Below are positions 1 to 64,000 of a stretch of 64,000 nucleotides of DNA, piece after piece; position 1 is the first letter of the stretch, and each line of letters opens with the position of its first letter. The stretch is from positions 860,277 through 924,276 of the forward strand of contig RDEW01000027.1 of assembly GCA_011109175.1 (NCBI GenBank), written 5' to 3'. The translations under genes were made by a program, and so were the position numbers. The DNA is from Dicyema japonicum. Taxonomy: Eukaryota > Dicyemida > Rhombozoa > Dicyemidae. The notes beneath the pieces were generated by a model. The model did not search any database. It worked only from the letters and a program-made list of their open reading frames with translations, and was not told where the DNA came from.

Positions 1-264
1 GGTTCGAATCTCGCTGCTGTTCACCTGCTGGAAGGTTCCACGCATCTACGATGCAGTAATGGTTTGACGAGTGACGCCGTCATCAGTGAATACTCACTGC
101 GGAACTGGATTTGTCTAGAAAGGACACTCACACAAGAAAAAGAAAAAAGAAGTGAAGATCATTCCTTGGTTCTACGATTAGTTAAATTAACTGTTCTTTA
201 CTTAAATAAAGTGTGTGTCCTGCCTATGCGGAGCTATAAAATACTATGGCTCTCGTGAAATGGC

Positions 265-297
<33 letters not shown>
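1..297 (+). repeat. tRNA-derived SINE, 5' end cut by window edge
   Basis: The first bases match a Pol III B box (GGTTCGAATC), followed by about 240 bp of SINE body ending in a (TTA)n tail at 268-297. It is nearly identical to the opposite-strand copy at 7043-7375, which shows the complete tRNA-like head. The high identity suggests recent amplification. The short ORFs within it are not supported as genes. Confidence 0.85.
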
Positions 298-1559
298 CCC
301 CAAAGTGGCTATAGATAACCACGACTATAGATCTATTCCGCAACAAACCACCAACCTTTTATGGACAACCTAAAAATATTTTCCCAAAGGTAAGCCATAG
401 GAATGAGGATTATAAATTGGGGTTAATACTTCCTTTATGGCGCTGGAGTTGGATGAAATGCCGAAAAGTCTTCTACTAATGTCCAAGAGTTGGGGTCTGA
501 AGCTAGTTTGCTTGATGGAATGAGTTGATATAGATTTCATGGAAAATTAGAGGACAAAAAACAACGTCTTAAAAACGTTCAAATTAATCTTCGATGTGGT
601 AAAAATGAGGATAGGCAACATGGTAGACGACTTTTTTTTCGACTGTTTGATGAGATCACTTCAACATTGTCGAATTATCCCTATTATTATCGAACATGGA
701 TAACTCTCTAAAATCTGAAGGAATCCTATGTTTTACATACGACCATAATTTATTCTTCAACAATTTGGGGAAAAGTGCAGCTTCTGTAATTCTGCAAAGA
801 AAAGTGTTTTCCACTTTGGAAGCAAGGTGTGGTAAAATGATGAACATTGATTTTCGATGACATAATAAAGTAGTGAGATGCATACATCTGCATCTATGTG
901 GCAATATGGAATAAAACAGTCAAAGAGTTTGAAAAATCACCACGTGCAATCCACAGTCGCTATGAGGCTGTATTGATTCTAGTAGATACGACAGTAAGTA
1001 CCGATATCGATGGTTCTGATCGAAATTGAGGCGCCTTGCAATATTTATTGAAAAAGTAGAAGTGTTTTTTTTTTAATTTTTTTCTTAGAAAAATTGAATA
1101 ATTTTTGAATGAGAAAGAGTTTTAGGCGATTGAAATTGAGGTTTTATTGCCTAAAATATTTCTGATATTATCTGATGAAAATGGAAATCAGTTATTTTCC
1201 CAATGAAGCATACTTGAAGTTTTTAATGCAAAAAATAGGCGAATTGTTTATCGTTGCAATGGTAATTGCGTTTGATAGACAGAATCTGGTACCATTGGTC
1301 AACTTACAAAGCATCCCCCTCTACGAAATTTTTTAAAATACTTAGAAATCACCAGATATATGAGAAGATTCCGAGCCCGTTATAGATGGTGGTTCATGAT
1401 GCTCGTCCTTGTCGATTCAGCCCCCCTTGTTGGCCTGGAATCATTTAGATGGGACATTCTTAACCAAGTAGTCCTGCAGCAATAATTCCTGGTGGAACTA
1501 AATACGATATCGCCTTTTGGAATTAGAAATTACAGGAGGCAACTTCAACATATAAAGGG
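298..1559. other. intergenic, nothing recognised
   Basis: AT-rich sequence with only short ORFs that lack recognisable motifs and do not join across microintrons. I see no gene here. Confidence 0.5.
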
Positions 1560-1860
1560 TTACTCAAAGATGGGATGAGACTACCAGGGGCGAGATTAAC
1601 GACTTCTCGGACACGTTTGGGATTCTCAATTGGACTTGCAGATATAACGTCCGAATGGGCTGGCAGGCTGCCACCGGACACTTTGCAAGACATTGTAATG
1701 GAGCAAGAAGGTCCCTTCGCCGTGAAGGAAGTAAAGTCCTGCGGAATGCCAGGAACAAACCAACGGAAGATTATTTATCAACCCGATGGTCAACCAGCAA
1801 CGGAGTGAGCTATAGTGGCTGCCCGGTGACTAGGAAAGCTGGGCCTCTGTGAGAAGATCA
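1560..1860 (+). pseudogene. possible decayed retroelement coding remnant
   Basis: Overlapping open frames of 65-77 codons are unusually GC-rich for this window. They contain a segment (GHFARHCNGARRS) that loosely resembles the GLH-LSC-GR motif of the retroelement fragments at 31000 and 58700. No complete domain is visible, so this is a weak call. Confidence 0.25.
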
Positions 1861-1879
1861 GATGATTATTGAGCGAAAC

Positions 1880-2175
1880 ACGAAAGGCAGAATTCCTCCT
1901 ACCCACGAAACACAAGTCATTATTATTAACCTCAGGCTTACATTCTTTTGTAAGTCCAGCACAGTCATAACTAATTAATCCAAGGAAAAAACCCAAGGAG
2001 AACATCTGCTTTGCCGACCAAATCCATCTTCCAATAGTACATTACAGGCTTCCGCTTCAGAAGAAGGTAGAGAAGTAGATCCGCCTTTTTCCATTTTCAT
2101 CGCACCTCCTAACGTCGCGGACATCACTTCATTCTTCGGCGGAATGGTTTCCATAATGTAATCTTCACCAGAGGA
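1880..2175 (-). repeat. retroelement 3' end, family R1 copy
   Basis: This roughly 290-bp stretch matches copies at 16325-16610 (+) and 27035-27300 (-). On the minus strand it carries the tail of an ORF, then a short hairpin (CTTACA...TGTAAG around 1936-1954), then a GGTTAATAATA tail. Its position and structure are those of a LINE or LINE-dependent 3' end. Confidence 0.6.
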
Positions 2176-2600
2176 TTTAGTCTTCTCCCTGACTAAACCA
2201 GAGGTCGACTAAAAATATACTGATATTTACTTGATTTAATTAAATAATTTTTTTAATACAAAAGAAAAACGTAAAAACTAGCAGTAAGCAACTTCTGGCA
2301 GCTCTCATTAAAAAATTCACATTTTATAAGCGCAATTAGATATTTAAAATATTTTCTTATTCAAAAAACAGTGTCTAACGCATTGACTATGATTTTTTAT
2401 ACTTGGTCTAAAAAAATCCACTTATTCTTCCCAATCTAAAAAGATTGCCTTTCCTGGAAGGTCGCCTTTCTGATCTACCTCACCCGAGTTGATGGAAGTT
2501 CGACTGATGCTCTCCTGTAACATAAAACCAAACTTTGGACCATCGAAGCCCTTGTCAAATTAACATAAACGAAAAAAGTAAAGGTCCTTGAACTCAGGAA
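2176..2600. other. AT-rich intergenic, nothing recognised
   Basis: Low-complexity AT-rich DNA without a convincing reading frame. Confidence 0.5.
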
Positions 2601-3180
2601 CCTTTTGAAAAAACCAGGAGGCTGACAAATGCATACTTCAAGATACAAGACTGTCTACCTCCACTCACACCCCGTCTTCTATGGTTATAACATTACCCGA
2701 CGTGAGCGCCCATCTTGTCACGATGGCGGAGTCATCACACTAATCAGAAAAAAATTGCCAACGCAGATATAGAATATGTTCACTTTCCCCCTTCTGTGGA
2801 GTACATCATCATTTCAATTTCAACAAACGTTGGCAACATCACCATATTAAACATGTACTGAGCGCTGAGATATTCCCTTCTCTCCATTCTAAAATATCGA
2901 AGACGCTGGATTTACTTGCCTTCTTGAATCCGTTGGTAATGGTGAACGACCGTGGTGGTGAACCAAGAGAGGTGTTTTGGTTGCGATTCAACGTGCACAG
3001 ATACTATCGCAAACACATCAAGTCATCGTTGTGCTCGGGTTCAGTATCTAGTACTGCTAAAGATTTGAAAAAGAGGAAGTACCGTGGCAATGGTGATTGA
3101 CTAGCCATCCAGCATAGTACCAACAATGACACGATGCCTCTTAAGATTCATTTGAGTTAATAAGGGGATCAACAGAAGAA
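2600..3180 (+). pseudogene. LINE endonuclease (EEP) fragment, decayed
   Basis: The translated plus strand, allowing frame changes, shows GYNITRRERPSCHDGGVITL followed by an EYIIISISTNVGNITILNMY-like stretch. This matches the middle of an apurinic-type endonuclease domain of Jockey/CR1-like LINEs, where an R-D-R-GGGV motif precedes a V-N-Y strand. Further downstream a NNDT segment may correspond to the end of the domain. No open frame spans it, so it is a dead copy. Confidence 0.55.
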
Positions 3181-3369
3181 ATTGGGGTCTCAAGTCGTTG
3201 CTCTTGACTGTGAGCAGACGTCCCAACATTTAGTTTATTTTTTTAAAAAAATTTATTCAGTCAGGGCCGGCCGTTATAAAACTATTTCTTAATTTTATTT
3301 TTATAAATTCGTTAACTTAACTTAAAAATGGGTTAAATAAAAGTAGTTATATTTAAGAAATATTAAAAA

Positions 3370-3452
3370 CGCATTGGACAGGATTCCTACCTGCGCGGGG
3401 CGAACCCCAGCAGCTTTCTAGGCTGCCGACTTAACCACTCAGCCACCAATCC
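3370..3452 (-). tRNA. tRNA-Ser(AGA)-like gene
   Basis: Read on the minus strand, the 83 nt fold as a type II tRNA. It has a 7-bp acceptor with one G-G mismatch, a GCTGAGTGGTTAAG D arm, and an anticodon stem GCAGC/GCTGC around CTAGAAA (anticodon AGA, serine). The long variable arm is GGGG-TTCG-CCCC and the T stem is GCAGG/CCTGT. A run of five T follows directly, as for a Pol III terminator. The T loop reads TAGGAAT rather than TTCGAAT and the D stem has a mismatch. It may therefore be a pseudogene or contain sequence errors; no CCA is encoded. Confidence 0.75.
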
Positions 3453-3729
3453 TTTTATATTGCTAATATTCTTCTTATAATCATTTCTATCATTTTAATT
3501 GTTTTTGTTGAATTTTTTGTTAATGATCTTTGTTTCAGGCTCTTTTTGCTAATTGTTCCTTTTTGTTACAATCATTTATGGACAAGCAATTAAAAGGGAA
3601 TAAGAATGACATAGCTGATTGTGTAGAGTTGCAAAATGGTGTAAAATTGGAACTTTAAGAAATTGTCTAGAAAAAATTAAGTTCCAAAATAAGGAAATTT
3701 AGTCTTTCTTTTACTTCTTTTTGAGAATC

Positions 3730-4870
3730 TTCACCAGCAATCAACCTGACTTCTCTCTCTGACTGTGGGTTCGCCGGGTAGAAAATCCCTTTCCATTTTT
3801 TCGGATAAGGTCTTCAAGTTATGAGGGAATTAGTTTTTCTAGTTTTCCTAGATTATAATAGTAGTGGCTGTTAAGGCCTGAATGTCCCGATTCTTTGTTA
3901 GTTCGTCCAGGACAGGTTGATTCAGGCATAGCTGACAGATGGCTCAATGAATTGTTTGTACAACAATTTCAAAGCTGAGAAAGGGGTTTTAATGCACCGA
4001 AGATAGTTTTGATTATCCTTAGCTTTTTGAGCAGCTTCCAGAGACAGCGTCGACGTGAGATGAAAAGGAATGTGTGTGTCGAAGGTGATCCCCAAGATTT
4101 TCAGTTTTTCGTGAAAGGTATTTTTGTCTGATTGATAAATATATCCACTGTCATTTGTCCAAGTCGTTTGTCTGAGGTAAATAAAGGCGAAGAAGATTTT
4201 TCAGTAGATATATCAAGTCTGTTATAATTTAGCCAAATTTGAATCTTGTGAAGGAATTCTTGTAGTCTTTCTGATGCCTTTGGGATATCTTGATCGCGGG
4301 ATCCGATTAATAGTCATCAGCATATGATAGAAATCGTCTTTATTATCGTGTTGTGGTAAATCGGACATGTATAAGTTAAATAAGGCGGGTGATAAAGGGG
4401 AACCTTGTGGGACACCATTGGGTAGCAATCTTGAAACTGATTTGGTCCCATCCATGTATACCCGGGACCTTCTTCCATTGATGAAGTTGGCTAGCCAGAG
4501 TTTTATATTGGAGTTGACGGAGATGCAAACAATTTCTGGGTTAGGATTTTCCTGAGACAGACTCGAAGGCCTTTTGTAAATCGATCGAGCAAACGACAGT
4601 TTTGAGGTGGCAAGGATTTATATTAAAGTCTTCAAGGTTAAATTGGTTGAGGGAAGTTAGGTGGGTAGAAGTTGAATAACCCCTTCTGAATCCATGTTGT
4701 AGGATGAAAAAAGGAAAGGAAGGGGTTATAAGATTAAGAATCAGTTTTTCCAATAATTTTGATAAGGTGCATAGTAAAGAGATTGATCGAAATGATGCAG
4801 GACTGTCCTTAGGCTTCCCAGGCTTAAGGATTGGGCGTATATGGACAGTTTCCAGATAGTTGGAATTGTA
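3730..4870 (-). pseudogene. LINE reverse transcriptase, Jockey/CR1-like, frame-broken
   Basis: On the minus strand, successive frames give the RT motifs in order: KPGKPKDSPASFRSISLL then LSKLLEKLI (4740-4860), QHGFRRGYSTSTHL and DLQKAFESV (4540-4750), LPNGVPQGSPLSPALFNLYM (4330-4440), and KILGITFDTHIPFHL then YKQFIEPSVSYA (3900-4110). The YADD region is degraded. Homologous pieces lie at 60240-61035 and 39290-40310. Several frameshifts and stops make it non-functional. Confidence 0.85.
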
Positions 4871-4921
4871 TTCATGTTTATTGAATAATTGAAAATCACT
4901 GTGATTGCATCAATTGAATCT

Positions 4922-5007
4922 GCTGATAGTTGATTGACTCATTGGATTTCCAGTTTCCCACACACTAATCGGCTGATAGTTGATTGACTCATTGGATTTC
5001 CAGTTTC
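4922..5007. repeat. 36-bp direct duplication, 50-bp period
   Basis: The block beginning GCTGATAGTTGATTGACTC occurs at 4922-4957 and again at 4972-5007, essentially identical, with a 14-bp spacer. It is a local tandem duplication at the upstream edge of the LINE fragment. Confidence 0.8.
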
Positions 5008-6480
5008 TTAGTCTCGTTCCGAGTTAATTTTGACTGAATCATTTTTTTCAATAAAAATTATTTTTGGAATTTTAAATATTTCACCAAATTAAAAAAATAA
5101 TAGGAAGCTAGAAGATACTTGTTCGCGCTCCGTGTGCACATGGTCTATCTCAGCGCTTCCGATTCGTTTTGAGTTCCTACCCTCAAAAATTTTAAAAACC
5201 AATCTCCCGATTTTAAATCTAATAGAATTTGAATTTTATTCAAAAATTAATTAGCTAGCTCTTTGAGACTTTTTCTGCCTTTTAGTTTTAATTAATTTTT
5301 TCGAAACGTGGTTTTTTGTTCGTTAGTGCAATTCTGAAATCGTTTTCACGGTTAGGACCGATTCGGTACTTAGTTTTTATATATAGTAGAGGTGAAAATC
5401 CAGATTCACGTTGTTTCAAATTTCACCAGAACTTGCAGTGCTCTTTTCGCATGGGTCTGAAGCCTAACTTGCGAACCGCAGTAAAAAACCTCCAAAGAAT
5501 TAGTCGTGCAACATTTTCAGTGATGTACATGCTTGACTAAAATCAAATTGTCTTTATCCTCATCTTTATCAATATGATTTATCCGGCACTCGACACTGCG
5601 TTAGAATGACAAAAAACTCCACATCTTGCTTATTTGAGTTTTGAAATAATCTAAAATCTTAAGAAAATCTCTTCAAAGTCTTTATCATTCTGCCCTCACT
5701 TGTTTATGGATGTGAAGGATAGTTCTTTATTCCGAGGACAAAGGGGTCATTCTGCTATAGAAAATTCAAGGAGAATGGCTATCAAATTTGTTCTCCAATT
5801 AATGCCTAATATAAAACTGAGTACGGATCATGGAATATTGAAAACTGTTAGAGTGTGGAGAAGAGGATTATATCTTTCCGTAAGAATTCATGTGGTTTGC
5901 CTTCAAATATCCAGATCATTGTAGATAAAACCAGTTGGGGAGGAACTACGGTGAAGACTCTAGACCCCTCAAGACAGAACCCATGTTATCAGAAAAGTCA
6001 CTCAACTATGACCTAACTATCCGTAAAAATAATTAACTAAGAGACCAGTGTGTTCACATGGCGGCTCTTCGCTTACAAGATTTATTAGCAAAATTGGACT
6101 GGAAGAGATTTAAACTCTGATCTTATGTCCACCTGACGATTTCTTGTTCAAAACTTCGGGTTTCCAATATTTCATGTGTCCTTCACCTCATCCATGCTCA
6201 CGAGAACAAAAAAATAAGAGTTTTCATTCATCACAAAGCTAAGTAGACATTCCATGCGACACAGGTACATCACCTCAACCTTCCAACCAATTGACCACTT
6301 ATTGGTCCTAAAAGATAAAAATTTTGCTATCTTAACATTACCGAACTAAACATTTAAGAACTCTGGATATAGCGGGAAGAAGTTAAGAGTTAACTCTAAT
6401 AAAGGTGTATCCAAATTCCACGGTCGGTGTGAGATGTATCCTTTCAAGCATCACGTCTATTCATGTCCACCCATGACAGA
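5008..6480. other. intergenic, nothing supported
   Basis: Open frames at 5316-5540 and 5700-5924 (74 codons each) show no motif, no microintron join and no neighbouring homology. I do not support a gene here. Confidence 0.45.
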
Positions 6481-6499
6481 GCCTTTCCACTAGAGTAAG

Positions 6500-7020
6500 G
6501 TAGAAACACTGCATCAATCAAATCTTTTTTCCGAGACCACCGTTAAAACGAAAAAAACAAACTAAGTGATCTGACAAATTTAATTCAGACTCTCAGCTTT
6601 GCTCGATGCTCTTGCCTCGATTCTACACAAGCTGGTCGGAGTCGGGTTTTCTTCTGATCACGTTTAATCAGGTCTCCCTCACGACTCTTTCGGATTAGGA
6701 TCTCCAAGGGTGTGACATCATGTTCTTTTTGTTCATAGACCACTTCTCAGTCTTTTTGTGTAACCACGCCCTTTTATGTGTAACCGCTATTTTCTGTGCA
6801 TTAATCCAAGAGATGTAAGGTCCTCACGAAGCACATGCATAGGGAAGGCACGGCTCAATGTACTGAGAGTAATTTGCTTTTAGTATGGTTGGTCTCTGTT
6901 ATGTTTTTTAGTAGTTTTATTTTTCTCACATTGTTTAACACATTTGCAACGCGTCACGAGAAGCACATATGCATATCACAGACCACTCCCAGGCTTCTTT
7001 GCCATTTCTTAACTGTCGGT
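6500..7020 (-). pseudogene. LINE C-terminal RT fragment with 3' UTR
   Basis: This minus-strand segment aligns by eye with 60240-60700. Both share the 3' end (GATCACTTAGTTT...), the region of the multi-Lys connection domain and the CAATGTACTG-like block at 6855. It is a shorter, more degraded copy of the same Jockey-like LINE. Confidence 0.55.
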
Positions 7021-7042
7021 GGAGATCAATAGCTAAATTATA

Positions 7043-7375
7043 ATAATAATAATAATAAAGCCTTTTCACGAGAGCCATAGTATTTTATAGCTCCGCATAG
7101 GCAGGACACACACTTTATTTAAGTAAAGAACAGTTAATTTTAACTAATCGTAGAACCAAGGAATGATCTTCACTTCTTTTTTCTTTTTCTTGTGTGAGTG
7201 TCCTTTCTAGACAAATCCAGTTCCGCAGTGAGTATTCACTGATGACGGCGTCACTCGTCAAACCATTTCCTGCATCGTAGATGCGTGGAACCTTCCACCA
7301 GGTGAACAGCAGCGAGATTCGAACCCGTAGCCTAAGCCACTTAAGCCCGACACCTAACCACTAAGCCACCCGGCC
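7043..7375 (-). mobile_element. full-length tRNA-derived SINE with target-site duplication
   Basis: On the minus strand the element starts at 7375 with a tRNA-like head containing an A box (TGGCTTAGTGG) and a B box (GGTTCGAATC). It continues through a 240-bp body and ends in (TAA/TTA)n near 7043-7060. It is flanked by an 11-bp direct repeat, GCTAAATTATA, at 7032-7042 and 7376-7386. These are the marks of retrotransposition. Degraded relatives lie at 16885, 19940, 22566 and 32040. Confidence 0.9.
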
Positions 7376-7440
7376 GCTAAATTATATTATCTAAAAAGTG
7401 AAATGAAGAAAAAATTTAATTAAAAAGAATCAATTTACAG

Positions 7441-8666
7441 TCAATAAATATGGTAAACGTTACGGTAGTATAAATTGTTACGTTTTACCCGGCAAACAGC
7501 GTAAATACAGTCAAAATGCACCACAAACGAAACTGATAAACATTGGAGACTCAGATTGAAAAGAACATATTCCACAGTAATTTTTGAAAGGTCAAATTCA
7601 TTGGAAATAGATGGGTCGATGGACATCACCTGCATGAGCACACCATTAGTAAACACGGGGCTCTTCAAACTATTGATATCTCTAAATTCTCCCCATAGTT
7701 TGCATCAATGATATGTTCCGATCTTGGGATGCCGACGACTAGCCCCAAAATGTGCTCTGATATCTGTTGGTTCTGTATTGGATAGAATATCAGATTGGAA
7801 AAAACTGGTAGTGGAATTCGTTGGGTCACAACGACTCCTTCCTTCCAATCAAAGGTCATCACTCCGATGAAAGGGTATTCAAAGGACCGCATGTTTTCGT
7901 AGAAGATTGGAAAGACCACAACTTTGCTCTCGTTGACCACATAGTGTGCCGTAGAATAGCAAGGACTATCGGTTGTCCGCAATTCCGCGAAATGGGATAA
8001 TTTCACATCAAAAGTGTAAAGATAAGTTTTCACGGATCCGTCAAGCTCGGTGAGAATTCCATGAAACACAATTTTATGGCCGACAAAAAACGTGGTGTAA
8101 GAATTGAGGTTCCTTAGTTCAGGGAACTCAAATCTTGTCCATATCCTTTCTTTTATTCGGTAAAAAAAGACTAGGCCATTGAGGGAGTACATAATCTCAA
8201 GAAGGTACTGAGAAATGGGTCGAATAACATCGCTAGTGAGAACAAGGATGGGGTCCAATCCATCCATACAAAATGGCACCAGATGAGCCTTCGACGTTGG
8301 AGGTGGTCGAATGTGTCCCTGAACATCCACACAGGACCATGCTCGGTCTCCAAATAAAGAAAATTGTTCAAAGCGGTTTGAGTACCGATGATGATGGCAT
8401 CCTCCAAAACGGTAAAGAGTGTCCCCCATAATACAGAGTTTTTGCTCGTCGACTATTTCAGAATTAATATATTCTTCAGAAATACAGTCAGCCTTTAACG
8501 TCGAAAGGTTTTTGATCTTCTTCAAGAACTCCATCCTTCGTTTAGTTAGCATGTTCTGTATTAGGAAATTCCAGCTGCGACATACGAGCCTGAGGGAAAT
8601 CAGCTGTGGAGAGGGAATGTATTGAAGGATTAGATTCTGATGGTTCAAATTTATGTCGTCACACAT
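7441..8666 (-). CDS. F-box/kelch protein, FBXO42-like
   Basis: The product is probably an SCF ubiquitin-ligase substrate adaptor. The N-terminus (residues about 8-45) has an F-box pattern, LILQYIPSPQLISLRLVCRS then W. It is followed by kelch-like beta-propeller strands (LYRFGGC at about 85, YSLNGLVFF, HKIVFHG, LYTFDVK). Spacing of the FGGC strand after the F-box resembles FBXO42. Exon 1 (8666-7671) is a long single exon that stops at 7665 if unspliced. A GT...AG intron of 41 nt (7630-7670) joins it in frame to 7629-7441, giving 394 aa. That intron is longer than others here, so the 333-aa version or a frameshift are alternatives. Substrate unknown. Confidence 0.65.
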
Positions 8667-8999
8667 AGAACAACATAAAACAAAATTTAAATTAAATAAA
8701 TAATATTTAATTATTAAGAATAAAATGAATGTTTAATTTCCTGTTACTTTTTGAATATAATAAATTTCACACAGGCCCTTATCCAGAACACTCCAGTGAA
8801 TATAAATGAAGCAATCGGAACCACATACCGCCAGACAATCGCGTTGGCCGTGGAATATGCCTCTGCTACGTAGAGATTCGCGGTATCAGAGGCCACTATC
8901 CAAAGACTAAACTTACTGCAAAGGAAAACAATACGTATGCTGGGACCACAATGTGGAACAAAAATACCTCCCCGGTTGACGGAAACTACAACTCGTAGA
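8667..8999. other. intergenic upstream of F-box gene
   Basis: A 94-codon minus-strand frame (8744-9028) overlaps LINE debris and shows no recognisable domain. I do not call it a gene. Confidence 0.4.
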
Positions 9000-9345
9000 T
9001 GTGGTTCCGGATCTCTTCGCATTTGCAAGGAAGATGGACACCCACTACGCCTCTCACTGTTCCACGCAAAAGAAAATCAGTTGGCTAAGAATTTTCCGTC
9101 CGCAAATTCCTAAGATCAAATATGGTCCGCATATCCAATTTCTCTGGGAAAAAGCCCACGCCTCTCCAAATTCTCATGAAAGAGGAACATCGTGGATTCA
9201 GAAAAACTGTGTGTACTATGGAAGATCACAGCAAAAGCTCTCGATCCTGTTGAGGTCAACCGGGATCACTTAATTAGTTGGTTTAACTCCTATCTTGGTA
9301 TTCCCTTTTTCAGGGTTAGATAATAATAATAAAAAAGGCAGAAAG
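9000..9345 (+). repeat. LINE 3' end fragment
   Basis: A 90-codon frame ends in LLRSTGIT followed by the shared 3' block GGGATCACTTAATTAGTTGG, a GGTTTAACTCC-like segment and a (TAA)n-type tail at 9320-9333. Equivalent 3' ends occur at 12420, 12840 (-), 40270, 59690, 60300 (-) and 61845. It is a 5'-truncated copy. Confidence 0.55.
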
Positions 9346-9649
9346 GGGAAAGCGACTAAGCCGATAATCATCTTGTTCGCTTTCACTTATAAAAACTAAA
9401 TTTGAATGACTAACTCCAAATGACTTTTAAACACTCAGTAGATCGCCACCGCGAAAGAGAATTGTTTTTAAAAAACACAATATTAGTGATTTAATCAAAT
9501 TGTCAATGAGAAATCGATTTAAGTCAATTCTCAATTACGCATTTAGAATTGCGAATAATTATGCAACTATCGTTCACGACAATGACCTCTTTTTCTTGGC
9601 AGATGAAGCATGATTTGTTATTAATGTCTTTGATTCTGTTTATGACTAA

Positions 9650-9893
9650 AACCACAAATTGGCACAATAAAGGCTTAAAAAATAAGGGGAAATAAATAGT
9701 AATTTAGGCAGCATAAATGGCTGTTTCCTCTGACAATAGATATCGAAATACGCGTCCGAAGCCATCTAGGCTCGAATTGATCATTGGTGACTTTTTGGAT
9801 CATTGAGTCGATCCGACGGACTAAATCGCCCGGTTGTGAGCTAAGGATTCCTGACGTTTCAATACCAAAGGGGACAAACAAATGGTCCTTCAA
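9650..9893 (-). pseudogene. retroelement C-terminal fragment (RGN motif family)
   Basis: The minus frame reads PFGIETSGILS, then a helical stretch, then RISISIVRGN near its end. The same order (VETSG ... RISIAxxRGN) occurs at 61260-61640 and 57600-57885, and the RGN end also at 30440. This is the C-terminal end of one non-LTR-type retroelement family seen repeatedly in the window. Confidence 0.5.
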
Positions 9894-10494
9894 AATACTT
9901 TAGTACTTCTTTCTTATGTGATCCTCTACTTGCTTAGAAGAATAGCCAAGGTCTGATGGGGAGGCTTAAATGAACCTCATTTTTTTGAAATAAAGTACCT
10001 TCAATAATAGAATGATATTCCATTTATAGAGACTCTACAGCCCCGATCGTCCGTCTCTGAATTCCTTAGTTTTATTTCTTTTCTTCGACTTCTCCTAGTC
10101 TTCAGACTCTGTTAACCTTCGACAGATCACTGATAAGTACTGACAGAATGTTAATGACCAGAGGAATATCACTTATCCCTAATTGCTAAAGTCGCCTAGT
10201 ATATATCATTGAAAACGCTTTCGTATGCGTTTTTAGATATTCCGGCATAATATTAACAATTACTACAACCACAGGTGCAGTTTCTGAGATATATCAAAAA
10301 CCAACAACAAGCATCAACAAATTAAAAATATATGAAATTTTAAAATTAATAAATTTTATATAAAACTTATTTAATCTTAGAATCAAAAATTTAGTAGAAA
10401 TATTAATTAAAATATATAATCGATTAATTTTCGAGTTACTATGGAAATATATTGTTATTTTTGATTTTATAATTATACATTACATGAACTGCGA
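9894..10494. other. intergenic upstream of INPP5E
   Basis: AT-rich DNA holding no gene that I can support; the last 200 bp presumably include the INPP5E promoter, but no element is recognisable. Confidence 0.4.
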
Positions 10495-12102
10495 ATGAAA
10501 AGTACCAATTGCGGATTAAAATTTAAGGAGATTTTAGCAAGGACAAAAAGCCCAACTTCTCTCATGCTAAATCTGAAAAAACACGTTCAAATCTCATGAA
10601 AGAAAAGATTTCTGATCATAAAGAAACCACTAAAGAAGAAGAAAACCGCAACAATCTTGGAAAGGAAAAAACCGCAGAGAAAGAACTGGAAAATAATGAA
10701 GATGAAGATAAAGAATTCACCTCAAACAGTTATGAGCCATATGGAAGGATCCATCAGCGAATCAAAAGTAGTAGTTTGCGAAATAAGCATTCATCAGTGT
10801 TGTTCCCAATCAAAACCAACTGGGCCCGTCTAAAGTTTTCGTATAACTGATCGTAGAAGGGAAAAAACCGATTGGAACAGTCTACTCAGGTTTTTTCCTG
10901 ACAAAAAGCTCAATTTTTACTTTGGTACGTGGAACATGAATGACCAAAAAGTATACATTACATAAATTCTAAGACTCTTCCAGAGAGGCTGATGGAGTTT
11001 ATTCTACCGCTAGAAATTGAATGGCTGGGGGACATTTATATAATAACAACCCAGGAAAGCACATCCATGATGTATTTTGCGATTGTGTGAGAATAGTCAT
11101 AAATGGGTGGTGGCAATTCAACGGATCCTCGGAATTTACTACTATATGCTCACTCACTCCCAGTTCGGCAGTCTGAGTACTCTCATATTTGTTCGAAGGG
11201 ACATTCTGTGGTACTGTGCCGGTTTTCGTTTTATCTTATCGCTTGACAGTTCAGTCCGTTCATCAGATCTCTACACGTGCTGGTTCCAAGATAAAGACCA
11301 AAGGGGGATTGGCTGTCAAACTAATTGTTTTTGGGACTCCGTTTATCATAGTCAACTCCCATCTGACATGTAGCTTTTTTATTCTAACAAAAGCTGGGGA
11401 TGAAGAGGTTGAGGCTCGCATAAACGACTACAACAAGATCTTTGCCTTCGTCAAAGAAAATTTTCAAATAAACCCGGAAATAGACAACATCTTCTGGTTG
11501 GGAGACTTGAACTTTCGTTTAAACGGAGATCTGAAGGATATTAGACCAATATTGTCGTCTTCAGCCATGGAAGAAAAAGATAAAATAACTGAAATGATCA
11601 AATTTGATTCCCTCAAAACTTTGATTGAGTCAAGTTTTATGGAAATTTTCAAATTTTAGAAAAAATCTTTGAAAACTTCATCGAGCCTTCCATAAAATTT
11701 CTGCCCACTTATAAGGTAGACCTGAGCACGAATCAATACGTCTATAATCGAAGGATACCAGCGTATACTGTGAGGGATTTCAATGATATCTAGGACAGAA
11801 TTTTGTACTGTCTGAGTCAGAATATGAAAATATCCTGTCTTCATTACAACAGTGCTGTGCTGTACACGTCAGATCACAGGCCAGTCTATGCATTTTTCGA
11901 GATTTTTATGGAAGAAAATAACTCTGACAAACTGTACGCTAACTGTTGAACTTTAGCTGCGGCTCAGCCCCAGGAGGATACGCTAGAAAAGTTTATAAAA
12001 AGGGTAAGATATTAAAAATTATGTTTAGTTGTTCCTCAAGAACGAAAGTCAAGTCGTTTTACGCAAAAAGTGAAGACCACTTCTTATTGCTCAATTCTGT
12101 GA
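10495..12102 (+). CDS. INPP5E: inositol polyphosphate 5-phosphatase, INPP5E homologue
   Basis: The enzyme removes the 5-phosphate from phosphoinositides and in animals acts mainly in primary cilia. Eleven exons joined by ten GT...AG introns give exactly 1362 nt (453 aa). Introns: 10502-10527, 10835-10856, 10951-10973, 11072-11096, 11222-11249, 11370-11393, 11634-11659, 11770-11793, 11934-11956, 12004-12028 (22-28 nt). After a Lys/Glu-rich N-terminus, catalytic motifs follow in order: FGTWNMN (about 128), WLGDLNFRLN (about 286), IPAYTDRIL (about 365), TSDHRPVYAFF (about 391). SKIKTKGG and NSHLTSGDEEVEAR match the INPP5E subfamily. The last exon ends in CSIL, a CaaX prenylation box like the vertebrate enzyme. 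It is shorter than human INPP5E (644 aa), mainly in the N-terminus. The start ATG (10495) is inferred from the first 7-nt exon; an internal ATG at 10596 is the fallback. Confidence 0.92.
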
Positions 12103-12129
12103 GTCCAATAGATTTCTAATTTTTATAAT

Positions 12130-12485
12130 AAAGATGATTTTATTGAAATGGTTGTGTTTTTTAGATACTAACTATTTATTATTAGTGGTTGAGGTATTCT
12201 ATTTGGGCCACGTGCTGCTATGCGGCTACCTTCACTCTGGTGGCGTCATCGGATCCACCTCACTCAGAAGTCGTTCAATGTCTGGCCGGCATTCAAAAGG
12301 ATCCATCTATTTATTTCACCGGGAGACAATTTCACTCCCTGTAGACGAGTTATGGAATCAACCTTATTTCCTCGGACAACGCTCTCTGGATCACTGTGCT
12401 TTGGTGAAGGTTCTGCTGGAACGCGTTAGGGTCAGGGAATTTGTCACTTAGTTTTACCCTTGGTCTTTGGAATAATTTAATTAGT
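12130..12485 (+). repeat. LINE C-terminal/3' end fragment
   Basis: An open frame to 12451 ends in a VLLERVRVREFVT segment, followed by the shared LINE 3' block (TTTTACCCTTGGTCTTTGGAA). It is a 5'-truncated, degraded copy lying just downstream of INPP5E. Confidence 0.5.
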
Positions 12486-12494
12486 TATTAGTGT

Positions 12495-12790
12495 TTAAGG
12501 TGGTGACGTGGCTCTCTTGTACAAGTGTCTTTCTATCTACCAGCCTGTTCTCTCTTGGCACCCTGCATGCCAGAGGACTCAATCCTATGTATAAAAAAAC
12601 TCGAATTCTGTTTCAATCCTATGCTCAATGCCAAAACTATTGGAAAAACTAGTCCTTTTAAAAATTAAGGACGTTCTGCCGGAGATGTCATTTTGCACGG
12701 ATTCAACAATCCATGAAGGACATCCTATTGTAGGAGTGCTGTTTGCTAGAGGAAAACTCAACCCATGACGGTCCAAACTTTTTACTATGA
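12495..12790 (+). pseudogene. RTE-like 5' leader joined to RT fragment
   Basis: 12495-12590 resembles the 5' leader of the LINE at 35533 (shared GTGGTGACG...CTCT and a CTTGG...CC...GAGG...CTCAATC pattern). From about 12610 the plus frame gives SILCSMPKLLEKLVLLKIKD, an RT motif 1 neighbourhood. It is a rearranged or deleted LINE. Confidence 0.4.
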
Positions 12791-12829
12791 AGAGCCTGAA
12801 AATGTGGGTGGACCTGGTTCAAAGAGGAG

Positions 12830-13090
12830 ACTAATTAATTGAGACAGATCTTATTTATTTAAAACTCCCAAGACCACAAAGAAAGGTTAAACCCATTAAT
12901 TAGGTGATCTCAGCCTCCAATAGCTTGAGAACTCTTCTTGAGCGTTCCAGCGACCCAACGTCGCTTCTACTGAAAGGAGACTGGCGATGAATGTGCTGTC
13001 GAATTCCATAGGCCATATGGCTTTCCGCCTGAAAGAGTTTATATGCTCGATCCTTTAAGAGGAAAGGGCAAATTTCCAAGCGGAACAAGC
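12830..13090 (-). repeat. LINE 3' end fragment
   Basis: The minus frame ends in RRVLKLLEAEIT followed by the shared 3' block GATCACCTAATTAATGGG and a TTTAAATAAATAAG tail. Same LINE group as 9000-9345, opposite strand. Confidence 0.5.
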
Positions 13091-13099
13091 ATATTTAGC

Positions 13100-13615
13100 T
13101 GTCGAAGCAATAACCCGAAGATATAAATTATTTATATAACCTTCAGGTGGGAGGAGGTTCTTCTTTATGATAGTATCCGAAATAATTAGGTTATCCCGGT
13201 GCCCCTTTTCACCCTCGCCAATTTCATTCTATGCTCATCGAGGGACTCAACCGTTTCCAGAAAATGTATGCGCTTGCGGCTAAATAGGAAGTTTATGGGG
13301 GACGGATGTCTGAGGAAGGATCGCCCATTTTCAGATCGTGTCACGGATGAACATAGTGAAATCCATTGTTATTGGCAGAACCAGAGGAATCAACGGTCAT
13401 TCCTTCGTATTGAAAATTCCGACAGTGGAGTGACGAGGGTAGGATTCGTTCGACTATCGAACGCTAATTACTTTATTGTCTAAATTTAAATAAATATCAT
13501 TAAAAGATTTATATTATATTTTTTTCGAAATTATTTTTGACTTTTAAAATCATAATTATTAACTTTTTTAACAAAAATATGTTTTTTGAGTTTTCTGTAA
13601 ATTAGAAATTTTTTT
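13100..13615. other. intergenic, nothing recognised
   Basis: A 94-codon plus frame (13199-13483) has no recognisable motif; the rest is AT-rich. Confidence 0.4.
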
Positions 13616-13619
13616 ACAA

Positions 13620-14220
13620 AAATTCACTACCAATTTGAGAATTGAGTTTCTTTACATTGGAATCTGGAAGTCTGAAAGCCGTCCTCTTCGTCCTTTAAGT
13701 AAATTACCAATCCATAACTTTATTTTAGGGTTAGTCCATGTCTCTATTAACTTCTTAGTCAATATGCTTCTCAACACTGAGTCGAAGGCTTTTTGGATGT
13801 CCAACTTAAGTACAAAATCCGAAGATGACTACTGGGCGTGTTAAATCCCTCGGTAATAGAATGACTTAAAAAAGACAAATGGGTAGTGGCGGACCGATAC
13901 GTTTTAAAACCATGATGGAAGCTGGGTCAGGAAGGATCTTCAACAAAAAGTTTCTCTATGAGGCATGAGAGACTACGCGTCACATATATTGGAAGATATG
14001 AAGCTGAGGAATGATCTTGTATACCAGGCTCTGGAACAAGTATAATGATCGAGTTTCATCCATTTATTCGGAATCCAGTCACACGCACGATAAGGCTTCA
14101 CGATTCCAATAGCGTTCTTGACAATTCCTGGCAATAATACACCAGAATGTGGGATTAGGTCTGGGCCGACACAGACCTAACGTATATGGCCTTGAGAAGT
14201 CGTTGTGACTGACCTTGGCC
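13620..14220 (-). pseudogene. LINE reverse transcriptase fragment, N-terminal half
   Basis: Minus-strand translation gives GPDLIPHSGVLLPGIVKNAI near 14170, ASYLPIYVTRSLSCLIEKLF near 13990, HHGFKTYRSATTHLSFL near 13900 and LDIQKAFDSV... near 13780, the ordered RT motifs of a Jockey/CR1-like LINE. Frameshifts and stops separate them. Confidence 0.7.
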
Positions 14221-14735
14221 TAGTGGGATATTAGATTATTTAGTTTTATGGTTTAAGTCTATTCTGGATTGTTACTAAGATTTTTTCAATCGGCGGAAAC
14301 TTTTTCCCAATTAAGCAAACAAAATAACTTTTCCTGTTGAGTCGACAAATGTTCAGCAAAGTATAAATCTTGAGTGAGTTTCTTTTCTTTATGAAACGAC
14401 AGGTATCTGAATCAATGGCCGGGTTTATAGACTAGTAGGTTGCTTGATACACGAACTGCCTCTCAGCCAATAGAAATCTTAATAATTTTACATCCGCGTG
14501 GATAGAAGTGAATAAAAAATTAAAATCCATAAGGTTCCAGTAGTTTAACAACTTGAAATCATATCAATCAGCCTTTTTGAATTCTGAAGGTTAGGTTTTT
14601 TTATGAGGGGTGTCTAAAGTTCTTGAGTTTAAGAGAATAGAAACACCTCATGAAATTGTAGACAAAATTCTGGGTGAGCATATTGATAGATCTGTGGTTG
14701 GGTGGCTGGTAAGGTAATTCAAAGTCACCAGTTAT
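14221..14735. other. intergenic, nothing recognised
   Basis: Probably further degraded LINE sequence, but no motif can be read with confidence. Confidence 0.35.
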
Positions 14736-14739
14736 TGAA

Positions 14740-15065
14740 AGGAGCTAAAAAATGTAACACAAAAAACGTGTACAAGAAAGTGGGTTGCTCCACAATTATG
14801 CTTGAAATCACAAGAGCACAACGGTGGATCTTTGGACATGTATTGAGAATGGACTTAAATCAAAAATAATGTGCCAATTCTCCCCCTACGCTGGCCGATC
14901 CTTGGACGACCAAAGACTACCCTAACGACGGTTCTGGATGGGACCTCCAAAAGATTGGGAAGTTTCTCATAAACGGAGAATACTTAGAAGGACTATTTTA
15001 GCCTTCTCGCGACAGGAAAAGTGGAGAAAGTGGACATGATTGCCATCCTAGTGAAAAACGAGACC
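14740..15065 (+). pseudogene. RTE-like LINE C-terminal remnant
   Basis: A segment reading RAQRWIFGHVLRMDLNQ matches the RWSLFGHILRLN motif in the intact RTE-like LINE near 38240. The region after it shares that element's LP-TILNGD-type context. Stops interrupt it. Confidence 0.5.
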
Positions 15066-15155
15066 AGATAATTAGAAAAATGGATTCAGACGCGTAAGCT
15101 GGTTAATTTAATAAAAATTATTTAAAAAGTAAATATAAACAATCTGGTGATGAGT

Positions 15156-16150
15156 CTATCCAACTGTCCACTCAGAACGCAACAACAAAGCAGTCAACCT
15201 CGATTTAGCATAGAACTGCATTTATCAAATAGCTTACCTCCTTCATTGGAGCAGATCGTCCAGAAGCGCTCCACACGCGCACAAATCTGTCCAACGACGC
15301 CGTAACAATATGTTCACCAATATGACCAATCGCTCGAATGGATCCTCGACCTCCTCGGTACTTTAACAAATTCTCTGAAAATTATAAAAACCAGACAAAC
15401 TAGGCTTCCGAATATCGACGACCACCAAATCACCAGTAATATCACCAAAAGCCACAGTATTTTGATTAGTGAGAATATTGAGTGATGAGAGTCCCTTGGA
15501 AAGTTGGAAATTGATATGAGGAGACTGTCCACTGTGTCGAATATCAAAACCGGACACCTCACCGGACTGAGTAGCAACAAGAACCAAGGAAGAATCCTCG
15601 AATATGTCCAGACCAGTAATGTTTACTAACACCGGAAGGTTCAGCCAATCATTTGAAGGTCTCTTTGCAGAAAACACCTGCTTTTGATTCTCAATGTCGA
15701 TAACTCGTAGCTGTGACTCCATACCTCCATAGGCAACAGCAGAATCCCCCACCTTCTTCAAAACATCACATCTCCCCTTTAATGAAAAGTCATCTTTCTG
15801 CATAATAATAAAATGGATCATACCCGTGAGCCAGTGAGGGTATAAATGTGGAGTCTGTGAGATTCACTCACGATTATGGAGTTTTCCGTACAATTCTGCA
15901 TTCCTGTGAGAAACTGAGAAGTATCCACCTGAAATTCTTTCTCAATTGAGGACGTTAATGGATTCATACTGCTGATTGTACCAGATTTATTAGCATATAT
16001 TATATTATCATTGTTCCATATCATGGAACATATTTCACGTTCTCTGTTTAACTTAGAAATGTCCGTATATGTTGTTCCAAGTGATTCATGAAGGTTATGT
16101 CCTTTTAAAAGTCCAGTATCACCTCCAACAAAAATATCGTTGATGACCAT
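15156..16150 (-). CDS. WDR74: WDR74/Nsa1-like WD-repeat ribosome biogenesis factor
   Basis: WDR74 (yeast Nsa1) is a nucleolar beta-propeller needed for 60S subunit maturation. Exons 16150-15824, 15797-15401, 15374-15238 and 15215-15156 are separated by introns of 26, 26 and 22 nt and sum to 921 nt (306 aa). The start MVINDIFVGGDTGLLKG matches the family's VGTETGILKG strand. The diagnostic FSAKRPSNDWLNLPV segment (human FRAKNVRNDWLDLRV) is at about 145. Later blades include VAFGDITGDLVVVDIRK and SLDRFVRVW, and the C-terminus FYAKSRLTALLL corresponds to human VYLKSQLNCLLL. The Lys-rich tail of the human protein (366 aa) is missing. An upstream in-frame ATG at 16216 would add a hydrophobic leader, but homology favours 16150. 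Confidence 0.92.
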
Positions 16151-16324
16151 TGCACCACAAGAAAAATTAAATATCACGTTTATTTTTAAAAAAAAAATCA
16201 AATAAATAAATTTCATAATTATTTTAATTAATAGAATAAAAGTTTTTAACTTGCATCTTGTCTATAGTACTTGAAAAACTCGTCCTCTTGGTGATTACGC
16301 CTTTTCTTTTGCAGTTTTAATGCA

Positions 16325-16612
16325 ACTCTACCTCATATGTGAACACTGTTGTCTCTATGAAAACTATTCTGCCGAAGAATGAAATGATATCCGGTACAAT
16401 AGAACGTGCGACAAAAATGGAATAGGGTGGACTCACTTCCCCATCTCTTTTCGGAAGCGGAAGCCTGTAATGGAGTATTGAAAGATGGATTTGGTCGGCA
16501 CAAGCAGGTGCTCTCATTGGGTTCCTTCCTTGGATTAATTAGTTGTGACTGTTTGTGTTGGGCTACCAAAGATGGTAAGCCTGGGGTTAGTAATAATAAC
16601 TGTTGTCTCTAC
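16325..16612 (+). repeat. retroelement 3' end, family R1 copy
   Basis: Matches 1880-2175 and 27035-27300. Ends with hairpin GGCTACCA...TGGTAAGCC (16561-16581) followed by TGGGGTTAGTAATAATAAC. The upstream part carries a degraded ORF end shared with the 27083-27265 frame. Confidence 0.65.
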
Positions 16613-16884
16613 TTATATTAACAAAGCCTTCGACACAGTACCTAAGAAACATCTCATTGGAAAAATCTACTCATCATACATTCGTTCATCCAAACTTAAA
16701 CTTGTGGTTCGCCAACATTCTTACAGGACGATATGGGAAACCTCAGGTCATACATAGCTTTACTAAAAACAGATTTCCCTAGGTTTCTGATAGCAAAATT
16801 ACAGATTGTTGTTCGAAAAATTTAAGACCCTATTTAGATTAACTATACAAAATTAAAAAAATGCCATATTAGCTATAACTTCAC

Positions 16885-17140
16885 CCAGGCAGGACAAACT
16901 TAATTTAAGTAAAGAACAGTTATTATAAGTAATCGTAGAGGGAGAACCAAGGAGTGCTCTTCATTTCTTTTTGTTGGATGTATTGAAATGTTTACGATGA
17001 CGGCGTCACATGTCAAGCCGAAGCATCGAGATGCGGGGAACCTTCAACCGAAATGTACAGCATCAAGATTCGAACTAAAGACCTTCAGGTATCTTGCTCG
17101 GCACCGGCATATCATCAGACTTAACGACCTATTCAAGCTG
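16885..17140 (-). repeat. degraded SINE copy
   Basis: Shares with the SINE at 7043 the blocks AAGTAAAGAACAGTTA, AACCAAGGA and GATGACGGCGTCAC, and a divergent tRNA-like head with AGATTCGAAC near 17070. Older than the copies at 1 and 7043. Confidence 0.7.
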
Positions 17141-17277
17141 AGACTGTCTGCCATTTGGAGGCGTCCATTGACAGTGATGTTTGTACATAAAAGGGAAAGA
17201 CAGGGCGTCATTATGCATGAAGACAAAAAATAAAATCAAGTATTTTTCCAATAAAAATATTTACATAAATCATAAAC

Positions 17278-18108
17278 TCAATAGAGAAGCGCTTGAATCT
17301 GCTCATCAGTGATTATTGTGTAACACATAAATCCCTTATCCACCTGATATCCATTTACTTCACATGAATTCAAATCTCCAAAAACAGATTGAGTACACCT
17401 ATCCATCACTTCCACTTGCGGCTTTACTTCAAAAGAAATAAAATCCCCAAAATCCGATTGGGTAGATCTATCCATCACTGATTTCAGTTCAAGGGAATTC
17501 AAATCCGATTGTATATCCACATCAACCATTTTCACCGGTTCTTTTACTTCATAACTGGGGGAATCTTCAAACTGAGTGCTTTTATTGACCCTCTCCAGTT
17601 TCACAGTCTGAATTTTGACGTCATTTGTCTTTTTAGGTGGAGCCTCGCTCATGGAAGGTGTCCTAGAAGACGCCTTAGACTTCTTGCTACTCGGAATAAT
17701 TTGTTCTACAGGAGTAACAGCTTCAACTAGAACTTTAAAAGGTTAAATAAACCCACTAAGTTGTCGAGTGCATCAGTTTGACATTCTACGTTGCGTGTCT
17801 TGAGGTAGGAAGAATCTAAAGAGTGAACAATGTGAGTACTTTTGAAGTAGTCCTCGAAGGATTCCTGGCCTTCAGAGGTGAATAAAGAAAAGATCCTCTT
17901 CATATAGTTTCCCTGTTGGTCAAGGATGAATTTTGGGATGTCTCCTTCGTTGGAGTCTTCAAGTGAAGTTCGAAAAAATACCGAAGGCAATGTAACCATC
18001 GCACTTAAATTCAGCCAACTTGGAGTCGACCCAGGAAATAAAATTGGGGAACAGTTCGGGAGGGACTGACTTAACAAGGTTCATAAACGGGACTGTGTAC
18101 TTTTTCAT
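17278..18108 (-). CDS. unrecognised protein with STQ-FGD internal repeats
   Basis: I do not recognise a family. Three exons (18108-17982, 17956-17753, 17726-17278) separated by introns of 25 and 26 nt sum to 780 nt (259 aa). The N-terminal half looks globular (KYTVPFMNLVKSVPPELFPN start, aromatic and acidic). The C-terminal half is an acidic, low-complexity region with degenerate repeats: NKSTQFEDSPSYEVK, DRSTQSDFGDFISFEVK and DRCTQSVFGDLNSCEV, spaced about 25-30 residues. An earlier VECQTDAL may be a related unit. The exact frame closure across two microintrons supports a real gene. No signal peptide or membrane segment is visible; the repeated STQ/CTQ motif could be a phosphorylation or binding site. 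Confidence 0.7.
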
Positions 18109-18215
18109 GCACAACGAAACAGATTAAGGTGTGAAGCCTTTTAATAATAATAATAATTTATTTCGTTTTCAAAATTGTGAATTTAAATTTCAGTTTCATT
18201 AAAATTATCCCATTT

Positions 18216-18540
18216 TTAATCTCCCTTGGAAACACAGTTTTTGTTTTGGTTGAGCTGGTGACGGTGACTCTTGAAAACTATGTCTGGAAAACAAGGAAAT
18301 TCAAGAACTAGGCTATCCCTCTTTAAGTTCATTGACCGAGAGCTTAACGACAGTATTTGGTATGAACTTTGAGGAGATTGAAGACTTTTATACTGATCTC
18401 TCAGTTTTCTACTCTGAACATGCAGAATCAACATTAATAATGAATGTGGGGGACCTAACGAAAAAGTGAAAATAACCCACAAGAAGTGAATATATCAAGC
18501 TCTAAATGTAAAATAACAAAATTACAGGCCCAACGGTCAT
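18216..18540 (-). CDS. small hypothetical protein, gene model uncertain
   Basis: An 88-codon open frame ends at 18216. An upstream ATG at 18540 can be joined through a 24-nt intron (beginning GTAATT, ending TTTAG) to a hydrophobic stretch SLIYSLLVGYFHFF, then a second intron of 19 or 46 nt to the Ser-rich C-terminal part. The second intron is outside the usual size range in either form. No family recognised. Confidence 0.35.
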
Positions 18541-18859
18541 AATGCGAATTCTTTAAATAAGTAACTCAGAAGCTGTATGAAAGCATTGTCGGATTTTAAA
18601 TGAAATATATAGAAGCCGCAGCTACCTGTTGCTAGGAGAGGGGACCCTGATACCCGTTCGGAAGGTTTATAAACCAAGGGCTCACAAGTGGAGGTACGCA
18701 AAGGTCCAAAGATTCAAAGTGATAATAACTATCCGGATTGACAGTCAGATTGACTAGGACTTGTCATTTATCTTGAAGGAGCTCCCCGGGATCCGAAGAC
18801 GCTCCTCGAAGGATAAACGAGCATATTAGAGAACGTAGATGGTGTTGATTTAATTTCAA

Positions 18860-19565
18860 ATGGTAAAGAACCACTTTATTTGAGAAAGTACCAGGGAAGC
18901 TGGCTGAATGGTTTCTAACGGTAATCCTGACAAAACCGAAATTACTGAACTCAAAGGAGAGGAAGCGAAGACAAAGAAGTACCTGCGCAAAGCCAAATAG
19001 TCGCATTCCCTCCTCGGAGACAACGAGGACATACAAGAGGAAAAACAGTAGTAAATGTCACAAGAAAACCTGTTTCATCCGTATAGGGTTTAGCCTGGAT
19101 ATAAGAGTCAGTCTCTATGATACACTTGCAAAACCCATGCTCATATACAAAACAGGTTCTTGGACCTGCACAAAAAAGGAACTTGGAAGTTTAACTCTTT
19201 TCAAAGAGATCACTTTCGACGTATCCTGTCCTCCTGAAACCACTCCAGATTTCCGTCCAACATTCTTTAAAAGAGAACAATGAGCATCTTCTCTTCCACC
19301 TTTCTTTCTCTTTTCTCCATCACTCTATTGGAGTAGTTCCCACGACTGCAAAGGCTGAATGGGTTTTCTCTTTTCCATTGGTTCTGAATGAATTTGTATG
19401 TCATATCGAAAAGATTCTGCTTCTGGGAACCGGTTGCATATATTAACCTCTTTCTCGGTGTATCCAGGTTTAATAAAAATGCGTTGCTTCACTTTCCTCC
19501 CCCGTCGGGCCCTTTGTTTATGCTGTCAAGTGCAAGTGGTTCCAGTTTTACTGGATATCAGCGAC
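18860..19565 (+). pseudogene. LINE RT C-terminal remnant
   Basis: The plus strand reads SLDIRVSLYDTLAKPMLIYK then TGSWTCTKKELGSLTLF around 19095-19200. This corresponds to RIYKAFVIPVLTYNSGTW and the following EMDRLDAFHR motif in the LINE at 38060. The remainder to 19565 is frame-broken and ends near a CGGTGTATCC block shared with 30020 and 56860. Confidence 0.5.
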
Positions 19566-19939
19566 TTTAACTTTCCAAGTTGATGTTAGACTTGAACATT
19601 ATTTTTTGAAATCATATTGAAAATCAATAACAAAATATTTAGAAACAAAGATCAAGAATATCATAAGTTCATTTAAACTTAAAAGTGATACCTCACATTA
19701 CGATTTGTACTCAAAAGAAATATATAACCCGAAATAAAATACATTAGTTTGGTTAATCACCTAATGGACCTTGAAATCCACATAATTTATACACAAAAAA
19801 TTACTATGAAAGTAACTTTACAAATAAATTTTGTGGGCTCTTGCATCGTTTACTTTAAATGTGAAAGTGGCCCTTCAAGGCACAGCGTTATAAGTTTCAG
19901 GCCGTTCCAGTTAGAGGATCTCGACATTTACTATGCTCA

Positions 19940-20115
19940 CTGTCCTGACGAGTGACGCCATAATCAATGAGACTTCACTGAGTTACTGGATTCTCCACAA
20001 TGACTTACATACAACCAAAAAGAAGCCAAGAATATTATTGCCTCAATTCCTATTCTTTCCTTCTTAAAATAAGGTGTGTGCCCTCCAAAGTGGAGGCTTA
20101 AGTACTGGAAAAATT
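19940..20115 (+). repeat. degraded SINE copy
   Basis: Shares GACGAGTGACGCC, ACTGGATT and the GGTGTGTGCCCTCC-type block with the SINE at position 1. The A/B box head and the (TTA)n tail are not preserved. Confidence 0.6.
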
Positions 20116-20404
20116 AAACTACTCCAATTTCATCGGTTTTTATCAGTCTTCTAAATAAACAGTGAACCCTTGTTGAACGGCTACATGGATTCAAATGAAC
20201 ACATTCATGAAATTCCCTAGGAATGCATTCAGTCACGGTAAATTAAATAAAATTTAGCGGTTATGAGGATGAATGAATAACAACAAATCAAAATAAATAG
20301 ACCAAATAAGAGGAAAAAACCTCATTTTTAGAAAAATAACCGCCTAAAGGAAGGTTATCGCTAAATCAAGGATAAATTTATTACGTCATAATTCATACTA
20401 GTCC

Positions 20405-21058
20405 TCACATGACGTAAGAGGGTTGCGAACTAGAATCTTCTACAACAAAAACAATCCAAAAGCAATCTAGAATAAAATAAACTCAAACCTGATATGGAAA
20501 GTCCATTGTTGAGACAAATTCTCAGTCGGCTATAGAAACTTCCAACAGAGGGATGACAGTTAAACACAAAGTTTAACTCGAACGTTGTCTTTGGATCCAA
20601 CGGAGGGACCGCGGTTAAAGGAAATATCTCGGTTCCTTCAACAAACTCAAATCTGCTTCCTTCTGGAACAGCTGTTTCGCCTGAGATATTAGTGTTACTT
20701 AAAACCAGAGTTTCCAAGGATTAATGACTTGCAGATCACCAAAGGTTGGTTGCATGGCCAGGACGAAAAGTCTTGAGCTACAACTGTGGGTTGGTCAGGA
20801 TGAGGATCGACAACTTCCAAGTGGGGAAGAGTAAAGCTGTCGCAGTATAAATCGTAGTAACAGCCGATGGCTTTTGGAATAGAACTGACATTAGAGGTAA
20901 GAAAACCCGTCAGACATTTCGAGAAGATAAAGGCTTTGTTCCATGGTGATCTCGTAGTTAGTAATCTCCTGTAATTTTATGGCCTTGTTTTCGGTTCTAT
21001 TTACATCCAATGAACGCATCTGCTTCATTAAGAGTTCGTCAATATCTTCTTCGGACAT
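20405..21058 (-). CDS. ILRUN: ILRUN (C6orf106)-like UBA/NBR1-FW domain protein
   Basis: ILRUN proteins combine a UBA-like helix bundle with an NBR1-type four-tryptophan (FW) beta domain and modulate transcription and innate signalling in vertebrates. Exons 21058-20907, 20884-20706, 20680-20489 and 20466-20405 with introns of 22, 25 and 22 nt sum to 585 nt (194 aa). Residues 30-60 give LYLLEMSDGSIPKAIGCYYD, matching the human FFLDMTNWNLQAAIGAYYD. The FW part shows SLILGNSGETAVPEGSRFEF, LDPKTTFELNF, HPSVGSFYSRLRICLNNGLS and FWIVFVVE, in the same order as human. It is about 100 aa shorter than human ILRUN (298 aa), lacking its disordered tail. The WRIQNSG tryptophan is replaced (LILGNSG), so the FW name is only partly honoured. 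Confidence 0.85.
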
Positions 21059-21539
21059 TGTAACAAAAAGTAGAGTAAATTTAAAATATTTTTAAATATA
21101 ATCAAATAAAAAATTAATAATTAGTAAATAAAATTTCTAAATACGTGCGTTAATTATAATAACTAAAATCCTCATATGCGGAACCGTATTTTTCCGCATT
21201 TTTGGATAATGATGAAACCTGCTGTCTTGTGAAAAGGAAAGTAGGTTGACCCAGAAATTCTTTTTTCAAGTCGAATTTTTTTGCAAGCCAAAAAGAGGCC
21301 TTTCAATAACTACGGACCTAAGATGATGAATTCATTTAACTGCTTGATTGCGTTTGTCTTTCTCAGTGAATCTGGGATTTTAAAAAAATAATTCACTTTT
21401 TAGGCACGTGTGTCAGTTGCTGTTATAAATGAGTTAAAAGTCGAATAAGAAACATTTTATAAAGTAAAAGTAATTATTTTACAACGCCCGTCTAACTCAA
21501 TATTTTCTTCATTGTGCCAACCTCTATTGCTTGTAGAGA

Positions 21540-22380
21540 CAACCCTAGGTTGACATTCCATACCGTCTTCCTCCATCACCAGACATCAATATTCCATGTC
21601 CCTCCTCAGCTTGCATACTCTCCAAAGTCTTCCGTAGAATAGCATTTGTATATAAGCTTTGACCGACTCCTCCACTTTGAGGGCATCTAGGTGGCCCTTA
21701 AACAATCTCGAGACAATTCCATCCCAGGTGATGACCGGAGAGATTATTTTCACCTTTGCGCGATGGATAATCTCAAGTTCGTTTCGCCAGTAGGTCAACC
21801 TGTGGAACTTTTCTACCTTCCACCTGCTTGAGGCAGTTTTGCCAAGTGAGCCCAATTTCAACTAGAGTAATCCTATTTTTTGTCTTATCATTAACGAAAA
21901 TGTCGGGTTTGTCATTCGTTACAGGCATATCCGTACTGATTGTCGTTTCTACACGAATCTCCACAAATTTATTTTCGACAACAGATTGTACTCAATGGGT
22001 CTTTAGATTCTTAGTTTTTCTTATTTCATGTTGACGGAAAAGATGTAGGTGTAAGCATCTGACAACTTAGTTGTGCCTAAGATACGATCTATTCAGAATT
22101 CTCCCACACCTAGTTGCAGGTGATCGACGGTCTTGTCAAGTCCTTTACATTTTTAATGTTGTACTTTCGGGAGATGAGTTCAACTACAGTGGTGTGTTTT
22201 CATTGAATTAATGACCCGTAGAATTCCCACTCTTCTTAGGCAGTAATTTGTTTCATGTTCCAAGTCACCATAAAATCTGAGGAGCATTCGTTCTGCTTTG
22301 TTACTGACAGGCTCGAAACGTCTTCCAAATTTATTTCTTATAAAGTGAGAGTGCCACTCGTTCATCGACCTAAACAGGTT
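21540..22380 (-). pseudogene. retroelement C-terminal region (nuclease-like), decayed
   Basis: Two overlapping minus frames give KPDIFVNDKTKNRITLVEIG, then a lysine-rich linker, NELEIIHRAKVKIISPVITW. This matches the D-I-K-LVEI-P...I-PVI pattern at the C-terminus of several LINE clades. Upstream, SNKAERMLLRFYGDLEHETN continues the element. A related VIPIVIT block occurs at 34060. Confidence 0.55.
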
Positions 22381-22565
22381 TACTTAGTTTAAACCCGTCT
22401 TCGTCAAAAGTTTGATCCGCTTAGATGTTTCTCCGTAGATTTTATCTATAATTTTTTCTTTAAGGACATTACTGTTTTTAGAACTATAAAATCGCCTTCT
22501 ATTCAATTTGAAGCACCAGTTGGCACTTCTAAACCTCTTTTCCGATTCATAAACTCGCAACTTCT

Positions 22566-22722
22566 TTTAACACACTTTAAGTAAAGAACAGTTAATTTTA
22601 ACTAATCTTAGAACCAAGGAATGATCTTAACTTTTTTTTTCTTTTTCTTGTGTGTGGGTCCTTTCTAGACAATTCAATTCCGCAGTGCGTATCCACTGAT
22701 GACGGCGTCACTCGTCAAACCA
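22566..22722 (-). repeat. SINE fragment
   Basis: Nearly identical over 155 bp to the central body of the SINE at 7043 (AAGTAAAGAACAGTTAATTT through GATGACGGCGTCACTCGTC). Both the tRNA head and the tail are missing, so it is truncated on both sides. Confidence 0.8.
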
Positions 22723-23259
22723 GCAACTTCTTTTTAACATCTTGATTTGATCGCGAACAAATGAAGAAACATTCTCGAATTCTACTCCCTTCGGTTTTAT
22801 AGCCATTTAGCATAAGAAACTCGTATTTATTCGTCAAATTACTTCTTCCCGTTCATTTCACTAGCTGTTCGAATTTGTTCAAGTTGTTGCTTAAGTTTAG
22901 TGAGTTTGCTTTTCATTGACTCATCCCAACTACTTTTAGTGTTTTTCTTCTTGGTAAGAGCCTCATAAGTGCACTGCCTAGCATATATGATATCAGTAGG
23001 GCGATTTTTGTCAATAAAGTCAAAAATTCATATGTTTTTTAAAATTGTTTAAAACTTATAAAAATGTAGTTTTTAATCAAAAATATTATATTAATCAAAA
23101 GTTATTAAGTCAAAAAAGTCAAAATTTTGGGTAATGTCAAAAAAGGTCAAAATTTAATTTTTTAGGCCAATAAAGTCGAAATTTTTATTGATTTTTATTT
23201 TTTTATTTTTCGAGTTTTTTAAATAAAATACTATCATGGTATCAATTATCATCATTCAC

Positions 23260-24340
23260 TGTGATGCCGCGTTCAACCAAGAATGAAATTGAAAAGATTA
23301 AGTCTATTGTTAGTAAATATCCCAATGAATTTTCTATAAATTCACAAGGAAATCTTGTAATTTATGTGGGACATTTGTACCTGCAAAAAAACAATTTTTT
23401 ATTGAATCACATCGATCGTCTAAGAAGCACATCAAATTAGCTGGTTTATTATTTTTATTACTATTTTACAGGTGTCAATACTACAAAACTAACTTATTTT
23501 TTCGTCCCATCTGCCGACACATGGGTCGATAAAGTCACTAAGGCTTTTGTCGAATCCGAGATTCCCTTTCATAAGCTGAACAGTAAAAGCTTACGAGACT
23601 TGTTTGAGAGTATTGGACATAATTTTTCTTCTACTCACACTTGCCGAAAAAGTGTAGATAATTTATGGCAGAAGCAGCTTGACAGAATTAAGCTATTTTT
23701 TAGGTTTCATTTGCATTTATTATAGATCTGAAATAAATTTTGTTTTGATTGACGAAACTGATATCCGGGGACAGAAATATGTCAATACATTGGTAGAATT
23801 TCTGATCTAAAAAAATATTTTTAATATCTTGTCGTCCATTGTCTTCTGCGGCTAACCCGTCGACTGTCTGTCAGATAATTGACGATGTGCTAAGGGATTT
23901 TGCGATAGATCGAGAGAATTTTGTATTACTGGTATCTGATGAGCCAGATACATGGTAGCTGCCGCACAGGTATTGTGGATTTTTTATTTTAATCGATAAA
24001 GGTCGCGACTGTCAAAAACAAGACACGAAGAGAAAAATTTGCTGAAATCGGGTATCCACCTGAAGTTATTCTAACAAGATGGGGGATTAGGATGGAAGCA
24101 GGCCGCTATTATTGCAAAAATTACACATAAATAAAAAAAATAATTGAAAGTTTCGATGGAGAGGGGCTTTTAGTAGAAAGATATTTGCAAGCGGTTTGTC
24201 ACAACGAACTACGTACAATTTTATCATCAATTTTATGCCAATATGACGATATATGTGAAATGATAAAGAAGGCAGAAGAAACCTATTTCACTATAGAAGA
24301 CGCTGTTGAAGACATTTAAAAATTGCATTTCGGGGACGAT
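23260..24340 (+). pseudogene. hAT-like transposase remnant of outer element
   Basis: The plus strand gives a start region PRSTKNEIEKIKSIVSKYPN, a zinc-finger-like stretch ending in S--H, and then VTKAFVESEIPFHKLNSKSL continuing as STHTCRKSVDNLWQ and INFVLIDETDIRGQKYVN. This is the order in hAT-type transposases such as the CGGBP1-related group (F-IP-KL, ST-LR, DE-TD). Short introns may explain some breaks, but stops remain. After the nested element, LSISKMEKQHISPYVYNYL continues the C-terminus. Confidence 0.6.
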
Positions 24341-24367
24341 TTATGTGGAATCGGGAAGTATCTAGAA

Positions 24368-25858
24368 CAGAGCTTTTCAAAAATAATTCCCGCGGCACAC
24401 TAATCGTAAAAAAAATAATCCACGGCACACATTAAAAAATTAAATTTTTAAGATGTGTAAAACTAAGTACAAAAATTGAGAATTTAATGCCTAAATTTTT
24501 ATTAATAATAAAAATAAAATCTTAATTATTATTGTTTTTGCATATATCATCAATATCAGGTCGAATGGTAGACAAAGCCACCCGCATTTCAGCATCAATG
24601 TTTCTCAAACTTTCACGTTTGTTATATTTCATATTATGCAGCGTAGAAAAACATGTTTCGCATAAATAGGTCGTTGAGAACTGTAAAATTATGGTCAGTG
24701 TTGTTTTGATAAACTGGGATATATGTTTCGAATATATATCCAGAATTCTCCAATGTCTAACTCCGTCATCATTAATTTTAAAGATCGATCATTAAACAGT
24801 GCAATAAGTTCTTCATTTTCTTTAACAGATAAGTGTTTTGATTCTGACACAAGAAAAGGATTTCGTATCTAAAAATTATTTAAAAAATAATAACCCAATC
24901 GAATTTTTCAATTTCTAAGTCTGGAAAATAAGCATCCATTTTGTTTTCCAAAATTATTAAATGTTCATTAATCAGTCCCTGTATCGATTCACCATTATAT
25001 CCTTATTATAATTAAAATATAAAATAAACCATTCGTATTAGGAAACATAGTATAATCGCAATCTAAAACCCTTTTTCTCCAAAAACTGATTTTCATTTTC
25101 AAAGAATTTAATTTGTCCGTCGAAGATAAAATAGTCTCAGAACCTCCTTGCATACTTGCAATATTCTCCGACAAAGCACAAATCCGACGAGAAACAGTGT
25201 TATCTGACAAAGGTATCTTCATTATTTTTTGTTCATATTTATGACCAAACATTGTCCGAGCAATAATACGACAAGCAGGGATTATCAAGTTTTCGCCAAT
25301 AGTGTGAGGTTTTAGTTGTTTTGCTATCAATTCTGAGATCAGGTATGAACATTTCAATGATTCCTTTGTGTTTACAAAAGTTTCACTGAACATCATTTGA
25401 CTAGATCTACGATTCATAGTAAAAACTAAATAATACTTTTGTTGTTTTTTCAAATGGATAAAATAATCCACAGATTTTTCGGAATAGTCCGGATGCTTGG
25501 AGGTAAAATGTCTCTTTAGTTTGCTAGGAACCATAGCATCATTTGCCAAGACTTCCATACAAATTAGACATTGAGGTAGTTTATTTTTATCTATGCATAT
25601 AAATCCAAATGACAAATAAGAATCTTTATAAGAACGACGAACTGATTTACAGATAACCACGTTGATGCGCACGTTATTAAAAAATTATTAAATAATGGTT
25701 AACCAATGTAAATGTCATTTAATATATAATAAAAAAATGATTATTTTAATTTATTTATCTTTTTAAATTAATTAGGTCAAAAAATGTATATAAATTTATT
25801 CAAATTTGTATTTGGCAGGCGGCACACTAGAAATTGGCACACCGTTTGACAACCTCTG
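24368..25858 (-). mobile_element. nested hAT transposon, ZBED5-like, with 8-bp TSD
   Basis: The 1491-bp element starts CAGAGCTTTTCAAA and ends, on the other strand, CAGAGGTTGTCAAA, the CAG-type ends of hAT elements. It is flanked by a perfect 8-bp duplication ATCTAGAA at 24360-24367 and 25859-25866, the standard hAT length. GGCACAC motifs recur near both ends in direct orientation. It is inserted inside the outer transposon. Confidence 0.9.
24522..25675 (-). CDS. ZBED5-like hAT protein lacking the catalytic core
   Basis: Related to hAT transposases and their domesticated ZBED5/SCAND3 relatives. The N-terminus has YLSFGFI, a BED zinc finger (CLICMEVLANDAMVPSKLKR then H, H), then SYLISELIAKQLKPHTIGEN and PLSDNTVSRRICALSENIAS. 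It then jumps directly to C-terminal sequence (KISFWRKRVLDCDYTMFPN, LINEHLIILENKMDAYFPD, DWIRNPF, QFSTTYLCETCFSTLHNMKY). The several hundred residues that normally carry the DDE core are absent. Introns of 30, 28 and 26 nt (for example at about 25410-25439 and 25009-25036) keep the frame. One single-base frame break precedes QFSTTYLCE. It is probably a non-autonomous deletion derivative. Confidence 0.8.
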
Positions 25859-26439
25859 ATCTAGAATCAAGATTATCTGTAAATCAAGTGCTTTCTATTT
25901 CAAAAATGGAAAAACAACATATTTCTCCATATGTATACAACTATCTTAAAAAGTGTCTTTCCACATCATGCTGAGACAAGTTTCTTTTTATTGGGAAAAT
26001 TACTATCTAAAGACCGAAATTTTAAACCCGAAAACGTTTCAAATTACATTATTCTGTATTTTAATGTAGATTTTGATTAGTTTTTTTTATTTATAACAAT
26101 AAAATCGTTCTAAAGTTTTTTATATTAAAAAAATTTTTTGTAGATAAAATTATCATAAAGTCAAAATTTTGAAATTTTAAGGTCAATTTTTAGGTCAAAT
26201 TTTCTATTTATAAAGTCAGAAAATCGCCCCAGTGATATCGTTAATATCCAAAGTAAGCAAGGAATCAATATATTCCTTGATTGCTGCATTAATTCCATTC
26301 AAAATCTCCTTTCTAAGCATTTTTTGGTATTCTTCTTAGTAGGAATACGTAGGTTCCTTTCTGTCGTGAGTAGTTTCCTCAATTTGGCAGCGGAACTCCT
26401 CAAAGCATTTTTTAAAATTTGAAACTTCAGCCATCTGTT

Positions 26440-27030
26440 TTTTTCTCACTGGAAGGCCACAAAGTGATTCACTCGACTTGGAGGAGAGCAAGTACTTAAA
26501 ATTGGTAACAGATATAAATGTCCCGAATCTCAAGTTAAATCAGAGACCAACTACCACAGGGAATCCTCTTAAATATTGATTTTGTAGACCACAGCCCATT
26601 GTTTCCGTTCCACAGTGTGAAATTTGTCAACTAGACATTGAAGTGAATGTGTCCTTATTATAGCTTCATCATGGAAACATAAGCCCTCGATTGGAAGCGC
26701 TTATAATTTTTTTTACAGTACATAGACTTTTTTGTGGACATTCGTCAACAGCGGAACATTAGCCACTAAGTGCGGCGTTTGCTAAACTATTTCTACTTGT
26801 GAAGGCATAACGAAGTGTGAGGTCTATTCATCTACTTTTGCGAAAAAGTATGGAATATCACATTCAAATTCAAACAAAAGAGTAGAAGCTAATATCGTAG
26901 CTTTTTATCTTCTGCTTGATATGATCTTTATATACCCCTTCTGATCCACACACTTTTTAGTCTTAATTTTATAGAACATATAAAGTTTTGACTTTATTGA
27001 AAAAGGTCGTCCTATAATCGCCAATTATTA
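26440..27030. other. intergenic, nothing recognised
   Basis: AT-rich; no motif. The in-frame extension upstream of 26434 to 26533 lacks an ATG and may be leader sequence of the split gene. Confidence 0.4.
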
Positions 27031-27034
27031 TTAT

Positions 27035-27300
27035 CAACTCCAGGCTTACAATCTTTGGTATGCCTAGCACAAACAGTCACACCTAATTAATCAAAGGAAC
27101 CAAAGGGAGAACTTTTGCTCTTGCCCACCAAATCGATTCTCCAATAGTCCATCTCAGGCTTCCGCTTCTGAAGAGAGGTGGAGAAGTAGGTCCATCCTCT
27201 TTCAGTTTCGTCGCACGTCCTACCATCGCGCACATCACTTCATTATTTAGCGGAAGAGTTTTCACAATGGAGAATCTTCACAAGTGGATTTGACCAGGAA
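27035..27300 (-). repeat. retroelement 3' end, family R1 copy
   Basis: Third copy of the family at 1880 and 16325. The minus strand carries a 60-codon ORF end (LNNEVMCAMVGRATKLKEDG...), the hairpin near 27042-27064 and a GGAGTTGATAATAAT tail. Confidence 0.65.
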
Positions 27301-27398
27301 GGAAATAGGAAGACCCCTTTCATAGTTGTTGAATCTTAAACGCACATTTAAAGTTAATAAAACAAGAAAATAATTTATTTCTTCAAAATAGATGTTAG

Positions 27399-29782
27399 TC
27401 ATTTGTCCACCAATCCATGGATAGTTAGAAAATGAATTTTTAGCTGTTCAAAGTCTACATTAGTTGACTGAACGTCAGAAGCCGTAGAGATCATGAAAGG
27501 AGGAACACAATGAAGACGTTTGTAAAGCGTCTTAAAAGATTTAGTTTGAGGCATTAGCATTAACAAACTGTAGAGACATTTAAACAAGGAACCATTATGG
27601 TTTGGATCGACCAACTGTAATCTGAGATCTACACAATAAGCAATCATAATTTACATGAGAATACAGGCAGTTCTAAAAGCTGTACGAGCTTGTCAATATC
27701 AACCAGCAAATCCACACTCAGTTCAATCAGAGGACTAAAATATCATGAAAATGTAAACAAGTGCTCAACAAGCCACAAGGCATGAACGTAATTTTTAGTA
27801 GCAGACAGAGAGTGACCACGGAAATCGGACTGTAGGCCCAGGTCTTATATAGAGTCCGGAACAAGGCATGGGCCGACTAAGATGCTAAAAGGTAACTCAC
27901 TTGGGAGTCGAATCGTGTAAGTGATGTTCTCAAGGAAAAAAAGACAGGACAAGTCATCATGACAACGTTCAGGACTTTAACAGAATTTGAAATAAATGAG
28001 CGGTCTTTGTCGAAGGAAATAATGATTGAGATGGAGCTGAACACGACTGAAGGAGAAATACGTTTAGCCAGTTCTCTAGCAGTTCACAATAAGCCATACA
28101 TGACAACGGAGGATATTTGAGACTCCTCGTTTCTCTCTTTGAACCATTCCACCAGTCTGAATACGAACACGTTGAAAAACGGGGACAAATCATGACTGTT
28201 CGACAAATCATTCCACCACTCCATTGAAGAGAATTCAGAGACTCCAGGAATCTCAGCAAAATCTGTGGACGTCACGATCTTGTAGATAAAGTCAAAGCAC
28301 AGTGATGTAGATAGGGAATCCTTTAAATCATTCAGACTCTCACAATTTCAACAGCGTCAACGGAAGGGATAATGCCCTCAAAGATAACGAATATCACGGA
28401 GAAGAAGGAGTCGAACTTGTAGATAATCTATATGTTAGGGAATCTTTACTCTCCGGGGGATGTACTCAATCAGTTTGATCAATGTGTTCAACGTGGTAGA
28501 CCTCACTTGAGTGTTTGAGGATCCGAGGGAAAAAATCATCGTGGAAATCAGCTGATCTTGGGAGGATCTATGGATTAAAAGACCGCATACTCAAGAAAAT
28601 AAACGCCCTCATGTTCTTCCAGCATGTCCCCCTGGGAGACAACTAAATCTATGAACAGGTCGAAACAGTAGGACGCACATTGTACCACACCTAAAATTAA
28701 CTCAGCAATGTACGCTCAGTATTCGATTCAGTCACAATGCACGAGATGAGGGCTTCAAATATGTTAGGCGACAGTCCACTCAACTGTTTCTTGTCAGAAA
28801 GTCGTAAGAAGGTCATCATCCATGAGATCGCCACCTCCTTAATGTGCTTCCCTATAATACAGAGTTCGATTACTTTGATCGAGGACATTCCTGGCCACAG
28901 TGTGAGCACAGGCCATAAAGTCGAAGGTCTTTACCTTTGACTCAATCGAATCCAGCAGATTACCCAATAGTTGAGTAGTTCTTTAAATTTAGCTCAACAT
29001 ATACTGGAGGATGATCTCCGACTCTTTGAAATCCAAAAAGGCGAAAATTCCGTCCAACAAATCGGGTAAGAAGTCCGCTAGATGCAAGTCAGGCATCCCG
29101 TTCAACACATTCAGCCACGAGATGAGGAAGAGGGATGTGCAAGGATTAACTGTGTACATGTAAGACTTAATAGTGTCCACAAAGTTGTCCATGGCAATAT
29201 ATCCGCTAGCCAACACAATATCCTGTATATTCAAATAATTGAAACCTTTACTATGCGGTCAACAACTGTGAACGCTCCAATCACTGAATTATCGGGGTCA
29301 TTCGATACCTATGTTGAGAAACTACGATACTTTGTAGAGACAGTCAAAGATTTGAGTGAAGTATGGCATTATCTCATTCTGGACTACATTAGCCACGTGA
29401 GCTAAAGCCTCACAGGCATGGTACCGCACTCGATTGTCTTCAAATTCGAAGCACTTAATTATGAAAGGAATAATTAAGGAGGCGTATTCTTTACTGCGCT
29501 GAACCATGAGTATATTAGGTACCTCATCCAAAGCGATCACAGTTGAAGAGATCCCTATAAGTCCCCCAATTCGATGAGTCGGCGATCGGGAGTCAGCGCA
29601 CTCAATGAGATTCCTTATTATGTCTTTCATGACTACATCACCCTCGTAAGAGAGTTTACGAACAGTACTGGAATGAGAGAATTCAAAAACATTTCTAATT
29701 CCTTTGCTCCTTTCATTCTATCTGTGGATTTGTCACTTTTGAGTAATTTAATAGTGTTGTTGATAGAAAGATCCTCAAACAT
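27399..29782 (-). CDS. VAC14: VAC14, PIKfyve complex scaffold
   Basis: VAC14 is the HEAT-repeat scaffold that holds PIKfyve and FIG4 on endosomes for PI(3,5)P2 synthesis. From ATG at 29782 the minus strand reads MFEDLSINNTIKLLKSDKST. Introns at 29643-29668 (26 nt), 29309-29330 (22) and 29223-29245 (23) are in frame. Matches in order: HRIGGLIGISSTVIALDE, DNRVRYHACEALAHVANVVQ, SNDPDNSVIGAFTVVDRIVK, LISWLNVLNGMPDLHLADFL, HIKEVAISWMMTFLRLSDKK and, at the C-terminus, LRLQLVDPNHNGSLFKCLYS then LLMLMPQTKSFKTLYKRLHC, the VAC14 signature end. The human protein has 782 aa; this one is somewhat shorter. The middle (about 28860 and 28300-28680) contains at least one frame change I could not explain by a clean microintron. 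Confidence 0.88.
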
Positions 29783-29929
29783 TCACAAAACAAAAATAGT
29801 AAATTGTGACCAACAATTATTAGTTTTTTATATTATTGTATATTATAAATATTAACTTAAATCAAGAATAAATATTTATAAACGAATCTACAAACCTAAT
29901 CGAGACTTTCAACGGAATTTAACCCATGG

Positions 29930-30040
29930 GGCCATGTGGTGCTACGTGGCTAATTGGTTGAAGTTTTCTGTTTGCTTTTTTTGTTCCTACACTTAACTGG
30001 ATACACTTCGTTCTCGGTGTATCTCGGGTTAATAAATAAG
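29930..30040 (+). repeat. retroelement 3' hairpin tail
   Basis: GGATACAC...GTGTATC hairpin (29999-30023) followed by CGGGTTAATAAATAAG. Shares this end with 56820-56880 and, weakly, with 19440-19490. Confidence 0.5.
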
Positions 30041-30369
30041 TAACGGAATTAAACCACATAAACGGTAAGTCCAGGTATTACTCGATGTAAAAAGGCATTT
30101 CCCCTTAATACTAAAGTAGGAAAGAAAGGGATCCTTTTTGGATTCGACCAGGCACTGGACGTCTCTAGAGTTAGACTTGAGGTATAATAATGTGTCACAT
30201 GGGCCAAGCGATACCTATGGGCTGTCTGTTACATTAACCTTGAACCAAGATTAACTTCAATTAATTTTATAAATGATTTTTTTTTGCGAAAGAATTTTTA
30301 TTATCAAATTAACCACAAAAAAATAATTTTAGAAAAATAATCAGTTAATTTATCCCCAGTAAATCATAT

Positions 30370-30714
30370 TTAAAACTGCCATCCATCCAAAGTGGACCCC
30401 GCCGACATTATCGACGTTGCGTTGCCTCTCACTATTGCAACAGAGATCAACTGGAGTAGCCACCGGGTCTCACGTGCGTCGTGGCTTTTTAGTGTAGCTA
30501 AGCGTCCAAGTTTCTACAGGAATTTACAATACCTGTCATTGATAATGGCAAAGTTCTCTATCTTCTTTATAAGCCTATATTTTCGGTGCGTCGGAAGATT
30601 TTCGGGAAATTTATCATGCAAAGCATCTTTTAAAGTTTGATATTCAACGCAATCTTTCACAAAACCCTTGTAAGAAGCCATTGCAACAAAATAATCTTCC
30701 ATGCTATAAATCAC
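30370..30714 (-). pseudogene. retroelement C-terminal fragment (RGN family)
   Basis: The minus strand has a 66-codon frame (30714-30514) followed, in another frame, by RWLLQLISVAIVRGNATSIM at about 30420-30480, the conserved end motif also seen at 9710 and 61560. The first frame may be unrelated host sequence. Confidence 0.45.
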
Positions 30715-30999
30715 GCTAGAAATCTAGGTTTACCGCTATAAAAAATAAAATCTTTATAATCATAACATTTATGAATAAAAAACTAATTTAACAGGATTAA
30801 ATCACGATATAAATCGGATATACAAAATTAAATGTCGGATAATCAAAAGACCTTTTCAAGGTCGAAAAAATGTAACAGGCTGCCCATGCGTTACGCGCCG
30901 CCCATGTGACATAATGCGCTTCGATTAAATATTCCATGCTTATTGTTCCAATTTCTTACAAAAAGTGGTTAGAGCATTATCATGCCTATCTTTAAAGAC

Positions 31000-31570
31000 A
31001 CTATTGGATGACGAAGCCAAGAGAATTGGGGTTTCCGTCTGCCTCGGAACTGGATGTTTGCTCAATCAATCGCTGTAAATGTGTAGGAATGGTTGACTCG
31101 AATAGTCTTCACGCTCTCTCCTGCCAGAGGAGTGCTGGAAGAAGACAAAAACACAGTGAAATCAACGGAGTTATTGTGTGGGGACTAGAAGTGTCCGGAT
31201 TTCCTGTCCAATTGGAGCTTCTCGAACTGGCCCCAGCTAACAAAAGACATGACAGAACAACTCTCTTCCTACTGGGAAAGTGGTATGCCACCTGTGTGGA
31301 TACCCTCTCTCCATCAAACCTTTTTATGACTGCAACTAACCCTCGCTTTACTTCGGAAAAAGCTGAGACCCTGAAGATGAAGAAATACAAATTTCTCGGT
31401 GGACAGTTCATTTTTGAACCAGTCGCCGTGGAAGCGTGAGGAATCATAAGACCCTGCTAAGCAGAATCAGATCGCTCATCGCAATAGAAAAAATGATAGG
31501 AGAGAAGAGCTCTTGCAAATCGTATGGGGGAATGCATTCTCAATTATGAGAGCAGCCAGTAGTAGTTAAC
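31000..31570 (+). pseudogene. retroelement C-terminal region (GLHALSC/RGN family)
   Basis: A 143-codon frame (31008-31439) reads ...CKCVGMVDSNSLHALSCQRS then AGRRQKHSEINGVIVWGLEV and ...KYKFLGGQFIFEPVAVEA. After a stop, IVWGNAFSIMRAASSS continues in another frame. The order (Cys-rich knuckle, AGR--HSEIN, KY--L, F-PVAVE, GNA) recurs in pieces at 58640, 61260 and 63390. It is the C-terminal portion of a non-LTR retroelement. Confidence 0.6.
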
Positions 31571-31616
31571 TTATTTTTTGAATTAAATAAATGTGTCTAC
31601 AAAAATTAAAATATAT

Positions 31617-31964
31617 TTATTGACTTAAATCCCTTACAACAGCCATGTAGTAATTACTATTAATGACAGTAAAAATTTCCATGCTGTTAAATTGAGTCCT
31701 AGAATAAAGCATCTCAGAGCCAGTTCCTTTAAGTCCTGCAGAGGTCTTTAGTGTATTACATGCGGTATTGTTGACAAACTGTGATATCATCTCAAGGATG
31801 TCTTTTTCGAGTGTGCTTTTCAAAATTTGACCTATTTAAGCATGAAATTATCCATCAAACCGTCATGATTGAAAAAAACTACCCCCTTCACGTTATCATA
31901 TCCACAAATAGTGTTCAATTTATCATCAATTTGTTCCTAGACAATATCAGCACTATAATACCAT
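31617..31964 (-). CDS. DYNLRB: dynein light chain roadblock
   Basis: Roadblock light chains dimerise on the dynein intermediate chain in cytoplasmic and ciliary dynein. Exon 1 is only the ATG (31964-31962). A 25-nt intron (31937-31961), exon 2 (31936-31861), a 29-nt intron (31832-31860) and exon 3 (31831-31617) give 97 aa, against 96 in human DYNLRB1. The sequence begins MEQIDDKLNTICGYDNVKGV, then VVFFNHDGQILKSTLE (human IIVVNTEGIPIKSTMD), a helix with ISQFV, and ends MEIFTVINSNYYMAVVRDLS (human [20 protein letters not shown]). Length, order and exact frame closure make this firm despite low identity. Without splicing only the C-terminal 68 codons are open and would be missed. Confidence 0.85.
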
Positions 31965-32039
31965 TAAAATTTAAAAAAATAAATATATTCAATTTTATTT
32001 TTAAATAAATATTTCGACATAATAATTTTTGACAAGTTA

Positions 32040-32165
32040 ACAACACTTTCATTGTCTCACCTCATTTCTTCGATTAATTATCATAACTGTTATTTGCTTT
32101 TTAAATAAAGTATGTGTCCTGCCTAATTGGTGGATTAATTGCTACTCTCGATGGAATGACTGACA
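32040..32165 (+). repeat. SINE 3' fragment, degraded
   Basis: Shares AAATAAAGT(A/G)TGTGTCCTGCCTA and the GGAATGAC end region with the SINE at position 1. The 5' head is lost. Confidence 0.55.
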
Positions 32166-32169
32166 AAAC

Positions 32170-32495
32170 AATAAATTGTGAAACCCAGTGGCTCCTCCGG
32201 TTGCTATTGCTATCGTGAGATGCACCGCTGCATAAGATATGCAGGGATTAATGGTTGGACTTTTTCGAATGTTCTTGTGGTCTAATCATTCAATTATAAA
32301 AAGTTTTCGAAATAAGCTGGTTCTATTTTCAAAAGCTGGTCGATATTATACATCTGGCTCATTATGACCTGTGATGCATTCGATGAAACTTGAGATTTAG
32401 TTAGCCCACAATATTTAGAGCTAACTTTACTTATCTGGGGTGTACAAATAATCAATAATCTGTCTTATCAACTTTGGCTTAAATTGTAAAAAATT
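32170..32495. other. intergenic, nothing recognised
   Basis: No coding motif visible. Confidence 0.4.
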
Positions 32496-32499
32496 CAAA

Positions 32500-33960
32500 C
32501 CCACTTCTTGACCTCTTCTACATGAGTGGACATTTTAACGTAAGTGGAATTTCAGAATCCTCCTTGAATATTTCACTAGCGATCTTACCGTTTTCCGGAA
32601 GTACACCGAGAATTCGGCAAAAGAACTCTTTTCGAGGTGTCAATCTTTAAAATTGATATTTATTACTCCACATGAATGATCTTGTTTCCATCTTCCCTAC
32701 CTCACCAGTTACTTAATTTAATGTATTAACCCGGGAACCACATAAAGGAGGATGAGTTATCAGCTTTTTATTTTTTCGATGCTCATTCCAAGCTTCTCCT
32801 ACGGTTTGTCTGAACCTTGGCTTAATTTACATTAAAGGAAAAGGTTTCTTTCGATATCTTGGGTAGGATTCCAGATATGATTTGACTTCCCCCGAAAAAT
32901 CCTCGAAATCAAGGGTTCCATAATTGACGCGACGTTTGACTTTTTCGTAGCAGCGAGGTGGGTGTCCGCTTCAGGCATCTCCATAAGATTTCGAGGCATG
33001 ATTATATCATCTTCAATTTACCCTGCGCAGATGTGAGGTGATGAGTCCAGCAGACGATCAATACCGAACAGGTGCAAACAAATTATTTGTATAAAAGTTA
33101 CAACGAAGTGATGGAAGATTCCGAGGAGTCCTTAACATTCTTATCTTTTGGATCTTCGAAGCTATAAGGTCCCTTTGATGTGTAAATGATGCGAGAAAAT
33201 CAAGGGTAATTCTGTAGATGGAGCGGTCTTCTTTGTTGAAATCATGCAGTAATCAAATAAACTTCTTAGATTATCCTCGAATAGGTGAACATTCTTGGTG
33301 AGGCTTATAGACGGTTTTTTGAGAACCAAAGACTCTCCAGATTAAGTGTCTCTTACATGGTTCGTGTCGCTTTCTTAGGTTTTCGATGTCTCGTTGAAAC
33401 TATGATGTTGTTAGCGCGACACTAAAAATTGGTGTTTGAAGCTTCTGGAGTGTGAAGTCCACTAAGGAATAAGTTGAAAAACGTCAGAGATAGCGAAGAT
33501 CTTTGCTGGATTCGTTTGAGAAGTATCGCGATTTTGATTATCTAACATCACTTGTCCTCTACAGCCAGCATTACTTGAGATTATGGAGGATAGATTGCAG
33601 GAAGCATTTGCTGCTAGGATCTTTCGGGAGATCAAGTCAAAGCCTTCTCTATATCGATCGAGACCGAAACAGTTCTTTCGTATGGAATATAAGTATTTGG
33701 GTAGTCAGCAATAAATTTAACTAGTTTGGTAAAGTGAGTTGTTCTCAAGCACGTGTGATGATTAAGATCTGTCAATAGAAGGAAATTTATTTTGTTTCCG
33801 TCGACGATAAATTAAAGATTTGAGTTATCAGCATTTCAGATGATCCCTTGTGTTTTAGTTTGTGGATGGATGTATTATCTGATCTTCAAAACGACACTTT
33901 CTTAATCTTTCTAATGGTAGAATGTTATGAACTTTTGTTTCCAATGATTAATTTGAGACA
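32500..33960 (-). pseudogene. probable decayed LINE reverse transcriptase
   Basis: Minus-strand frames contain VSVSIDIEKAF near 33665, an RT motif 3-like stretch, and SISLTKNVHLF about 400 bp downstream. No long open frame remains. The call rests mainly on the single DIEKAF motif and on LINE-rich surroundings. Confidence 0.35.
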
Positions 33961-34049
33961 TCCAGGTATCGTTCTGAGCCCTTTGTACGTTGTTCCTCCA
34001 TGTTTTCTTTTTGACTGAACGCAGTTTCTAATGACAGCGGATCTATCCG

Positions 34050-34390
34050 AAAGATGGACTTTTCCGCTAAGGTTATTCCTATAGTAATAACGAGGGAAGG
34101 AATTGCAACAAAGTACCACAAGGGTTATCTGAAGCAGTTGGGGGTAGATAGGAAGCTCCAGCCCTATCTACAGTCCACTGTAATAAAGCGGACCCTAGAG
34201 AGTCTGACACTGGAGTATAGGAGGCAGAGCCCTGAGATGCCATATGGGCAGAGGGTTCAATTGGACAAGTCGCTCTCGGAGTTGTATCAGCAACCAGAAT
34301 CGAACCTGCCTGAGGAGGTTGGCGAACAGGCAGGCGAGGACGGTTGTTGATTATTAAATATATTATCTTTTTTATTGTTGGTTTAGAACC
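34050..34390 (+). pseudogene. LINE C-terminal fragment
   Basis: A 98-codon frame begins VIPIVITREGIATKYHKGYL, matching the I-PVI...G segment near the C-terminus of LINE proteins (compare VKIISPVITWDG at 21740). It ends at 34350 with an AT-rich 3' tail. Base composition is more GC-rich than the surroundings. Confidence 0.5.
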
Positions 34391-34398
34391 CACTTTAT

Positions 34399-34929
34399 TT
34401 AACAATTTGGTTTAGTCTCCCACATACTACCCCATGTGGAAAGCATTTCCGCGTCCTGCTGGGAACATACACTATGGCCATTTTCGTGTAGGCGACGGTA
34501 AAACAATCTGCAATTAAACTCAAACAGATTATTTTCTCTCCTTTTCATACACCGACTTTCATGTGTATAGACTTTCCTTTTATACACCATTATTGCCCCC
34601 TCTAACTCCACCTTTGCCCTCCTCAACTCTTTGAGGTCCCATTTGGGAACACAGAGTTTACTAATTAGCCCCTTTACTATAGGCGGTGCTTTTCCTCTAA
34701 CCCCTCTCGCCACACTACTTATGTGCCCCTCCAGTGCTTCCAGCTCAGTCTGTCTCCAAGCAATCTTGGCACAGATCTGCTCCCTCCATTTACTGGGTGT
34801 TCTGGGCTTGTCCGTCAGTTCCTCATGGGTGATCTGTGCTGCATACAGCACTAGGAAAATTTCACCCAGTGACCCTTCTGGCTTAGTCTCCACTGTATAA
34901 GCCACAGCCTTATTGATACAGGTTAACAC
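34399..34929 (-). pseudogene. LINE N-terminal/linker fragment
   Basis: A 176-codon open frame contains WREQICAKIAWRQTELEALE, a Lys/Arg-rich middle, and NLFEFNCRLFYRRLHENGHS followed by a TWGSMWE motif. The F--N-K-FYR-L ... W--MWE pattern lies just before the RT domain in several LINE clades. It faces the fragment at 34050 tail to tail. Confidence 0.5.
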
Positions 34930-35577
34930 TACTCCATTAACTTACTATGAGGGATCTTGCGAACAAATCCAGGTTCCTCATGTGGGACATCTGCCGCTGC
35001 AGCAAGATTCCGCGCAAAGACCTTATAAACATGGTTGAGCTGCAACGTATCACAGCTCTAGTGCTCGTGCTCTCCTTGACAGTTGTGGTCATCTGTTCCC
35101 CACTCCTTTAGATCAGTACCCTCTTTGCCTACAGCCATTCTCTTGAGTTCACTCACAGATATAGCAGTACTGAATCTGCCACTGCAGAGCTCCGCCAAGT
35201 ATGGACAACAATTTCAGGGCATTCGGGATAGCCTGCTACGTGCATGAAGGACTACCTGCCTCACCCATTCTTTTTGGTCAGCTGCCACAACGCTCTCGGA
35301 TATGGCAAGAATTATATTCATACCATCAGGTAACACAAGTGACCCTTCTCCTTTTTTCCTTTCAACATTTTTATTTTTACCAACTCGAGAGAGTTTTAAC
35401 GTCACCGAATCGAAAGCATTTCAAAAATGAATAAAAAATAAATATTTTAAATAAAAAACATTTAATTGTGAAATATTAGTTTAATATTTTCAATAAATTG
35501 TGTATCTAAGGACAAATATTTTCAATAAATTGTGTATCTTTTTTTGGTTGAGGTGGTGACGTCCCTCTACTTGCACT

Positions 35578-37278
35578 ATGTCTTCTTCGTATTGCTTACC
35601 AGTTTCTCCCCTCACTCTTGGATCCCTCAACTGCCGAGGCCTCAATCAGTGCTACAAGAAACAACAATTGGCGCGTGATCTGAGTAAATACAACATCTCT
35701 GTCTGTTGTTTGCAAGAGACGAAAATAACCGAACAATCTGCAGAACTGTTTCAGAATTTTTACCTTTTGACCCTCACACCAGACTGCAGGCACTATGGGC
35801 TCGGATTTGCTGTTCATCGGCACTTGTTTCACTGTGTCTCAAGAGTATGGGCAGTATCTGACCGTGTCGCGGTGTTACAAATCAAATGCGGAAACAAACT
35901 CAACTCAGTGATCTCCATCATAAATGTATATGCCCCAACCGGAGCACGTGTATCAACGAATATCGAAGAACTGGATACGTTTTACTCTACTCTCACAAGT
36001 GTGTACAACTCACTTTCATCCTCTTACTTTCTTTTTATCGCCGGGGACTGGAACGCCAGGGCCGGAAAAGCAAGACCTGGTGAAACGTGTATTGGATCCC
36101 ACGGTAGAAACCGCCGTAACATCCCCGGAGAGGCATTAATACAATTTTGCACGGCATTCAACCTACTCATATGCAACACTTGTTTCAAGCACCCGGCAAG
36201 ACACAGGACCACGTGGGTTGGTACCAGAAAAGGCAAATCTGGAAACACAGTCAATATATACAATCAGATCGACTATATTATCTGCAAGCAACATCAGAAG
36301 GCCCTCCTACAGGACTCGAGATCTTACGGTGGACTTGAAACAAGTAGCGATCATAAACTTGTGGTCGCCCGGCTAGTACTTAAAAGAATCCATGGAATAC
36401 ACGGGAAACACAAAGGCCTTACCTCAGTACGTTTCGACACTGAGAGGTTACGCTACGAAGAATCCACCAAATGTCGTTATAGTGCAGTTCTGAGAGATAG
36501 CATCAACAGTATTAACCAAAATCAGCCGACAAACAGCTTATGGGATGAAATAGTGGTTGCTATCCAAAACACAGCCTTTAGTGTGCTTGGTCACATCACC
36601 AAATCTCGTCACAAACAATGTAATCCGGATATCGGACAACTCTCTGTAACACAGAAAGAGCTCAGACTCCGGATGGAAAACACAAACGCTCCGGAAGATA
36701 TCAAAGTACTGCGCACCCAGAGAGGGAGAGTCTTAACGAAGATCAAACAAATACAAAGATTCCTTGCCAAAAATGAAGCTGAGGAGAAAATCTCAGACAT
36801 ATTAAAGTACAAGAACGGACCAAGAATGTTCAAAGCAATCCGGCTTCTTAGCAGAGAAAACTGTCCAATTTCGTTAACTGTCCATGACAACCTTGGTCAC
36901 GACGTTATCGGGACCATTAACAAAGCAAACGTTCTGGCATCCCATTTTGACCTTATGTTCAACAAACAGGACGCGGCTGACCAAGCAATGAAATCTCGGA
37001 AGTCTTACAAGTACACTCTAACTAGCCCTATTACCATATCCGAAACTCAACAAGCTATTAAAAAATTAAATACCGGAAGATCTGCCGGACCAGACTTCAT
37101 TACTGCAGAACTTTTACAATACGGCCCGGAGGAGCTAATTGAAATGATTACTAACATTTTCAACCGGTCTCTCGAGGGTGCAGATGAACTGGAACTGGGA
37201 AAAGGGTGGCTAATTCCACTACAAAAACCGGGAAAAAGTAAAGGCCCCCTCACAACTTCAGACCTATTATACTCCTAA
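35578..37278 (+). CDS. RTE-like LINE polyprotein, endonuclease and RT N-part
   Basis: The 566-codon frame starts with an APE-type endonuclease. Motifs in order: LGSLNCRGLNQ (residue 16), CCLQETK (about 44), INVYAPTG (about 118), FIAGDWNARAG (about 152), QIDYIIC (about 228), SSDHKLVVARL (about 258). A linker with RLLSREN follows, then the RT begins with LNTGRSAGPDFITAELL and WLIPLQKPGK (about 546). The frame then ends prematurely: a single base appears to be missing in the CACAACTTC run near 37255, after which the protein continues in the next frame at 37260. Active-site residues of the endonuclease look intact. Confidence 0.9.
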   Translation: MSSSYCLPVSPLTLGSLNCRGLNQCYKKQQLARDLSKYNISVCCLQETKITEQSAELFQNFYLLTLTPDCRHYGLGFAVHRHLFHCVSRVWAVSDRVAVLQIKCGNKLNSVISIINVYAPTGARVSTNIEELDTFYSTLTSVYNSLSSSYFLFIAGDWNARAGKARPGETCIGSHGRNRRNIPGEALIQFCTAFNLLICNTCFKHPARHRTTWVGTRKGKSGNTVNIYNQIDYIICKQHQKALLQDSRSYGGLETSSDHKLVVARLVLKRIHGIHGKHKGLTSVRFDTERLRYEESTKCRYSAVLRDSINSINQNQPTNSLWDEIVVAIQNTAFSVLGHITKSRHKQCNPDIGQLSVTQKELRLRMENTNAPEDIKVLRTQRGRVLTKIKQIQRFLAKNEAEEKISDILKYKNGPRMFKAIRLLSRENCPISLTVHDNLGHDVIGTINKANVLASHFDLMFNKQDAADQAMKSRKSYKYTLTSPITISETQQAIKKLNTGRSAGPDFITAELLQYGPEELIEMITNIFNRSLEGADELELGKGWLIPLQKPGKSKGPLTTSDLLYS

Positions 37279-38519
37279 CCTCCATACGAAAAACATTATC
37301 CCTCATTGCTTTAAACCGAATAAAGGAGAGGGTGAACATATTTCTTTCGGACGGCCAAAGTGGATTCCGGACGGGCAGGTCCACGGCTGACGTGGTATGG
37401 GGGCACAGGTGGTATTGTGCCCTGTGCCAAAAATACAAAAAATCTATTGAGATACTTGGTATCGACATGTCCCGTGCGTTCGACTCGGTGGACCGTGGAA
37501 AACTTATGGAAGTGTTGGAGAGTTTTCTACTGCCTGACGATGTCAAAATAATACACTTACTCATGCGGAACACTCAACTTGCCGTCAAAATTGGTGACTC
37601 TACCTCTAACTTTTTTTCGACCTCACGTGGAGTTCCACAGGGGGACTCACTATCCCCGGTCCTCTTTATTGTCTACCTTGAGGCCGCACTAAGAGAGTTC
37701 AGACCCCTGGTTGGCAACAATTATAACGAGATAATCTACGCGGACGACCTGGACTTTGTTTCTGAGGATATTCAAGTACTTCAACACATGCTTAACGTTC
37801 TTCCACACGTATTCTCGAAATGGTTCTTAACCGTTAACACCGATAAAACAGAGTTCACAACACTTACACGCAATGATCGAAGATCGGACGAGTCTTGGAG
37901 AAAGCAAAAGAAGGTGGGTTCGCTTCTCGGGGACTCAGAAGATGTTTCTCGGAGGAAAATCCTCGCAATGTGTGCACTAAAGAAAGTATCGAATATGTGG
38001 GGTCATAAGAAGAGGATGGGATTAAACACCAAACTCAGAATATATAAGGCTTTTGTCATCCCCGTCCTGACCTACAATTCAGGCACTTGGGGAATCTCTA
38101 AACAAGAGATGGACCGTCTTGACGCTTTCCACAGGACACAATTGAAATCAGTAATCAAGATCAAGTGGCCTAAGAAGATCTCAAACAATGACCTCTACTC
38201 GAAGTGCAAATCTGGTATACTATCCGAGGAGATCTTCAGATCAAGATGGAGTCTCTTTGGACATATCTTACGTCTAAATGCTCAAGTACCCGCGAATATC
38301 GCCATGGAAAACTACTTAATGCATACGGGAGCCGGTTTCCGTGGAAGACCAAGAGTCACACTCCCAACTATTTTGAATGGAGACCTGTCGGCTGTGGGAC
38401 TGAAGCTCACTTCCGCAGACGACCTAGATACCTTAAGGGAACTGGCACGAAGTAGAGGGTCCTGGAAAAGGCTGATAGAGAGGATGGCTAGAAATACGGC
38501 ACAAGGGAGGCTTGATTAA
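37260..38519 (+). CDS. RTE-like LINE polyprotein, RT C-part (after frameshift)
   Basis: Continues the upstream frame after one lost base; the first ATG is at 37332. RT motifs: GQSGFRTGRSTADVVWGH, IDMSRAFDSVDR, SRGVPQGDSLSPVLFIVYLE, IIYADDLDFVS with the YADD catalytic box, and WFLTVNTDKTEF. The C-terminal domain has YKAFVIPVLTYNSGTW, FRSRWSLFGHILRLN and GRPRVTLPTILNGDL. Intact to the stop. Apart from the frameshift this copy could be active, and that frameshift may be a sequencing error. Confidence 0.88.
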   Translation, partial: RPIILLTSIRKTLSLIALNRIKERVNIFLSDGQSGFRTGRSTADVVWGHRWYCALCQKYKKSIEILGIDMSRAFDSVDRGKLMEVLESFLLPDDVKIIHLLMRNTQLAVKIGDSTSNFFSTSRGVPQGDSLSPVLFIVYLEAALREFRPLVGNNYNEIIYADDLDFVSEDIQVLQHMLNVLPHVFSKWFLTVNTDKTEFTTLTRNDRRSDESWRKQKKVGSLLGDSEDVSRRKILAMCALKKVSNMWGHKKRMGLNTKLRIYKAFVIPVLTYNSGTWGISKQEMDRLDAFHRTQLKSVIKIKWPKKISNNDLYSKCKSGILSEEIFRSRWSLFGHILRLNAQVPANIAMENYLMHTGAGFRGRPRVTLPTILNGDLSAVGLKLTSADDLDTLRELARSRGSWKRLIERMARNTAQGRLD

Positions 38520-38579
38520 TTTTATGACTTCTCGGGAGTGCTTTAAATAATAAATATAATAATAATAATCTAAGGACAA

Positions 38580-39292
38580 ATGTCTGGCGATGAATTCGAA
38601 AGTTTTGAAACCAAAGTAGACGAAATCAGTAAAAAATAAAATAATTATAATCAGCAAGGTTGATTAAAGACATGAATTCACCAAACGAAGAAATTCAACT
38701 GAGAGCTCTAGAAGAAGCCGATAAATACTGCCAGCAAACTCAAGGTTAAACAAAATCAATTTTTTAGGCAAAACTACAAGATTTGACAGGAATATTTTTA
38801 ACAAACCTAAAAAAGATGACGAATCACACCAAAGTAGTTCTCGGAGTAACTTTCAGACCAATTCTTGATGTCAATGGAGGAGGATGCCAAGCGGAGAAGT
38901 CTTGACCGTAAAAAACGTTACCAAAAGCCAACGTATTGAAAGATAAAGGAGTGGAGGATTACAAGAGTGGAAACTATGAAAATTTTACTGAAGTTGTCTA
39001 TTCTACAACTTTAGGCGTTGAAAATGACTAAAGATTACGGTGAAGTTTATTTTTTTATGGAATGCGAGGACAGGTACTACTGATGATGGAAAGGTTCGAA
39101 GACGCATTGAAGGACTGCGAATCATGCTTAGAAGTTATCTTTAATATTATTTTAGTTAACCTGTGATAAAAAAGTCTGTGTAAGAAAGCTCAAGTGTCTT
39201 ATAAAGTTGGGAAGAGACCGAGAAGCATATTCATACTTGGGAGAATGTATCAAACTATTTCCAAGCTATGAGGAACTGTTTAATAGTAATCA
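38580..39292 (+). pseudogene. TTC12: TTC12-like gene, 5' and 3' disrupted by LINEs
   Basis: TTC12 is a TPR/armadillo co-chaperone for ciliary dynein arm assembly. The ATG lies at 38580, immediately after the LINE. Spliced with microintrons (for example 26 nt ending at 38656, then about 23 nt) it reads VDEI-TRLIKDMNSPNEEIQ, close to human VDEISNLIQEMNSDD. MEEDAKRRSLDRKKRYQK, LKDKGVEDYKSGNYE and LLMMERFEDALKDCESCLE follow (TPR1-2), then ...VCVRKLKCLIKLGRDREAYS. At about 39290 it runs into LINE RT sequence. Two frame breaks lie near 38925 and in a T7 run near 39050. The armadillo C-terminal half is absent from the window. Confidence 0.75.
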
Positions 39293-40312
39293 CAGATGGC
39301 TTCAACATGAAGACGCACTTACGTCTATAGATATACAGAAAGCCTTCGACTCGGTTTCGAAGATTCTCCTAACAAAGAAGATCTTTAACTCAAATTTACA
39401 TCCGAGCGTCATGCTATGGCTGGAAAATTTCTTAAATGGCCGACGTGGAAGAGTCCGGATTGGAAAAATTACTTCAAAATCAAGACTACTCCCTAATGGG
39501 GTCCCACAAAGCTACCCTCTGTCTCCTCTCTTATTTAACTTATTTCTACACGATTTACCTAATGATCAGGACACCATGTTTTTATCTTATGCGGACGACA
39601 TGATTATCGCTGCAAGGAACAAATCTGCTGCCAGAGCTGTGGCGGTGGTTCAGTCACACCTCAAACAGGTGTATGACTGGCTATCCAGAAATTTGCTGTC
39701 TGTGTCTGCATCCAAGTCTCAGTTCACGCTATTTACTACGGACAGAAGATTTAAAGGTGGACTTGAGATATTCCTCGGAAACATTCCCATCCCTTATAAA
39801 CGAATCCAGAAGATCCTTGGAGTAACTTTCGATAGAAGCCATCGTAAAGAAGAGCCCCTTCCTTCCTACTGCTTGGATCAGCAAAGTAAACCTTCAAGTT
39901 ATTGCGCCGACGATTGAATATGCTTGTTCTGTCTGGAGATTCGCCATTCCTACTACGAGGGTGGAGCGTGTGAATTCTCTCAGACGGAAAATCATGAGGC
40001 AAATACAATCAGACTCCACATCCGTCCCCAGTCTGCTTTCAGAGGAGACGACAGTGAGAAATGGCCTGGGCTTCCTACGTATTTGAAATAAGCTAGGAAA
40101 CCCATTCAGAGAGAGGGTGGTTCATGCAGAGGAATTCAGATCGGCATTAAAAAAGTGCACTCAGATAGAATTCCTTTGCAGAAATAAAAGAAGACACCTC
40201 AGAAACGATGTTGGTTCACTGGCGAGCATTCGAAAAGAATTCGAGAGATGTTGGAGGCAGGGATCACTTAATTTAGCAAGTTAATTCCTTCTTTCTTGGG
40301 GTTTAAAATAAA
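39290..40312 (+). pseudogene. 5'-truncated LINE RT fused in frame to TTC12 exon
   Basis: From 39290 the open frame that began in TTC12 (39207) continues into RT: SIDIQKAFDSVSKILLTKKI, LPNGVPQSYPLSPLLFNLFL, LSYADDMIIAARNKS and IQKILGVTFDRSHRKEEPL, stopping at 39917. Later frames give the connection domain, and the shared LINE 3' end GGGATCACTTAATTTAGC is at 40261, with an AAATAAATAAATG tail. The Jockey-like family is that of 3730 and 60240. RT motif 1-2 is deleted. Confidence 0.85.
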
Positions 40313-40999
40313 ATAAATAAATGAAATGTTTTCTGAAAAAAATTTTTTTTCTTAGTTTGAGTATTGACCTCGCAGCTCTGGACTGTGATATAATTTAACT
40401 CATTAATAAAAATGGCAAAGAACGGCGCCAGTTATGACTGCTTGTGCTGTGCTTACCAAATATTGTAAGCTTGGAGTTAATAAATAAATAGTACGTTGGG
40501 GAGGATTTGAATTATTGAAAAAGCCAACGATATACTGATTGAAATTAGAGAGATGTGTAGGTGTTGAGGACGAATAATGTATTATTTATTCATAAAAGGA
40601 AGATGCAAAAAGAACGAAAGACATCTCGTGCATCGTCCAGTTTATATCCATGTGTTTGGTGAGAAAGAAGAGCTTCGAATAAATCACATTTATTTATTTG
40701 ATAAGCTCAGATATACCATAAGAAGTTTAGAGTTAGTTGACGTTTATTATATATAACTCCCACGGTGGATTCAGACTTTCCTACCACCATGTCCATCCAT
40801 ATCCGTCATTAGTAGAACCCTTTCACTGGAGTAGGAAAGAGATAGATCTTTGCTATCTGGTCTCCGAATAAATGAATTTTGAATTTTTGATTTTAATTTT
40901 AAATAAACTCATAATTTTTTTTATAATTTAACCTAATTTGAATTAACCAACTCATTAATCATTTTAGTATTATTTAAAACAACAAACAGTGAGGTAAGT
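40313..40999. other. intergenic with R1 tail at 40410-40495 (+)
   Basis: Contains the R1 hairpin GCTTACCAAATATTGTAAGC (40451-40470) and a GGAGTTAATAAATAAATAG tail but little of the upstream R1 body. The rest is AT-rich without genes. Confidence 0.5.
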
Positions 41000-43900
41000 T
41001 CACATGCAAGTTTTGCAATAGCAGGAAGCATATTTGGGGATTTTTACTCGCTTACTACTTTCACCACATTTCATGTCGAAAAATATAAGTGGATCGTTTT
41101 TATCAACTATACCTCCACAACACTTGCAGTCGTTCTGAAAGTGCACATTTGCGTTCCAAATTAAAATTTAAAATACTTTAAAATTCACTACTGTCCCAGA
41201 ATCGCAGTTTCCCCCACAATATGAATATGTTACGTTGTTGGAGGAGCATTCGCTATTTCTAAAGACTTCAGTCGTAGTCTTGAGACCACAATTTATCTTC
41301 TAAAACTGGAAATCTTTGAATAACCTCTGGAAGCACAGATCTCGATGTTTATATCAGTTATTTCGATTACATTATCTAAATATTGGTCCTTCTTCGTAAA
41401 GATGAAGGTTATTTGCTGAGCCAAAATTGGCTTCATGAACAGTAGGGATGATTTCTGAGGATATCGAACAATCATAGTCTAAGCATTAGTCTCATGGATG
41501 ACCTGATCGTGTTCAAGCCCGTCGGCAGATTCAAGAAGTACTTGAATGCTTGAAATAAACGTGTTTTTAGATTTTAGATCAAGGGATATGATTTCAAATT
41601 CTTGCTTGAACTTCACTGTGAAATTCGCGTTGTTTTCTCGGGCAAACCACCCTTCCTCAGAGAGAAGATCCATTGGTGATTCTTCACTGGATGTTACTTG
41701 GAAGTGATCTTTGTTTTCTTGTGTAAATATAGAAACAGCATTGCAAGCTAAATTCTCAGATCAAAAATTACTTTCCGGGTATTTTATGGTGGTCTTCGGT
41801 ATTTCTAACGATTACAACAAAATTTACCGTCGACTTTATTTTTAAAGCATCCCCTGACCACAAACTTATTGACAGAAACAGAAGAGTCAGTGAATTTTAG
41901 GATGAGCGTGTCAGTCAAAAAAGTTGCATTTTCAGTTTCAATATGATCAAATTTGACCAAACCACTCAAAGTTAACAAATTAGTCTAATTCTGCTTAAAA
42001 CTTACTACCTTGTAATATTTTTGTCCCATGTACTCATGTTCGATGTTTAACGAAACAAAGTTTTGGTTTGGGACAGTGAATTCGATTTCAGTGATAGTCG
42101 CTTCTAAATGTCTTGGGAATTCCAATTTTAAAAATGGGTTGATGTCATGAAGACGAGGAATCCATTCCTTCAATCAATTTCATCAAAATTACAATTTCGT
42201 TGGAGAATATGTTGGAAGGATGTGAATCTACTTGGAAACTCGAAGCTGAAATTAGCACGTGTTCATAATTTTGAGAACTGGCAATTTCAGTTACTTTATT
42301 TAGACAGGCTAAACAAATAAAAAGAGCACTACCAGTAGGGGGATGTTTACAAGACACAGTGACGTTTAATGGTTTTTTGGTAGTGGTTGCTATAAATTAA
42401 AATGAACAATACAAATAGTGGAGACATTAGATATCACGACGTCTAAAAATTAAAAAAAATAAAAACTATCGTCTGAACAGCCCACAATATCAACAGAAAT
42501 AACTCTAAGGTTAGGACATGAGGAAATGTTGTAAAAATATCCACAGTTGAATTTAATGGATAAATATTGTACTACGAGAGGACCTGAAGAACCAAAATTC
42601 ACGTGTAAATTATGTGAAGAAAAATCGAGTTGATAAGTCTCAAATTAATAAAAATAATACGGAATGGTATTTTAACTCGTTGGAATAATTCCCCGTTTAA
42701 AATTTCGACGGAGATGACACCAGACAGCTGAATATTTAAAGATAATATTTTTGGATTGAATAATTTAAATCGGAAAGTAAGAAACGGGTCCTCTGACTCA
42801 GTAGTCCAAAATCCGGAGTCAGTAAAAATGTTAGAGACAGGATGATCGAGGGTGGAAGGACTAGAATGAACCTCAATGAGTGATCTAGGAAATTCAGAAG
42901 GTGGAGAAGAACAATAATCTAGAGAAAATAAAAATAATTACTAGGTAGAGAACGGGAGAAGTCAAAGCAGAAACTGTGGAAGATTTAAGCGTAGAAGATT
43001 TTTGAGTAGATGAAAACTTAGCTGTGGTCGGAGTAGAATATTCGAAAGTTGAAGGTTTGTTTTCAGCTTAAAAATTATTAGAATAAGAATTTACTTGTAA
43101 TCGATGGCAAAGGAAACGTGGTTTTAATTCAGTAGATCGGGAAGGCAAAATCAATTCTGTAGAGTGAATTTTAGTAGTTTTAAATGTTGGTTCAGGCAAC
43201 TGTTTAGATGTAGGTGATTGAGTAGAAGATTTTGTTTCAAAGGTAGTTAATTCTTATTTACCATTTAAAATGATATAGCTCACCTGTAATTGTAGGAATA
43301 ATTTTTGTAGTAGCTTTCTCAGTTAAAATAGTTGGAATAAACTTTTCAGTTGTTACAGGTTCTGTTGTGAACATCTCTTCTGTAGTAAAGAATTCTGTAG
43401 TATAGAATTCCGTAGTAAAATCTGAAGTTGTCGTGATCTCTTCTAAACATAACGAACATTATATTCTTAACGAGTTATTGTAGGCATAATATTCGTTGTT
43501 TCCATTTCAGTAACATATGGCGGTATTATTTTTTGTGTTGTTTGTGATTCTGTAGTGTAAATTGGAATTTCTGTGGTAGAACCAAGAGTTTCTGTTGTAG
43601 TTATCTCTTCTAAACAATATGAACAATATATTCTTAACGCGTTATCGTAGGCATAATTTTCGTTGTTTCCTTTTCAGTAACAATTGGCGGTATTATTTTT
43701 TGTGTTGTTTGTGATTCTGTAGTGTGAGTTGGAATTTCTGTGGTAGAACCAAGAGTTTCAGTTGTAGTTATCTCTTCTAAACAATATAAACAATATATTC
43801 TTAACTCGTTATTGTAGGCATGATTTTTGTTGTTTCCTTTTAGTAACAATTGACGGAATTATTTTTTGTGTTGTTTGTGATTCTGTAATGTAAATTGGAA

Positions 43901-46900
43901 TTTCTGTGGTAGAACCAGAGTTTCAGTTGTAGTTATCTCTTCTAAACATATGAACAATATATTCTTAACTAGTTATCGTAGGCATAATTTTCGTTGTTTC
44001 CTTTTCAGTAACAATTGGCGGAATTATTTTTTGTGTTGTTTGTGATTCTGTAGTGTGAGTTGGAATTTCTGTTGTAGAACCAAGAGTTTCAGTTGTAGTT
44101 ATCTCTTCTAAACATTATGAACAATATATTCTTAACTAGTTATCGTAGGCATAATTTTCGTTGTTTCCTTTTCAGTAACAATTGGCGGAATTATTTTTTG
44201 TGTTGTTGTGATTCTGTAATGTAAATTGGAATTTCTGTTGGTAGAACCAAGAGTTTCAGTTGTAGTTATCTCTTCTAAACAATATGAACAATATATTCTT
44301 AACTAGTTATCGTAGGCATAATTTTCGTTGTTTCCTTTTCAGTAACAATTGGCGGAATTATTTTTTGTGTTGATTGTGATTCTGTAGTGTGAGTTGGAAT
44401 TTCTGTGGTAGAACCAAGAGTTTCTGTTGTAGTTATCTCTTCTAAACAATATGAACAATATATTCTTAACTAGTTATCGTAGGCATAATTTTTGTTGTTT
44501 CCTTTTCAGTAACAATTGGCGAAATTATTTTTTGTGTTGATTGTGATTCTGTAGTGTGAGTTGGAATTTCTGTGGTAGAACCAAGAGTTTCTGTTGTAGT
44601 TATCTCTTCTAAACATATGAACAATATATTCTTAACTAGTTATCGTAGGCATAATTTTTGTTTCCTTTTCAGTAACAATTGGCGGAATTATTTTTTGTGT
44701 TGATTGTGATTCTGTAGTGTGAGTTGGAATTTCTGTGGTAGAACCAAGAGTTTCTGTTGTAGTTATCTCTTCTAAACAATATGAACAATATATTCTTAAC
44801 TCGTTATTGTAGGCATGATTTTCGTTGTTTCCTTTTCAGTAACAATTGGCGAATTATTTTTTGTGTTGTTTGTGATTCTGTAATGTAAATTGGAATTTCT
44901 GTGGTAGAACCAAGAGTTTCAGTTGTAGTTATCTCTTCTAAACATTATGAACAATATATTCTTAACTAGTTATCGTAGGCATAATTTTTGTTGTTTCCTT
45001 TTCAGTAACAATAGGCGGAATTATTTTTTGTGTTGATTGTGATTCTGTAGTGTGAGTTGGAATTTCTGTTGTAGAACCAAGAGTTTCAGTTGTAGTTATC
45101 TCTTCTAAACAATATGAACAATATATTCTTAACTCGTTATTGTAGGCATAATTTTCGTTGTTTCCTTTTCAGTAACAATTGGCGGAATTATTTTTTGTGT
45201 TGTTTGTGATTCTGTAGTGTGAGTTGGAATTTCTGTGGTAGAACCAAGAGTTTCTGTTGTAGTTATCTCTTCTAAACATTATGAACAATATATTCTTAAC
45301 TAGTTATCGTTGGCATAATTTTGTTGTTTCCTTTTCAGTAACAATTGGCGGAATTATTTTTTGTGTTGATTGTGATTCTGTAGTGTGAGTTGGAATTTCT
45401 GTGGTAGAACCAAGAGTTTCTGTTGTAGTTATCTCTTCTAAACAATATGAACAATATATTCTTAACTCGTTATTGTAGGCATAATTTTCGTTGTTTCCTT
45501 TTCAGTAACAATTGGCGGAATTATTTTTTGTGTTGTTGTGATTCTGTAGTGTGAGTTGGAATTTCTGTGGTAGAACCAAGAGTTTCTGTTGTAGTTATCT
45601 CTTCTAAACATATGAACAATATATTCTTAACTAGTTATCGTAGGCATAATTTTTGTTGTTTCCTTTTCAGTAACAATTGGCGGAATTATTTTTTGTGTTG
45701 ATTGTGATTCTGTAGTGTGAGTTGGAATTTCTGTGGTAGAACCAAGAGTTTCTGTTGTAGTTATCTCTTCTAAACAATATGAACAATATATTCTTAACTA
45801 GTTATCGTAGGCATAATTTTTGTTGTTTCCTTTTCAGTAACAATTGGCGGAATTATTTTTTGTGTTGTTTGTGATTCTGTAGTGTGAGTTGGAATTTCTG
45901 TGTAGAACCAAGAGTTTCTGTTGTAGTTATCTCTTCTAAACAATATGAACAATATATTCTTAACTCGTTATTGTAGGCATAATTTTCGTTGTTTCCTTTT
46001 CAGTAACAATTGGCGGAATTATTTTTTGTGTTGTTTGTGATTCTGTAGTGTGAGTTGGAATTTCTGTGGTAGAACCAAGAGTTTCTGTTGTAGTTATCTC
46101 TTCTAAACAATATGAACAATATATTCTTAACTCGTTATTGTAGGCATAATTTTCGTTGTTTCCTTTTCAGTAACAATTGGCGGAATTATTTTTTGTGTTG
46201 TTTGTGATTCTGTAGTGTGAGTTGGAATTTCTGTTGTAGAACCAAGAGTTTCAGTTGTAGTTATCTCTTCTAAACAATATGAACAATATATTCTTAACTC
46301 GTTATTGTAGGCATGATTTTCGTTGTTTCCTTTTCAGTAACAATTGGTGGAATTATTTTTTGTGTTGTTTGTGATTCTGTAGTGTGAGTTGGAATTTCTG
46401 TGTAGAACCAAGAGTTTCTGTTGTAGTTATCTCTTCTAAACATATGAACAATATATTCTTAACTCGTTATTGTAGGCATGGATTTTCGTAGTTTCCTTTT
46501 CAGTAACAATAGGTGGAATTATTTTTTGTGTTGTTTGTGATTCTGTAATGTAAATTGGAATTTCTGTTGTAGAACCAAGAGTTTCAGTTGTAGTTATCTC
46601 TTCTAAACAATATAAACAATATATTCTTAACTCGTTATTGTAGGCATGATTTTCGTTGTTTCCTTTTCAGTAACAATTGGATGAATTATTTTTTGTGTTG
46701 TTTGTGATTCTGTAGTGTGAGTTGGAATTTCTGTGGTAGAACCAAGAGTTTCAGTTGTAGTTATCTCTTCTAAACAATATAAACAATATATTCTTAACTC
46801 GTTATTGTAGGCATAATTTTTGTAGTTTCCTTTTCAGTAACAATTGGCGGAATTATTTTTCGTGTTGTTTGTGATTCTGTAATGTAAATTGGAATTTCTG

Positions 46901-49900
46901 TTGTAGAACCAAGAGTTTCAGTTGTAGTTATCTCTTCTAAACAATATGAACAATATATTCTTAACTCGTTATTGTAGGCATGATTTTTGTAGTTTCCTTT
47001 TCAGTAACAATTGACGGAATTATTTTTCGTGTTGTTTGTGATTCTGTAATGTAAATTGGAATTTCTGTGGTAGAACCAAGAGTAGTTATCTCTTCTAAAC
47101 ATGATCAAGATTTATTATAACTCGTGATTGTTGGCATTACTGTTTTTGTCATTTTTTCTGTCACTTCAGTCGTTATTGGAATTATCTCTTCTGTTGCATG
47201 TTCGGTTTTATTTGTGTATTTCATTGTTGCTGTTATTTTTATTTATTAATCTTACTTTCTTTAATCGTCGATATTAATTTTCTAATCGTTGATGTCATCC
47301 GTTCTGGACTTTATATTATTTACCATCACCTGTTGTCGTCGGCCTATGTTTTTCATCTTTCAACGTGCTCGGTACTTCTTTGCTATATTAATTACTTTTA
47401 CCTATTTCATTTTTTCTTGTTGTCTGTACCTCTTTTTTCTCTAAATATTAATCCATGTTTTTACTTGGACAGCCAATTATATTAATTTTTGCCAAATTAT
47501 TTGTAATTATTTTATTTGTCAATGGATTTATGAACGTCATTTTTATTTTTTGTGTTTCGCTGTTAAGTCGCACGTCGAAATTTTCTGTGAACTCTTTCCG
47601 CTAAAATTTTCACGAATAACCATTACTTTTTCTTCGTTGTCTGTCTCTACAATAAGTTTCATTAGTTGCTCCGTCCTATTTACCTCACCATAAATTCTCT
47701 CCAATATCCATTCTTCGTTATTTAACAAGTCTATCTTAATGCTTCCATTCTTGGTTATTCCGACATTTTCGTAATCCATGTCGCCAATCGGAGTTTTTCC
47801 AATCAATCCCAACAATTTTACTGCGTTCTCACATATTCCTTCAATATTACTTACTTTCAACCTTTTGGTCTCTGAGTCGTCATTGGCTGCGTCACGTGGG
47901 GTATTACTATATTTATTAGTTATATTTTACAAATTTTTCCTCCACAGCCTATAACTTTCAGTTGATTCACAAATATGTCATTTTTGGTTATATTTTCGTT
48001 TATTGCATAGAACTCAAACTTTATGTCTCTCGCAGTGAAGTTGTGTTCTAGTATGAGCTCGAAATTCATGCTAAGGGAAATTATATTCTGCAAAATAGCT
48101 ACAAAGTACAACCTTGAGAATATAGTAATTTGAATCAGTATTTTTTTTGATTTTTACGATCACCCTGGCCGCGGAACTCATGTCAAATTTTATTGAAGTG
48201 ATTATTGGTAAGTCATGTTCCCCAAAATATAGGTTCAAAAAGACGTTAGAATCAAAAGCACTGGGATTCCACGCGTCCTGACTAATTTTTGCCATTTCTG
48301 CGGTTTTTCCTATTCCGTTTGAGGAAGATGAAATGATAAAGTAAGTTTCATTTAGTCTTGTTCCTCACAGACATTTTCAATTTTCTGCCCACAGTGGAAT
48401 ATTTTTAAGTTGTTTAGTTTTGCTTGATTTGAGGGATTTCCGTCTAACGTGAATAGTAATTTGAAATAATGATTTTTTCTGGCTGTTTCCGCAATATCGA
48501 ATCTGAAAAAGTTGTTAGAAACAGTCGATTCCTGAATATTAATACTCGGGGTGAACCATTTGATGGATCCATTCTTTTTCATTTTCATTTTTAGCCATTT
48601 TCAGTATTACATTGTCAGCAGATATCACGGCAGCCTGTATCTTCGCAATACGAATGCTTGCGTAAGGAATAGTGAAGTAAATCGCAGTTTCGTTGTCCCG
48701 ACTGTCAAAATTCCATAATTTTGAATCTGACAGAGAATTTTTGATAGTTTCATTATTGCTGGTACTCTGAATGTAAAATAGGTCAGTTTTGGTCAAATCT
48801 CTGTGGTTGCAGACTAAAATAATTTGTGCCAATTATTACTTCCATAGCAGTTACTTTCGTCGGATCCATCACCGCAGTCATCGTGGCCATCGCACGTTGC
48901 AACATATTTGACACATCCTCCGTTGTTGCACACGAATCCTGTTTGGTTTGTGCAAATATGCGATCTGCAGTCGATTTCGTCATTTCCAGTAAGGCAGTTA
49001 ACAACTCCATCACATCGAAGTTTGCTGTCGATGCATTCTCCGTATCCACAATCGAATTGGTTTGGCTTGTTACAAATTTCTTGATTTTTAAAAATAAGAT
49101 TACCGCAGTTATCCTCGTCTGTTCCGTCCATGCAGTCTGTTATTCCGTCGCATTTCATGGAAATGTCAATGACTCCGAGAAATATCGCAGCAGAAACTTC
49201 CATTTTTGCAGTTTGCGACTAAATTTAGGCCACAGTCAACTTCCACAGTTTTTTTCGTCTGATCCGTCAAGACAGTTAACTTTTCCGTCGCATTTATCCT
49301 TGAGTGGAAGACATTGTAGTCCGTTTGTGCACATGAACTCTTTTTTAGAACATTTAACGCAGTTTTCGTCAATACATTCAAATTGTCCATTTTTGCAGTT
49401 GCTGGATTAATAAATTTGAAAAGGAATCAACCATTTATGGCATCCTGTAATGATCTCTGAGCCAGATTCATAGTATTCTCCGTGAAGATGACAAGGACAG
49501 TGTTCATGTTCGACACATTTCCCATCAACTACATATAAATTCTAATAGTACCATCCTCATATAGACCATCAGGACAAAAACAGCCTTCGTGGCAGACCGT
49601 TTCGTTAACTGGGAGGAGATATTTAGAGGTTGAATAATCACATTTCTTTATCAGTGAGTTACCACAGGATTGATATTTTTTCCCTTCTGGGCACATGTAA
49701 GCTGCAATAAAGACAGTTTCTTACGGCAAAACGAAGTTGATCTCCACAAAACCTGGACTCCGTTATTACTGCATGTTTGGGCAAATGCCCCTACTGCGGT
49801 ACATAAACAAGCACAGTCTCCACCATAATCACAACTGTAAAGGAAATTGAGAATAATTACTGGCAGTCGAGCAATGTAGTAGAATGTTTCCACCACATCC

Positions 49901-52900
49901 TCAGAAAGGACTGATCGACAAGGCTGAAACATACTCCCTGAAGTTATTATCGAACATTTTTCACTGGCCCACTTGTATTTTTCCTAAAATAGTTATTAGA
50001 AGATAACCTTTAAAGTACATAATTTACTAATCGGGGGGCGGCTTTGATTAAAATTTGTAATGCATTCTAAACTTCCCACGCGCCAAGAATCTGCGAATTC
50101 GTGAGGTGAGCTAAGAGATGCTAGCCCGGGAGTTGTGAAATCGTTTAATTGATTGTCGTCGAAATCCCCACAAAGACCATGGACCTTTCCCATCCACTTT
50201 CGGCTGAGATAAGTGTAGATTGTCGTATATTTGTCCCACAATACTTCAAGACCGATTTTCTCAGCGATCACACGTGCATAAGACTGATGTTTGTAAATGA
50301 TATGAATATTTTTCGCGTGATAGTCGTCACTGAGTTCTCTTCCGTTGATTATAAATTTAGAATTCTCTGAAAGTTGGATACGAGTATTCTCGATTACAAT
50401 TTCTACAGATTTCGTGCACGTGATCCCTTAGAATTAAAAAAATCGAAAACCTGAAGCTCCGCAGGCGAAGTTTTGCATATTTATGATAAAGGATGGATTT
50501 TCCCGTGATTTGACAAGCGTATATACTTGCATTGACCTTCAAAAGAGAAGGCTTTTCCGTCAAAAGTCATGTAGTGGGGATCTCCATAGGCTACACATGT
50601 TCCTGCAAAAATGAGTCATTTAATGTGAACCCCTGCAATCTTCACTTTCTGAGTCCTTAGTCCATATTTTGTTCTCACACGTGCTAAATAATGTTAAATA
50701 GTCTTACAAGGCAGAACATTTTGAGCCTATTTTCTCCCCTGATTTGTAGAATTTATTTCCATGGAGACAGGGACATTGGTCGACCAAAACACAGTCATCC
50801 TAAAACTTAGTTGTAAATGAACCATTTGTGAGAGAACGTATCCTTCCGGACATCCACAACCATGGTAGACCATGTTTTTGCAGTCCTCCATATTATCCTG
50901 GCTTGAATCACAGCGCTTTTGACATCCTTTGATGATCGTCTGTATTTGATTGCTTGGACATTTAAGAGGAGTGAGAGTTCTATCGCATTTTACCACTCCT
51001 CCAACACACGTGCTTTAAATTATGAAAAAACCATCTTACCAATTCATACCTGCAGTTGAAAATTTGTCGTTAATTTTTGTATACAACATTTTTTTCAATA
51101 CACGTGCAGCTTTGTTTGGGGACGCATGTTCCGTAAGCATCGAAAACCATTCCATCGCTGCATCTACATCCAGGGACACAGATAGATTTGCATTCTTCGT
51201 CATTATCTTCACTTTCGTGGCAATGAAGACCACATGGAGATATGCAGTCGTGATAATCGCTGTTCTGAGGACATTTGATGCCTAAGTATGCGTTATAGAC
51301 TGCTCATACCGCATTTTAGCCTGGTATTTGTCCAATTCAAGTTGATTCCTTTCTTCGCGCATTCATACACATACGCCGATATGTGAATGCAAGCAATTTT
51401 AGATGGCTCAACTCCATTGGCAGCACAAATATCCTTTGTGCACATTTGATGGTACTCCTCCGGATTTACAGTCTCAAAGCACGTGGATAGACTTCCATGA
51501 GAGTTCCTAAGTAGGTTGCATTCTAATTCTGCTGAGCTCTAATATAGATAAATCGGTAAATCACTTCAGCTTGGCTTGTACATTCAAGGAGAACAGCACT
51601 CACAGTTTGGCACTGTTCTGTCTTACTAAGTGTGTATTCTTTAGCCAAAGAATTATAGTTGAATTTAATATTCCCACTTTTGGTTTGATACTCATTTTTT
51701 GAGTTGTAGTCGAATGTTCCACACATTCCCAGCGTCTGAAAAGTCAGTTTTTATTTTACTTTTCTGAGGTGCGAGTTACCTAGAATGAGGTAAACTCGTG
51801 ATTGGAGGTCCCAGAGAATGTGAAAACCAAAGCGGGAGAGCATTATGAAGTTTGGCTCGATTTTTCTAATTCTGAAATAGTTCGTTTGTTGTGGAAAATG
51901 AGTCAGAGAAATGTTATTTATATTTATAATCGGTTTTCCGTTTTTTGAATGAACTGCGATTGAGATCGTGTTATGAAGATTCACAAGAATTCGTCTACTA
52001 CAGACCTTATGGTCATTAAAGAGGCCAAATCTGTCCCCCACACTACACAAGGAATTGTCTACGGACACAGAGATGCCTTCGTCGTTCAACTAGAAATCAT
52101 AAATTACACTTACATGGAGAAGCTCGTATATGCACGGATTGCTGTACAAATGCTTAAAGTTTTCGAGATCAAATGTTAGATAATTCCCAATTCCAATGAG
52201 TTGACACTCTCCTGGACATTGAATATTTGGACAATTCCAAAACCCTGACTTGCAGACACTGATTTAACTAAATTTCGAAATTTCTAACCATTCTTTGCAA
52301 TTTTGTCTCAGAACCTCTCCGTTTTGGAAAACTTTTTGTCCGAAATGACAGGGACAGTCCTTCGGTTCAACACACTTTCCGGCCTCATAGAGTGTTCCAT
52401 CGCGACACTGACATCCCGGAGTGCATTCGCTGTTACATTTTTCATACATCCGGGGTAGTGAGGAACACGTGGCACATGAGTTTATGCACTCTGTATAAAC
52501 CATATCCTCAGGGCATTTGATTGCTGTTTTAAAGAAATTAAATTAAAAAATATACGGCATATTTTCGATGTTCTCCAAAAAATGGAGAGTCCAACTTGCG
52601 CACAAATTGAGGAATACTCCTCCAATGTGCACAGAGGACAGCTGTGGCTTCCTCTTGTCCTAACGTTTCCTTGGCATGGCAGTACTCGTTTTTACATCTT
52701 TCATATATTCCCTTTGGATCGACCTATTTGTTAGTTGCTATGGAAACTCGTCTTGTACAGACGTCGAATGCTTTCGAATTGATTGTCCCACATTTTATTT
52801 CTGCTTCTCTCTTGTATTCCTCTCTTGAGCATTTTGGCATAATGGCATTCCCTTTGGGACACTGCGGAGTTAATTCAACTATTTTGCTACTTTTAAATAT

Positions 52901-54316
52901 CCCTCCATGTAAGAATTTGCAAATTCTTCAACATCTTCGTTGGTTACTTTTTCGTGAGTATTAAAATCGTCTGAAAAGTAAAAATTAAGTTTGACTTTGA
53001 ATATTGCCGTCAAATGTTCCACAAAGTCCTTGAATCCCTTTGTTTTGGAAAATATTATTGAATGTGACTTGGATAACTTTTGCATTCGTCTTCTCCCATT
53101 TCACTCGGATTCCGCGTTTGTTTACGTAATGAATGTAATATTCGGATTGAGAGATTTCAAACACTGAAATTGAAATAGTCATCCTTACTTTTTCCGAAGT
53201 AAGTCGTGTTGGTGGGGATATTTTGGTCGTTGACAATAATATCACTTCCAAAAGTGTATATTATGGGATCATTTTCAATAATAATACGGAGTTGCTTAAA
53301 TAACTCAAATATCGACTTTTTTGCATTTCAGGCAACTGTCACAATTCGTAGGACGGATGCTGATTGCGATGGAACTGGAAGGATTCGCAGCTAGGGTATG
53401 CCAGCATCTCGTGTAAAATGTGTATTCCCTTCCGTCAAACGTCCGGAAGTGGGAATAGGAGGATTCACACGTGGAAAACGGAAGAGCATAGTTGTTTTTT
53501 AAGGTCAAATCTAAAAACTCAAACATTTTCGTTTCATACAAGAGGTTGTATTTTGAACAGAGGCTTGATCTAATGGTTATTCGAAACCGAGTTACCAGAC
53601 TTCTTTGATTGACAGGACACGCATGTATACCTTCCTGGAAATCCCCAGGAACCATTTTTGTTGGTCGAACAACAGTCATCGAAAGTCTTGATAGAATCAA
53701 AACTGTCAGATTCACTCCCGTCAATGTGTTTTTCTCCAAAGCATCGCCCATATTTGTAACAGTACTTTTTATCGACGGAGATTTCTGCAGTTTTACAGAA
53801 TCTAAGAAAAAACTCGACAGAGAATCCTCACAACGAAATCCAGCGAATCCCTGATCGCACTCACAGACATTTGGACCAACGCAGACTCCATTTCGGCATT
53901 TCGGGCTACAAATTGCTGAAATTTATTCCTAATTTTACGTTTATCACACAATTTGCCCGTGTACCCTTCACAACATGCCTGGATCTCCCTTATCCCATTC
54001 CTGTGATTAATCTAACTTCATACTTGGCATATTGGCAAATTTCTGGGCTTTTCTCTTGCATAAATTTCATCAGCTCATTTTTCGAATATTTTGCTGAATC
54101 TCCAGACAGGAGCCAATTGCCATACAGCATATCTATGAAATTTCCGCATAGATCTGTCTTAGTTTCAGTGAAATGTTCTGTTTTGTTGCAGTATCTAAAT
54201 GTGTTCGGAATATTAAACTTTGAAGTTTCTGCGGCATCAATTAAAAAATTTTGTTGGTAGACTAGCAGAAGCAATAGAATCCCAAACATTTGAGTCTTAA
54301 AGTCATAATTTGGCAT
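41000..54316 (-). CDS. giant secreted VWD-C8-TIL/LDLa/mucin/CTCK protein, SCO-spondin-like
   Basis: A large extracellular glycoprotein. From ATG 54316: signal peptide ([19 protein letters not shown]), EGF-like module (53920-53835, [18 protein letters not shown]), VWD1 ([16 protein letters not shown] ... GLCGTFDGN), C8 and TIL ([14 protein letters not shown]), VWD2 ([19 protein letters not shown] ... GMCGTFDYN), C8, TIL, VWD3 ([20 protein letters not shown] ... [10 protein letters not shown]), C8 ([19 protein letters not shown]) and TIL. Four LDLa repeats follow (49400-48830, CDG--C-DG-DE-NC). About six ~140-aa beta-type domains, possibly discoidin-like, flank a Thr-rich tandem repeat (43240-47190). 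A C-terminal cystine knot ([21 protein letters not shown]) ends at 41000. The three VWD units plus LDLa and CTCK recall SCO-spondin and gel-forming mucins. Many exons are split by introns near 25-30 nt; the exact model across 13 kb was not fully resolved. Confidence 0.85.
43240..47190 (-). repeat. tandem array of 167-bp exon-plus-intron mucin units
   Basis: About 22 copies plus divergent edge units. Each unit on the minus strand is a 138-nt exon (46 residues: [20 protein letters not shown], then [19 protein letters not shown], then IMPTIT) followed by a 27-29 nt GT...TTTAG intron. Exons are symmetric, phase 1-1, so copy number can change without breaking the frame. Start points recur at about 43602, 43768, 43933, 44100 and so on to 47083. 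A few copies carry 1-nt exon indels (for example near 44200, 44848, 45535 and 45900), which would break the frame if real. Confidence 0.92.
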
Positions 54317-54961
54317 ATTAAGTGAGAAATTGCAGCATATGGGATAGAAAACATGTGGATAATTCGATTTGATTGATTGACTTTATAATCTCACTAATTT
54401 TCATTATCGAGCTTATTATTTGCTAAAAGTTTGTAATTTTTTAATTAAATTTTGATTTTAATTAACCCTTGGATGGCAGATATTAAACTCAAGACACACG
54501 AACAAAGGAATTTCTCAGAATTTATTCGGATATGGCAAATGGTATATTTTACTGGTTTGTGGTTTTTTAAATAAATTAATATCAAAAAGAGAAAAAGCAG
54601 AGCAACAGCTTGTTCTAAATTGAAATAATGCCATACAGATTAAGATTCTCATCAGATTGATATGATGGTTATCAATAACTATCAACTGACGGTGGTCGAC
54701 ACCAATCAAGCGCAATTCTAGTTCATCTTATCGGGTAATGCTTGCATGTTTAATCAATCGGCTGAGTCTAATTATACACAAATCAGAAAACACATCAAAA
54801 AACAACTAAATAGGAAACCAATTCACAAGCTACCAGATTTATTGGTCACGATAACCCCTATATTTTGCACATGGAGATATTGAATGAAATCTATCACACA
54901 TTTGACTGAAAGCAAAATAAACCAAAGACTTTATTAAGTAATTAGAAGTCCAAAATAGCGA
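54317..54961. other. intergenic between secreted gene and cofilin
   Basis: No coding motif. It should hold the promoter of the secreted-protein gene; no element can be named. Confidence 0.45.
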
Positions 54962-55443
54962 CTATTTCTTAACCGCTTTAAGAATATCATTAAATTTCCA
55001 GTCGGTTAATTCGTTAATTTCGATACTAGGTATGTTTAAGCGAGACTTGACTTCTGTGTACGAGGCAGCCATCATCATTTTATTTCTTGTACTAGATTTT
55101 TCGTTGTTCCTTTAAGTAAATCAGCTTATAACCATTTTACTAGAATAAGCTTGCCCACAATGTCCAAAACAACGTAGAAAGAGTCATCTTTGGAATAAAT
55201 GAAGTCCAATAGACCATTGAACATGCACTCTGATAGTTAGTCTCAATCAATACCATCGTCAGCGTTCTGATAATCTCTACCAGTATACTCAACGTCTATC
55301 TGTCCGTGAGAGTGACCGAAGACCAGAAAACGATGGGGAACTTTCTTATTTTTCAATTCCATGAAACTGTTCATGACTTCATCGCTGACTGCAACTCCTG
55401 AGGAAAGGACCTACAAAGTAACACATTCAAATGATCAAACCAT
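54962..55443 (-). CDS. CFL: ADF/cofilin
   Basis: ADF/cofilin severs and depolymerises actin filaments. Exon 1 is the ATG alone (55443-55441). Introns of 30 (55411-55440), 24 (55230-55253) and 23 nt (55110-55132) join 157-, 97- and 148-nt exons into 405 nt (134 aa). It begins MVLSSGVAVSDEVMNSFMEL, the conserved SGVAVSDE N-terminus with its regulatory serine, then HRFLVFGHSHGQIDVEY. KLILVKWNNEKSSTRNKMMM followed by AASYTEVKSRL aligns with the actin-binding helix (human KMLYASSKDALKKKL). It ends in DILKAVKK. An intron directly after the initiator ATG is known from other animal cofilin genes. The protein is slightly shorter than typical (about 150-165 aa). Confidence 0.85.
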
Positions 55444-56580
55444 TTTCAACTAAACAATTAGAGTTTTATGTCAATTTATTAAGGTTAGCCATTATAAAAA
55501 AATAAATATTAATAATTATTGCTAACTAAATATTGCTAAAAATATTTATAATTTTGTTTGTCACCGAAATATCAATTTAATTTTATCGAAAGTTCACCAA
55601 AAACTCGTGGTATTTAAACATTTTAAAGCAATAAATATGTTGATTTTAACGATCAAAGTATTGATCATTCAGAAAAAAATTGAAAGCATCAATATTGACT
55701 TATTGACAGTTTAATTGGAAATTGGCGTCAAAATTTTCACGTGAAAATTCCATTGATTTAACCTAAGGCTACATTATATGATTTGCTCTTGTTAATCGCC
55801 GATCATGTGAAGAAACCGTATTAGAAATTAAGTTATTATCTTGAATGTCGGAGTTCGTGGTCCCAGTCCAGTTAAATTTGTTGAAACGATTGGGTATCTC
55901 TCATGGAGGGGACTCTAAGACTATACAATAGTACTCCTAGTACATTAGACTCGTGAAAAGTAACTCTCAATCGGTACCCTTAGACAAGAACCGGTATGAT
56001 TTCCATTGGTTTTCTAAAAATTGTGAATTAAATCTATTGAAGACATAATTCGTTTCTAAAGTTATATTCATTTATATTTGGAAATAAGAAAGTCAGACGT
56101 TAACGCTCTTAAGGGTCTCTTAATTTAGTGGTTAACGTGGTGCCGATGACGTAGCTTTGCTGCACTATGACATAAGTACAGTCAATCTATTTATCTATTC
56201 AAGCTCATCTCATTCCCAATCTTAATAGACTCGTGAAACAGCATTAACCAGAAGTTTAGAAATCACGAAATATCGGATGCGTCAATGTCTGAATTCGAAC
56301 CCTGTCTAGGCAATGTTTGAATCGGAGGAACTTGGATGAGAACCATCGGCCTTGAGGATGGAACTATTAGCCTATTCTCGAATATTCTTAATGATGGATG
56401 TCATTGATGCATAATTACCACATTATATTAAACCATATCCTAGACCGCAACCACACACCTGCCGATAATCATACCTGAATATTCAATTTTATGAAGCACC
56501 TGCGCACCAAGAAATTATTTTATCTAAAAATATAATAACAGGATAATCTAGTAAGTTCTAATTTATTGAAGAGCCACTAA
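55444..56580. other. intergenic, nothing recognised
   Basis: Strongly AT-rich from 55440 to 55760. A segment at 56120-56200 (GTGGTGCCGATGACGTAGC) may be a degraded RTE 5' leader. No gene seen. Confidence 0.4.
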
Positions 56581-56582
56581 AA

Positions 56583-56885
56583 ATGATAATAATTCGGGAA
56601 TTACACAAACAAATATCTATATATCATCCTATTCTAACCAAGTCTCCGTTAATTTTTAATCAACCTGTTTCAAGTGGCCAAGGTGACACGAAAAAGGATC
56701 ATTTACTCTCTCCCACTCAATTGGAGGGGTTCCCGCAACTGCTAGGGATGATCGTCTTTTACCTTTATGCTGGTTCTGTATTGGCTTGTGTGACGTTGGA
56801 AAGACTCTGTGTCTGTGACAGTGGAAACAGGATACACTTAATTGTCAACTTCCTTCTCTGTATCCGGGGTTAATAATAAGTCTCG
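56583..56885 (+). repeat. retroelement remnant with 3' hairpin and TAA tail
   Basis: A 96-codon frame without motif ends in GGATACA...TGTATCC and GGGGTTAATAATAAG. The same terminal block occurs at 29999-30040. The frame is probably the end of a retroelement ORF, not a host gene. Confidence 0.4.
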
Positions 56886-57458
56886 GTAAATGCTACTAAG
56901 CACTTTCGGTTTTCTTGTTATATTAATCGATATGTCCTTGCCAAATGTGGCTGTCAGTTTTAATAGGCGGTAAGACATAATTAATTTCTCTCATGTTTTA
57001 ATCCCATATATCATTTCAACAAGTCTGGTATTGAATTTCTTTGTCAAGAAAAAAAATTAATTGTACGCATTGTTAGCATTTCAATCGATAAAATATGAAG
57101 GTTAAGAATTCTTGGCTGAACGCAGTGTCTGAAAATATCGAATCTGACTATCATGGATTCGAATCCGAAACGTGGACTTTTCAGCGAAGGTCAATTCTCC
57201 TCAACCAAGAAAATATACATAAAATCTGCCAGATGTTTCAAGAGATATAATCAATTCATAAAGTGGGTCTTAGTCTGACCATTGTCATGGTAACGTCAAA
57301 AACTCGAGACATTAAGGAGTCGTAGTCGTTGATTTGGATTCCTTCTCGTCTGTTAGAAAGATGGAAACCCGCTTCGTCTGTCTGTTTCTAAAGGCAAAAG
57401 AAAACCGATTGATTAAAAATTTCTCCTCCCCAATCGGATTCCTCTGCAGGAATGAGCG

Positions 57459-57885
57459 TTGAATGGTGCAGTTGACTACGGTAACTGGGATAACCTAACT
57501 GTTTTACGTTTTTTTCTGTCTTTCTATCTCAGTGATCCCGGGGGTACTAAACAAATAAATAAGGCTCCATTAAATTATTGTCAGAGACAACTTGAAACTA
57601 TGTATCTCCCTTTCCGAAAACGTTTATCGACTCCTTGTCTTATACTACACCAAGTGGGATTCGTAAAGGCACAATTCGCTGCAAAGAAGCCAAGGACTTT
57701 TCGACCGGTTCATGTTCAGTGGATTGCAGTCGAGACAACTGGAACGGCTAGTAGACAGTATTTTTTATTTTTTAAGAATCTGGGATTTCTGACTACACTT
57801 AGAAACCATGACACTCAGTGTCGCCTCCAATTCATCTCGATAGCTATTGTGAGTGTCAATAGTCCCTGGATAACTAATTAACGCG
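57459..57885 (+). pseudogene. retroelement C-terminal fragment (RGN family)
   Basis: A 140-codon frame whose second half reads FRPVHVQWIAVETTGTASRQ, then FFKNLG and FISIAIVSVNSPW. This is the F-P-AVETTG ... ISIAI end shared with 9700, 30440 and 61260. The first half is unrecognised. Confidence 0.5.
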
Positions 57886-57939
57886 ATTTGTTATTGGCAA
57901 CAGACGTAGAATTATATTAATCATTATCTCTCCCAATTT

Positions 57940-59038
57940 TGGCATATTTGAAGTCTTACAGTCTGGAGTTACTGAGAAGAAAGCATTCTACTACAGCTAC
58001 AAACTACCGCCACCTAACGTTGCCGGAAGATCTCCCGATATTTCCCTCACCGAAAGCGAAGTGATACGAGGAATAAAGTCGTTTGCACCCAGCAGTAGCG
58101 GAGGTTTGGACGGACTGCACCCAAGCCATGTAAAGGATTTAATTTCAGAGGCTACTGCTGAGGCGGGTCGAGGTTTAGTCACGTCTATCACCGATCTGAT
58201 CGCACGAATAATTAATGGAATCATTCCTACATATACAAGAGATCGTTTTTTTGCGAACATAAAGATGAACTGAACTGGTCAAGTTGCAAGCTGCCTGTGA
58301 GAACAGAGGGAATTTGGCTAAGGTCCCCGATGGAAGCTTCCTTACCTGCTAACCTCTCATCGCTTGCGAACAGTAGTCGCTTGAACTAAGGAATCCTACA
58401 TAACGCAACTGGACTTACATTGGGAGCAACGTTCGACAGTGTTTGTATGTTGTGGGGGGAGACAGGTATGGAATTCGATATTGCTAGCCAGAAAAGTTGG
58501 GACTCAATAACAAGTACAAGGACGCTGGAAGATGTGAAGACAGGAGCCAACCAATGCCGATATGCATGTATCATGTCAGTCGCACATCGTAGAAATGGGG
58601 CCTGACTCGAAGCCCTACCAACAATTTTTGACGAGAATTGCATTGCGACTGGACCATTCACACAGCTGCCATTTTGGAAAGTGTCGACACTAAAGGCCTA
58701 CATCTGCTGTCTTGCCGACGGAGCGCGAGACGTGCCCCACCCCACTCAGCTCTCAATGACTTTGTTCTCGTTTCCGGCTCAACTGGTGGCAACACACTTA
58801 CACGGAGACGTAGGAGACAAGGCGGAGCACGGGAAAATCCGGAAGTATGAATGACTCTTATGACAAAACGTGCCTGTGATGGAAACTTCCGGGGTCATGG
58901 AAGAAATGACGGACGCCTTTCTCTTCAATACCGGACGAATGATCGTTTCGAAGAGAACACTGCGAAGCACTGGTTTAGACAGATGCTCGGAATAGTAGTG
59001 AGGGAACGATCACGCAATCCTGGCCTCTTAGTTAAATG
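57940..59038 (+). pseudogene. retroelement RT-like region, GGxDGL family
   Basis: Plus frames give SLTESEVIRGIKSFAPSSSG then GLDGLHPSHVKDLISEAT (58040-58150), then WDSITSTRTLEDVKTGANQ with RRNGAWLEALP-type sequence (58495-58615). Next come SVDTKGLHLLSCRRSARRAP and HSALNDFVLVSGS (58680-58790). The order matches one retroelement polyprotein whose C-terminal half is also seen at 31000. Several frameshifts. Confidence 0.6.
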
Positions 59039-59126
59039 ACTTAATTTCATAGTTTTTTCTTATTTTATTTTTCGTAATGAAAAAAGCTTATGCCATAACC
59101 TAAATACCTACAGAGCCACCACCATT

Positions 59127-59357
59127 GTGTGCTTTCAAGAAAAAGTCAAGAGCCGACTAAATGAGATACAGAACATTTGCCGAATCATCCTTCTATTAGA
59201 ATCGGGATACTATGGGCAGGGGTTCGTCAATAACAAGAGCTTTTGGAATTCAATAAAAAAATACTACTATGTGAACGACCGGATGTACATGTTACAATTT
59301 AAACAAGACATTATGACCAAAATGGTAATTAATGGCTATGCTCCAAAAAGTGTATAA
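59127..59357 (+). CDS. hypothetical 76-codon frame
   Basis: The frame MCFQEKVKSRLNEIQNICRI ... SFWNSIKKYYYVNDRMYMLQ is unlike the neighbouring LINE proteins and has a composition typical of host exons here. It could be one exon of a small gene, but no family and no flanking microintron join were found. Confidence 0.25.
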   Translation: MCFQEKVKSRLNEIQNICRIILLLESGYYGQGFVNNKSFWNSIKKYYYVNDRMYMLQFKQDIMTKMVINGYAPKSV

Positions 59358-59389
59358 GTTAGACTTCTACCATATTCTGACACACATGA

Positions 59390-59720
59390 GTGAAAAACAT
59401 CTTTTCTTGTACATCGGATCTCCTATGCGTATGCTTCCTGGAGCCAATTCTTCCCTTGTATAATTCCTTGGAGATCGAAGCTAGTCAAAAAAGGGCTTTT
59501 AAAGTTACGGAGAGATGAACTTTTTTAAAGGTTCCCTCTCCAATGCTTTTGGAATTCCTAATCCGTTAGAACTGAGGACGTACCCGTGCGACTACGAACA
59601 TCCAGCCATACGTATTTTCGTGGGCTCGAGGGAGGAACATCGTGCCTAGTTAAAGTCTCTATTGGAGCGTATCAGGATCACGTGAGTAGTTAGTTTGGTG
59701 TTACCTTGATCTTTGGAATT
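59390..59720 (+). pseudogene. LINE C-terminal fragment with 3' end
   Basis: Broken frames resemble ...SYAYASW then KKGF-VTERW of the element at 60424-60804. The segment ends in the common LINE 3' block GGATCACGTGAGTAGTTAG at about 59682. Confidence 0.5.
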
Positions 59721-59769
59721 ATTCAGTCATTCATTGCATTATTGCTGGAGACTGACAAGCACAGGGTAA

Positions 59770-60240
59770 TTCCTTGAATAAGATAGACTAATAAGGACGG
59801 CCTAAGCGGTGACATTGAATTGAATCCAAGACCTCTGATAATTGTGCAACTGAATATCAAGTCATGAACAAGATCATCGAAATAAAGAACTTAACAAAAA
59901 GACATGATAATGATACCTTACTTTACGAGAGTTAAACTCTAAAGTGAAAACATAACACCAAAGTACCCTGACTACTAGTTGATAGAGAAAGAGAACGCGG
60001 AGGTGGCTTACTATCATACTTAACGGAATCCCCACAAGGGTATCACAAATTATGTTTACAGTCGTCTCCTAGATAATGGTAGCCTCGAACTCCTCTGACT
60101 CTCTCACGCTGGTATGCATATATCCCGCCTTCAAACTCATGTCCCTTATCACCCTCAAAAACCCAATCATATGTGGAGATTTTTACGTGAAACATCCTCT
60201 TGACTCCATGGAAGTAATTTCCAATTGTTTGATGGATTAA
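59770..60240 (+). pseudogene. LINE endonuclease N-terminal fragment
   Basis: The plus strand reads NKIIEIKNLTKRHDNDTLLY then ES (59860-59930), RERGGGLLSYLTESPQGYHK (59990-60050) and YPAFKLMSLITLKNPIICGD then F (60120-60195). These are the start, RGGGL and GDF motifs of a Jockey/CR1-like endonuclease. Adjacent at 60240 the RT end of the same family begins on the other strand. Confidence 0.6.
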
Positions 60241-61035
60241 TTAATTAAATTTATTAAATCAATTCCAAAGACCACTGTTAAACCGAAAAAACTAAACTAA
60301 GTGATCCCGACGAATTGGATCAAGGCTCTCATTTTTTCTCGGTGTTGATCCTTGAGCCTACACAAGTTCGTTGTGGACGAGCACTTTCTTTTTGGCATTG
60401 GTGTCCATTCTTGTATTTTTCGATTAGTTTCTCCATGGCGTCGGTGATTTAATGTTTTCCCCTGTGTACCATCTCTCCGTTAGCTTGAAGGCCTTTTTCT
60501 GGGTTGCGGAGATTTTCTGGATGTTCGTATAAGAGGCCAGTGGTCCCCATGAAGTACACGCATATGAAATGCATGGTTCGATGTACTGTGAGTAGAGCGC
60601 TTTAAGTATAGGGTGATGTCCAATTTTCCATAGACCTGTTAGGCATTTCAGAAGGTTGATTTTCTTCTCACATTTGTTCAGCACGTTAGTGACATGTCTC
60701 GAAAAGTTCATGTGCGTATCGAAAGTCAGACCCAATATTTTTTGCCATTTGCTGAACGGCAATTCTCTTCCCTCCGCAGTAACTTCTACTGTCCTGTTCG
60801 ACAATCTTTTGCCCGACGTATAGAGTTGTAACCGATTTTTCGGTATTGATTGACATCCGATTTTTATTAAACCACTCGAGTAGTCGATCTATGTGGTGTT
60901 GTATTCTTTCCGTCGCTGTTTGGGTATTCTGATCCCGTGAGGCTAAGACGATATCGTCTGCATAAACCAGAAGCAGGTCGTCTTCTCCATTCGGCGTCGG
61001 AATGTCAGCCGTAAACAGGTTGAATGGAGATGTTA
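60240..61035 (-). pseudogene. LINE RT fragment with YADD and intact 3' UTR
   Basis: On the minus strand: TSPFNLFTADIPTPNGEDDL then LLVYADDIVLASRDQN (61030-60940), RLLEWFNKNRMSINTEKS (about 60850), then the open frame 60804-60424 with KILGLTFDTHMNFSRHVTNV and IEPCISYACTSWGPLASYT. It ends with the shared 3' block at 60300. One frameshift lies near 60800. Best-preserved copy of this LINE's C-terminal half. Confidence 0.8.
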
Positions 61036-61255
61036 CTTAAAATACCAAATAACACGGCAGGAAATTTTAACTGCTATAATAAAAACTCAAAAATAACGAC
61101 GCCACAGGCCCAGAAAACACCAATGGTGAACTTATAAAATACGTTCCACGAGAAATATTAATAATGAGTAACATTCTAAGTAAAATGTTCTGCAATTACA
61201 TCACATTACCTCTTATGAAGGAAACATTGATTTTTTGCAGAAATTAAAAATAGTA
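61036..61255. other. short intergenic stretch, nothing recognised
   Basis: AT-rich, no motif. Confidence 0.4.
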
Positions 61256-61259
61256 ACCA

Positions 61260-61640
61260 CTATATTTGACTTTGATGTGCCACGAATTTGATGTGATCCA
61301 AAAAGACAAAAAATGGCCTTTTCACAGTCAAAATTTTTAGAATTAGTGTTGAAAACTGGGGAGTCATTACGAGCATTTGAGAACTCTAAAATAAGAAAAT
61401 GCGGTATTCTCTTTACCAGATTACATGTGCATCCCGTCGTCGTCGAAACTAGTGAAGTCTTCGGGCCCAAGACAGTCTCTTTTCTAAGATCTCTTTGGTC
61501 AATGATATCGAAAGTAACCAATGAGCGACGGGAAATCAAATGGTTGTTCCAAAAGATTTCTCTGCCAGCTGTCAGGGGGAACAGCAACTCTATTTTTTCG
61601 TTGTTACGTAATAAATTGTTTTTGGTTAAAAAATGATGGA
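61260..61640 (+). pseudogene. retroelement C-terminal fragment (RGN family)
   Basis: A 107-codon frame (61313-61636) reads LHVHPVVVETSEVFGPKTVS then FLRSLW and WLFQKISLPAVRGNSNSIF. It is the clearest copy of the VETS-VFG ... ISLxxxRGNS end. Confidence 0.6.
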
Positions 61641-61719
61641 AATTATTACGATTCTATAACTATTCTGGACGACGATTCTTTTAGGATGATTCGTGTACTG
61701 TTTGCCGACACCAAGTTTC

Positions 61720-61895
61720 TGTGAAGAGGATGCACGCAATTCAGATCTTCAGAACAACTATTGAAAACATCTTAAAGCGACTCAATAGCTGCCATTCATT
61801 GTCTATCTTTCCTGATGAGGTCCTTACTAGAGCGTGCTGGGATCACGTGATTAGTAGTTTCATAACCATGGTCTCTGGTGTTATTATTATTATCT
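61720..61895 (+). repeat. LINE 3' end fragment
   Basis: Ends SLLERAGIT with GGGATCACGTGATTAGTAG at 61838, then GTTATTATTATTATC. Same LINE 3' end as 9270. Confidence 0.5.
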
Positions 61896-61899
61896 TGAA

Positions 61900-62240
61900 G
61901 CAGCACTGAGAGATCTGAGGAAACTAGTTAAAACGAATTTGATAGCTGAAGTGGTATATGCTGACTTGTATACTTCATCTCTCATGATAAGGCACTTGAA
62001 GAACTGCTCAACATAACACCTTGCACCCTTGAAAAGTTGTCCTTAAAAAATTAACGTGGAGAAAACAGACTATCTAACAATAGGTCGGACAGATAAACCA
62101 TCCAAACACAAATATTTTTAAACAGAGTCTCAAATATTTCTAATACTGCGGGTCCTTGCGGAACACTGGTCGATTTAGCTTCACAGTATCTTCTGAATGA
62201 ACTGTGAAGCTCCAAACAAATGGAAATTATCACTTGAATC
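61900..62240. pseudogene. two RT scraps in opposite orientation
   Basis: Plus 61935-62090 reads LIAEVVYADLYTSSLMIRHL and then NVEKTDYLTIG, a YADD-region remnant. Minus 62233-62110 reads FRRYCEAKSTSVPQGPAVLE, an RT VPQG motif. Their inversion relative to each other suggests rearrangement or 5' inversion during insertion. Confidence 0.5.
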
Positions 62241-62249
62241 CGTTAGAAA

Positions 62250-63140
62250 CATTTGAAAAATAACTATAAAGAGTGCTTTTACAGTAAAATACAAGAGTCA
62301 AGTAATTGTTGAATATTAAATCAAAAATTTGACTTATAAAAATTTTTTTTGAAAGAATTTTTCAAAGTTAAAAATTAAATTTTATGAAATTTAAATAATC
62401 GGGGGACACCAGAAAAATAACAACAGTCTCCATTTGTCCATTCGATGTGATGAAGATAATGAATCCGAAAATGAGGATGACCGTGTATTTGTGATTAAAG
62501 CGATCTATCTGGTCATCATCCCAATTTCTTTGGCATTGAAAGGATTTTTTCTTTTATCACACACTCTATCCTTCAAAACATTAGATCTTCTTTCCAATAT
62601 GAATAAAACAGTATACAATAAGCCCTCTCCCGGCTCATGTTTGGCTAATATATGATCTTCCCCTGTTCGTAGTTAAGAGATGACTTTCATACTAATTTAG
62701 GGTCCAAATCAAATATCTAAAATCCCTTGGTTTGGAATCAATTAATTCACTGTAGCACTTATAAAAGCATCATGCGTGTTTCATATTCAAATTTAAGCTA
62801 CAAAAAATAAATTTTACAACTTTGACGAAATTTTCGTAAAATTCATTATTTAAAGAATAAAGCTCGAAACTCTTATTTATTAGCTTTAAAGGATTTTTAT
62901 TAATTCGCACTGTAATGATCATTTCAAATGAAAATCGTATTTTTCCAACTTATTATCGAATATCGCAAAACACACATGGTATCAACATTTTTTGATTTTT
63001 TTCTGATTATTTGGTCGAAGGATTCTCTTTTTTTTCTTTTGGTCATAATCATGATTAGAGTGCCCTAATATGGTCCTCATGTCTCAGGTGCCCAAATGGT
63101 ACAATAATGACCACATTACAAAAAATACCATAAGACTTTT
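62250..63140. other. AT-rich intergenic, nothing supported
   Basis: A 73-codon plus frame (62434-62655) with an acidic start and a hydrophobic middle has no recognised family. The remainder is AT-rich. Confidence 0.4.
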
Positions 63141-63149
63141 GTCATAAGG

Positions 63150-63960
63150 TAGTCGCCCTTATTGCGTGGTTATTCCCTCTCAGAATTGCCAGCGAGATTC
63201 GCTCAAATAGTCAAACGCTTGTGGAGATCTCAAGTGCGTAACTATTGGGAGATGTTGCCATAACATAAAGTATTTGATTTAAACATTGTTCAGCACATCC
63301 GAATTTGACCATGACACGTGGAATTATGACTTTGGTAATGGTTCTAGAGATATGTTATAAAGTAAATCAAATGGGAAGAAGCAATGGTTACTAGAGGCAT
63401 CAAAGGAGCTATTGAGTGGGGACCGGAAGTCGTCGGATTTCCGATTCAATTGGAGTTTCTCGGACTGATCCCAGCCAATAAATGATTCGACGGACAACTC
63501 TCTTTCCATTGGAAAGTGGTAGACACTTTCCTGGGAGCCCCCTGTAGAATACCACTCCTCATCCAACCTTGCATGAAGGCAACTAAACAGGATCAGCCTC
63601 GGAAAGGGCTGAGACCTTTAAAAAATATACAAAAGTCTCGGTAGACAGTTCATTTTTGAACCGATAACTGTCGAACCATCAGCGGTCATTTAAAGCAGGT
63701 CACTAACCTTGCTGAAAAAATGGATAAACGAGAGAGGGACTGAGTCATTGAGCGTATGTCCTTAAAATCGTAAGGAAATGATTACTGTAAATAGATAAGA
63801 AAATCGAAATTTATTAAAGAAAGGACAAAACATCAATTAGCTGCCGCCTTCACTGCGTGGCAGTTCCCTCTCAGAATTGCGAGCGCGAAATTCGCTCAAA
63901 TAGCCAGCGGCGTTCGCAAAGATCTCCAGTGCATGAGGTGATCAGGTTTCCAAGACGTTC
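63150..63960. pseudogene. three retroelement C-terminal scraps (RGN family)
   Basis: Minus 63240-63150 and minus 63960-63840 both encode a LFERIS then RGN-HA end (RGNCHAVKAAAN before a stop in the latter). Plus 63390-63690 reads GIKGAIEWGPEVVGFPIQLE then FLGLIPANK, homologous to INGVIVWGLEVSGFPVQLEL at 31160. All are interrupted. Confidence 0.5.
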
Positions 63961-64000
63961 AAAAAACTCTAGTGTAGAGGGGAAGTCTCCATAGCAAGCG

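Follow-up and report, generated by a model that had tools for sequence, protein, structure and literature searches.

The window, a 64,000-nt stretch of the Dicyema japonicum assembly GCA_011109175.1 (contig RDEW01000027.1, positions 860,277 to 924,276), carries on its minus strand a predicted gene that we modelled in part mechanically and in part by eye (Table 1). From its start, the product would consist of a signal-peptide-like sequence, an EGF-like region, VWD/C8/TIL units, LDL-receptor class A repeats and an unassigned region; these are followed by a Thr-rich array, a further unassigned region and a Cys-rich C-terminus. The VWD-C8-TIL assemblies and the LDLa repeats identify the predicted protein as hemocytin/VWF/gel-forming-mucin-like, and its VWD-type homologues present 21–32% identity. 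The tested regions beside the array had no match in a Pfam search. The C-terminus had no Pfam match either and presented a single weak similarity to a bursicon chain (E = 1.1); a C-terminal cystine knot is only suggested. Based on its composition, the Thr-rich array is probably an O-glycosylated spacer. No orthologue named as dicyemid was found among the 12 and 75 public protein matches listed, which were length-limited candidates, some of them unnamed. A second VWD gene, on contig C113, was considered as a paralogue carrying a comparable array, but this was unsupported: the gene appears EGF-rich and nidogen-like by eye, and no similar array was seen in the stretches of it that were read, one of them partly masked.

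Table 1. Coordinates, in window positions, of the predicted mucin-like gene and of the parts of its repeat array
Feature	Position	Strand	Details
Host gene (inferred)	41000..54316	minus	ATG 54316, stop 41002-41000; model mechanical and by eye
TIL domain	52267..52542	minus	PF01826, 40.5 bits
C8 domain	51296..51538	minus	PF08742, 55 bits
VWD domain exon	49999..50427	minus	PF00094, 67 bits
LDL-receptor class A repeats	48817..49218	minus	PF00057, 80.9 bits, three stretches
Unit 0, upstream flanking exon	47122..47229	minus	108 nt, phase 1-1; coordinates by eye
Unit 0 intron	47095..47121	minus	27 nt; resembles core intron by eye
Core array	43443..47094	minus	22 tandem units of ~167 bp, each a ~138-nt exon and a 28/29-nt intron
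Unit 1	47094-46937	minus	First core unit
Unit 7 exon	45965..46102	minus	138 nt, phase 1-1; unit 7 equals the consensus exactly
Unit 7 intron	45936..45964	minus	29 nt, GTTAAGAATATATTGTTCATATTGTTTAG
Unit 22	43609-43443	minus	Last core unit
Unit 23, downstream flanking exon	43284..43442	minus	159 nt, phase 1-1, diverged homologue; coordinates by eye
Intron after unit 23	43283-43253	minus	31 nt, unlike core intron

A sequence-only reading of this DNA had described about 22 tandem units of 167 bp, each made of a 138-nt phase 1-1 exon and a 27–29-nt intron and encoding a 46-residue Thr-rich repeat whose gain or loss would be neutral for the frame. This description was borne out. Tandem Repeats Finder (TRF) reported an array at 43427-47083 with a period of 167, 22.0 copies, 95% matches and 0% indels, and cutting it at the unit boundaries yielded 22 core units. 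Their exons are 138 nt long in 13 units and 129–139 nt in the others, and all are in phase 1-1. The introns, all GT...AG, measure 29 nt in 18 units and 28 nt in four; the 27-nt length is that of flanking unit 0. Threonine accounts for 16 of the 46 residues in unit 7 (counted by hand). The codon split by the intron reads A^AA (Lys) in 20 of the 22 units, the exon ending in A; in units 21 and 22 the exon ends in C and the codon is C^AA (Gln). The limits given earlier (43240-47190) do enclose the core array, but they also reach into the diverged exons on either side, units 0 and 23; the homology of unit 0 to the core exon lies in its 3′ part. TRF scored a 333-bp period slightly higher than the 167-bp period (6477 and 6428, respectively), but a two-unit higher-order repeat was dropped (lag test, P = 0.073).

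The short introns are ordinary for this genome. We checked 15 intron positions in actin genes (five loci with three positions each) and found 12 introns of 22–28 nt, half of them with a GTTA donor, and continuous exon at the other three positions. The 21 other introns inferred in a selected set from the host gene are 23–32 nt long. The genome presents the uniformly tiny introns (about 26–27 nt) typical of dicyemid genes: published dicyemid introns average 26.2 nt with a median of 27 nt and about two thirds are shorter than 30 nt, although longer introns do exist; for D. japonicum, a mean of 38 nt is given (PMC6736024). The sequence shows affinity to Dicyema, by a margin that is small in bits but clear in identity when most of the query is covered. 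The best match of Pax6 was Dicyema acuticephalum (313 bits; 84% of the query covered at 63% identity), whereas the other listed matches covering more than 70% of the query reached 46–54% identity. A protein filed under the ant Temnothorax longispinosus scored 307 bits (41% of the query covered at 65% identity), and further matches showed 68–73% identity over 45–48%.

We consider it likely that the locus as a whole is a spliced exon-plus-intron minisatellite in a mucin-like gene of a dicyemid. A chance origin of the array is excluded by its copy number. It is possible, if rather doubtful, that the number 22 is itself an assembly product and that the true array is longer or shorter; such an array would be of the same kind and is compatible with a spliced minisatellite. 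Long arrays are easily misassembled, the indel-rich units point to poor polishing, and exactly two-copy tandem duplications on other contigs might be joining artefacts. However, shared variants occur in many combinations among the units, which simple stutter would not yield.

Left unspliced, the array has no open frame longer than 76 codons; the repeat domain in one large exon that is typical of gel-forming mucins is therefore absent here. Removal of the introns produces an open run of 369 codons, and joining the 16 of 23 units (0–22) with exon lengths divisible by three gives 709 residues without a stop. When a 29-nt segment was cut at each of the 167 possible positions (nine clean units of the 22), the frame stayed open after 12 of the cuts, of which a single one removes a GT...AG segment. 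Retention of the unit 7 intron, GTTAAGAATATATTGTTCATATTGTTTAG, would place TAA and TAG in the reading frame. Since each intron carries in-frame stops, failure to remove even a single intron of the array would be expected to truncate the protein.

The scattered 1-nt indels noted in the sequence-only reading are indeed present, but their consequences for the frame had not been weighed. We counted 11 exon indels across 21 core units, ten of which are not multiples of three, and seven of the 21 units are out of frame as assembled. The assembled array therefore encodes no continuous product. At least two apparent frame breaks were also seen by eye in the unique part of the gene. Such breaks could reflect pseudogene decay of the array, or of the entire gene, with real frameshifts and no long product. 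We regard this as unlikely: the 16 units with exon lengths in multiples of three contain no stop, and three of five distinct conventional actin loci in the same assembly likewise have their frame broken within an exon where no intron would fit, which makes single-base errors plausible in this assembly. The actin loci are an imperfect control: indel density is higher in the array, and L034, one of the three frame-broken loci, also carries an internal stop and is possibly a pseudogene.

The distribution of differences among copies argues that the exon has been selected as protein, because both the shared differences and those of the flanking copies favor third codon positions. Among sites variable in at least two of 21 units, 10/15 fall at third positions (P = 0.0085), and differences between the flanking copies and the core do so in 22 of 34 cases (P = 0.00018; hand-aligned parts of 24 and 14 codons). 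No third-position excess was observed among sites variable in a single unit (2/9), and the excess over all variable exon sites was non-significant (12/24; P = 0.068). The splice-site scores of the array introns are poor relative to host-gene introns, weak relative to a pooled set and ordinary relative to actin introns. Only one of the 21 other host-gene introns (a selected set: 17 of 35 from the automatic model and four by eye) scored lower, with 20.5% of 1382 decoys scoring as high. The array score was above five of 33 pooled introns (18.5% of decoys as high) and above seven of 12 actin introns (4.9% of decoys as high); the actin set was placed by homology and excluded the L035 GRPxH alternatives and the L030 YLMK candidate, which lie inside continuous exon. 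From the frame and the splice sites together, we infer that each array intron is spliced.

These weak scores relative to the host gene's own introns would also fit a non-coding satellite lying in one long intron, with the flanking phase 1 exons—phase-compatible by eye—joined directly and the repeat skipped; the frameshifts of seven of the 21 units would then be harmless. This is very unlikely given the 709 stop-free residues and the bias toward third positions, seen both in differences shared between units and in the flanking copies. It would also require a 3.7-kb intron, far above the usual dicyemid size, although longer ones exist.

Exons and introns of the array are homogenized to about the same degree. 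The exons had been described as mostly constant, which holds, with substitutions relative to the consensus at 3.1% of exon positions (units 2–22), but the introns are about equally homogeneous (1.6%). Across these 21 units, 24 of 138 exon sites and five of 29 intron sites are variable, and mean pairwise identity, counting substitutions only, is 95.5% for exons and 97.0% for introns. Neighboring units resemble each other more than distant units (Spearman 0.28; permutation P = 0.0024). The 29-nt intron motif, searched with up to three mismatches in the whole genome (64.7 Mb), yielded 18 matches, all inside the array—the four 28-nt introns being unable to match at full length—and its reversed control yielded none. 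The 23 matches reported for the repeat peptide across the genome, limited to the best-scoring candidates, also all fall inside the array.

Introner-like mass gains of introns occur in other eukaryotes. One paper concerns intron invasion in Micromonas. It is extremely unlikely that introns were inserted singly into a pre-existing exonic repeat here, given that all 22 share their sequence and the same phase 1 position, that the motif search matched no other site in 64.7 Mb and that the older flanking unit 0 carries a similar 27-nt intron in the same place. Copying from a single intron best accounts for all 22. In a spliced minisatellite, one symmetric (phase 1-1) exon and its adjoining intron would have been duplicated in tandem to form the Thr-rich, putatively glycosylated spacer. 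The 167-bp splice unit would then behave as a minisatellite, in which unequal exchange, slippage or conversion may duplicate, delete and homogenize it, intron included. Because each unit comes with both of its splice sites, 5′ and 3′, and with an exon that preserves the frame, copy number could change without altering the frame, and the length of the protein may evolve rapidly through gain and loss of units, as the sequence-only reading had proposed.

An exon with its intron fits the size of a minisatellite because introns of 22–32 nt are ordinary in dicyemids. The array suggests that a minisatellite process can move whole splice units once introns have shrunk to about 29 nt, and that longer introns would hinder this. 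We tentatively propose that the mucin-like domain is a splice-unit VNTR, changing in length by whole exon-intron units, with array length limited by cumulative splicing fidelity and protein function: every extra unit would add an intron whose retention stops translation. Intron gain by expansion of a DNA repeat would become directly testable in an animal, and the array would offer a natural assay of spliceosome fidelity on many identical, extremely short introns in series.

With hemocytin, von Willebrand factor and gel-forming mucins, the predicted protein shares VWD, C8 and TIL domains—and LDLa repeats with some homologues—but it differs from them in the regions beside the array without Pfam match and in a cystine knot that is only suggested. 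Like canonical mucins, it would be a mucin-type extracellular protein with a tandem repeat domain, here Thr-rich. However, canonical mucin VNTRs are described in one large exon (PMC13345508, a preprint), whereas each dicyemid repeat is its own exon; no exon-per-repeat mucin was recognized among the titles and abstracts listed in a literature search. The PIGSFEAST repeats of Drosophila dumpy, considered as exon-intron units, were ruled out as a parallel: they are described as one large exon with no introns between repeats (PMC2930355). In the Cryptococcus neoformans gene CNN00420, which contains repeats with introns, repeat expansion is reported to have added whole introns in copies identical or nearly so, as proposed here; that account concerns two gains polymorphic between strains (PMC2395259), whereas the dicyemid array has 22 units at one locus in one genome. 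Argiope MaSp2 and flagelliform spidroin genes are reported to carry repetitive, homogenized introns with a mean similarity of 97.6% (PMC9779670), close to the 97.0% mean intron identity of the dicyemid array. As in these genes, similar exons are separated by small introns that are nearly identical, in a repetitive, predicted extracellular protein, and this arrangement of tandem exons extends over all 22 units of the dicyemid array. The alternation of two unit types reported for some spidroin-type genes was non-significant in the array (lag test, P = 0.073), and the dicyemid repeat is mucin-like and Thr-rich rather than silk, with introns of 28–29 nt in units of 167 bp. Homogenized exon-intron repeats are thus already known from spider silk and from one Cryptococcus gene, and what is new is their presence in a mucin-like repeat domain of a dicyemid.

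The window lies at the end of a 924-kb contig (the assembly comprises 64.7 Mb in 191 contigs). As the sequence-only reading had proposed, it contains a minisatellite whose unit reads as an exon plus its intron: 22 units of ~167 bp are arranged head to tail on the minus strand, from 47094 to 43443. In the coding direction, each unit consists of a ~138-nt segment, AAGAGATAACTACAACAGAAACT...CCTACAATAACGA, and, after it, GTTAAGAATATATTGTTCATATTGTTTAG or a sequence close to it. The exon is 138 nt long in 13 of the 22 units (129-139 nt in the remainder) and the intron is 29 nt long in 18 and 28 nt long in four. The exon phase of 1-1 is confirmed as well: at each unit junction, one codon takes its first base from the end of the exon and the other two from the start of the following unit, encoding Lys (Gln after units 21 and 22). 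The repeat peptide contains 46 residues, 16 of which are Thr (counted by hand in unit 7, which is identical to the consensus).

The 29-nt segment begins with GT and ends with AG, and the incoming frame meets TAA and TAG within it. Because 167 is not a multiple of three, the reading of an unspliced array breaks everywhere, and no open stretch in any of the six frames exceeds 76 codons. Removing the 28/29-nt segments opens a stretch of 369 codons despite the frameshifts, and the exons whose length is a multiple of three (16/23 units, 0 to 22) encode 709 residues with no stop. As a control, a 29-nt cut was placed in turn at all 167 positions of the nine of 22 units that are 167 nt long and free of exon indels. 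The frame was open after 12 of these cuts, all around the proposed intron, and only the proposed one starts with GT and ends with AG. Unit 7 harbors 13 GT...AG segments of 18-60 nt. Removing any of four keeps the frame periodically open: the proposed intron of 29 nt, two segments (32 and 47 nt) with a downstream acceptor, and one of 44 nt. The frame test alone is therefore not specific to one intron. Splice-site scores of the array introns are low relative to this gene's other introns, weak relative to the pooled 33 and ordinary relative to actin introns. The acceptor region across 43443-47094 reads TTTAGAAGAG; use of an acceptor 3 nt downstream, which would cost each unit one Glu without shifting the frame, is possible.

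Published introns average 26.2 nt in dicyemids (n = 16 introns; PMC2222250) and have a median of 27 nt in Dicyema sp. (PMC6543705); for D. japonicum, a mean of 38 nt is given, with a 67.5-Mb genome of 36.7% GC (PMC6736024). When introns of 18-45 nt were sought at five actin loci with three intron positions each, 12 introns of 22-28 nt were found (GTTA donors in six), the three remaining positions being continuous exon. Together, these sizes indicate that a 29-nt intron is ordinary in this genome; the remarkable point is what it permits, a full splice unit within 167 bp. The spliced reading of a Pax6-like gene best matched Pax6 of Dicyema acuticephalum (313 bits, 63% identity, 84% of the query). 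Among the best 120 of 7730 matches, the others covering >70% of the query showed 46-54% identity, those with shorter coverage (41-48%) showed 65-73%, and the second match, filed under an ant, came near the top score (307 bits).

We observed that, of the 15 sites variable in at least two of 21 core units, 10 are third codon positions (P = 0.0085), against 2/9 for sites variable in a single unit, where sequencing errors would collect, and 12/24 for all variable sites (P = 0.068). Between the two flanking exons, which are diverged homologues of the unit, and the unit itself, third positions account for 22/34 differences (P = 0.00018; 14/21 over 24 codons and 8/13 over 14 codons, in stretches picked and aligned by hand). 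This excess at shared sites and in the flanking exons suggests that the array exon most likely evolved as protein. Mean pairwise identity across the 21 core units, counting substitutions only, is 97.0% for introns and 95.5% for exons, with 5/29 and 24/138 variable sites, respectively. Similarity between units falls with their distance in the array (Spearman 0.28; permutation P = 0.0024), and variants common to several units occur in many different combinations. Such a pattern would be expected if whole exon-intron units had undergone unequal exchange, slippage or conversion. Divergence is greatest in units 0 and 23, which flank the array, and the core unit furthest from the consensus is unit 22 beside the array edge (13 differences), as would be seen in arrays homogenized in the middle.

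A net frameshift is present in seven of 21 core units, with 11 exon indels, one of them of 3 nt. Together with the low splice-site scores, these frameshifts would count against a working gene. Mid-exon frame breaks were also found in three of five distinct conventional actin loci of the same assembly (L030, L034 and L035 (= L036); intact: L031 (= L032) and L037, the source of the query; the divergent actin-like L033 was left out of the count), which makes single-base errors in the assembly a plausible source of the array frameshifts. Indel density is higher in the array than at the actin loci, some of which may be pseudogenes; L034 also carries an internal stop. The broken loci are otherwise well conserved, and their breaks leave no room for an intron. 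Two actin pairs have identical scores, one inverted ~36 kb apart and the other direct ~14 kb apart, representing either recent duplications or unresolved haplotypes.

Features of the candidate host gene, the window and sampled stretches of the same genome (L, stretches; G000:C, contigs)
Feature	Location	Strand	Evidence
VWD, upstream of array	49999-50427		Pfam, 67 bits
VWD, upstream of array	53308-53922		Pfam, 25.4 bits
C8, upstream of array			Pfam, 55 bits
TIL, upstream of array			Pfam, 40.5 bits
LDL-receptor A repeats, upstream of array			Pfam, 80.9 bits
LINE-like element, endonuclease and reverse transcriptase in two overlapping frames	35560-38519	+	Pfam PF03372, PF00078
Reverse-transcriptase-like fragments	near 4222-4909 and 39156-39917		by eye
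Vac14 Fab1-binding region	29322-29717	-	PF12755, 70.4 bits
tRNA match	3370-3452	-	31.1 bits, barely over gathering score (cut-off 29)
2.0-copy tandem duplications	L029:4553-4897, 6757-6968, 7356-7678
2.0-copy tandem duplication	L027:9107-9348
2.0-copy tandem duplication	L032:341-591
2.0-copy tandem duplications	L044:1634-1778, 1974-2335, 7331-7836, 8087-8524, 8372-8674
Actin loci, paired	G000:C94:965482-966273 and 1001667-1002458		identical scores
Actin loci, paired	G000:C137:1184227-1184823 and 1197917-1198513		identical scores

The candidate gene model (54316 to 41000) was read mechanically and by eye. Its homologues are hemocytins, von Willebrand factors, mucin-2 and mucin-5 types, IgGFc-binding proteins and SCO-spondin-like molluscan proteins; EGF-like Pfam matches stayed under the curated cut-off. 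The Cys-rich segment ending the post-array stretch has the look of a cystine knot and may be one.

The array most likely began with a single symmetric Thr-rich exon that was duplicated in tandem along with the adjoining intron; the 167-bp unit would then have multiplied as a minisatellite. Every copy would be recognized by intron definition, in which splice sites are paired at short range across the intron, here of 29 nt. Skipping of one exon is unlikely under intron definition, since it would need a 196-nt "intron". The repeat product would presumably be a glycosylated spacer that separates the domain-rich N-terminal part of the protein from its C-terminal part; we infer the splicing, glycosylation and length polymorphism of the array from sequence. 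In the sampled stretches of the same genome, ten tandem duplications consist of exactly 2.0 copies, with periods of 73-253 bp and 95-99% similarity; the window contains none of this kind. These reflect either frequent short tandem duplication, which, if true, would supply raw material for arrays like the Thr-rich one, or an artefact of assembly joining.

Comparable architectures are described for Argiope MaSp2 and flagelliform spidroins, where homogenized repetitive introns separate similar exons (PMC9779670), and for Cryptococcus CNN00420, where repeat expansion carries introns (PMC2395259). Judging by titles and abstracts, we recognized no description of an exon-per-repeat mucin array among the open-licence papers listed. 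Repeats are reported to lie within one large exon in dumpy (PMC2930355) and in canonical mucins (PMC13345508, preprint), whereas each mucin-type repeat of this dicyemid array is its own exon.
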